Below, piece after piece: positions 1-32,753 of a stretch of DNA of 32,753 nucleotides. Origin of the DNA: Nitrococcus mobilis (GTDB lineage: Bacteria; Pseudomonadota; Gammaproteobacteria; Nitrococcales; Nitrococcaceae); contig JAGFJL010000060.1 of the NCBI GenBank assembly GCA_024102725.1, positions 1 through 32,753 on the forward strand, given 5' to 3'. Under the pieces are notes generated by a model. It made no database searches, was not told where the DNA came from, and was given only the letters and a program-made list of their open reading frames with translations. Within the stretch, counting starts at the first letter, position 1; the number at the start of each line of letters is the position of its first letter. The translations under genes were made by a program, and so were the position numbers.

Positions 1-1164
1 CAGCGCCTGGAGCAACGCCACCGCGTCGTCATCGCAGACCGATCTCATGAGCCCCAGGTAGGCTTGCGCGGCGGGCTTCTCCCAGAAGCCCTCCCCGCCG
101 ATTCGCCGACAGGCGATGTCCTGGGAGGCCAGGGCAAGCTCGACACAGTCGAGCAGCCGGTTGGTGCGCGCGAGCACCGTCCAGCCGTCGGGATCGGCAT
201 CGAGCAGATGGCGGGCCAGTTGCGTGGACTCATCCCAGCGTGTCTCGTTGACAATGACGGCGACCGCGCCGCCCGGCTCGCGGTGCGCGCAGATATCCTT
301 GCCCACGCGGTTGCGGTTGTGCCCGATGAGGCGCACGGCGGGCTCCAGGACCTCCGGGCGGCAGCGGTAGTTGGTCGGCAGGCTGACATGGCGCGCCTCG
401 GTCGCCTCGCGAAAGCGCATCAACCCCCGGTAACCGAGCGCGTGGCGCCACTGGTAGATGCTTTGATCATCGTCGGCGACGCACATGATCTCCACGCCAG
501 CGCGCGCGTGCGCAAGGATCCAGGCGTATTGCACCTCGTCCATGTCCTGGGCCTCATCGACCAGCATCCAGCGCGCGCCGATGGGGTCGAGCGCGCCGCT
601 GTCCATCTCGGCGACGGCGCGCAGCATTAGATCGGCGAAGTCGTGGCTGCCCGAGCGCTCGAGCAGCCGCTGGTAGATGGCATACAGCGCGCCGGCGGCA
701 CTGGCCTGGGGACTCGGCGCGGGGTCGATGCAGGCCTTGATCGCCTCGATGGCCGCGCTGGCGTGATCGAACCGCTCGAAGGTGAATTCCGCCTCGCTGG
801 CCGCACGCTCCCAGGCTTGCGCTAGCATCATGCGCTGCTCGCGCGCGGAGAGTACGCGCAGGCTGCCCTTGCCGTGCTGGCGTTTTAGCTGGTTGAGCGC
901 AAGCCCGTGGAAGGTGCCCGAGGCGCACCGGCGAGCGTGCTCGGCACCCGCCTCGGCGAGGATGCGTGCCCGCAGCCCCTTGGCCGCATCGCGGGTGAAC
1001 GTCACCGCGACCACCCTGCCGCGCCTGTGGGTGGCGAGCAGGTGTGCCGAGCGCAGCGCCAGCACCCGCGTCTTGCCGGCACCAGGGCAGGCAGAGACCA
1101 ACCCGTGGCCGTAGAGCAGGATGGCCTCGCGCTGGTGCGGGTCGGCGCGCCCGGGGAGACTCAC
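1..1164 (-). CDS. UvrD/Rep-type SF1A DNA helicase, 3' end cut by window edge
   Basis: An open frame of 388 codons runs leftward off the window. The SF1A motifs are visible in order: Walker A PGAGKT near residues 27-32, motif Ia with VTFTRDAA near 53-60, motif II LVDEAQD at about 201-207, motif III DDDQSIYQWR at about 231-240, and motif IV LPTNYR at 262-267. UvrD-family enzymes translocate 3'-5' on single-stranded DNA and act in repair or replication. The GTG start is chosen because GGAGG lies just upstream and it follows the TGA of the upstream gene with no gap (TGAGTG), so translation is probably coupled. The C-terminal half (motifs V and VI) lies outside the window, so I cannot tell UvrD, Rep or a nuclease fusion apart. 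Confidence 0.92.
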   Translation of the reverse strand, partial: MSLPGRADPHQREAILLYGHGLVSACPGAGKTRVLALRSAHLLATHRRGRVVAVTFTRDAAKGLRARILAEAGAEHARRCASGTFHGLALNQLKRQHGKGSLRVLSAREQRMMLAQAWERAASEAEFTFERFDHASAAIEAIKACIDPAPSPQASAAGALYAIYQRLLERSGSHDFADLMLRAVAEMDSGALDPIGARWMLVDEAQDMDEVQYAWILAHARAGVEIMCVADDDQSIYQWRHALGYRGLMRFREATEARHVSLPTNYRCRPEVLEPAVRLIGHNRNRVGKDICAHREPGGAVAVIVNETRWDESTQLARHLLDADPDGWTVLARTNRLLDCVELALASQDIACRRIGGEGFWEKPAAQAYLGLMRSVCDDDAVALLQAL

Positions 1165-2118
1165 TCAGCTGGCCTCCGGACCCACCGTGTCAGGGTCTGA
1201 CTGGGAGTCGGACTTGGATCCGGAGTCGGTCTCCATCTCCCGGCTGGCCTGGGACTCCGCGTCGGTGGCCGAGCCCTCTTCACCGTCAGCGGGGGCCACC
1301 TCGGTGTCGCTGGCTAGCAGGTCGGCGAGGGAGCGCTCGGCGCCGTCCTCGCGCCGGGCGAGCGCCATGGCGTGCTGGGCGAGGTTGCGCAGCCGGTTGG
1401 CGAGCTTGACCAGCCGTCGCTGCCACTGGTAGCTGCCGGCGCTGTACTGGGAGTCCGTGTACACCCCGGAGAGCCACAGCAGGTCTACCAGGGCGATGAA
1501 CCGGTCCATCTCCCGGATAAGCCCGAGGTACTGCCCCGCCTTGGGGGTGCTGATCGCCGCCTCGAACTCCTGCGGTTCGGTGTACTCGACCGCCCCGAGA
1601 TCGATGCCCTGGTCGGCAATGAGCTTCTCCATGCGCGCGATCTCGCCGGCCAGATCCTCGCGCACCGCATCCAGCATCCCACCAGCCACCGCGCCGACGT
1701 GCTCGGCCTCGGTCTGTGTGGCGTAGACGCGCAGCATCACGCTCAGCGTGTAGAGCGCCCGCGCAGCGGTGGTGTAGGAGCGGCGGAAAACGCGCTGAGC
1801 GTGACGCGAGCGCAGGTGCAGGCGTATCCGCACCACGGCCTGGCTCACCGGTGCCCGGCGTTCGCGGCGGCGTTTGCGTATGTCGGCCTCGGGTTTGGCT
1901 GTCTCGTCGTTCTCAGGCGGCTCCGCGGGTTGAGTCTCGCCTTCGGGCCTGGGCTCATCGGCCTTGTCGGAGCGGGTTCCGGTCTTAGCGGCCGTGTTCG
2001 CGGCCGTATTGTTGGGCGGCGCCTCAGTCGATTCAGCCTCGCTGATCTCGTTGGCCGATTCGACCTCGGTGGCCTCGGCGGGCGGAATCTCGGATGGCGC
2101 GTGCTTAGTCTCGGGCAT
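1165..2118 (-). CDS. ICE-type conserved protein, AcaB/TIGR03761 (DUF1845)-like
   Basis: This encodes 317 aa. The first ~75 residues are an acidic, Pro/Glu/Ala-rich low-complexity tail. A basic stretch (RKRRRERR) and then a helical domain follow. The core contains RSRHAQRVFRRSY, LLWLSGVYT and SYQWQRRLVKLANRLR, which resemble my recollection of the integrating-conjugative-element family TIGR03761/DUF1845. The IncC activator AcaB belongs to that family. The ATG at 2118 is preceded by a strong GGGAGGGG, so the longer upstream frame is not used. The C-terminus is again acidic and Ser-rich. The gene directly abuts the helicase gene. If AcaB-like, it would act as a DNA-binding regulator of transfer genes, but this rests on remembered motifs and not on an alignment. 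Confidence 0.65.
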   Translation of the reverse strand: MPETKHAPSEIPPAEATEVESANEISEAESTEAPPNNTAANTAAKTGTRSDKADEPRPEGETQPAEPPENDETAKPEADIRKRRRERRAPVSQAVVRIRLHLRSRHAQRVFRRSYTTAARALYTLSVMLRVYATQTEAEHVGAVAGGMLDAVREDLAGEIARMEKLIADQGIDLGAVEYTEPQEFEAAISTPKAGQYLGLIREMDRFIALVDLLWLSGVYTDSQYSAGSYQWQRRLVKLANRLRNLAQHAMALARREDGAERSLADLLASDTEVAPADGEEGSATDAESQASREMETDSGSKSDSQSDPDTVGPEAS

Positions 2119-2764
2119 GGCAAACCCCTCCCTTGGAACCGCTGGCAAGGCGAGCCTGGTCGGACAAAAATCAGCGTGCGCTACATCGTCATGCCAGCAG
2201 TGACGAAATATCTGCCTCTGGACCGGGGTTTTGCAGCGGAAAGGGAAACGGACGGGTCGGTGGGAGGGATTACGGCGCACCCGGTAGGCTCGGCTCGGTG
2301 GATTGGAGCCAGTAACGAGGGACGCGCACGCGCGGCAGCGGAGGAAGGGACATCGGTGAGTGAGCCCACGACCGATCCCCACAAACGCATCCGTACATTG
2401 ACTGCCGCTCGCGTTCGCCGCCGAAGCTGACCGTGAGGCGGTTATGCGGCAGGCGGTGGCGATCGAGCGTCTGGCCGGTGGGCACGGCGGCTACGGCTTT
2501 GTCTCCGTGCCCCCCGCATGCATAGGGGCAAACCGTATCTGGTGTCGTCTTCGAATACGACGCTCTCGTTGCCGCGCGTCGGCATCTGGCGAGAAGCGAA
2601 ATAGGTGTCTATTCAAGCGACGTTTTGGCCTGCGCGGGTAATTAGGGGGCGCTAGGCTCAGGGTGAATACGCTCACTAAACCCATCGCTTGCGAGGGTCG
2701 CGCCCCGAACGCGAATACTCAGGTGACGTAACACCGCGCGTCATTAAATAAGACCAGCCACGCT

Positions 2765-2806
2765 GGTGGCGCGGCGCGATGCCGCTCCCCCTTCGGCATC
2801 GCCACC
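2765..2806. repeat. Long bulged hairpin
   Basis: GATGCCG (2778-2784) pairs with CGGCATC (2794-2800). The stem extends outward through GGTGGC (2765-2770) and GCCACC (2801-2806) across a 7-nt one-sided bulge. There is no T-tract, so it is not an obvious terminator. Confidence 0.5.
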
Positions 2807-3038
2807 GCATCGCCCCCGTGGCGTTCGAGCAGACCACTCGAAGTCAACCGCATTCCGGAGTTGGTCATCCGGCGGATGGTCGACCGATAGGCACGGACCT
2901 GTTCAGCGCGCCCCGCGCCCTGATCCTTCCTGGAGCTGGGTGTTGTGCTCGATTTCCCATCCTGATCCAGGGCGTTGTGTTCGCTCTAGATGATGTGTGG
3001 CGTGTGCCCCAGGGCTCCTTCTACGCGGAGGTCATCCC

Positions 3039-3131
3039 ATGGCGCGCGTAGCCATTGCCGCGTTTGCCGCGGCGGCTGCTTATGCAAGGCCGCGCTGCAG
3101 GTGGTCCGTGGCCGATAGACGATTCGGCTGA
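3039..3131 (+). CDS. Possible 30-aa leader or small peptide
   Basis: ATG at 3039 is preceded by GCGGAGG at suitable spacing and opens a 30-codon frame rich in Ala, with a hydrophobic run (VAIAAFAAAAAY) and a basic, Cys-containing end. The initiation region (ctacgcggaggt..ATGGC) recurs almost exactly at 15992-16013, upstream of the flhC-like gene, also in front of a very short frame. It could be a leader peptide or chance; no function is assigned. Confidence 0.25.
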   Translation: MARVAIAAFAAAAAYARPRCRWSVADRRFG

Positions 3132-3225
3132 TTGCCCCTTTCATGGGGCCAGGCTTTAAAGCGCCTGCCTGACGTGCGCTTTAGAGGCCGGCCTGGACAG
3201 CAGTCGGCCAGGGTCACCCTGCGGG
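3104..3225. repeat. Cluster of consecutive hairpins
   Basis: Successive inverted repeats: GCCGA/TCGGC around 3110-3129; GCCCC tttcat GGGGC at 3134-3149; an 11-bp stem CTTTAAAGCGC (3154-3164) with GCGCTTTAGAG (3176-3186), one G-T pair and an 11-nt loop; then CCTGG/CCAGG and a GTCaCCC/GGGgcGAC hairpin up to about 3225. The density is unusual even for GC-rich DNA. The 11-bp stem is the strongest. Confidence 0.55.
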
Positions 3226-3283
3226 GCGACGCCCGCCGTCCCTTTTCTATTACCGCTGATATTTGAGCCCGTATGACCCTATG

Positions 3284-3371
3284 CCTTTCCAGGCTGTCTT
3301 CGTGAGGAGGGTGGCGTGGAAAGGTTTATCACAGCGTTCGTTCAGGACGCCTAAGCGGTAGCTGGCCGTTT
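3284..3371 (+). promoter_or_regulatory. Structured leader element, copy A
   Basis: Two stems define the element. P1 is CCTTTCC (3284-3290) with GGAAAGG (3318-3324), enclosing 27 nt. P3 is AAGCGG (3353-3358) with CCGTTT (3366-3371), around the loop TAGCTGG. A tail, caatcagccctgag, follows. The same order of elements occurs at 7214, 10115 and 13227, with different stem bases and a conserved loop. It lies about 140 nt upstream of the start codon at 3508. Confidence 0.65.
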
Positions 3372-3401
3372 CAATCAATCAGCCCTGAGTCGTATTCAGA
3401 T

Positions 3402-3435
3402 CCCTGCGCGGGAAGGTTTTCTTCCCGCGCACGGG
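3402..3435 (+). promoter_or_regulatory. C-G-C-G leader hairpins of the gene at 3508
   Basis: CCC (3402-3404), GGG (3410-3412), CCC (3424-3426), GGG (3433-3435). The dominant pairing is a perfect 10-bp central hairpin, GCGCGGGAAG (3406-3415) with CTTCCCGCGC (3421-3430). It competes with the two outer hairpins. Confidence 0.6.
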
Positions 3436-3507
3436 AGAGACCTTCACACCGCTCGCGCAGGCTTTTCTTTTTGTTTATGCCCCTGCGGTGGGGTGGAGGT
3501 CATCGAG

Positions 3508-3729
3508 ATGCATAGAACTTTCTGGAAGAACTTGCATCGCTGGCTGGACACGGCCGGTAAGGACGAGATCGAGGCCGCTCGGCTTCGGGTGGAACAGGAG
3601 ATGCGCCGCTACCGCGACGCCGATGTCCGCCGGGAATTCAGCCGCGCCATCCGGCTGATGGACGAAGAGATGTCCGCTAGGAGCGATCTGGCTCGCTTGG
3701 TGGCTGCTCGCGCGAGCCAACCACTCTGA
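3508..3729 (+). CDS. Small hypothetical protein (73 aa)
   Basis: No recognised family. The product is highly charged and helical (RLRVEQEMRRYRDADVRREF), with no membrane segment or cysteine cluster. ATG at 3508 is chosen over the in-frame GTG at 3493 because GGAGG at 3495-3499 stands 8 nt before it. It follows the full composite leader (copy A plus double hairpin), like the first genes of the other units, so it is probably the first gene of an operon that may include ssb. Confidence 0.65.
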   Translation: MHRTFWKNLHRWLDTAGKDEIEAARLRVEQEMRRYRDADVRREFSRAIRLMDEEMSARSDLARLVAARASQPL

Positions 3730-3886
3730 GATCCGCCCGCCGGGTCAGTCGGCGGTCGAGCTTACGGGCCTTCTCGCCCGCGGCCTCGTCGCCGCCGACG
3801 ATGTGCCGGAAGGCGAGGTTGAGAATGCGGTCAACGGTGCGTTCCTTGCCGCCACTCACCATTCGTGGATCGGGTTTCATCGCCAT
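3677..3886 (-). CDS. Possible small basic protein (69 aa), antisense overlap
   Basis: The frame has normal codon use and a charged helical composition (KERTVDRILNLAFRHIV, GEKARKLDRRLTRR). It overlaps the end of the gene at 3508 by 53 bp tail to tail, and only a weak GAGA precedes the ATG. It may be a real convergent gene or an antisense open frame of the kind common at this GC content. Confidence 0.3.
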   Translation of the reverse strand: MAMKPDPRMVSGGKERTVDRILNLAFRHIVGGDEAAGEKARKLDRRLTRRADLRVVGSREQPPSEPDRS

Positions 3887-4062
3887 TCTCTGGTGCTTGC
3901 TCGTGACCCGAACACCATAGCGCCATTGTCAGGATTAGCAAATCTGAACCCACCCCCGACCCAGGCGTGCATATCCCCGGAGAGGGGCGGTGCGCGCTCC
4001 GAGTCGGTAGTCGACGGCGGTTTCCTCCCGTCGTTCTCACCAGCTGTTACGGAGGCCATGGC
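3730..4062 (+). other. Intergenic region upstream of ssb
   Basis: Besides the doubtful leftward frame, it holds a single CCCC-ggaga-GGGG hairpin at 3975-3987, about 75 nt before the ssb start. That is half of the double-hairpin layout seen elsewhere. No -35/-10 pair is convincing. Confidence 0.4.
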
Positions 4063-4548
4063 ATGGCTAGCACTAACAAGGTATTCATCAAGGGCAACCT
4101 GGGCCGCGATCCAGAGTTGCGCAACACCCAGAACGGGCGGTCGGTGTGTTGGTTCAGCCTCGCGACCAACGAGAAGTGGACACAGGATGGCGAGCGCATC
4201 CAGCACACCGAGTGGCACCGCGTGGTCGCCTTCGGCCGTCAGGCTGAGGTGGCGCAGCGGTATCTCGCCAAGGGCTCGGACGTGATTGTCTGGGGTCGGA
4301 TCCGTACGCGCAAGTTCACCGACCAGGACGACGCCGAGCGCTCGATCACCGAGATCCACGCCGACGAGCTCGAGTTCATCGGCGCTCGCCGGAGCGATGG
4401 GCCCGGTCCACGCCAGGATCGTGAGCCGTCGACGAGTCGGCGGTCACGGCCCTCGTCCCGATCTCAACCCCAGTCGACGCGTCGGCCGCAGCCGGCTGCC
4501 GCGTCGGGCGAGGACGAGGAGTTCTTCGAGGACGACGTGCCGTTCTGA
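4063..4548 (+). CDS. ssb: Single-stranded DNA-binding protein
   Basis: 161 aa. The OB-fold spans about residues 1-108, with the family landmarks NKVFIKGNLGRDPELR at the start, a central WHRVVAFGRQAE and a YLAKGSDVIVWGRIRTR strand pair. A disordered Arg/Ser/Gln/Pro linker leads to the acidic tip EDDVPF, matching the DDDIPF-type tip that recruits partner proteins. ATG 4063 is preceded by GGAGG (4051-4055); the upstream ATG at 4058 is in another frame. It coats single-stranded DNA during conjugative entry and recombination. It heads the series ssb, annealing-type protein, RNR-like, nuclease. Confidence 0.97.
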   Translation: MASTNKVFIKGNLGRDPELRNTQNGRSVCWFSLATNEKWTQDGERIQHTEWHRVVAFGRQAEVAQRYLAKGSDVIVWGRIRTRKFTDQDDAERSITEIHADELEFIGARRSDGPGPRQDREPSTSRRSRPSSRSQPQSTRRPQPAAASGEDEEFFEDDVPF

Positions 4549-4587
4549 GCGCGATCCGCTGCCCAGGTAGCACGCGCAACCAATTAG

Positions 4588-4621
4588 CCCCTCCGGGGAT
4601 CGCTCCCGGCGGGGGCGATCC
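4588..4621 (+). promoter_or_regulatory. C-G-C-G leader hairpins of the gene at 4655
   Basis: CCCC (4588-4591), GGGG (4595-4598), CCC (4605-4607), GGGGG (4611-4615). The second half forms an 11-bp hairpin in which GGATCGC (4597-4603) pairs with GCGATCC (4615-4621). It is preceded by caattag, as in the leader at 11392, and lies 33 nt before the start codon. Confidence 0.6.
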
Positions 4622-4654
4622 TTGGTCGGGGCCGTTACTTAAATGGAGCGACCA

Positions 4655-5440
4655 ATGATCGAGATCTTCGACGAGCGCGGCGAGCCGCGGGACTACATGA
4701 CCATGGCCGAGCGCCTACCGGAGTTCCTGAAGCGCTACGGACCAGACCGCGGCTACTCGATTCGGACCCGCGTGCGAGGTCACCTTGGTATGCACCCGGA
4801 CCTGACGGACCTCTATCGGTCTGCGTTGAGCGCCGGTGTGTCGCTGACGGATCTGCCGCCGATCGACATGAGCGTGTTTCGCTTTGAAGCGCAACTGTTC
4901 GATGTCGAGGGCCGGATCGTCGCCGAGGCTTCCGCCCTTCGACGCATTAACACGAGCCTCGAGGCCACCTTCCAAGCCCGCGCTTGGGAGGCGGGCGAGA
5001 CCGCAGCCCTGCAGCGGTTGCTGGCGCGTGTCGGCTACGGCAGTGACACGTTGCTTGCCGACGAGCTGGGCGACATCGACGGGCGTGGCGTGGCCTACGC
5101 CCACGAGCGCGAGGGGCCGGTGATAAGTCGGCAGGAGGGCGATTTGCCCGATTGCAGCGCCAAGACGAGCGAGCCCACCGCCGAGCCGAAGCCGCCGACG
5201 AAACCGCAGGCGTCGAGCAAGTCCGAGGGCGGAATGAAAGCCGAGGGCAAGCCCGAGGCACCGCCGAAGCCCGAGATCTTGCAAAACGAGCCGGACAAGG
5301 CCGCGGAGGCCTCCGAGGCCCTGCTGCGGCAGATTCGCCACCTGGCGAGCGTTCGCGGCATCGAGCCTCCTGCAGTCACAACCAGGGCCGAGGCCAAGGA
5401 GGCACTGAAAGCGTTGCGGGCTACGCCCGCCGCTCAATAG
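4655..5440 (+). CDS. Candidate Rad52-like single-strand annealing protein
   Basis: 261 aa in three parts. Residues ~1-145 form a folded domain with MTMAERLPEFLKRYGP, a beta-rich stretch (FRFEAQLFDVEGRIVAEASALR) and ETAALQRLLARVGYG. The last two recall the Rad52/Sak-type pattern of a strand with a DxxG turn followed by a helix ending in an L..hGhG element. Residues ~150-225 are a Lys/Glu/Pro linker. The end (LLRQIRHLASVRGIEPP, then TRAEAKEAL) resembles small C-terminal helical domains of phage recombination proteins. It sits between ssb and a nuclease, where SXT-like elements carry bet. The start at 4655 has GGAG 6 nt upstream; the ATG at 4643 has none. The family call is inference. Confidence 0.5.
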   Translation: MIEIFDERGEPRDYMTMAERLPEFLKRYGPDRGYSIRTRVRGHLGMHPDLTDLYRSALSAGVSLTDLPPIDMSVFRFEAQLFDVEGRIVAEASALRRINTSLEATFQARAWEAGETAALQRLLARVGYGSDTLLADELGDIDGRGVAYAHEREGPVISRQEGDLPDCSAKTSEPTAEPKPPTKPQASSKSEGGMKAEGKPEAPPKPEILQNEPDKAAEASEALLRQIRHLASVRGIEPPAVTTRAEAKEALKALRATPAAQ

Positions 5441-5528
5441 GGTGATCTACCTCTTAGGCTTCGTTTGAGCCGGATGCGAGCGCCATCGCCGATGCCCTCG
5501 TGGTGTGTCCGTTCCGGGCGGAGATTCG

Positions 5529-6119
5529 ATGCTCGGCACGACTACTACGAGCCCAAAGGAGCCAAAGACCGGCCCCGACCGAACCATGGCCTGGAGCGTG
5601 GATGTCGTCAACCCCAGCACGGGGGATGACTTCGTGCTCATGGTCAAGGAGCTGGTGATGCCCGATGGCGGCCGCCGGCCGTATTCGGCCTGACTGGCTG
5701 GCGAGTATCCGCGGGTGCTCGATGGGCTTGCGAAGAGCCTGTCCTTCGACATGCGGGTGCTCGATGTGGCCTGGATCGGTGGGAAGCTCGTGCAGCTTCT
5801 CGGCTACGCCGAGCCCAGGGGCGATTTCATGGCCCGCGTGCCGGGGAAGGAGCGTCAGCAAACGTTCGCCTCCACCGTGGCCTACATCGCCCGGCTGCTG
5901 CTCCACCGTTACGCCATGCTCGGTCTACTCGACGAGCAGGGCCTGCCGGTGGACGCCATGGGGCTGACCGCCAGCGACGAGGCCGGCGAAGCCGACGCGC
6001 CGTCGAGCCAAGCAATGGCCACTAATCGGCTGTGCCGGGACTGCGGGCACCGCGCGGTGGTCCGCCACGATGGCTGCGATCATTGCCGCGCCTGCGGCGC
6101 CGTCGGTGATTGCGATTGA
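5529..6119 (+). pseudogene. NrdJb-like (TSCPD plus zinc ribbon) RNR-type gene with in-frame TGA
   Basis: A single frame of 196 sense positions is interrupted by TGA at 5691-5693 (codon 55); the frame does not shift. Before it come strands ending in MPDGGRRPYSA. After it come EYPRVLDGLAKSL, VAWIGGKL and ASTVAYIARLLLHRY. The C-terminus is a zinc ribbon, CRDCG followed by GCDHCRACGAVGDC. This matches the C-terminal TSCPD and Cys-rich tail of class II ribonucleotide reductases, encoded separately as NrdJb in some Pseudomonas. Trp (TGG) would fit at the stop position. ATG 5529 has GGAG 5 nt upstream. The downstream part could restart at GTG 5715, but no RBS is seen there. Either a fresh nonsense mutation, readthrough, or a sequencing error explains it. 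Confidence 0.65.
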
Positions 6120-6225
6120 TTCGGCGTTTTCGTGGGCGCCTGTCACGGGCACCCAAATACCCACTTCATTAGAGGCGGTTTCAGCCCGCCTGCCTGAGCT
6201 TCGGGCTGTAACCTTCACTTTAAAT

Positions 6226-6260
6226 CCCCGGTCGGGGCGCATGCGCTCCTATCGGGGAGC
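6226..6260 (+). promoter_or_regulatory. C-G-C-G leader hairpins of the nuclease gene
   Basis: CCCC (6226-6229) with GGGG (6234-6237), then GCTCC (6245-6249) with GGAGC (6256-6260). Upstream in the same 187-nt gap a further stem, CAGCCCG (6182-6188 region) with CGGGCTG (about 6202-6208), precedes an AT-rich patch. The start codon is 46 nt downstream of the last hairpin. Confidence 0.55.
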
Positions 6261-6306
6261 GATGCGTCTCCGGCCGGGCGATGGACCACCAGGGAGGGGC
6301 ATCCTC

Positions 6307-7179
6307 ATGGAGATCAGCTTTTCAAGGCTGCATAAGTATGAGACCTGCGGCGCCGCGTACCACTATTACTACGTGCGTGGTCTGCGGCCCGAGCAGGTCT
6401 CGGCGAACTTGCTCTTCGGTAAGGTGCTGCACAAGGCCAAGACCGATTACATCAAGGCCCACGCGCTCGGTGAGACGGACGACCCGGCTGCCATGTTCGA
6501 ACGTGAATGGGCGCGGGCGCTGGGGCAGACGATTGTCGGGTTCTCAGCCACCCAGAGCCCAGAAGCGTTCCATGACACGGGCGTCGCGCTCGCCCGCGAG
6601 TTCCCCGCGTTCTGGGAGAGATCGGGGCTTACGGCGCTCATCGGTCCGGGCGGCCAGCCAATGGTCGAGCAGAAGCTCACCGTCGAGATCGTACCGGGGG
6701 TAGATCTGCGCGGGTACATCGACCTGGTGGCGCTCACCGCCGATGGCGAGATGGCGGTCATCGACCTGAAAACCGCGATGACCCCTGCGCCGGAGGCGAC
6801 GCTGCTCATCGGTGAGCAGCTTACCGACTATCAGATCCTCGCGGACGCCAACCGGCAGCGGCTTGGCATAGAGTCGATCGCCAGGGTCGGTTTCATCGAG
6901 CTGCTCAAGCGCCAAGTGTCCAAGACCGGCCGTGGCAAGGGCCCGGAGATCGTCGGGCCGACGCTCGCCCCGCCACGAACCGAAACCCTTGTCAGCGAGC
7001 GTCGCGAGAAGATCGACCACCTGGTCACTCAGATCCGCAAAGGCGCGTTCTTTCGTAACCCGGGCATGGCGTACAACACGCCATGCTCTATGTGCGAGTT
7101 CAGAAACCTGTGCCTGCACGGCTCCATGGAGGGACTGGCCAGGCCCGCCGAGGCGAAGGTCCAGCTCTCCGCTGTGTAA
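6307..7179 (+). CDS. PD-(D/E)XK nuclease, Cas4/AddB-RecB type with Fe-S cysteines
   Basis: 290 aa. Catalytic-type residues are visible: H42 in LFGKVLH, E121, D139 in GYIDLV, D153-x-K155 in VIDLKT, and Q171-x3-Y175. Four cysteines (C14, C260, C263, C269, the last three in PCSMCEFRNLC) have the AddB/Cas4 spacing expected for a [4Fe-4S] cluster joining the two ends of the domain. Family members are 5'-3' or 3'-5' exonucleases. Next to ssb and a candidate annealing protein, it probably resects DNA for recombination. ATG 6307 follows GGGAGGGG by about 8 nt. No helicase domain is fused. It takes the place that lambda-type exo has in SXT/IncC elements. Confidence 0.85.
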   Translation: MEISFSRLHKYETCGAAYHYYYVRGLRPEQVSANLLFGKVLHKAKTDYIKAHALGETDDPAAMFEREWARALGQTIVGFSATQSPEAFHDTGVALAREFPAFWERSGLTALIGPGGQPMVEQKLTVEIVPGVDLRGYIDLVALTADGEMAVIDLKTAMTPAPEATLLIGEQLTDYQILADANRQRLGIESIARVGFIELLKRQVSKTGRGKGPEIVGPTLAPPRTETLVSERREKIDHLVTQIRKGAFFRNPGMAYNTPCSMCEFRNLCLHGSMEGLARPAEAKVQLSAV

Positions 7180-7191
7180 GCGCACCGATCT

Positions 7192-7213
7192 GCCCGCCCC
7201 TTCGGGGGCGGGG
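7192..7213 (+). terminator. Terminator-like UUCG hairpin after the nuclease gene
   Basis: CCCGCCCC (7193-7200), loop TTCG, GGGGCGGG (7205-7212), followed at once by cctttcc. The only T-rich tract is that of the P1 stem of element B, so terminator and P1 may be alternatives. It starts 13 nt after the stop codon. Confidence 0.55.
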
Positions 7214-7306
7214 CCTTTCCAAGCGCTGCCGCTCGCGCCGGGACGCTCGGAAAGCCCCTGCCTTCTGCGGTGCTTCTTACGAGCATACCCCGTGGTAGCT
7301 GGCCAC
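7214..7306 (+). promoter_or_regulatory. Structured leader element, copy B
   Basis: P1: CCTTTCC (7214-7220) with GGAAAG (7249-7254), enclosing 28 nt, in which AGCG and CGCT can form an inner stem. P3: GTGG (7292-7295) with CCAC (7303-7306) around the loop TAGCTGG. The tail atcaaccagccctgaag follows. The stem bases differ from copies A and C but still pair. Confidence 0.65.
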
Positions 7307-7346
7307 ATCCATCAACCAGCCCTGAAGTCCACTGACTCCAAATCCA

Positions 7347-7372
7347 CCCCGGCGGGGGCAGCCCCGGCGGGG
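7347..7372 (+). promoter_or_regulatory. C-G-C-G leader hairpins of the gene at 7416
   Basis: CCCC (7347-7350), GGGG (7354-7357), CCCC (7362-7365), GGGG (7369-7372), with 3-4 nt loops. This is the most compact and regular case. It ends 43 nt before the start codon. Confidence 0.65.
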
Positions 7373-7415
7373 CGGCCCTCGGCCTTTGCGTTGATGCAAC
7401 AAAGGAGGCTCCGAG

Positions 7416-7949
7416 ATGGCAAGTGTATTGGCACGTGCCGGCCCGTCCGCGGACTGGACCGAGCACCCGCCGAGCCAGATGAGCCTGGCGTTGCCGGTCC
7501 TCTACGACGGGCATCGGCCGAGGAAGAGCGGGCGGCGTAAGCCGCGGCGTCGCCAAGAGGGTGCAAAGGCACCGGTGCAGCTCGACTTCCACGATCTGTT
7601 CGAGCAACTCGTCGTCGAGGAGGAGTTCGCGGAGCAGGCTGCCCGGGAGCTCAATGCGATCGACGGCGAGCCCGATGCCGAGCCGTGGAGCGAGGAAGAG
7701 GTGTACAGGCTGCATACCTTCCTGCTCGAGCGCTCGCTGGAGGTTCTCGCCGACACCCGCACCAGCGCGGCGACGGTGATGGAAATCCTCGACTGGATGA
7801 GCGAGACGCCCGCCCAGCGCGCGAAGGGTATCTCGTTTGTCACCTGCTGCGAGATCCACGGATACGACGCCGAGGAGCTACGCGAGCAGGTTCGCTATGA
7901 AGTCGGCCGCCTGCATGGCGTTTGGGCCGCGCAGGCGTTCATTGACTGA
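7416..7949 (+). CDS. Conserved-context hypothetical protein (177 aa)
   Basis: No family recognised. The N-terminus (~50 aa) is Pro-rich and then strongly basic (RPRKSGRRKPRRRQEG), likely nucleic-acid binding or disordered. The rest is acidic and helical (LFEQLVVEEEFAEQAARELN, WSEEEVYRLHTFLLERSLEVL), with a Cys-Cys pair in FVTCCEIHGYD. The ATG has an ideal AAAGGAGG at 7401-7408. It is first in a unit with the CobS-like ATPase and the WGR-like gene, all in the same direction with short gaps, so it may work with the ATPase. Confidence 0.75.
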   Translation: MASVLARAGPSADWTEHPPSQMSLALPVLYDGHRPRKSGRRKPRRRQEGAKAPVQLDFHDLFEQLVVEEEFAEQAARELNAIDGEPDAEPWSEEEVYRLHTFLLERSLEVLADTRTSAATVMEILDWMSETPAQRAKGISFVTCCEIHGYDAEELREQVRYEVGRLHGVWAAQAFID

Positions 7950-7957
7950 CCCATTAA

Positions 7958-7998
7958 CCCCCACCGGGGAGTCGCGCTCCCCGGCCGTGGCGGGGAGT
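7958..7998 (+). promoter_or_regulatory. C-G-C-G leader hairpins of the cobS-like gene
   Basis: CCCCC (7958-7962), GGGG (7966-7969), CCCC (7979-7982), GGGG (7992-7995). The middle CTCCCCG can pair either backwards (CCGGGGAG with CTCCCCGG) or forwards (CTCCCCG with CGGGGAG). The two hairpins therefore exclude each other. It lies 33 nt before the start codon. Confidence 0.65.
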
Positions 7999-8030
7999 GC
8001 CTTCCTCTCTGTTGAATCGGAGGCATGCCA

Positions 8031-8999
8031 ATGAGTAATGCAAAAACGGTCGAGTTCGACATCGGCGAGACCTTCGGCGTGGCCGAGGCCCGCGGCATGA
8101 AGATCGAGGGCTTCGAGGATGCCGGGAACCGTTTCGTGCCCAAGGCCATTGAGGGCTATGTCCATCGCCGGGAATTGCTCTCGGACATCGTGGCGTGGCT
8201 GAAGATCGGCAAGGACGAGGGTCTGCTGCTGGTCGGGCCGACCGGTTGCGGCAAGACCTCGGGTGTTACGCAGGTCCTGGCGCGCCTGCGCTGGCCGACG
8301 CAGCGACTCGCTGCCCACCGGCGCTTGGAGTTCTCGGATTTCACCGGGCACTACACCGTGGTGGACGGTGACATGGTGTTCGTAGACGGCCCACTGACGA
8401 GCGCGATGCGGTATGGCCAGGCCTTCGTTCTCGACGAGCTGGACATGCTCGACCCCGGCGTAGGCGCGAGCCTGAACACGGTTGTCGAGGAGGGCGTCGT
8501 CGCCATCGCCGAGAACGGCGGGGAGGTCGTCGAGGCCGCCCCGGGCTTCCGTTTCATCGCAACGGCCAACACCGCGGGCAACGGCGATCGCACGGGCCTC
8601 TACCAGGCCGTGCTGCGTCAGAACGCGGCCTTCCTCGACCGCTTTTGGGTCGTCGAGGTCGGCTATCCGGGCGAGGACCAGGAGCGCTCCATACTTGCCG
8701 AGCGGGTGCCGGACCTGCCGGGCTGGGTGCGAGAGAAGATGATCGAGGTCGCCCGCGAGCTCCGGGGGCTATTTATCGGGGATACCGAGGGTCCGCAGAT
8801 CGAACTGCCCATGTCCACCCGGACGCTCACGCGTTGGGCGCGGCTGAGTCTCTCATTCCAGGGTGTAGCAAAGGCGGGGAAAAATCCGCTGCTGCACGCG
8901 CTCGATCGGGCATTCCTCAATCGGGCGCTCCCCGAGACCCGGGAGGCCGTTCACGGAATCGTCGAGCGGGTGATCGGCCAGGATGTGAGCTTCGACTAA
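8031..8999 (+). CDS. CobS/MoxR-type AAA+ ATPase
   Basis: 322 aa. Walker A GPTGCGKTS (69-77), Walker B FVLDELD (132-138), sensor 1 IATAN (176-180) and an arginine-finger candidate in FLDRF (R204). It is close in layout to CobS, the ATPase of aerobic cobaltochelatase, and to MoxR proteins, which remodel a partner carrying a VWA domain. The likely partner is the CobT-like protein at 11468. No cobalamin genes are nearby and the pair travels with ssb and recombination genes, as in SXT/IncC elements, so a chelatase role is unlikely. ATG 8031 fits GGAGG 7 nt upstream; the ATG at 8025 is too close. Confidence 0.9.
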   Translation: MSNAKTVEFDIGETFGVAEARGMKIEGFEDAGNRFVPKAIEGYVHRRELLSDIVAWLKIGKDEGLLLVGPTGCGKTSGVTQVLARLRWPTQRLAAHRRLEFSDFTGHYTVVDGDMVFVDGPLTSAMRYGQAFVLDELDMLDPGVGASLNTVVEEGVVAIAENGGEVVEAAPGFRFIATANTAGNGDRTGLYQAVLRQNAAFLDRFWVVEVGYPGEDQERSILAERVPDLPGWVREKMIEVARELRGLFIGDTEGPQIELPMSTRTLTRWARLSLSFQGVAKAGKNPLLHALDRAFLNRALPETREAVHGIVERVIGQDVSFD

Positions 9000-9011
9000 G
9001 GGAGTCGGGCC

Positions 9012-9746
9012 ATGCAGGGATATGAGCTGATCTACGAAGGCACGGACTCGCCTAAGGGCAAGGTCTGGCGCATCGCGCCCGTCTCCGACGGCTCGGGGCT
9101 GCGCATCGAATACGGTGCCCGCGGGGCGAGACTGCGTTCGGTGTTCGTTCCCATCGCCAGGTGCGATCGCCGGAGTTGGGCCTTGGAGATGTCGCACCGG
9201 GTCGATGCGAAGGTCGAGGAAGGCTATGCCATCTCGAGAACGGATCTGGAGCCGGTTGAACCCGGCGGCGCCGGCGGACAGAACGAGGAGAGCATGGCCG
9301 GCGAGCCGGCACTGCTGGCCCATGTGGGGTTCGCGCCCGTCTCACGCTCGCGCCGCACGGTCCTCGATGAGCGGGTCGAAGGCCATTTGCGATCGCTCGT
9401 CGAGCGCGCCTGCAAGCCCGGCACGCATGCCGTGACGGCCACGGCCACCGGGTTCAGCGTCCGAGGCCATTTCCATGGCGCTGGCGCCGCCGAGGCTGTG
9501 ACGGTCCCCACGAGTATCGGCTGCACCCTCCGCGAGGGCCAGCGCACGCTGGGGCTGTTGCTTGCTTCGCTGGCACGGGCCTTTCCGGAGCTGGTGCGTC
9601 TTGCGAACGACAAGGGCGACGAGCTATCGCCCCGCGAACTGGCCGAGACCATCGACCCCGACCCGGCGGTGCTGGAGCGATTCGGTATTATCCGGACGAT
9701 CAAACTGGGCCAGCAGGCTCAACCGCTTGGACACTGGTTCTTCTGA
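9012..9746 (+). CDS. WGR-like domain protein (244 aa)
   Basis: Residues ~5-75 resemble a WGR domain: LIYEGTDSPKGKVWRI, a conserved-type turn IEYGARGARLRS and EEGYAI at the end. WGR domains bind nucleic acid in PARPs and in some MoxR/VWA-linked bacterial proteins. Residues ~100-244 form a second domain I do not recognise, ending in GHWFF. It starts 12 nt after the ATPase stop with GGGAG upstream. WGR, MoxR and VWA proteins are known to cluster together, which supports a joint function with the genes at 8031 and 11468. Confidence 0.65.
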   Translation: MQGYELIYEGTDSPKGKVWRIAPVSDGSGLRIEYGARGARLRSVFVPIARCDRRSWALEMSHRVDAKVEEGYAISRTDLEPVEPGGAGGQNEESMAGEPALLAHVGFAPVSRSRRTVLDERVEGHLRSLVERACKPGTHAVTATATGFSVRGHFHGAGAAEAVTVPTSIGCTLREGQRTLGLLLASLARAFPELVRLANDKGDELSPRELAETIDPDPAVLERFGIIRTIKLGQQAQPLGHWFF

Positions 9747-10114
9747 CCGAAGGAGATGTAGGGCACGGCCGTAGGGCCGCCTTGCCACCCTCGCCGCTGC
9801 TCGTGAGCGGCTGCGGGCGGCGTGAAGCTCAACCAGCCCGAGTCGTCGCGCATTTGGGACCGCGCGGGCGACTACGACCGACGGGAATCCATAGGCACTC
9901 CGGGGTGCTTCTCCATCCCTGAGCCTGCGTCGTGTAGCGACGCGCTCCAGTGCTGCCCATGAAAACCCCTTCGGCCCATTGACGAGAAGGGCGGGTACCC
10001 GCCGAGACGTCCGCTTGTGGTGAGGTGGCCGGTGCGCGAGTGCCGGCTGCCCCACCGGAGGCGGCATGAGCCGTCGGCGCCCGTGCGTGTGCGGCTTTCC
10101 GGGTCGCTCCGGGG

Positions 10115-10193
10115 CCTTTCCTCAACGCCCTGTGCGATTAGGACGCTGAGGAAAGGCAGACCACACTCGTGTGGCGCGGTAATGCCGGCCGCG
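10115..10193 (+). promoter_or_regulatory. Structured leader element, copy D (variant loop)
   Basis: P1 is an 11-bp stem: GCCTTTCCTCA (10114-10124) with TGAGGAAAGGC (10147-10157), enclosing 22 nt. P2 is CCACA-ctcg-TGTGG (10161-10174). P3 is CGCGG (10175-10179) with CCGCG (10189-10193) around TAATGCCGG, a variant of the usual TAGCTGG loop. The spacing to the start codon, 218 nt from P1, resembles copies A and B. Confidence 0.55.
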
Positions 10194-10249
10194 GCCCTTT
10201 ATACGGCACGCAATTCCGAGGCACGACAGCATGTCTGCCGTGTGCTCGG

Positions 10250-10285
10250 CCCCATGAGCGGGGATGGTTCTCTCCCCGCCAGGGG
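10250..10285 (+). promoter_or_regulatory. C-G-C-G leader hairpins of the DUF3150 gene
   Basis: CCCC (10250-10253) with GGGG (10260-10263), then CTCCCC (10272-10277) with GGGGAG (10282-10287). The start codon is 47 nt downstream. Confidence 0.6.
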
Positions 10286-10332
10286 AGATGGACCGTCGCC
10301 CGGGTTGTTACCGGCAACGGAGGTAATGGTCC

Positions 10333-11373
10333 ATGACGCAGCAGACACAGGCGCACGCACAGACGCTGGACTCGCTGGTCTGCGTGGTGCTCGATGTCCA
10401 CCTATGGTCGGGGCGGCGCAAGCTCACCCCGAAAGACCTGCAAAAGGTCGCTCCGGAGAACCTGCCGCCACAGGATCTCGCCTCACTGGGCTCGAAGAAG
10501 ATCTGTGACCCCGGCGAGCTCGCCGAGTTCGGACGGCTCAAACGCCAAGCTGAGCGCGTGCTGCTGGAGACGGGCTACCGATTCCTCGGTGGCTATGGCA
10601 TCCCGGCGGATAAGCTCGATGAGGTGGCCGCGGCACTGCAAGCTCTGCGCAGCGAGTTCGAAGCCTACAAGGCGGGTTTTCTCTCGCGCTACGACCAGAC
10701 CGTTGAGCGGTGGGTCTCTCGCCATAGGGAGTGGGAGAGCATCATCCGTAAGGCCGTCACCCCACCGGAGGATGTTGCCGAGCGGCTTCGCTTCGACTTC
10801 CGCGTCTTCCGTGTGGCCCCGGCGGGCAATACGGACGCCGGCGAGGATTCGCTCCTCGACGGCTCGTATCACGCGATTGTACGTGAGACCGCGCGTGCCG
10901 CGTGCGAGGCGTGGGAGCGGACATTCAAGGGCAATGCGATCGTGACCCAGCGGGCGCTGCGCCCTATCCGGAAGATGCGCGAGAAGTTGAACGGCTTGAG
11001 CTTCATCGACCCGCGTATCTACCCGGTCGTCGAGCAGATCGACGAGGCGCTCGCCGCCTGCCCGAGGACCGGCAAGATCGAGGGTGGCCCACTTACGGGG
11101 CTGCACTCGGTGGTGCTCCTGCTCGCCGATGCCAAGCGGATGGTGGCCCACGGGGAGGCGGTCATCGGCAATGCCAATGCGGCAGCTACGCCCACGGCGC
11201 AGGCCGACAAGGCCTCAGCTGAGCCGTCCGCGCAGAACCAAACGCGCGAGGTCATTCCCCAGACCGAAGCCGAACCCGAGCAGGAACCCGAACCGGAAGC
11301 TGATCCCGAGCCGGAGGCACCCGTGCCTGCAGGCAGGCGGCCTGCGACGTCCGGCGACGGACTGTTCTTCTAG
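10333..11373 (+). CDS. DUF3150-family protein
   Basis: 346 aa. The N-terminal ~280 residues match what I know of DUF3150 proteins: an opening LDSLVCVVLDVHLWSGRRKL, then a Cys-containing KKICDPGELAEF, a GGYGIP turn and long helices to about 280. The last ~65 residues are an acidic Glu/Pro tail ending in GDGLFF. The biochemical role is unknown. DUF3150 genes sit between CobS- and CobT-like genes in ICEs and plasmids, as here. GGAGG precedes ATG 10333 by about 8 nt. The gene forms a unit with the CobT-like gene 95 nt downstream. Confidence 0.8.
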   Translation: MTQQTQAHAQTLDSLVCVVLDVHLWSGRRKLTPKDLQKVAPENLPPQDLASLGSKKICDPGELAEFGRLKRQAERVLLETGYRFLGGYGIPADKLDEVAAALQALRSEFEAYKAGFLSRYDQTVERWVSRHREWESIIRKAVTPPEDVAERLRFDFRVFRVAPAGNTDAGEDSLLDGSYHAIVRETARAACEAWERTFKGNAIVTQRALRPIRKMREKLNGLSFIDPRIYPVVEQIDEALAACPRTGKIEGGPLTGLHSVVLLLADAKRMVAHGEAVIGNANAAATPTAQADKASAEPSAQNQTREVIPQTEAEPEQEPEPEADPEPEAPVPAGRRPATSGDGLFF

Positions 11374-11391
11374 GCCACCGCAAGTCAATTA

Positions 11392-11440
11392 CCCCGTCGA
11401 TCCGGGGCCGTGCTGAATCACCGCACGCCCCGATCGGGGG
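11392..11440 (+). promoter_or_regulatory. C-G-C-G leader hairpins of the cobT-like gene
   Basis: CCCC (11392-11395) with GGGG (11404-11407), then CCCC (11428-11431) with GGGG (11436-11439). The outer arms cgcacg and cgtgc extend the second stem. It is preceded by caatta, as in the leader at 4588. Confidence 0.6.
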
Positions 11441-11467
11441 CGTGCCCTTTCATGCGAGGTCGTGAAG

Positions 11468-13189
11468 ATGCCAGAAAACATGAAGACATTTATCGGCTCG
11501 CTGCCGATCGTCGCCAAGGCTATCGGCCGACGCTACGGAGTGCACGTCAAGATTGGCGGCGCTAGGGCGTTCACTGACGGCAATGTCATCCACCTGCCGG
11601 CACTGCCGGAGGATGATCCGCAGGCAGAGGTGCTGGTCAACGGCTACCTCGATCACGAGGCGGCCCATTGCCGGTTCACCGATTTTACCGCGAGGCATTC
11701 CAGCAACGTGATGCAGCGCTGGCTGGAGAACGCGCTGGAGGACATCCGCATCGAGTCCCTGATCGGACGCTACTACCCTGGGTGCGGTCGTCACCTTGCG
11801 CGACTGGTGGAAAAGCTGGTGCGGGATGGCGACGACGCGCCGCTGAAGGATGACGCAAGCGAGGCGGCGGTGCTATCGGCCTACGTACTTCGGCGGCTGC
11901 GCTACGAGGTGCTGGGCCAGGATGCTTTGGAAGAGCTGGCCGTGCAGGCAAGCGAGCGCTTCGAGGCGATGTTCCCGAAAGGGCTCGGCATCAAGCTCAC
12001 GGCCATAATGGCCGAGATCCGCGGGGCGACGTCGACGAGGGAGGCGATTGCGATCGCCGCGCGCATCAGGGAGCTGCTCAACGATGAGGCGGAAGAGGCC
12101 CCGGAGTCGAACCCCGACGGCCAGGCCACTGAGGGTCGCGATGGTGGGGACAGCCTGAGCCAACCGGATGCCTCGTCGGGCTCCGACTCGCACGATGGTG
12201 ACGACGCTGAGTCTGGCAGTGCCCATGGCGCCGATGACGGTGACGCCGACGCCGAAGGCAGCAACTCGGATGGCACCACCGACAAATCACGCCGGCAAGC
12301 CCTGCAGGCAGCCCTGAAAGGTGGCGACGGCGACTTTGAGCAGGATATCGGCGGCAAGGTCGCCAGCAAGCTCGAAGACGCGGCCGATCCGCACGGCTGC
12401 CCGAGAATGGCCGAGGCGGACGACGAGGCCACGGGAGCGGGCAGTGATCCGGCCGGTATGGACACCGGAGAGGTCATCGACGAGACGGCTGTACGCCAGG
12501 CAACCGCGCGGTTGCGCTCGCGTCTGGCCGGCGTGATCCAGACCGAGACGTTAGTGCAGACCTCGCGCTCGCGGGCGGGCAAACGCATTGATCGGCGCAT
12601 GCTGCCAAGGCTCGGGCTTGCCGATCCCCGGGTGTTCCGTTCCGAGACCGAGGAGACGCGTGTCGACACCGCGGTAACGGTGCTGCTCGATCGCTCCGGC
12701 TCCATGCGCGGAGCCGAGATCGTGGTTGCCCGGGAGGCCGCACTGGCCGTCGAGTATGCTTTCGAGGAGATCGAGGGAGTCAGCCCTAGCGTTTTCGCCT
12801 TTCCGGGTAGCGGCGGTGACAACCGCCGGGTGCGGACCTTGCATCGACGAGGCCGCCGTGTGCAGCCACGTAGGTTCGGTATTTCAGCCGGCGGCGGCAC
12901 ACCGCTGACCGAGGCAGCGTGGTTCGCCGGCTGGGATCTCCTTACGGCAAGCGAGCCGCGGAAGATCCTGATCGTCATCACCGATGGCCACCCTGACGAC
13001 TTCGACAGTGCGGCGGATGTGCTAGCGCGCATGCGTGCCAGCGGTATCGAGACACTGGGTATCGGGATCCATACCGGGATTCAGCCGAAGCTGATTCCCG
13101 AGAGCCGCCAGATCGACGACGCTGGCGAACTCGCTGGCGCATTGTTCGATTTGCTCGAGCGAAAGCTGGCCACCGAGGTGGCCGCTTGA
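11468..13189 (+). CDS. CobT-like protein with HExxH and VWA domain
   Basis: 573 aa. The N-terminus has DHEAAH (62-67), an HExxH zinc motif, followed by NALEDIRIE (88-96), the signature of the CobT-like metallopeptidase/VWA group. Residues ~210-345 are a long acidic Asp/Ser/Gly-rich linker. The C-terminal VWA domain carries the MIDAS motif DRSGSM (D408, S410, S412), a GGGTPLTEA loop, and VITDGHPDD. With the CobS-like ATPase it should form a MoxR-VWA remodelling pair; the HExxH suggests peptidase activity or a structural zinc. ATG 11468 is 8 nt after GAGG; the GTG at 11462 is too close. Confidence 0.88.
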   Translation: MPENMKTFIGSLPIVAKAIGRRYGVHVKIGGARAFTDGNVIHLPALPEDDPQAEVLVNGYLDHEAAHCRFTDFTARHSSNVMQRWLENALEDIRIESLIGRYYPGCGRHLARLVEKLVRDGDDAPLKDDASEAAVLSAYVLRRLRYEVLGQDALEELAVQASERFEAMFPKGLGIKLTAIMAEIRGATSTREAIAIAARIRELLNDEAEEAPESNPDGQATEGRDGGDSLSQPDASSGSDSHDGDDAESGSAHGADDGDADAEGSNSDGTTDKSRRQALQAALKGGDGDFEQDIGGKVASKLEDAADPHGCPRMAEADDEATGAGSDPAGMDTGEVIDETAVRQATARLRSRLAGVIQTETLVQTSRSRAGKRIDRRMLPRLGLADPRVFRSETEETRVDTAVTVLLDRSGSMRGAEIVVAREAALAVEYAFEEIEGVSPSVFAFPGSGGDNRRVRTLHRRGRRVQPRRFGISAGGGTPLTEAAWFAGWDLLTASEPRKILIVITDGHPDDFDSAADVLARMRASGIETLGIGIHTGIQPKLIPESRQIDDAGELAGALFDLLERKLATEVAA

Positions 13190-13203
13190 GCATTTAACCC
13201 AAA

Positions 13204-13227
13204 GCCCCCGATCCCTTTGGCGGGGGC
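13204..13227 (+). terminator. Terminator-like hairpin after the cobT-like gene
   Basis: GCCCCCG (13204-13210) with CGGGGGC (13221-13227), followed by the weak T-tract of cctttcc, which is also the P1 strand of element C. The arrangement equals that at 7192-7220. Confidence 0.55.
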
Positions 13228-13317
13228 CTTTCCAGGCCGCCTTCTGTGTATCCGATGAGGGCGGTGCGGAAAGGCCTTCCCTGGTCCCACCGGGAAGCTC
13301 GGCGGTAGCTGGCCGCC
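13227..13317 (+). promoter_or_regulatory. Structured leader element, copy C
   Basis: P1 extends to 9 bp: GGCCTTTCC (13225-13233) with GGAAAGGCC (13268-13276), enclosing an inner GCCGCC/GGCGGT stem. P2 is TTCCC/GGGAA (13277-13296) with an inner GGT/ACC. P3 is GGCGG (13301-13305) with CCGCC (13313-13317) around the loop TAGCTGG. The following caaccaagcag is a weaker match to the tail. Confidence 0.65.
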
Positions 13318-13461
13318 ACAACCAAGCAGCATTGAATGAGCAAGGAGTCCGAAACGCCGCTCGAATCTGGCGGAAACCTGCCGCCCAAGCCCGGTGTTTC
13401 AACATCTGCCGGCACGCGCCGCGCGCTAGCTTGGCCGGTGTGTAATGCCGGATACCAACCA

Positions 13462-13497
13462 CCCCGGTCGGGGCCGCACGCCCGCCCTGATTGGGGG
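13462..13497 (+). promoter_or_regulatory. C-G-C-G leader hairpins of the primase gene
   Basis: CCCC (13462-13465) with GGGG (13470-13473), then CCC runs at 13481-13487 with GGGGG (13493-13497). It lies 42 nt before the start codon. Between copy C (ending 13317) and this hairpin, about 145 nt show no other clear element. Confidence 0.55.
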
Positions 13498-13538
13498 AGG
13501 GTTGCGTCCCGGCCTCCTGTTGTCGACTGGAGGAAATA

Positions 13539-14642
13539 ATGGACGAGCAACTCTCGGAGAGGATTGTGCGCCTGGCCGCCGGGCGCTGGCCGGCTATATT
13601 CGGCCGGCTGGCACCGGTCGAGCTAGGCGAGGCAATGCATCGAGCCCCGCGGCATGTGCGCTGTCCGGTCCACGGTGGCGTGCATAACGATGGGTTCCGG
13701 CTGTTCCGGAACTACCCCGAGACCGGCGGCGGCATCTGTAACACCTGCGGTGGTCATTCCAACGGGATCAGTCTGCTGGCCTGGTTGAAAGGCATGTCTT
13801 ACGCGGACACGCTCAGGACGCTGCTCGACGAACTGGAGGGACAAGGAGCGAGCTTGCCTTCCCCGCCTCGTAAGAGCGGCGCCGAGTTGGAGCGGGAGCG
13901 TCAGGCCCGACTGAAAGAGGACCGGGCGCTCGCCAACCGTATCCGCCGTGTTTGGCGAAGCGCGTTGCCGCTCGATGACCGACGGGCCGAGCCGGCTCGG
14001 CTGTACTTCGCCCGGCGTGGTCTGCGCGTCTACCACAAGCCGCGGGTGCTGCGATTGCATCCGGCTCTCGAGTACAGCGAGGACCGCAAGGTGGTCGGGC
14101 AGTTTCCGGCGCTCGTGTTCCGCGTATCCGATGAGCGCAATTGCTCGGTGACACTGCATCGCATCTACCTCGATCACGAGGGCAGAAAGGCGCCCGTGGT
14201 CGAGCCGAAGAAGCTGATGGCATACCCGAGCGGCTTTCGGACTTTGACCGGGGGCGCCATCCGGCTGACACCGGCAAGCCGGACGCTCGGCATCGCCGAG
14301 GGACCGGAGACCGCGCTCGCGATCATCGAGGCCACCGGCATGCCGGTCTGGTCGGCCATTTTCACCACCCTCATGCGCCGGGTTCAGCTGCCCAAGCAGG
14401 TCTCCCGTGTCATTGCCTGGATGGACAAGGATGCCAACGGTGCCGGCCGGCTGGCGGGTCAGGCGCTCTGCGAGCGGATGTGGTCCGAGGGGCGTCGCGC
14501 GGGCGCGGTCGCGCCGCCGCTCGCCGTCAAGCCGGGTTCCGGTTCTGCCGACTGGCTGGATGTCTGGAACCGGCTTGGCCGAGCGGGCTTTCCCGAGTGG
14601 CTGCGGGACCCTGATTCGGACTTCCGCAGCGCAGTGTCATGA
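13539..14642 (+). CDS. Toprim-domain primase (zinc finger plus DUF7146-like)
   Basis: 367 aa. A CHC2-like zinc-binding site is formed by C42-x2-H45 and C67-x2-C70 (RCPVHGG and CNTCGG). A middle domain (RLYFARRGL, then LHPALEYSED) leads to a Toprim core with the glutamate in GIAEGPETAL (E254) and the DxD motif MDKDANGAG (D296, D298). Such proteins act as primases of plasmids, ICEs and satellites, priming the complementary strand of transferred DNA. ATG 13539 follows TGGAGG. It is first in a unit with the gene at 14639, behind leader copy C. Confidence 0.88.
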   Translation: MDEQLSERIVRLAAGRWPAIFGRLAPVELGEAMHRAPRHVRCPVHGGVHNDGFRLFRNYPETGGGICNTCGGHSNGISLLAWLKGMSYADTLRTLLDELEGQGASLPSPPRKSGAELERERQARLKEDRALANRIRRVWRSALPLDDRRAEPARLYFARRGLRVYHKPRVLRLHPALEYSEDRKVVGQFPALVFRVSDERNCSVTLHRIYLDHEGRKAPVVEPKKLMAYPSGFRTLTGGAIRLTPASRTLGIAEGPETALAIIEATGMPVWSAIFTTLMRRVQLPKQVSRVIAWMDKDANGAGRLAGQALCERMWSEGRRAGAVAPPLAVKPGSGSADWLDVWNRLGRAGFPEWLRDPDSDFRSAVS

Positions 14643-14977
14643 TCGAGGAAGCTTACGAGTGCAACGGCGTGATCGATCTGACGCGCCACGACACCGCGCC
14701 CGGGGCGAGAGGTCCGCTGGCGCCTCCCGAAAATTGGAACGGAAGCGATGAAGACTACCTTCGGCTATTGAGAAGCCGCTACCGTAGAGCCCCCGGTGCT
14801 CACCAGCACTTGGCGCTCACCGCGCGCATTCATGCGTGTTCATTCGGTGAGGGGGTGAGCGTGACGGGGCCCTACCGAGCGCCGGCGCTGCAAGCGCTCG
14901 ACGCCTTGGTCCGCCAGCATGGTGCGCCGCTCGTGCAAGGTGCACAGGCGCCAGTGCCGGACAATGAGCCGGCGTGA
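14639..14977 (+). CDS. Hypothetical protein (112 aa) coupled to the primase
   Basis: The ATG overlaps the primase TGA (ATGA), so translation is probably coupled. The product is soluble with no recognised domain; visible stretches are PENWNGSDEDYLRLLRSRY and an Ala/Leu-rich helix near the end. It is the last gene before a strong terminator, so it likely functions with the primase. Confidence 0.7.
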   Translation: MIEEAYECNGVIDLTRHDTAPGARGPLAPPENWNGSDEDYLRLLRSRYRRAPGAHQHLALTARIHACSFGEGVSVTGPYRAPALQALDALVRQHGAPLVQGAQAPVPDNEPA

Positions 14978-14993
14978 CACATCGCCGTAGTCA

Positions 14994-15030
14994 CCCCCAT
15001 CAGCCGTCAGTTGATGGGGGTTTTCTTTTT
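14994..15030 (+). terminator. Rho-independent terminator
   Basis: CCCCCATCA (14994-15002) pairs perfectly with TGATGGGGG (15012-15020) and is followed by TTTTCTTTTT. It closes the primase unit. Confidence 0.95.
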
Positions 15031-15239
15031 GAGGCACATAACGTCGCATGAACTCAAGGGGGTTTAAGTGTTGCTCAAGGACCGTCGATGCATAAAGTAG
15101 TAGATGAAAAACACTTTCAACGTTGGCGAATGCCGATAAGACGGCTTGGTAATTGAATAATCAACGAGGTTCTTGCTGGTTCGGAGATCCTTTGTAATGT
15201 GCCTTCCATTGCGTTGTGATTCTAATCCGAGGGGGCAGA

Positions 15240-15893
15240 ATGCAAGCCCAAGAAACCAAAGAAGTCGGTTCCGACGCAATCATCTTGATGATCCTGGACA
15301 TCGCGGCAACAGCCACGGCCCTGGCCCTGCTGGAGTCTACGCGCCACGCAAGCGGACTGGAGCGAATTCCCCGGGGAGTGATTCCTGAAAAAGAGGCGCA
15401 AGCGCTGGGTGAATTGAACGCGGCCGAGCGTGGCCGCCTCGCCACGGTACTGCGGGGTATAACGCGGGACGGGGTGTCGCGCCCGGCGCGGTGGTGGCGC
15501 CACATGATCGACCGCGTGCGCGATGCGGCGCCGTCGTCCTGTGATCCGGAGCTGGGAGCGCCCGGTAGCCCGGATGATGCTCTGTGTACCATGACCATGA
15601 TTTCGCTGTACGTCGAGCTCTCCGTGATCGCACTTGCCATGCGGCGGGCCTCGCCGCGGCGGCAGACGCCCGAGCTGGAGCTAGACAAGCACACGGCAGC
15701 CGCGCTGGCGTCCATGACGAACTCGGAGCGCATCGCACTGGCACGCGCTCTGGCCGCAGATTACGCGACACTCCCGACGCACCAGCCGTCCTGCTGGTGG
15801 ACCGAACGCATAGAAGCCGCTCGGGCGAGCGTCCGGCGGGGCCACGGGCGACAACGCCTGGCCAAGAGGCTGAGCGCATTGTGCATGAATTAA
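15240..15893 (+). CDS. Candidate tandem FlhD-like regulator (two fused FlhD-like halves)
   Basis: 217 aa built of two related ~85-residue halves (about 13-97 and 117-197). Each has a hydrophobic helix (LMILDIAATATALALL; ISLYVELSVIALAM), a turn, then xNxxERxxLAxxL (N60-L71; N161-L171) and PxxWWxxxI (82-90; 183-191) with identical spacing. The order helix, GI/GV-turn, Glu-rich segment, L-x-x-L helix recalls FlhD. The next gene encodes an FlhC-like protein. FlhD acts as a dimer in FlhD4C2, so a fused pair would be a single-chain dimer. ATG 15240 has GAGGGGG just upstream. The repeat is seen directly; the FlhD relationship is inference. The upstream 200 nt are AT-richer than the surroundings and likely hold the promoter. 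Confidence 0.55.
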   Translation: MQAQETKEVGSDAIILMILDIAATATALALLESTRHASGLERIPRGVIPEKEAQALGELNAAERGRLATVLRGITRDGVSRPARWWRHMIDRVRDAAPSSCDPELGAPGSPDDALCTMTMISLYVELSVIALAMRRASPRRQTPELELDKHTAAALASMTNSERIALARALAADYATLPTHQPSCWWTERIEAARASVRRGHGRQRLAKRLSALCMN

Positions 15894-16321
15894 AGCGGGT
15901 CGAGCCGCCGCCACACCATTCTCGCCGTTGCATCTCGCGCCTGGGTCGCCGCACTTCCGCGTGCGTCTTCGCAGCTACAGTGCCGCGGCATCTACGCGGA
16001 GGTGATCCATGGCAACTACGTCCGGCTTGCTGCTTTGTCGCACCGTGAAATGGTCTCCATGAGCTGGGGCTTGCCTGGCTCCTACCGGGGCACACCGGGG
16101 AAGTCATGCACGGTGGCGGGCGAACGGCCCGTGGCCCCGGCGGCCAACGCCGCCGCACCATCTCGGCATTCACCGAAGCGCGACCCGGGCAAGACACGTC
16201 GCCCCCTAATGAACGGGGCGAGGTGGCTTCGGCAGGGGTTCCAAAAGCGGCCGGCCAGCGCCGCCGGCAGAGTGGGGGTTCTTCACGGAGCGAGTGATCC
16301 CGGCTATTAACGGAGGGAACG
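15894..16321 (+). other. 428-nt gap between the flhD-like and flhC-like genes
   Basis: No gene is convincing. It contains the initiation-like sequence ctacgcggaggt..ATGGC (15992-16013), which opens only a 17-codon frame, and CCGGGG direct repeats near 16087-16100. It also contains a single CCCC/GGGG hairpin (16202-16218), about 105 nt before the flhC-like start. Confidence 0.4.
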
Positions 16322-16846
16322 ATGTCATACGAGCAGAGCGATACCCTGACCGGCATTCGTGATCGCGTCCATGCCGCCGAGCTGATCAGCCGTGGGCTGC
16401 GAATCGCGGCAGTTCGCAACATCCTACCGGGCGTCTATCGATGCGAGCTATCCCGGCTGTGGCGCGAGATACACCCCCTGAGCTCGACGCCATCCGGTCG
16501 GCTGCCCAACGGCAGCGCGAGCGTTATCCGTACCCATCTCCATTCCGCGATCGCCTCGGCGATGCTGGTGGAGTACATCCGGGCGAGCAGCGAGCGTGCT
16601 GGGTGCGTCGATGTCACGGCACTGTGCGTTGCCTGGGATACGCTTCTCGGCAGTGCCGAGTGGTCGGAGGAACTGGCTGATTTTGTGGACATTAACGTCA
16701 TCTGGCTCCTCGCCCGTGACTATCATGCCAAGCTGGTTCGGCTGGCGGAGTGTCCCCGGTGCCGCAGCCGGCGGCTCTTTTGCACGCAGTGGGACGCGCG
16801 CTCGAAACTCATGAAATGCCCGCACTGCGCTCTGGCGAGCACGTGA
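16322..16846 (+). CDS. FlhC-family transcriptional activator (SetC/AcaC-like)
   Basis: 174 aa. The FlhC layout is visible: an N-terminal helical part, the segment CELSRLWREIHPLSSTPSGR (41-60) matching the FlhC pattern R..L..LY.E..G..P.KG, and a C-terminal zinc site C144-x2-C147 and C166-x2-C169. FlhC binds DNA with FlhD. In SXT and IncC elements SetDC and AcaDC are FlhDC-like master activators of transfer. GGAGGG precedes the ATG. It is followed by a terminator-like hairpin and the tra genes, which it may control. Confidence 0.82.
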   Translation: MSYEQSDTLTGIRDRVHAAELISRGLRIAAVRNILPGVYRCELSRLWREIHPLSSTPSGRLPNGSASVIRTHLHSAIASAMLVEYIRASSERAGCVDVTALCVAWDTLLGSAEWSEELADFVDINVIWLLARDYHAKLVRLAECPRCRSRRLFCTQWDARSKLMKCPHCALAST

Positions 16847-16873
16847 AACCCCCGCAGGTGCGGCGGGGTTTCA
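16844..16873 (+). terminator. Terminator-like hairpin after the flhC-like gene
   Basis: TGAAACCCC (16844-16852) pairs with GGGGTTTCA (16865-16873). The hairpin includes the stop codon TGA. T-tract support on the + strand is poor (gccaaaaaag), so termination efficiency is uncertain. Confidence 0.55.
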
Positions 16874-16908
16874 GCCAAAAAAGACCGCCCCGCCACCTCT
16901 AGCATGGG

Positions 16909-17931
16909 GTGATGCGCGCGGAAATCTGCAACAGGAAATTGACCGCCGCTGTGCTGGCGGCGGGTCTGCTCGTTGCCGAGCCGCCGGCGGCGCTCGCCGG
17001 GCCGTTTTTCGATAACCCGCCCCCACAAGGGTGGTTCTGGTACAGCCTGCTACCCGAGCCGCCACCGGAGCCACAACCGGAGCCCAAGCCGCCGATGACG
17101 GCGAAGGAGCGAGCGGCACCCGCCAAGACGACGACCGCTCCGCCCGGGTCGGCGGTGTTCTCCGCCGCCTGGCTGCGCGAGCACCTGCCTAAGTACCGCA
17201 ATCGCGCGATAGACAGGCCCACTCGCGAGAACGTGCTTGCCTACATGTTTCTGCAGCGCCTGGTGATGGACAAAAGCCAGCGTTTCGCCGATGCCGTGCA
17301 GTCCGTAGTAAAGACCACCCCGGTGCTCGACGCGAGCACCCGACGGCCGATCAGCTCGCTCGGCGCCCGACTTGCCAACCGCCGTGCCGAGCAAGCGCGA
17401 GACCGGATAATGACTAAGCTCGCCGACAGGCTCGGCGTGTGGTTTTTCTACTCCGGCGCCGAGCGCTGCGCTTACTGCGCCGCGCAAGCCGGCATTCTGC
17501 AGGGCTTCACCGAGATCCACGGCATCCCGGTTACGGCCATCGCGCTCGACGGCTCGCCACCGCCGACGGGCTTCGACGAGGCCAAGGTCGATCGCGGACA
17601 GGCGAGGCGTCTGCGCATCACTACGCCGCTGGCATTGGTGCTGGTCAATCCGGCCACACGCGAGGTCATCCCCCTTGCCCACGGACTTCTCACGCGCGAT
17701 CAGCTTGTGGCGCGTATCGTGCTAGCCGCGCACACGGCGGGTTGGCTCTCCGACAACGCGTATAACCGCACACGGCCGATGCGAGCGGACGATCTCCTGG
17801 CTCCCCGGGATAACCCCGGCGAGACAACTCCCGCGGCGGACACTTCGGCGCTGCCGATAAGCCCGGCGGAGATCCTGCGGCATCTGCGGATCAAGCCGGC
17901 CACCCGGCTGCCCGAGGACGGCGATGAGTAG
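16909..17931 (+). CDS. traF: Conjugal pilus assembly protein TraF (thioredoxin-like)
   Basis: 340 aa. A signal peptide (basic start, LTAAVLAAGLLVA, cleavage near ALA-G) exports it to the periplasm. A Pro/Glu-rich linker follows, then the TraF family domain with WFFYSGAERCAYC, containing an intact CxxC at C187/C190. Together with TraH and TraG it belongs to the F-type mating-pair formation system. The CxxC suggests oxidoreductase activity on TraH or other disulfide proteins. The start may be GTG 16909 or ATG 16912; no strong RBS separates them. The C-terminus overlaps the next gene. Confidence 0.9.
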   Translation: MMRAEICNRKLTAAVLAAGLLVAEPPAALAGPFFDNPPPQGWFWYSLLPEPPPEPQPEPKPPMTAKERAAPAKTTTAPPGSAVFSAAWLREHLPKYRNRAIDRPTRENVLAYMFLQRLVMDKSQRFADAVQSVVKTTPVLDASTRRPISSLGARLANRRAEQARDRIMTKLADRLGVWFFYSGAERCAYCAAQAGILQGFTEIHGIPVTAIALDGSPPPTGFDEAKVDRGQARRLRITTPLALVLVNPATREVIPLAHGLLTRDQLVARIVLAAHTAGWLSDNAYNRTRPMRADDLLAPRDNPGETTPAADTSALPISPAEILRHLRIKPATRLPEDGDE

Positions 17932-18499
17932 GCGCTGCGCGGCAACGGCACTGCTCGCGGTGCTTTGGGGGCCCGGTGCGGAGAGCGCGCAGCCGGGCAT
18001 CGACGCCCGGTTGTGCGCGCTCTCCGGGGTGGGGATCTGGTATTTCTACCGCTCCACCTGCCCGTACTGCGTGCGCCAGGAACCAATCCTTCACGCGCTC
18101 GCCTCGCGCTATGACATACCCGTCACGCCCATCTCGCTCGACGGCGGGCCGCCGCCCGGGCGTGCCTTCGATGGGTACACATACGACCGGGGCCAGGCCG
18201 CGCAGCTTGGCGTGCGGGTCACACCGACGCTCTACCTAGTGCATCCGGCGACCCGCCAGGCTGTGCTGCTGTCGGCTGGCTTGATGTCGGCTCAGGCGCT
18301 CAAGCGGCGGATCGTGCGGGCCGGTGAAGTGGCCGGTTGGGTAGAGCGGGAATTGCTCGGCGGAGCCACCCCGGACTCCAGCGCGAACACCCCGCGAGCA
18401 GCGGCGGTGGCCGAAGACTCGATCCTCAAGCGAATGCAGGCTTCTGGGAGGCGTTTGCCGTGGACAAGCTCGAAGCAATCCGCACATCCGCTGCGCTGA
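17924..18499 (+). CDS. Second TraF/TrbB-like periplasmic thioredoxin-fold protein
   Basis: 191 aa. A short signal peptide (CAATALLAVLWGPGAESA) precedes the domain with GIWYFYRSTCPYC (CPYC, C46/C49) and a cis-Pro-type VRVTPTLYLV. It shares with TraF the strings (P)VT.I.LDG.PPP and the VHPATR/VNPATR strand, so the two genes are probably duplicates. The ATG overlaps the traF stop codon. TrbB/DsbC-like isomerases assist disulfide formation in F-type systems, and this is the likely role. Confidence 0.8.
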   Translation: MSRRCAATALLAVLWGPGAESAQPGIDARLCALSGVGIWYFYRSTCPYCVRQEPILHALASRYDIPVTPISLDGGPPPGRAFDGYTYDRGQAAQLGVRVTPTLYLVHPATRQAVLLSAGLMSAQALKRRIVRAGEVAGWVERELLGGATPDSSANTPRAAAVAEDSILKRMQASGRRLPWTSSKQSAHPLR

Positions 18500-19908
18500 G
18501 CGTAAGTATCGCTTGCGCCATGGTCGCCACCAGCGCGAGCGCTTCGCTCCAGGATCAGGTGGACCAGATGTTCGACTCGATGTCGAACGTGACCAACCCG
18601 ACGGCGGTTATGGGCCAGCGCCGCGGCCTGCTCGCCGGCGGACGGTACTCCATGCGCTCGCGGGTGATGGACGTTGAGCTCCTCAGCGTGCTGCCCCCGA
18701 GCCTGGCCTCCGGCTGTAACGGTATCGATCTATTCGGTGGCTCGTTCTCCTTTGTCTCGGCGGATCAGTTCATCCAGTTGCTGCGCACGATCGCGGCGAA
18801 CGCCAGCGGCTACGCCTTCAAGATGGCCTTGCAGGCGATGTGCCCGAGCTGCGATGCGGTGATGAGCAACCTACAGGGCCTGATCCAGAAGCTCAACCGT
18901 CTGTCGGTGAGCTCCTGCCAGGCCGCCAAGACGCTGGTGGCCACCGCCGCGGCGGCCACGCCGCGGGTGTTGCAGACCGCGGTCGCCGGGGCGGTGAACC
19001 CAATCGCCGAGAGGACCGGCGCGGCCACCGACACGATTTCCGCAATGTTCCCTTCGGTCGGTGACGGGGGCACGTCACTCGGCGCCGTGGCCGCCACCTC
19101 GTCCGGGCGCAGGCTGCTCGAGGACAAGCAGATTCTCGGCAACGTGGTCTGGTCGGCGCTCAAAGAATCCGGGGCCGCCAACTGGTGGGACGGCGGCGAT
19201 GCCAATCTGATGGAGGCGGTCATGTCGGTGACCGGCTCGGTGATCGTACGCCCGCCGACGGACGAGAACGCGCCGCCGGCGATCACGCCGCTGCCGCCCA
19301 TACTCGCCATCAAGGACTTCATGACCGGTATGTCGTCCGGCGGGAGCGGGGTGTCGGTCTACGAGTGCGTGAGCGATGCCTGCTACAACCCGGCTGATGC
19401 CGGTGGCCCGGTGACCGATCCGGCCACCCACACCGTGAGCATCGAGGGCTTCGGCGAAAAGGTCGAGCAGATGGTCGCGAGCCTCGTCTCGAAGTTCTCG
19501 ACCAACACATCGCTCACCCCCGACGAGGAGGCCTTCATGGCCTCGGCGCCGGCGGCGATCGGTGGGATCATCCGCAACCTGTCACGCATGACACCGGGAA
19601 TGGCGGGGCTTTACGCCAATCAGGCCGCGCCCGCGATCGCCCAGATCATGGCCGCGGATCTCGTGCTGAACATGGTCAAGACCGCGCGGCTGGCGATGGC
19701 GACCTCGACCTCGCCGGCGGCCGTGCAGATGCGCCAGCAGCTCGCCGACGTGAGCGAGGCGGTGCGCGCGCAGGCGGCCAATATCCAGGGCGAGCTGGCA
19801 ACGCTGACGGGACTCATCGGCGCCTACGACGACTTGATGGTTGCCGCGCACAAGCGGCGTCTGGGGATAGATGAGCTCGTCACCGACGCTGGTTTGATGG
19901 TGCGTTGA
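18460..19908 (+). CDS. traH: Conjugal transfer protein TraH
   Basis: 482 aa from GTG 18460, chosen because GGGAGG lies 8 nt upstream and a signal peptide follows (AALSVSIACAMVATSASA). The longer frame would lack one. TraH landmarks: DQMFDSMSNVTNP just after the signal, the GQRRGLLAGGRYSMRSR segment, and GCNGIDLFGGSFSFVS. It is periplasmic/outer-membrane associated and needed for F-type pilus assembly. It overlaps the preceding gene by 40 nt. Confidence 0.92.
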   Translation: MDKLEAIRTSAALSVSIACAMVATSASASLQDQVDQMFDSMSNVTNPTAVMGQRRGLLAGGRYSMRSRVMDVELLSVLPPSLASGCNGIDLFGGSFSFVSADQFIQLLRTIAANASGYAFKMALQAMCPSCDAVMSNLQGLIQKLNRLSVSSCQAAKTLVATAAAATPRVLQTAVAGAVNPIAERTGAATDTISAMFPSVGDGGTSLGAVAATSSGRRLLEDKQILGNVVWSALKESGAANWWDGGDANLMEAVMSVTGSVIVRPPTDENAPPAITPLPPILAIKDFMTGMSSGGSGVSVYECVSDACYNPADAGGPVTDPATHTVSIEGFGEKVEQMVASLVSKFSTNTSLTPDEEAFMASAPAAIGGIIRNLSRMTPGMAGLYANQAAPAIAQIMAADLVLNMVKTARLAMATSTSPAAVQMRQQLADVSEAVRAQAANIQGELATLTGLIGAYDDLMVAAHKRRLGIDELVTDAGLMVR

Positions 19909-19950
19909 CGCTGCCCCTCTGCGCCCATAGCGATACGGGAACCCACTGCC

Positions 19951-22900
19951 GTGACTTACACCATCTATTCCTCTGGCGACGGCGCGTTCCTCGCCGAGAT
20001 CCTCAATGCCCTGGCGACGATCATGGGCAGCGGCAATCTGGCCGTCTTGGCTGCTATAGGGCTACTGCTCGGGGTGGTCTTGGCCGTAATCCACTCCATC
20101 CTCGAGGGGGGCAGGAAGCTCTCGCTCGGCGGCTCGATGGTCGCTTTGGTGTTCTACATGGTGCTGTTCACGCCGCGGGTCGATGTCGTCGTCTACGACA
20201 CGTATTCGTGGACCGGGCGCCCCGTGGACAACGTGCCGTTGGGCGTGGCCGCCGCCGGCATGACGCTGAGCCACATCGGCTATTTCGTCACCAAGCAGTT
20301 CGAGACCGCCTACTCGCTGCCGGGGATGCTCGATACGGGCTACGGCACGCCGCTCGAGATGCTGCTCTCGGTGCGCGGCGCGGGGCTTGGTACGGCGAAC
20401 TCCATCGCGCCCAACGACAACCTCCTCCAAACGCTCGCGAACTATATCAACGAGTGCACCGAAACAGGGATCCTGCTCGACATGAAGGATCCGGCGAACA
20501 TGGTGAGCGCGCCCAACGTGTGGTCCGCCGTCGAGTTCCCGAGCGTGACCTACACCACCAAGACCTTCCTGCCTGGTGACCCGCCGGATGGCTCCACTCG
20601 CACGTGCAGCAGCGCCTACACGGCGATCGCCGACCAATGGGGCGCGCGTCTGGATGCGTGGAACAAATACCTCTCGCACCGCTACGACGTCGCCAACGCG
20701 CGCTCGCTGATCCAGGGCGCGCTCGACAGCATGGTCGGGATGGGGTTGTCGGCCAATCAGTACATGAAAAACGCCCTCGTCTCGAATGTAATCCGCCGAG
20801 TGGCGAGCGGCAATTACTCCACGGGAACCTATCGCTCGACGGTGATCACCACGCAGGCAGCCGAGCAGGCGAGGGTGCAATACGCTGCCGAGGCCTCGAT
20901 GTTCGCGCGCTTCGCCCGTCCGCTGATGACCTTCGTCGAGGGTTTCGTCTACAGCATCGTGCCGTTCATGGTGTTCATCATCGGTTTCGGCCTGGCCGGG
21001 ATGAAGCTGATCGGGCGCTACGTCCTGATCCTGCTCTGGGTGCAGCTCTGGATACCGATCATGTCGGTGACCAATATGTTCACCGAGCTGGCGTTCTCGC
21101 GGCAGATGGACTCAGTGAACGCGCTCATCCAGAGCAGCGGCGATCCGCTGAACCCGCTGTCGATTCTCGGCATGCAGGTGATGCAGGGAGAGGCCGCGGA
21201 CTGGATTGCCGTCGGCGGCAATCTCATCGCCGCCGCCCCGGCGCTCGCACTGACCGTGCTCTACGGCGGGGCTTACGCGATGGTCAACCTGGCCGGGCGG
21301 CTCAACCCGCAGGACATGGTGGACGAGACCCAGGCCGCGCCGTCGCTGTACCGCAACCCCGGCGTGCTATCGATGGGCTCGCAGTACCAGCACAACATGA
21401 CTACCGGGCTGACGCGGACCGGTGCGACGGAAGTGCTCGGGGCCACGACGTTGGGGACCATGGCGAACAGCATGGTCACCTCCAGCCGGCAAGAGCTCAC
21501 CGCGGCGCAGCAGAGCTATGCCGACACCGTCAGCAGTGGCATTGCAAGCTCGCTGGGCAGCACCGTCACGGCGAGCGAGCTGCAAAGTCTCGGCCGGAAT
21601 GTTCAGGTGAGCCACGGCACGGCGTTTGGGCGCACCATCGAGCGTGCCGAGAGCCTTTCGGATGCATACAACTTCAGCCAGGAATCGACGGAACAATTGC
21701 GGGGCGCGCTGACGGCTGCGGCAGCGGGTGGGTTGAAAGCGCCGGCGTGGCAGATGGCCAGGGCAGATTTAGGGGCAAAAGTCGAGACGGGGGTAACCGA
21801 GGCGGGCGAACAGGCTCACGGGCTTAATCAGAAGCTTGACGAGCTTTACAAGGAAGCAAGCAGCGAACGGGTCCAGAAGTCCTTCGAGCAGGCGATCACC
21901 GTCGCGACGGCCGACAGCACGCAGCAGTCCTTCGAGCAGATGGCAAGAGGGCAGGACCAGCAGGCGTACAGTGCGAGTCTCCAGAGTCTGCGTCAGGCCC
22001 AACGCTCATTCACTGAGGCGGAGCAACTGAACGATAGCGTGGGAATGAATCAGAGTATCGGCCTGGCTGCGATGGCGACGCGTCTGGCGTCCAAGCCGGA
22101 TATTATGGGCCATCTGCACCAATACCTTGAGGCCCATCCGGCGCTGGACGAGGCCGTCGAGAATCAAATGGGGCAGCTCGCAGCCACCCGAGAGCTCGGC
22201 GGTTTCGCAGCGAACCGGGAGCGCTACACTGCCGCAGCGGCTATGCAGGTGCTCGCCGCGAACCTGGACGATCCAAGCGCGCAGGCCAAGATGCTCGACA
22301 TGCTCTATGCAACGGGCTACGTCACCGACGGCACCGCGCCGGAGCCCGTAGACGCCGATGCCAGCCGCGGTATTGCCGGCGGTGTCGACGCTAGGGCCGA
22401 GTCGATGTTGCCGCGTGCGCGCGAAGTCGCGGCCGAGGCCCGGGCGAACGCGCGGGCCGCCGATGCGCGCGCCGAGCAGGCAGCCACTGAAGCCGATAAG
22501 GAAATTTCCAGCCCCGGCGCCTACGCTCTGCGACACAAGGAGGAGGCGTTGGTCCGGATGCGGGACGATACCGCCACGACCGGTGCCGTTGGCGACAAGG
22601 CCCTGCCCGAGATGCTGAGGCACCTGGAGCAGGCAGAGGGTCTGCCGATGGCCGCGAATGTCTATGGTCTGATGACCGGGCTGGGAGCTCTGGGCGTCGA
22701 TCGCTGGCAGTCAGTGACCTCATCGGCTGGCGAACAAAGCCAGGCAGCCAAGAGTGCCCTCGAAGACTTGAACAAGAGAATTGGCACCGGTGAGGTCTCC
22801 CAGCAAAGCGTCGTGGAGCGCACGCTTGAGAATGCCAGCGATATAAAGGTGTCTCGCTACGAGAAAGGGTTGGAGGCGGGCCTCAGCGAGATCGGTGCCG

Positions 22901-23280
22901 GCCTATACGCCGATGCCTCCATTTCGTCAGCCATGGGCTCCATTCAGAAGGTTACGGGCGGGGTTGTGGCGAACATCGCCGACACCGTGGCGGAGTCGTT
23001 CGGGTACGATCTCGACTCGGGCTATCGCGACGCGCTTCACGAGAAGTGGTACGACTCCCTCATCCAACAGGAGCTGGCGCGCGCCGGCGGCAACGAGGAG
23101 CTCGCGCACCGTATCGCCGATGCCAAGTTCAACCGCATCGTCGAAGCCGGCATCGCCGGTGATCGGGGCACGGACTGGCTCGCACCCGTGGTGGCGGTCA
23201 ACCTGGCTCAGGAGTCTGGCGACGCTGAAGATCCACATGTCGAGATCGGTAGGCCAACGGTCGTGAAGTCCGATCCATAA
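19951..23280 (+). CDS. traG: Mating-pair stabilization / pilus assembly protein TraG
   Basis: 1109 aa. The N-terminal half contains the TraG_N domain and several membrane segments (about 24-48, 60-75, 325-350, 355-375, 410-440). The C-terminal ~600 residues are a long helical, Ala/Gln/Glu-rich periplasmic part. TraG of F works in pilus assembly and mating-pair stabilization; in SXT/R391 its C-terminal region determines entry-exclusion specificity. GTG 19951 follows traH by 42 nt with a weak GGGA. The C-terminal third has a somewhat less GC-skewed third position, as expected for a fast-evolving exclusion region (inference). Confidence 0.92.
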   Translation: MTYTIYSSGDGAFLAEILNALATIMGSGNLAVLAAIGLLLGVVLAVIHSILEGGRKLSLGGSMVALVFYMVLFTPRVDVVVYDTYSWTGRPVDNVPLGVAAAGMTLSHIGYFVTKQFETAYSLPGMLDTGYGTPLEMLLSVRGAGLGTANSIAPNDNLLQTLANYINECTETGILLDMKDPANMVSAPNVWSAVEFPSVTYTTKTFLPGDPPDGSTRTCSSAYTAIADQWGARLDAWNKYLSHRYDVANARSLIQGALDSMVGMGLSANQYMKNALVSNVIRRVASGNYSTGTYRSTVITTQAAEQARVQYAAEASMFARFARPLMTFVEGFVYSIVPFMVFIIGFGLAGMKLIGRYVLILLWVQLWIPIMSVTNMFTELAFSRQMDSVNALIQSSGDPLNPLSILGMQVMQGEAADWIAVGGNLIAAAPALALTVLYGGAYAMVNLAGRLNPQDMVDETQAAPSLYRNPGVLSMGSQYQHNMTTGLTRTGATEVLGATTLGTMANSMVTSSRQELTAAQQSYADTVSSGIASSLGSTVTASELQSLGRNVQVSHGTAFGRTIERAESLSDAYNFSQESTEQLRGALTAAAAGGLKAPAWQMARADLGAKVETGVTEAGEQAHGLNQKLDELYKEASSERVQKSFEQAITVATADSTQQSFEQMARGQDQQAYSASLQSLRQAQRSFTEAEQLNDSVGMNQSIGLAAMATRLASKPDIMGHLHQYLEAHPALDEAVENQMGQLAATRELGGFAANRERYTAAAAMQVLAANLDDPSAQAKMLDMLYATGYVTDGTAPEPVDADASRGIAGGVDARAESMLPRAREVAAEARANARAADARAEQAATEADKEISSPGAYALRHKEEALVRMRDDTATTGAVGDKALPEMLRHLEQAEGLPMAANVYGLMTGLGALGVDRWQSVTSSAGEQSQAAKSALEDLNKRIGTGEVSQQSVVERTLENASDIKVSRYEKGLEAGLSEIGAGLYADASISSAMGSIQKVTGGVVANIADTVAESFGYDLDSGYRDALHEKWYDSLIQQELARAGGNEELAHRIADAKFNRIVEAGIAGDRGTDWLAPVVAVNLAQESGDAEDPHVEIGRPTVVKSDP

Positions 23281-23358
23281 CCTTCTGAGAAAGACCTTGC
23301 TCGATGTACTAAAGAGGCCAAGAAGAATTGGAACGCTTCCCGGCTTCTGCGGCAAATG

Positions 23359-23703
23359 CTAATGATCTCGGTCGGAAAAGATATTATCAGCAAAGCTGCG
23401 GAACGCCGGGTCGTTTACGTAGTCGGGCTCATTGCGCAAGCAATTTAGCTCATCATCATCGTCTCGAATGGACGAATGTCGCTGAAGCTCGTAACGCGCG
23501 GGAGGCGCCACCGGCTTATTCTTGGTTTTTCTACGGACAATCATTAACGGAATGAAAGTGAAAACGAAGAACAGCGGCAGCGCGAAAACGAAGAAGAGGA
23601 CGATGTACAAACCCACCGACGGCCGATAAGGGCTGTGGATCACCTTGTACGCGATAAGCGTGCCGACGACAAACAGAGTCACCAAGACGACAACATCGGG
23701 CAT
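23359..23703 (-). CDS. Two-helix inner-membrane protein, candidate entry-exclusion protein
   Basis: 114 aa with hydrophobic segments at about 4-22 and 30-56, followed by a basic IVRRKTKNK stretch and an acidic, polar tail. The positive-inside rule puts the C-terminus in the cytoplasm. It lies convergent to and directly behind traG, the position of eex in SXT/R391 as I recall it, and Eex there is a small inner-membrane protein. No sequence similarity is claimed. ATG 23703 has GGAG about 7 nt upstream; an in-frame ATG at 23721 is less well placed. It is AT-richer than its neighbours. Confidence 0.6.
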   Translation of the reverse strand: MPDVVVLVTLFVVGTLIAYKVIHSPYRPSVGLYIVLFFVFALPLFFVFTFIPLMIVRRKTKNKPVAPPARYELQRHSSIRDDDDELNCLRNEPDYVNDPAFRSFADNIFSDRDH

Positions 23704-24121
23704 TGTCACGGCTCCTGCCAATCGCGATCATCCTTTTACCCCTTGTAACACCGCTGAGCGATTGTGCAAGGCCGCCAGTGCAGTATGCGGCCATCGGCGT
23801 GGGGGGTTTCAGCCTTCGTGGCACGGTGACGCTGCTAAGATAGCCCGTGCTTGATAGGGTTATTCCGACCCGCGCGCTTGGCCCGGCGCATTAACTCTAG
23901 GGTTCGCTGTCGTGACGGCCCCGGGCCGGCGGCAGCCCCTCGGCATTGCCCGAGCGGGTGAATTTCCGAGGCGACATTCGTCGCCCTCCACCGAATCCGT
24001 TTACGCGCCGCCCGGCGTGGATGCGGACCCTCGAATGCCCTCACGGGGACATCGCTCCCCGTGTGTCACGGGTGTGGTGTCCCCTTGTGGATTTCCTCAT
24101 GTAATCCAATCGGAGACTGCC
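23704..24121. other. 418-nt intergenic region
   Basis: No gene is supported. It includes a GGCGAC-attc-GTCGCC hairpin (about 23970-23985) and the hairpin leader of the gene at 24122. The promoter of the leftward membrane protein gene should lie in the AT-richer first 150 nt. Confidence 0.4.
24038..24084 (+). promoter_or_regulatory. C-G-C-G leader with three competing stems
   Basis: ACGGGGA pairs with TCCCCGT (24043-24062). CCCGTG pairs with CACGGG (24058-24072). GGGGACA (24045-24051) also pairs with TGTCCCC (24078-24084). The three share bases, so only one or two can form at once. The start codon is 37 nt downstream. Confidence 0.55.
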
Positions 24122-24784
24122 ATGCCTGTGAATCCATTAAGCATTTTCCTGCTGGTCTTCATCGTTGGAATAGTCAACCAGGCCACGAACAGCATCCGAC
24201 GCCACCGCGTAGAGGCGCAGCAGAGAGCGGTCGATAAGAAAGTCGCCGAGGCCCTGCAAGAGAACTCGGCGGCGGGTGCGCAAACCAGACGGGCCGAGGT
24301 CAAAGAGCCTCGTGCGGCCGCCGACGCCACGATCGCACAGGTCAATAACGACCCCTGTGTCGTGATCCCTTTTCGGGGTGGCTCTGCGGCCGACGCGGGT
24401 AATGTACCGAAACCAGAGCCCGAGCCCGTCGTGGATCTGGCTGCCAATGCGGACGAAGAGCCATTGAAGCGGGAGCCGGTCGTTATCGAAGAAGAGCTCG
24501 GCACGACCGAGGCCATTTTCGCTCGCGACAACAGCTACGCCGAGTATGAAGAGCCAACCGTCTACCGCAGGAATCCCGGGTGGATGGCGACCGAACGGAG
24601 ATGGGCGATCACGGTCTCGCTGGAGGAGCCCGTCGAGAGCGAGGCGGAAGTCGCCGTGTTGCAGGAGCGTTGGGCTGACTACGTCGCCATGATGCGCGAC
24701 GGCGACGGCGACGGCGACAGCGACAGCGACAGCGACGACGGTGGCGAGAACTGGATTCGACTGTCCAGTGAGCGACCGGGTTAG
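24122..24784 (+). CDS. Membrane-anchored acidic protein of unknown function (220 aa)
   Basis: One N-terminal membrane segment (IFLLVFIVGIVNQATN), then a charged helix (RRHRVEAQQRAVDKKVAEAL) and a long acidic, Pro-rich region. A more regular stretch includes YAEYEEPTVYRRNPGW and WAITVSLEEPVES. Near the C-terminus a GDGDGDSDSDSDD run is encoded by a hexanucleotide repeat. GGAG lies 6 nt before the ATG. No family recognised. The hairpin leader ties it to the element's own genes. Confidence 0.65.
   Translation: MPVNPLSIFLLVFIVGIVNQATNSIRRHRVEAQQRAVDKKVAEALQENSAAGAQTRRAEVKEPRAAADATIAQVNNDPCVVIPFRGGSAADAGNVPKPEPEPVVDLAANADEEPLKREPVVIEEELGTTEAIFARDNSYAEYEEPTVYRRNPGWMATERRWAITVSLEEPVESEAEVAVLQERWADYVAMMRDGDGDGDSDSDSDDGGENWIRLSSERPG
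24698..24739 (+). repeat. GACGGC / GACAGC hexanucleotide repeat
   Basis: Three units of GACGGC are followed by three of GACAGC and degenerate continuation, all in frame and coding for the Gly/Asp then Ser/Asp run. Confidence 0.85.
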
Positions 24785-24935
24785 ACAGTGCAAAAGGAGT
24801 TGCCGTTTATTCGCGACTAATGAGGGGGTCGGGACGTTCTGGCGAACGCCCGGCTGCACAGAAACCCCACTGGGGCCATGCCCTGGCGGGTGTGCGCCTC
24901 CGTCGGTGTGGTACACTTCACAAGGAGACGCTTGT

Positions 24936-25307
24936 ATGAGCGACGTGATGTTCGACACGCTGCGGCTGGCCAAAGGCTTCAAGGAGAGCGGCGTCCCCGA
25001 TGGGCAGGCCGAGGGTATGGCGCGTGCGATCGGTCTGGAATGGCAGAGCGGCATGGACGCGTTGGCAACCAAGGCTGATCTGGAACGACTGGAAGCCCGG
25101 ATGGCGACCAAAGAGGATCTCGCTGTCCTGGAGGCCCGGATGGCCACCAAGGACGAGGTGACTGCGCTCTTGGCGCGCGTAACAGCCATTGAAACGACGA
25201 TGGCGACCAAGGAAGCACTGGTGCGCGTGCAGTCCAACCTGCTGCTTGCCGGCATTAGTGCGATAGGACTTTCCACAGCAATCCTGGGCGTCCTTATCAA
25301 GCTCTGA
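24936..25307 (+). CDS. DUF1640-like coiled-coil protein with C-terminal membrane helix
   Basis: 123 aa. The centre has repeats of about 14 residues built on LEARMATKEDL (three recognisable units with ATK), predicted to form a coiled coil. The C-terminus LLLAGISAIGLSTAILGVLI is a membrane helix. The layout resembles DUF1640/coiled-coil CCDC90-type proteins common in bacteria and on plasmids; the function is unknown. AAGGAG is 8 nt before the ATG, and a terminator follows. Confidence 0.75.
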   Translation: MSDVMFDTLRLAKGFKESGVPDGQAEGMARAIGLEWQSGMDALATKADLERLEARMATKEDLAVLEARMATKDEVTALLARVTAIETTMATKEALVRVQSNLLLAGISAIGLSTAILGVLIKL

Positions 25308-25327
25308 GAGATATGCATCAGAAAACC

Positions 25328-25359
25328 AACGGCCCCTGCTTCGGGGCCGTTTGTCTTTG
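25328..25359. terminator. Bidirectional Rho-independent terminator
   Basis: AACGGCCCC (25328-25336) pairs with GGGGCCGTT (25343-25351), with tttgtcttt after it on the + strand and a run of T on the - strand. It serves the coiled-coil gene and the convergent antitoxin gene. Confidence 0.88.
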
Positions 25360-25403
25360 TGCGCCAGGTATTGCGCATAGCGCCTTGGCTGGCACTGATC
25401 CGG

Positions 25404-25685
25404 TCAGGCCGCCTCGGAGAGGCGCATTTCGATGTGCAACCCTGCGCCGGTGGGCATGTTGACGAGGCTATCGAGGCCGAACAGATTGATCTTGCCCCGC
25501 ATCAGGTCCAATACGCGCGGCTGGGTGTGACCGAGCCGTCGGGTAGCCTCTGCCTGAGTCCAACCCTGGCGCTTGATGTGCTCAGCGAGCGCCATCACCA
25601 GCGTCGAGCGAAGCCACATGTTCTCCGCCTCGGCGGGCGTGTCTTCGATTACATCCCACACGCTGCCAAAGCGTTCATTGGTCAT
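25404..25685 (-). CDS. XRE-family antitoxin (HigA-like, HTH_37 type)
   Basis: 93 aa. The helix-turn-helix is seen in LAEHIKRQGWTQAEATRRLG and HTQPRVLDLMRGKINLFGLD, the pattern of antitoxins paired with Gp49/HigB-type toxins. The C-terminus may contribute dimer contacts. GAGGAAG precedes the ATG. The toxin gene that should lie just upstream is reduced to a fragment, so this is an orphan, perhaps kept as an anti-addiction module or repressor. Confidence 0.85.
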   Translation of the reverse strand: MTNERFGSVWDVIEDTPAEAENMWLRSTLVMALAEHIKRQGWTQAEATRRLGHTQPRVLDLMRGKINLFGLDSLVNMPTGAGLHIEMRLSEAA

Positions 25686-25769
25686 CGTCCCAGCTTCCTC
25701 ATTGTCGATCTGTTATCCGGCTTCCTGTCGAGCTGCCTCGGGGAACGAGGGGATCACTGAGCGCGCCAT
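25686..25769 (-). pseudogene. Remnant of a Gp49/HigB-like toxin gene
   Basis: Reading leftward in frame with the antitoxin, the translation gives MARSVIPSFPEAARQEAG, a TAA stop, then QIDNEEAG. Toxins of the phage Gp49-like family begin with FP..AR.EAGyQL..vq.G. The remnant keeps this N-terminal signature with a stop where Tyr is usual, and the remaining ~80 residues are absent. The match is to a remembered family pattern. Confidence 0.5.
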
Positions 25770-25868
25770 CTCGGAACACGGCCGGTTTGTTCCGCTCGTG
25801 CATGGATGGAACTACACAAAAATTTGTATGTTCAAGGATCCTGCTGGCCTGCGGTACGGCTTTTATCC

Positions 25869-26156
25869 TCATCCTTCATCCGGGTCCCATCCCTCATCGT
25901 CGAAGCCCGACAGCACGCTCGGCGCGACCCCGTTTCGCACCGTCTCCCGCGCCTCCGCAGCACCCGGCTGGCGCTCTGTCTGCAACGATGCGCCGGTGGA
26001 CACGAGCCCGCCCCGCGTCGCCAACGCTCCGAGCGTGGCCAGCATACGAACCCGCTCGCTGCGATCGGCCACCGGCAGCGCCTCGAGTTCCTCGTAGAGC
26101 TCGCGGCTCGTGCCGGGCTTGACCGTGATGATGATTCGCAGCCGCTCCTTACTCAT
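25869..26156 (-). CDS. StbB/ParR-like partition adaptor
   Basis: 95 aa. It opens with the strand RLRIIITVKPG, then LYEELEALPVADRSERVRMLATLGAL, the pattern of small ribbon-helix-helix proteins encoded behind ParM/StbA. The second half is polar and probably disordered, as the filament-binding tails of ParR often are. The ATG overlaps the stbA-like stop (ATGAGTAA), so the two are translationally coupled. It would bind a centromere site and hook the DNA to the filament. Confidence 0.68.
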   Translation of the reverse strand: MSKERLRIIITVKPGTSRELYEELEALPVADRSERVRMLATLGALATRGGLVSTGASLQTERQPGAAEARETVRNGVAPSVLSGFDDEGWDPDEG

Positions 26157-27144
26157 GCCCAAACCCCGCCAGCACAAGGAACCCATCGGCGTTGGCCATG
26201 GACGCGTTCTCCATGACCGCCACGCGCTGGCGGCGGAACGCCCGGCGGATCGCAGGCGCGTACAGTCCCGCGCCGCCGCCGGCAACGAGCACCACGTCGA
26301 TGTTGAACGCGAGCCCGCGCAGGCTGGAGGCGATCTCAGGCAGCGCCCGATCGCAGGCCATCTTGCTCGCGCGCTCCAGATACGGCAATGCATCCACCTC
26401 ACGCCCGCCGCAGAAAATGCTCGTGTGCCCCTCGCGCAGTCGCTCCTCCAGGCTCGCCTTGTAGAGCCCCGGCATTGCGGTCACGTCGTCGAACGTGCGG
26501 GTGATCGCCTCATCTGCCATCTCCAGCACCCGCGACATCGCCTCGGTCGAGGTCGCCGCGGCCTGCGGGTAAGGGCGGTTATGGCGGATTACCACGCTGT
26601 CCACGCTGAAAAAGCCGGGATCGATCACGAGCGCCGTTCTCTCACTCATGGCCTCGGTCGCGCCCGGGGTACGGGAGAGATAGGAGATGTACATGCCCGC
26701 TGGCTGCGGGTAGACGCGGGCGTCGCACACCTCCACGACCCGATCGGGACCAATCCGGTGGTGGCCCTTGAGCCGCCGGGCGATCTGCTCGCGCAGCGCC
26801 TTGTTGAAATACTGGCTGACGGGCAGCCCCGTGGCCACGCACTCGATGCGGCTCGCGCCCGTGCACGCCAGCGCGGCGTGGTAGAGCGCGCGGTACTGCC
26901 GGCTCTCGGTGTAGGCGCGATCCAGCGAGCGCGACCAGTCGGCGACCATGTGCGGCGGGATGCCGGCGAGGTAGGGCTCGCCATCGACCATGACGCGGAT
27001 GCCACCGTCGCCGCCAAGATAATCGGTGCCGGAGCGCTCGATGGGTGCGGCGCCTACCGGCAGGATCAGCTCGTGCGGCTGCCCGCCCGGCTTGGCGAAG
27101 GAGAGCTTCACGCTGGAGTAGCCGATGTCGAGTCCCATACGCAT
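26149..27144 (-). CDS. ParM/StbA-type actin-like partition ATPase
   Basis: 331 aa. Phosphate 1 motif MGLDIGYSSVK at the start, phosphate 2 LVIDPGFFSVDSVV near 175-190, and the adenosine motif VLVAGGGAGLYAP near the end. These proteins polymerise to segregate low-copy plasmids. AGAGGA stands 7 nt before ATG 27144. Its presence suggests that the element exists at least temporarily as an autonomous plasmid-like form. I saw no iteron-like centromere in the 545 nt upstream. Confidence 0.9.
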   Translation of the reverse strand: MRMGLDIGYSSVKLSFAKPGGQPHELILPVGAAPIERSGTDYLGGDGGIRVMVDGEPYLAGIPPHMVADWSRSLDRAYTESRQYRALYHAALACTGASRIECVATGLPVSQYFNKALREQIARRLKGHHRIGPDRVVEVCDARVYPQPAGMYISYLSRTPGATEAMSERTALVIDPGFFSVDSVVIRHNRPYPQAAATSTEAMSRVLEMADEAITRTFDDVTAMPGLYKASLEERLREGHTSIFCGGREVDALPYLERASKMACDRALPEIASSLRGLAFNIDVVLVAGGGAGLYAPAIRRAFRRQRVAVMENASMANADGFLVLAGFGHE

Positions 27145-27690
27145 GGGTCGGTCCTCTTGGTCGGGTTGGGCCGCGCCTGACGGTCGATGAAGCCCTGGCG
27201 GCGACCGGTAAGTACATGGATACCCGGATTCGGGCGGGCGTTAGGGATGGCGCACCGAACGGTTGTTGCGGGGTGCACGGTCCACCGGTGCGGCCAGGGT
27301 GGCACCTGCGGAAAGGGCTTGGGATGCTGAAACGGGCCTGGAGAGTTGGGGGTTTCGGCTGCGCAGCTCGGGCAGCCGGGCCGACGGGGTGTTTGCGCAC
27401 GCTAGCCCTGGAGACCGACCCCACCGTGGCGACCGTGGAGGACCACTTAGCCCAACTGCAACGTCGCCGGCTTGTCGGTTATCCGGCCTGGGGCGCGCGG
27501 TACCATGGGTAACAGGTGGATCAGTATGAGCGAATCTGCTGTCAACCGGGCGAAATGCTTATGTGCAGCGACAAGAGGATTGAGAAAAAGGGGTTCCGGG
27601 ATTTTGGGCGATTTAACGGTAGATATCGGGACTTGATAGGGGATGACTCGCGGGATATGATGGGATATCACTACCGTGAGGAACCTTGAT
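27145..27690. other. 545-nt intergenic region between divergent genes
   Basis: It should contain the stbA promoter and perhaps its centromere. The right half (from ~27530) becomes AT-richer, with near-repeats gggatat at 27652-27666. A rightward frame ending at 27512 has a short winged-helix-like tail (TVATVEDHLAQLQRRRLVGY) but no coherent start, and may be a decayed gene. Confidence 0.4.
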
Positions 27691-28349
27691 ATGCCGCGCC
27701 AAACCTTCGTTGGGAAATTGAGTATGGGGCACCGCGAGGAGCTCAACCGGGCATTGAGGGCACGTGGGTATGGCGGTTCTATTGAACTCGCCAAGTGGCT
27801 CGAAGAGCTTGGGTACGAATCATCGAAATCGTCCGTGCATCGGTACGCGCAGGCGTTGCGCGCATCAGACGGGCTAAGCCAAGCGACTGGGTACGAGATT
27901 GATGCACGGCAGGCTGTGGCACCTAATGGGTTGTCTCGCCGGCAACAACTATTGCTCGAGCTCGGGGCACTGCGGGAGCGTGAATACCAGTTACTCAATG
28001 ATCTCCTTGATTTAAGTGAATTGGAATTTGATCCCGAAACCGGAGATGCCCCAGGAGAACATAGCTCAGTGTAGTGGGCGACAGATAGATTTTGGAAAAT
28101 CAGGGGTGGTGGACAGATAATTTGATACACGGTTTTATGCGTTAGATATGCGCCCTTTAAAGATCTGCGCCTATGCTCTCGATCCTCTTGCCTTGGCTGG
28201 CCGTTCGGTGGGCCTATGATGATCGTGCCGTGGTTGTCTCCCTCTATGACGATGGTGGTGCTGTTGCCGGATCGGCCGGTGTCGGACGGCTCGATGTTGT
28301 CGCGGACGGTATCTCCTATCTCCTTCAGGTAATCGCGCTTCCCAGCCAT
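27447..28349 (-). CDS. Leftward prophage frame, real N-terminus, reading out through the left end
   Basis: ATG 28349 has GAGGGG 5 nt upstream. The first ~70 residues look protein-like (KRDYLKEIGDTVRDNI, then a strand-rich TTIVIEGDNHGTIIIG). No stop occurs before the presumed prophage end at 28070; the frame continues antisense through the Gp27-like gene to a 300-codon total with Ser/Arg/Pro-rich junk-like composition. The N-terminal part is probably a genuine small gene downstream of the repressor, and the rest is target DNA. The protein's function is unknown. Confidence 0.4.
   Translation of the reverse strand: MAGKRDYLKEIGDTVRDNIEPSDTGRSGNSTTIVIEGDNHGTIIIGPPNGQPRQEDREHRRRSLKGAYLTHKTVYQIICPPPLIFQNLSVAHYTELCSPGASPVSGSNSNSLKSRRSLSNWYSRSRSAPSSSNSCCRRDNPLGATACRASISYPVAWLSPSDARNACAYRCTDDFDDSYPSSSSHLASSIEPPYPRALNARLSSSRCPILNFPTKVWRGISRFLTVVISHHIPRVIPYQVPISTVKSPKIPEPLFLNPLVAAHKHFARLTADSLILIHLLPMVPRAPGRITDKPATLQLG
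27691..28074 (+). CDS. Mu Gp27-like (DUF3486) protein, 3' end at prophage junction
   Basis: 127 aa. The N-terminal ~65 residues fit the DUF3486 pattern: L.REELNRALRARGY, SIELAKWLEELGYESSKS and SVHRYAQAL. Gp27-like proteins are part of the packaging/late gene set of Mu-like phages. Here the gene stands alone and is shorter than typical members (about 180 aa). Its last codons (SV, stop) lie on the presumed left end of the Mu-like prophage, so the original C-terminus may have been lost by insertion. GAGGAA 7 nt upstream supports ATG 27691 over GTG 27676. Confidence 0.6.
   Translation: MPRQTFVGKLSMGHREELNRALRARGYGGSIELAKWLEELGYESSKSSVHRYAQALRASDGLSQATGYEIDARQAVAPNGLSRRQQLLLELGALREREYQLLNDLLDLSELEFDPETGDAPGEHSSV
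28074..28128. repeat. Two direct end repeats, candidate transposase binding sites
   Basis: GTGGgcgACAGATAgATTTTG (from 28074) and GTGGACAGATAATTTGATAC (28109-28128) match over GTGG, ACAGATA and ATTT with small gaps. They lie at the presumed prophage terminus, where MuA-type proteins bind tandem sites. Confidence 0.55.
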
Positions 28350-28461
28350 GTAATCCCCTCACACATTATATATATGTAGTTATTTGCCGCTGCCCGTGCC
28401 CCAGGGAGCGGTTAAAGAACTACAACATAAGCATCTTATAAGTCAATGTATGAGAATGGGT

Positions 28462-28938
28462 TCACGCGACGAGGCGAATGATCTCGGCGAGCGTCTTCTT
28501 GTCGAGCTGGCCTTGGCGTTCGAGGCCGAGTTGGTAGGCCAGGCGTATGACCTTGGCTTCCGCATGCGGCGGGAGCTGCGTGCGTGTATCCATCAGCGCC
28601 TGGCGCACGGTGGCCACCAGGCCCTCGAGGAGGTCTAGGTCGGGGTCTATCCTTTCACCTACCTGATCTGGCGCATGCTCCTTCCCAAAGCATATCCAAT
28701 CCATGCTGACGTTCGCAGCTACAGCCAGCCGTGCTATCGGCTCTAGGCGAGGAGGCGTATCGCCAGTCAAGTACCGAGCCAACTGATCAACCGAAACCCC
28801 GGCAATTTGTGCAGCAAATTTGCGGGTTCCCACCTTCTCTGCCGCAGCTAATATGCGGGTTCCAACTTCGTCCAGGTTTATAGGAACTGGGGGACTAGCC
28901 TGGCAAGGCTGTTCCAGCTTCCTATGTTTATCTTTCAT
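28462..28938 (-). CDS. Prophage repressor, XRE-type helix-turn-helix
   Basis: 158 aa. HTH in KFAAQIAGVSVDQLARYL (about 40-57), followed by PPRLEPIARLAVAANVSMDW, the usual continuation in Cro/CI-like proteins. A helical C-terminal part with Lys/Arg/Leu may oligomerise. It is divergent from ner across a 113-bp operator region, as the Mu c gene is. Expected role: repression of the early promoter and maintenance of lysogeny. The start at 28938 has only a weak AAGG. Confidence 0.82.
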   Translation of the reverse strand: MKDKHRKLEQPCQASPPVPINLDEVGTRILAAAEKVGTRKFAAQIAGVSVDQLARYLTGDTPPRLEPIARLAVAANVSMDWICFGKEHAPDQVGERIDPDLDLLEGLVATVRQALMDTRTQLPPHAEAKVIRLAYQLGLERQGQLDKKTLAEIIRLVA

Positions 28939-28962
28939 ATCAATACCTTAGTTAAAAGTTGG

Positions 28963-29043
28963 CATTTTTGCGGACGTTTCTGAACCTGGAACTAAGGTAG
29001 AACCGCAAATATGCTTGACATGCTCCGCAAATAGGCGTACTGT
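28963..29043 (+). promoter_or_regulatory. Early promoter and operator repeats between repressor and ner
   Basis: TTGACA (29015-29020), a 17-nt spacer and TACTGT (29038-29043) form a sigma-70-type promoter. Three copies of a CCGCAAA-type site surround it: TTTGCGGA inverted at 28967-28974, ACCGCAAATATG (29002-29013) and TCCGCAAATAGG (29024-29035). The last lies inside the spacer, where a repressor would block polymerase. Confidence 0.75.
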
Positions 29044-29051
29044 CCTTAAGC

Positions 29052-29408
29052 ATGATCAAGTTAAACACCGCAACCAAACAGCTCCTGAAGGACCCGCGCA
29101 AACGGCGCGGATGGGTCATCTATCAGCTCACCTTGCGGGGGAGCTCGCTCGCCGATGTCGCCCGCCAATCCGGGGTGCGCCGGCAGACGCTCTACATGGC
29201 GTTCGAGCGCCCGTATCCGCGCATGGAATCGCTCATAGCGGCGGCGCTCGATCTCACGCCGGCGCAGCTCTGGCCGGAGCGCTACGACGCCGACGGGCTG
29301 CCGCTGCGTCAACGCGGTACACGCCGCAAATCTACTACCAAGTCAACACAGAAACAGCATACCGCGCGCACGAAAGCGCGCAATACGCACGCGAATGAGG
29401 TTGCTTAG
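29052..29408 (+). CDS. ner: Ner-like DNA-binding early regulator
   Basis: 118 aa. The Ner/Nlp domain is seen in KRRGWVIYQLTLRGSSLADV, VRRQTLYMAFERPYPRMES and AAALDLTPAQLWPERYD. A long basic Lys/Arg/Thr-rich tail follows, which Mu Ner lacks. Ner represses the early and repressor promoters. The -10 box ends 8 nt before the ATG, so the message is probably leaderless, and no RBS is seen. Confidence 0.85.
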   Translation: MIKLNTATKQLLKDPRKRRGWVIYQLTLRGSSLADVARQSGVRRQTLYMAFERPYPRMESLIAAALDLTPAQLWPERYDADGLPLRQRGTRRKSTTKSTQKQHTARTKARNTHANEVA

Positions 29409-29410
29409 GC

Positions 29411-29860
29411 ATGACTCCCGTAAAGCGCGTCAAGCGCGATGAGCAGACCTTCGATCTATTCGAAATCCCGCACGCGCAGGAGCCGATCCCATCGAGCATG
29501 GACTACCGCGCGCCGGTATCCGCGCTGGTCGGCCAGGTGCTGCGCGCGGCGGATTGCGACCGTTACGAGATCGCCGCGCAGGTCAGCCGGCTCGCCGGCA
29601 AAGAGGTCAGCAAATACATGCTCGATGCCTACGCCTCGGAGAGCCGGATCGATTTCAACATCCCGCTGTGGTTGGTGGCGCCGCTGGAGAGCGTGTGCAA
29701 CTCGTGCCAATTGAGCAACTGGCTGGTGCAGATGCGCGGCGGGCGGATGCTGCTGGGGCGGGAGGTGCTCAATGCGGAGCTCGGCAAGTTCGAGCAGCAG
29801 CGGGCTCAGATCACCGAGCAAATCACGAAGTTGAAGAAGCTGATGGGGGAGATGGAATGA
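29411..29860 (+). CDS. Conserved Mu-like early phage protein (149 aa)
   Basis: The pattern RYEIAAQVSRLAGKEVSKYML, DAYASESR and GGRMLLGREVLNAELGKFE recurs, as far as I recall, in a small protein encoded near ner and MuA in Mu-like phages. The C-terminus is a coiled coil (QRAQITEQITKLKKLM). Its function is not known to me. It starts 3 nt after the ner stop; RBS weak. Confidence 0.75.
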   Translation: MTPVKRVKRDEQTFDLFEIPHAQEPIPSSMDYRAPVSALVGQVLRAADCDRYEIAAQVSRLAGKEVSKYMLDAYASESRIDFNIPLWLVAPLESVCNSCQLSNWLVQMRGGRMLLGREVLNAELGKFEQQRAQITEQITKLKKLMGEME

Positions 29861-29967
29861 GTTGGACGAGCTTTTTTATCGGGTTGGCGGTCATCGGGTT
29901 TGCGGTTACCTATGGGTTGATGGGGCTGGTGTCGGCCACGGGGTTGGCCGCGGTGAGTCACGGGTAG
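29857..29967 (+). CDS. Small membrane protein (36 aa)
   Basis: MSWTSFFIGLAVIGFAVTYG and a following LMGLVSATGLAAV form one long or two short membrane helices. The ATG overlaps the previous stop (ATGA) and GGGGGAGATGG precedes it. Small membrane proteins are common in early regions of Mu-like phages; no role is assigned. Confidence 0.6.
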   Translation: MSWTSFFIGLAVIGFAVTYGLMGLVSATGLAAVSHG

Positions 29968-29976
29968 GAGGGTGCC

Positions 29977-30177
29977 ATGAGTAAGGAAATATCTGATCAC
30001 GAAGGCCAGATGATCGCTCTCAAGATTATTCAGCACCTCCATGGGCTCAACGTAGCGCAGGCGCAGTGGGTGCTGCGCGAGGCCGAGCAGATCCTCGCGC
30101 AGTCCACCACCGTAGATGCTACCGGCGCAACGTTCGCTGCAGCATTTCGAGCACTCGAGGCTGGCTCTGGTGAATGA
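29977..30177 (+). CDS. Small hypothetical phage protein (66 aa)
   Basis: Helical, acidic product (LKIIQHLHGLNVAQAQWVLREAEQIL), led by a strong GGAGGG. It has the same direction as and close spacing to the early operon. Its 3' end overlaps the leftward frame at 30119 by 59 bp. Confidence 0.6.
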   Translation: MSKEISDHEGQMIALKIIQHLHGLNVAQAQWVLREAEQILAQSTTVDATGATFAAAFRALEAGSGE

Positions 30178-30313
30178 GCTCGATCGCTTCCCGGATGAAA
30201 TCGCCACCCACCCTAGTGGTGCCCCTGGCCTTCTTTTCGGCTGCGATCTGCTTTTCCAGCGAGATCACTTGGGCGACCAGGATCTTCGTAAGCAAGGCGT
30301 TCTCCGTTTCCAT
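30119..30313 (-). CDS. Possible small leftward protein (64 aa)
   Basis: The frame begins METENALLTKILVAQVISLE with AGAGGG before it, and the composition is helical and charged throughout. It opposes the early operon and overlaps the end of the gene at 29977. A longer start at 30400 would run antisense into the next gene and is less likely. Start coordinate may be off by a base. Confidence 0.4.
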   Translation of the reverse strand: METENALLTKILVAQVISLEKQIAAEKKARGTTRVGGDFIREAIELIHQSQPRVLEMLQRTLRR

Positions 30314-30398
30314 GGGGGATCCCTCTTCGTTTGTGGATTGGTTGGCGCTGGTCACTTTACCGAGGCGGGCGGCCCCCGCCCATTTCCTGGGGTGCGGC

Positions 30399-30788
30399 AT
30401 GAGTACTAGTTCTCATCCTGGCGCGGTGGTCAATATCCGGCAGCTCTCCAGCCTGCTTGGCGTTACTCAGTCTGCCGTCTCACGCCGCGCCAAGCGCGAG
30501 GGCTGGCCGTTCAAGGAGGAGGCGGTGCGCGGCGGTTGGCGGCGGCTCTATCCGGTCAAGGAATTACCGCCTCACGTCCGCTTGGCACTGGCCGGAGAGC
30601 GGGTGAAGCCGCAGGGCCACACCGGACGGCCGACTCGGACCAACCGGCACATGGTCGCGCGTTCCGATCTGCGCCTGGTTGCCATGGAGCTGCGTGATCT
30701 CGCCGAACACCACGAGCTGATCGCCCGCGAGCTCGCTTACCTCGCCGAGGCATTGCTGCCGAGCGGCAAGGAGGATGCGGATGCGTAA
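30399..30788 (+). CDS. Stand-alone Mu-type DNA-binding domain protein (129 aa)
   Basis: Residues ~10-65 form a winged helix of the MuA N-terminal type: INIRQLSSLLG-like start (NIRQLSSLLGVTQSAVSRRA), KREGWPFKEE, GGWRRLYPVKELPPHVRLAL. A basic linker and a helix (ELRDLAEHHELIARELAYL) follow. The next gene, MuA, has its own copy of this domain. The stop overlaps the MuA start (ATGCGTAA). It may regulate transposition or bind the enhancer/operator sites. Confidence 0.72.
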   Translation: MSTSSHPGAVVNIRQLSSLLGVTQSAVSRRAKREGWPFKEEAVRGGWRRLYPVKELPPHVRLALAGERVKPQGHTGRPTRTNRHMVARSDLRLVAMELRDLAEHHELIARELAYLAEALLPSGKEDADA

Positions 30789-32753
30789 GGAATGGTTCAG
30801 CGCGGCCGAGCTGGTCGGGTTGGCGGGGTTGCCTGGGACCATCCGTGGCGTCACCAAGAAAGCCAAACGAGAGGACTGGCAACGACGCGGCCGTCAGGCC
30901 CGTGGTGGCGGCTACGAATACCATTTCGACACCCTGCCGGCCAAGGCGCAGCAAGCCATCCGCGACCGCCGCGCGGTCGAGGCGGTCAACGACATGACCG
31001 CGCGGGAAGAGGCGGAGGACGAGGCGCGGCGGCTGGCGGAGCTGCGCCAGGCCGCCGACGAGCTCGGCGATGAGGCCGAGCGGGAGGAAGCCGAGCGCCG
31101 GCGGGTGAAGGAGGACGGGCTGCGCCGGTTCATACGGCTGCCGAGCAACCATCCCAAGCGGCGCCGGGCGAAGGCGCGCGAGTGGCTGCTGATCGCCTTC
31201 TACAACCATCACCGCGAGCACGGCGGCGACGAGCGCGCCGCGCGGCACTCCTTCTGCGAGCGGGTCAACACCGGAGCGCTCAAGATGCCGGCGCGGGTGG
31301 TCGAGCAGCTGCCGCGCTATCACGGTCAGCGCTCGCTCAGCGAGTCGACCCTGCGGCGCTGGAACTACGATTTTCTCGCCGGCGGCCTCTGGGCGCTCAC
31401 CGACGGCTACGGCCACCGGCGCGGCGACAACAAGGTCGAGCGCAGCCCGGAGCTCAAATGCGTGGTGATCGGCAGCCTGCTCAAGGTCCCGCACATCACC
31501 GGGCGCAAGTTGAAGGCCTACATACAAGCGCGCTATCCGGAGCTCGATCTGATGAGCGAGCGCGGCCTGCAGCGCTATATCCAGGCGTTCAAGCGCGACA
31601 ACGCCCAGCTTTGGACCTATCTGACCCACCCCGACAAGTGGAAGAACATCTATCTCGCCGCGCACGGCTCGCAGTCCGAGCCGGTCGTGCGGTTGAACCA
31701 GCTCTGGGAGCTCGACTCCACGCCCGCCGACTGGATGCTCGCCGACGGGCGGCACAGCGTGATCGGCGTGGTCGATCTCTACAGCCGGCGGCTGCGCTAC
31801 CGGGTCGCCAAGACCTCCACGGCGGCCGGAGTCTGCGCGCTGATGCGCGCGGCCATGCTCGATTGGGGCGTGCCCGAGGCGGTGCGCACCGACAACGGCC
31901 AGGACTACATCTCCGAGCAGCTCGAGGAGGTCCTGCACGGGCTCGATATCGGCCACGAGCTGTGCATCCCGTTCGCCTCCGAGCAGAAGGCGACCATCGA
32001 GCGGGCCATGCGCACCATGAGCCACGGGATTTTGGACCTGCTGCCGGGTTTCATCGGCCACTCGGTGGCCGAGCGCAAGGTGATCGAGGCGCGCAAGAGC
32101 TTCGCCCGCCGGGTGATGGACAAGGATGCGGTGATCGAGGTGAGTCTGACCGCCGCCGAGCTGCAGGAGAAGCTCGATGCGTGGTGCACGCACGTCTATG
32201 CGCACGATGCCCATTCCGGCGAGGGCATGGACGGGCGCACGCCCTTCGAGCGCGCCACCGCCTGGACGGGCGCGGTGCGGCGGATCGAGGACGAGCGGGC
32301 GCTGGACGCGCTGCTCGCTCCGCTCGCCGGCACCCGCAGCGTCGGCAAGAAAGGCGTGCGCCTCGATCGCCATTGGTATATCGCCCCGGAGCTCACCGAG
32401 CATGTCGGCGAGGTGGTCCGGCTCAAGCGCGACGAGGCCGATCTCGGCCGGCTCTATGTCTACGACGCCGATGGCGCGTTTATCTGCATCGCCCAGGCGC
32501 CCGAGATCACCGGCATCTCACGCGCCGAGGCGGCCGCCGCGGCCAAGCATCACCAGCGCGAGTTCATCCGCCGCCAGAGCGCGGAGCTCACCGAATACAA
32601 GAAGGCGGTCAAGGAGAACATCGCCGATACGGTGCTCCAGTACCGCATCAAGCAATCCGAGCAGGTCACGGCGCTGCCGCACAAAGCCGACCCCTACACC
32701 ACGGCCGGGCTGGAAGCCGCCGGGCAGGCTGCGCGGGCGGGCGATGCGCCCAA
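30781..32753 (+). CDS. MuA-family transposase, 3' end cut by window edge
   Basis: 657 codons to the window end with no stop. An N-terminal winged helix (WFSAAELVGLAG, KAKREDWQRRG, FDTLPAKAQQAI) binds enhancer DNA, and an Arg/Glu-rich helix follows. The end-binding part leads to a DDE core: D312 in WELDSTPADW, D371 in VRTDNGQDY and E407 in ATIERAMRT. A beta-barrel-like domain follows (VRLDRHWYIAPELTEHVGE, RLYVYDADGAFICIA). It joins the prophage ends to target DNA for integration and replicative transposition. MuB would be expected just outside the window. Confidence 0.95.
   Translation, partial: MRKEWFSAAELVGLAGLPGTIRGVTKKAKREDWQRRGRQARGGGYEYHFDTLPAKAQQAIRDRRAVEAVNDMTAREEAEDEARRLAELRQAADELGDEAEREEAERRRVKEDGLRRFIRLPSNHPKRRRAKAREWLLIAFYNHHREHGGDERAARHSFCERVNTGALKMPARVVEQLPRYHGQRSLSESTLRRWNYDFLAGGLWALTDGYGHRRGDNKVERSPELKCVVIGSLLKVPHITGRKLKAYIQARYPELDLMSERGLQRYIQAFKRDNAQLWTYLTHPDKWKNIYLAAHGSQSEPVVRLNQLWELDSTPADWMLADGRHSVIGVVDLYSRRLRYRVAKTSTAAGVCALMRAAMLDWGVPEAVRTDNGQDYISEQLEEVLHGLDIGHELCIPFASEQKATIERAMRTMSHGILDLLPGFIGHSVAERKVIEARKSFARRVMDKDAVIEVSLTAAELQEKLDAWCTHVYAHDAHSGEGMDGRTPFERATAWTGAVRRIEDERALDALLAPLAGTRSVGKKGVRLDRHWYIAPELTEHVGEVVRLKRDEADLGRLYVYDADGAFICIAQAPEITGISRAEAAAAAKHHQREFIRRQSAELTEYKKAVKENIADTVLQYRIKQSEQVTALPHKADPYTTAGLEAAGQAARAGDAP

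Follow-up and report, generated by a model that had tools for sequence, protein, structure and literature searches.

What do the structured leaders repeated along a recombination and replication module contribute to the mobile elements that carry it? The stretch of DNA analysed here (the window) is 32,753 nt of Nitrococcus mobilis, positions 1 to 32,753 of contig JAGFJL010000060.1 (assembly GCA_024102725.1). Among the vehicles by which resistance genes spread are IncA/C plasmids and SXT/R391 elements, whose activators AcaCD and SetCD are well studied, as far as the available text of two reports goes (PMC4207636, PMC4344509). The available portions of the literature searched name no RNA-level control of the recombination and replication module of these elements. 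Conjugative elements from several classes of bacteria carry the leader pattern described below, with a covarying stem (S1), ahead of genes of this same module. If its proposed role holds, a pseudoknot leader shared by elements of Gammaproteobacteria, Alphaproteobacteria and Desulfuromonadia would constitute a new regulatory layer of conjugation.

Four composite leaders in the window

The DNA-handling genes of the module, which belong to a transferable element, lie on the + strand. The unit behind copy 1 includes ssb (4063-4548, PF00436), a PD-(D/E)XK nuclease gene (6307-7179, PF12705) precedes copy 2, and the unit behind copy 2 includes a cobS-like AAA ATPase gene (8034-8999, PF07728 and PF08406). 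Directly behind copy 3 stands a DUF3150 gene (10333-11373, PF11348), followed by a CobT-like VWA gene (11468-13189, PF06213 and PF11775), and directly behind copy 4 a primase/toprim gene (13539-14642, PF08273, PF13362 and PF23639). A FlhC-like activator gene, of SetC/AcaC type by family, is found at 16322-16846 (+, PF05280). Divergent from the module, on the - strand, an AcaB-like protein of the family of SXT s063 is encoded at 1165-2382, with a true start possibly nearer 2118; it shares 36% identity with the pRA1 member.

A first-pass annotation of the window had described four composite leaders placed 200-310 nt before the first genes of their units, and both points hold: the starts it gave for the copies lie 224, 202, 218 and 312 nt ahead of 3508, 7416, 10333 and 13539, respectively. 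Pattern search and folding place hairpin P1 at 3283-3324, 7211-7257, 10114-10157 and 13225-13276 (all +). Its pattern, CCTTTCC-N10-40-GGAAAG, is confined to these four places in the window (7 strand matches, where 100 shuffles predict 0.03). Predicted folds add, on the same strand, hairpin P2 (3334-3350, 7271-7285, 10161-10174 and 13277-13296) and stem-loop P3 (3353-3371, 7292-7306, 10175-10193 and 13301-13317). Copies 2 and 4 also have a GC hairpin, P0, ahead of P1 (7193-7213, its C/T tail doubling as the 5′ side of P1, and 13204-13227, both +), each with too few T residues for our terminator count. The sharing of the P0 T-tract with P1 had been read as an attenuator; as worded, that reading is unsupported, because P1 can fold only once polymerase has already left the GC hairpin behind. 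P0 could simply terminate the preceding unit.

A predicted pseudoknot and its covariation

The P3 hairpin named by the first-pass annotation stands as a stem and loop, but that description was incomplete: a strand complementary to the loop lies 7-10 nt past the stem, in copy 3 perhaps by chance. P3 is better read as part of an H-type pseudoknot, predicted to run from a stem of free sequence (S1) through the loop TA-GYUGR and an A-rich spacer to a CAGC strand that pairs with the loop (S2). In copy 1 the predicted pseudoknot spans 3353-3383 (+; S1 3353-3358/3366-3371, loop TAGCTGG, S2′ TCAGC at 3379-3383) and scores 38.8 bits with covariance model R1 and 30.7 bits (E 1.2e-4) with R2, which was trained without the window. 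The same loop is found in copy 2 (7292-7320, +; S1 GTGG/CCAC, S2′ CCAGC at 7316-7320; R2 24.9 bits, E 0.0029) and in copy 4 (13301-13330, +; S1 GGCGG/CCGCC, S2′ GCAGC at 13326-13330; R2 34.2 bits, E 1.7e-5). All three match GGTAGCTGGCC exactly; with two mismatches allowed, its 13 occurrences in the window show no excess over the 13.5 expected by chance.

Copy 3 (10115) is divergent and fits the pseudoknot pattern poorly. The deviating loop TAATGCCGG, previously assigned to the fourth copy, belongs by position to this third one, whose core (10175-10208, +) has S1 CGCGG/CCGCG and a possible S2, UGCCG:CGGCA. Its CGGCA (10204-10208) complements its own differing loop, though about 10% of random tests give such a match by chance, and neither R1 nor R2 finds the copy. 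A pseudoknot scan admitting any S2 sequence gave 11 matches against 8 in the reversed sequence; being so near the control level, the scan is uninformative and a pseudoknot in copy 3 remains unproven.

Base changes among the four P3 stems had been offered as evidence for RNA structure. Those four stems alone are weak evidence, so the case rests on homologs, and these do reveal a covarying structure. Double changes occur at all five S1 pairs of the homolog alignment, which also holds a few G-U pairs, and the covariation score of the whole structure is 0.583, against 0.181 in shuffled and at most 0.122 in slid controls. The signal for S2 is weaker. Double changes at three of its five pairs are reached by one of 500 shuffles and amount to four cells in three sequences: GCUA:UAGC in the SXT copy, ACUGA:UCAGU in stretch L069 (10583) and GCUGA:UCAGC in L033 (19899). 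All three entered through R1, a model in which S2 is absent. S2 is otherwise nearly invariant, its covariation score alone being matched by 51 of 500 shuffles, and its outermost pair is broken in 15 of 40 sequences. Since the first instances were chosen by scans requiring S1 of at least 4 bp and the inner four S2 pairs, percentages of paired positions are inflated, while the variety of S1 pairs is unaffected. Counts derive from alignments A2 and A4; A3 was left out for a misaligned row (L007:9480-9511). P1 and P2 recur in the homologs without fixed letters.

Homologs in other elements

Covariance-model search of 24 fetched stretches gave 47 matches in 23 of them, from the IncA/C plasmid pRA1 (seven), an SXT/R391-type ICE, Geoalkalibacter, Azospirillum, Marinobacter, Methylomonas, Vreelandella, P. 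aeruginosa and elements of metagenome-assembled genomes (MAGs), with up to nine copies per contig. The loop and the CAGC strand, with variants, are present in these matches. Within the window, the model built without window copies recovers only copies 1, 2 and 4 (E 2e-5 to 3e-3); across the 392 kb of this search, its matches up to E = 5 fall only in the window, the SXT-type ICE and the PA83 plasmid. The earlier proposal of a module leader is borne out in position: copies, often more than one per element, precede ssb, cobS-like, DUF3150 and primase genes in several conjugative elements with different bacterial hosts. By crude ORF calls, the next ORF is co-stranded with the copy in 27 of 31 instances, and on the opposite strand in four (three short ORFs and one of 337 aa at L083); all seven annotated next genes in pRA1 agree in strand.

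Broader scans yielded less. An early plasmid pattern scan gave 14 matches, compared with 6 when the sequence was reversed and 0-2 across five Markov controls; we discarded five of the 14 as chance, one of which (L033 17865) was later recovered by R1. Among 35 stretches from the genome_contigs set, 11 had S1 of at least 4 bp, including one from Devosia (L064); the other 24, copies of one Geopsychrobacter MAG repeat among them, were discarded. Of three pattern scans of viral_contigs, one returned nothing and the others 2 and 1 stretches, which we took for chance. Under stricter filters, R1 found in 369 genomes of the class the genome of origin and two weak matches. DUF3150 is present in 6 of 274 class genomes, and R1 scored at best 13.9 bits in stretches from the five others. 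Six DUF3150 plasmids (W07, W08, W09, W11, W12 and W13) gave no convincing match to the element, and a DUF3150 protein scan of viral and genome contigs returned no relatives.

Relation to known leader RNAs

None of the Rfam families reaches its gathering score on the window copies. The closest, DUF3085 RNA (RF02959), is typed as cis-regulatory and has a hairpin CGGuAGCUGG..CCG followed by AAcCCAGCC; it thus shares the loop and may also form a pseudoknot. That the copies are members of this family outside its known range is nonetheless unlikely. Copy 2 aligns end to end, sharing the CGGUAGCUGG-like UAGCUGG hairpin and the downstream CCAGCC, with poor alignment over the second hairpin of the family, GuCC..GGaC, and a DUF3085 gene (PF11284) occurs in the pRA1 module, third behind a copy. 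This best alignment, however, scores 21.1 bits, about half the gathering score of 40.6. DUF3085 RNA also differs in its bigger loop, longer spacer and additional hairpin past CCAGCC. Permissive scans of L006, L007, L070, L073, L078, L084 and L098 listed no other copy's core, and the element is missing from three loci with a DUF3085 gene. Whole-record searches to E = 10 matched, besides copy 2, one site in W02 (77267, 16.8 bits) that starts 15 nt behind a pGSUB1 copy, and no other core; 8 of 14 control genomes also gave matches. The family had no match in 299 genomes of the phylum, and among 190 genomes from the same class as an Azospirillum its one sub-threshold match (29.5 bits) looked like chance on inspection. 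None of 30 scanned window proteins matched the DUF3085 domain. Other permissive Rfam matches were chance-like, except a group II intron in L006. The leader family described here offers a wider frame for DUF3085 RNA.

Aptamers of the preQ1-I type are of similar size and topology, which would suit a metabolite riboswitch of the H-type pseudoknot class. Such an identity is very improbable, given that the genes behind the copies serve DNA replication and recombination or have no assigned role, without any metabolic pathway, and that the window copies match no Rfam riboswitch family. The leader of phage T4 gene 32 is likewise an H-type pseudoknot, ahead of an SSB gene, whereas copies of the window type precede several kinds of genes and not ssb alone. 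The put RNA of phage HK022 acts in cis as a leader built of tandem structures and enables polymerase to read past terminators. It shares this idea with the reading favoured below, but its two hairpins lack a pseudoknot of the window type and are not known to be repeated along one operon, while the window leaders have a predicted pseudoknot in repeated copies. Copy 4 contains GGCGGTAGC, which resembles the start of the RfaH ops element, GGCGGTAGCGTGC. A conserved ops element is absent from the homologs of alignment A4, where the TAGYTGR loop is kept, GGCGG is not, and S1 and its flanks vary freely.

Terminators and possible modes of action

The leaders likely control when the module genes are expressed. 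Each copy may be transcribed as the 5′ leader of a module gene and help polymerase read through terminators along a long operon, a reading to which we assign a probability of about 0.36. Transcription of the copies, as predicted, and their action in cis on expression are both likely; antitermination is the weakest step of the proposal. In the first unit, an activator of the SetCD/AcaCD type would start transcription. The nascent pseudoknot would alter the elongating polymerase in cis, with the loop UAGYUGR, the A-rich spacer and CAGC possibly forming a face for polymerase or a trans-acting factor. Polymerase could then pass the terminator-like hairpins within the unit and the P0 ahead of the next copy, which would renew the effect. 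That such a relay operates in full, each copy letting polymerase past the terminator that guards the next, so that firing of the activator turns on the entire DNA-processing module of IncA/C, SXT and related elements together, is doubtful.

A P0-like terminator lies upstream of P1 in 15 of 41 copies (1.2 in shuffles) and a terminator-like hairpin downstream in six (0.8 in shuffles); farther upstream, in mostly coding sequence, the figures are five and 2.0. By the same criterion 26 of the 41 are without P0; in pRA1 and SXT, the copies next to the acaB-type gene lack one. Counted with some of the element's own hairpins included, terminator-like sites occupy 9 of 15 co-directional gaps in the pGSUB1 module against 3 of 15 among its transfer genes, 9 of 28 module gaps in pRA1 against 4 of 18 elsewhere (a small excess), and 3 of 14 gaps in Marinobacter. 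Setting aside the two copy-holding gaps leaves 7 of 13 in pGSUB1; three of the nine hairpins in the pRA1 module fall in copy-holding gaps, leaving 6 of 22. Strong terminator-like sites within the pRA1 stretches lie at L098 16337, 16945 and 28687. No U-tract terminator was seen between pseudoknot and gene in the seven pRA1 copies.

While a cis-acting leader that counters termination is favoured, a leader acting locally, after transcription, comes close to it in probability: the pseudoknot would be bound by a protein or small RNA, which would alter translation or stability of the next gene, with one copy per controlled gene. The short, steady distances from match to next start, 66-104 nt in six of seven pRA1 copies, fit such a local effect better than a processive one. 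They are paralleled by 65-97 nt in six of seven instances on a MAG contig; the exception, at 245 nt, leads a tandem pair. Single genes have copies of their own ahead of them, twice in tandem (L006 10080/10174 and L070 12125/12299), and stable hairpins are predicted between pseudoknot and Shine-Dalgarno sequence. However, local control leaves P0 unexplained, and Shine-Dalgarno pairing is not raised behind copies (mean about 0.52 for the seven pRA1 genes, 0.60 for other module genes). Sequestration of the Shine-Dalgarno sequence was therefore rejected as the read-out, despite a module value of 0.59 against 0.48 for other pRA1 genes.

The hairpins could instead act outside mRNA, in double- or single-stranded DNA, as an operator, a primase or single-strand initiation site, or a single-stranded promoter. 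Conjugative elements of this kind transfer a single strand, the module encodes SSB and primase, and several elements have, next to their first copy, a gene for an AcaB-type protein that presumably binds DNA. We consider action as DNA improbable, since pairing is kept while sequence changes, which is unexpected for an operator, S1 contains a few G-U pairs, conservation of the loop and downstream strand follows an H-type pseudoknot with its A-rich spacer, and the copies mostly occupy a leader position on the gene strand.

AcaB-type protein and activators

AcaB is a ribbon-helix-helix DNA-binding regulator. AcaB-type genes co-occur with the leaders, in 10 of 11 copy-bearing sets against 2 of 7 others (remote similarity, partial stretches only), and the protein was considered as an RNA partner. 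It was dropped because the predicted model of the family matches AcaB (structure 6n8a, TM about 0.86). No diverged copy was found beside the acaB-type gene in L007, L033 or the window, and no site within two mismatches of an AcaCD box consensus beside the first pRA1 or SXT copies. According to the available part of one report, SetCD binds between s063 and s089, the latter heading a large recombination operon (PMC4344509). The SXT copy sits in this s063-s089 gap, as identified by gene order.

Recognition of the core

The four composite leaders of the first-pass annotation are all present at the positions assigned to them (starts 3284, 7214, 10115 and 13227), where the P1 pattern CCTTTCC..GGAAAG occurs far more often than expected by chance. 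The loop TAATGCCGG, which had been placed in the fourth copy, is instead carried by the third. In the window, the loop motif by itself is not rare once mismatches are allowed. Copies 1, 2 and 4 have 34 nt in common at 79-82% identity, around GGTAGCTGGCC..CAGC.

The comparison with Rfam proposed in the same annotation gave a single lead in a permissive scan, the DUF3085 RNA at copy 2, with 21.1 bits against a gathering score of 40.6. Membership is ruled out by the family's own threshold; a distant relationship is possible. The consensus of DUF3085 RNA holds UAGCUGG inside a hairpin, with CCAGCC further 3', and this pointed to pairing between the loop of the leaders and a downstream strand. Plasmids that carry a related DUF3150 gene were scanned for stem S1, TAG[CT]TGG and a downstream partner; this core was recovered from plasmids of Geoalkalibacter, Marinobacter and Azospirillum (14 matches, versus 6 in reversed sequence and 0-2 in Markov controls). 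In genome_contigs, a pattern scan requiring the loop, G/C at two bases on each side and the downstream strand but leaving pairing free returned 35 stretches, 11 with an S1 of at least 4 bp.

Distribution

An alignment of 27 copies (A2) was used to build a covariance model of the core, R1, which gave 43 matches at E <= 5 over 936 kb, the last four weak. R1 then brought out further homologs in plasmids and integrative elements, the check first put forward for the leaders: the IncA/C plasmid pRA1 carries seven copies, the Pseudomonas aeruginosa plasmid PA83 two (one at E 0.02), and the SXT/R391-type element pR997 and a Methylomonas plasmid one each. Six other DUF3150 plasmids yielded no match or weak matches only. 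A control model, R2, was trained on 29 copies with those of the window, SXT and PA83 all left out. Over 392 kb it retrieved window 13298, 3351 and 7288, SXT 10845, and PA83 19899 and 17857, with no other match at E up to 5. Copy 3 of the window was missed by both models.

The final set comprises 47 matches from 23 of 24 sources (40 distinct sequences), a single gammaproteobacterial MAG contig (L069, L070) holding nine copies. The element is sparse, since R1, run against 369 genomes from the class of the window, hit only the window's own genome and, weakly, two others. Of 72,556 plasmid-collection records, 4 contain the region surrounding the SXT copy, as do 7 of 5,426 E. coli genomes.

Several smaller sites were also seen. 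Marinobacter L007 9480-9511 (AGGT-TAGCTGA-GCCT, then ACAGC, before 9583), from an early scan and missed by R1, is probably a second copy in that stretch. In MAG contig L073, identical copies at 15078-15113 and 15609-15644, 531 bases apart and with identical displayed flanks, are a local duplication. A weak R1 match at window 2721-2761 (12.7 bits, E 0.17), on the module side of the AcaB-like gene, has a hairpin, an A-rich spacer and CCAGC without a matching loop, and is perhaps a decayed copy. A repeat in a Geopsychrobacter MAG (L035, L039, L047, L052, L057, L065) and in Geothermobacter (L048), TAGCTGG..ATAACCAGCA with an S1 of just 2 bp, is probably an unrelated mobile repeat.

Structure and covariation

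Across the 40 distinct sequences, all five S1 pairs vary on both sides. S2, formed by the loop and the downstream CAGC strand, is almost invariant; double changes affect three pairs, in four cells from three sequences, each to A-U: columns 14-36 in SXT, 11-39 in the MAG copy L069 10583, and 15-35 in both the latter and the PA83 copy L033 19899. Its inner four pairs form in 40/40 sequences, but early scans selected for them, and the outer pair is not formed in 15/40. We regard the pseudoknot as well supported, though short of proof. In 28 unique early instances the spacer is 69% A, which would fit a position in the S1 minor groove. The upstream hairpins P1 (mean z -1.9; below -1 in 23/41) and P2 (mean z -1.6; below -1 in 26/41) are more stable than shuffled sequence, and their letters are not conserved among copies. 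P1 reads GCTTTCC..GGAAAGC in two pRA1 copies and nearly so in two more, resembling the window P1.

Genes behind the copies

By crude ORF calls, the next ORF lies on the copy's strand in 27/31 cases; several copies overlap such an ORF call, in most cases an antisense one that is probably spurious. The next gene is ssb in L081 (Geoalkalibacter, with a small ORF between) and L077; cobS-like in L006 (Geoalkalibacter), L069, pRA1 and PA83; DUF3150 at window copy 3 and in L007, L070, pRA1 and PA83; primase at window copy 4 and in L070; and s089, ahead of ssb, in SXT. The remaining next genes have no assigned function. In pRA1, the distance from copy to annotated start is 66-104 nt for six of seven; the start behind the seventh, at 12 nt, may be misannotated.

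A gene of the AcaB type, a family whose model fits AcaB structure 6n8a, adjoins a copy divergently in SXT, pRA1, the Geoalkalibacter plasmid pGSUB1, Azospirillum and the MAG, and on the same strand in Methylomonas. No copy was detected next to it in Marinobacter or PA83; the AcaB-like gene of the window is ~1 kb away from copy 1. AcaCD promoters have been reported with 5'-RACE, vcrx098 giving no clear signal (PMC4207636). A scan for an AcaCD consensus found no match beside the first copies of pRA1 and SXT.

Possible role in transcription

A terminator-like hairpin stands 5' of the copy in 15/41 cases, against 1.2 in shuffles, and pGSUB1 shows terminators inside units clearly, pRA1 and Marinobacter weakly. 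We tentatively favor, at a probability of roughly 0.36, a model in which the copies would act as a cis-acting antitermination relay along a run of genes. Such a relay would account jointly for the leader position, the several copies per gene run, the upstream hairpins and the terminators inside units. The steady spacing between copy and next gene speaks for a local, post-transcriptional role on that gene, which is nearly as likely as the relay. The upstream terminators could also merely close the preceding unit. Each gene run appears from gene order to be one operon; the SXT operon is named as such in PMC4344509.

Literature listings on DUF3085, DUF3150, leaders or pseudoknots and the SXT operon contained no description of the element, and passages of PMC3118119 are silent on the leader. 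Some leader effects of the SXT s089 operon may already be published.

Other hairpins were noted around these genes. Several Geoalkalibacter module genes (L006 10220-10480, 11811-11995 and 15415-15584; L081 13669-13835 and 14252-14410) have a large 5' hairpin of the CCCGGGG..CCCCGGG type, often with a U-tract ~90 nt upstream of the start; another hairpin lies close to the Shine-Dalgarno sequence. Similar GC hairpins are visible by eye at window gene junctions. Before the Marinobacter cobS-like gene (L007 10120-10193), a terminator GGGGAACC..GGTTCCCC with T9 and an alternative hairpin CCCTAACGGG..CCCGTTAGGG use one common strand, an attenuator-like arrangement. In the copy 1 leader (window 3402-3473), GCGCGGGAAG..CTTCCCGCGC and CCTGCGCG..CGCGCAGG-CTTTTCTTTTTG are two possible, mutually exclusive pairings.

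Further along the window (16322-23280), an SXT/MPF_F-type conjugative element is marked by genes for FlhC-like, TraF, TraH and TraG_N proteins. Two overlapping frames (16909-17931 and 17924-18499) match TraF, the second only its C-terminal half.
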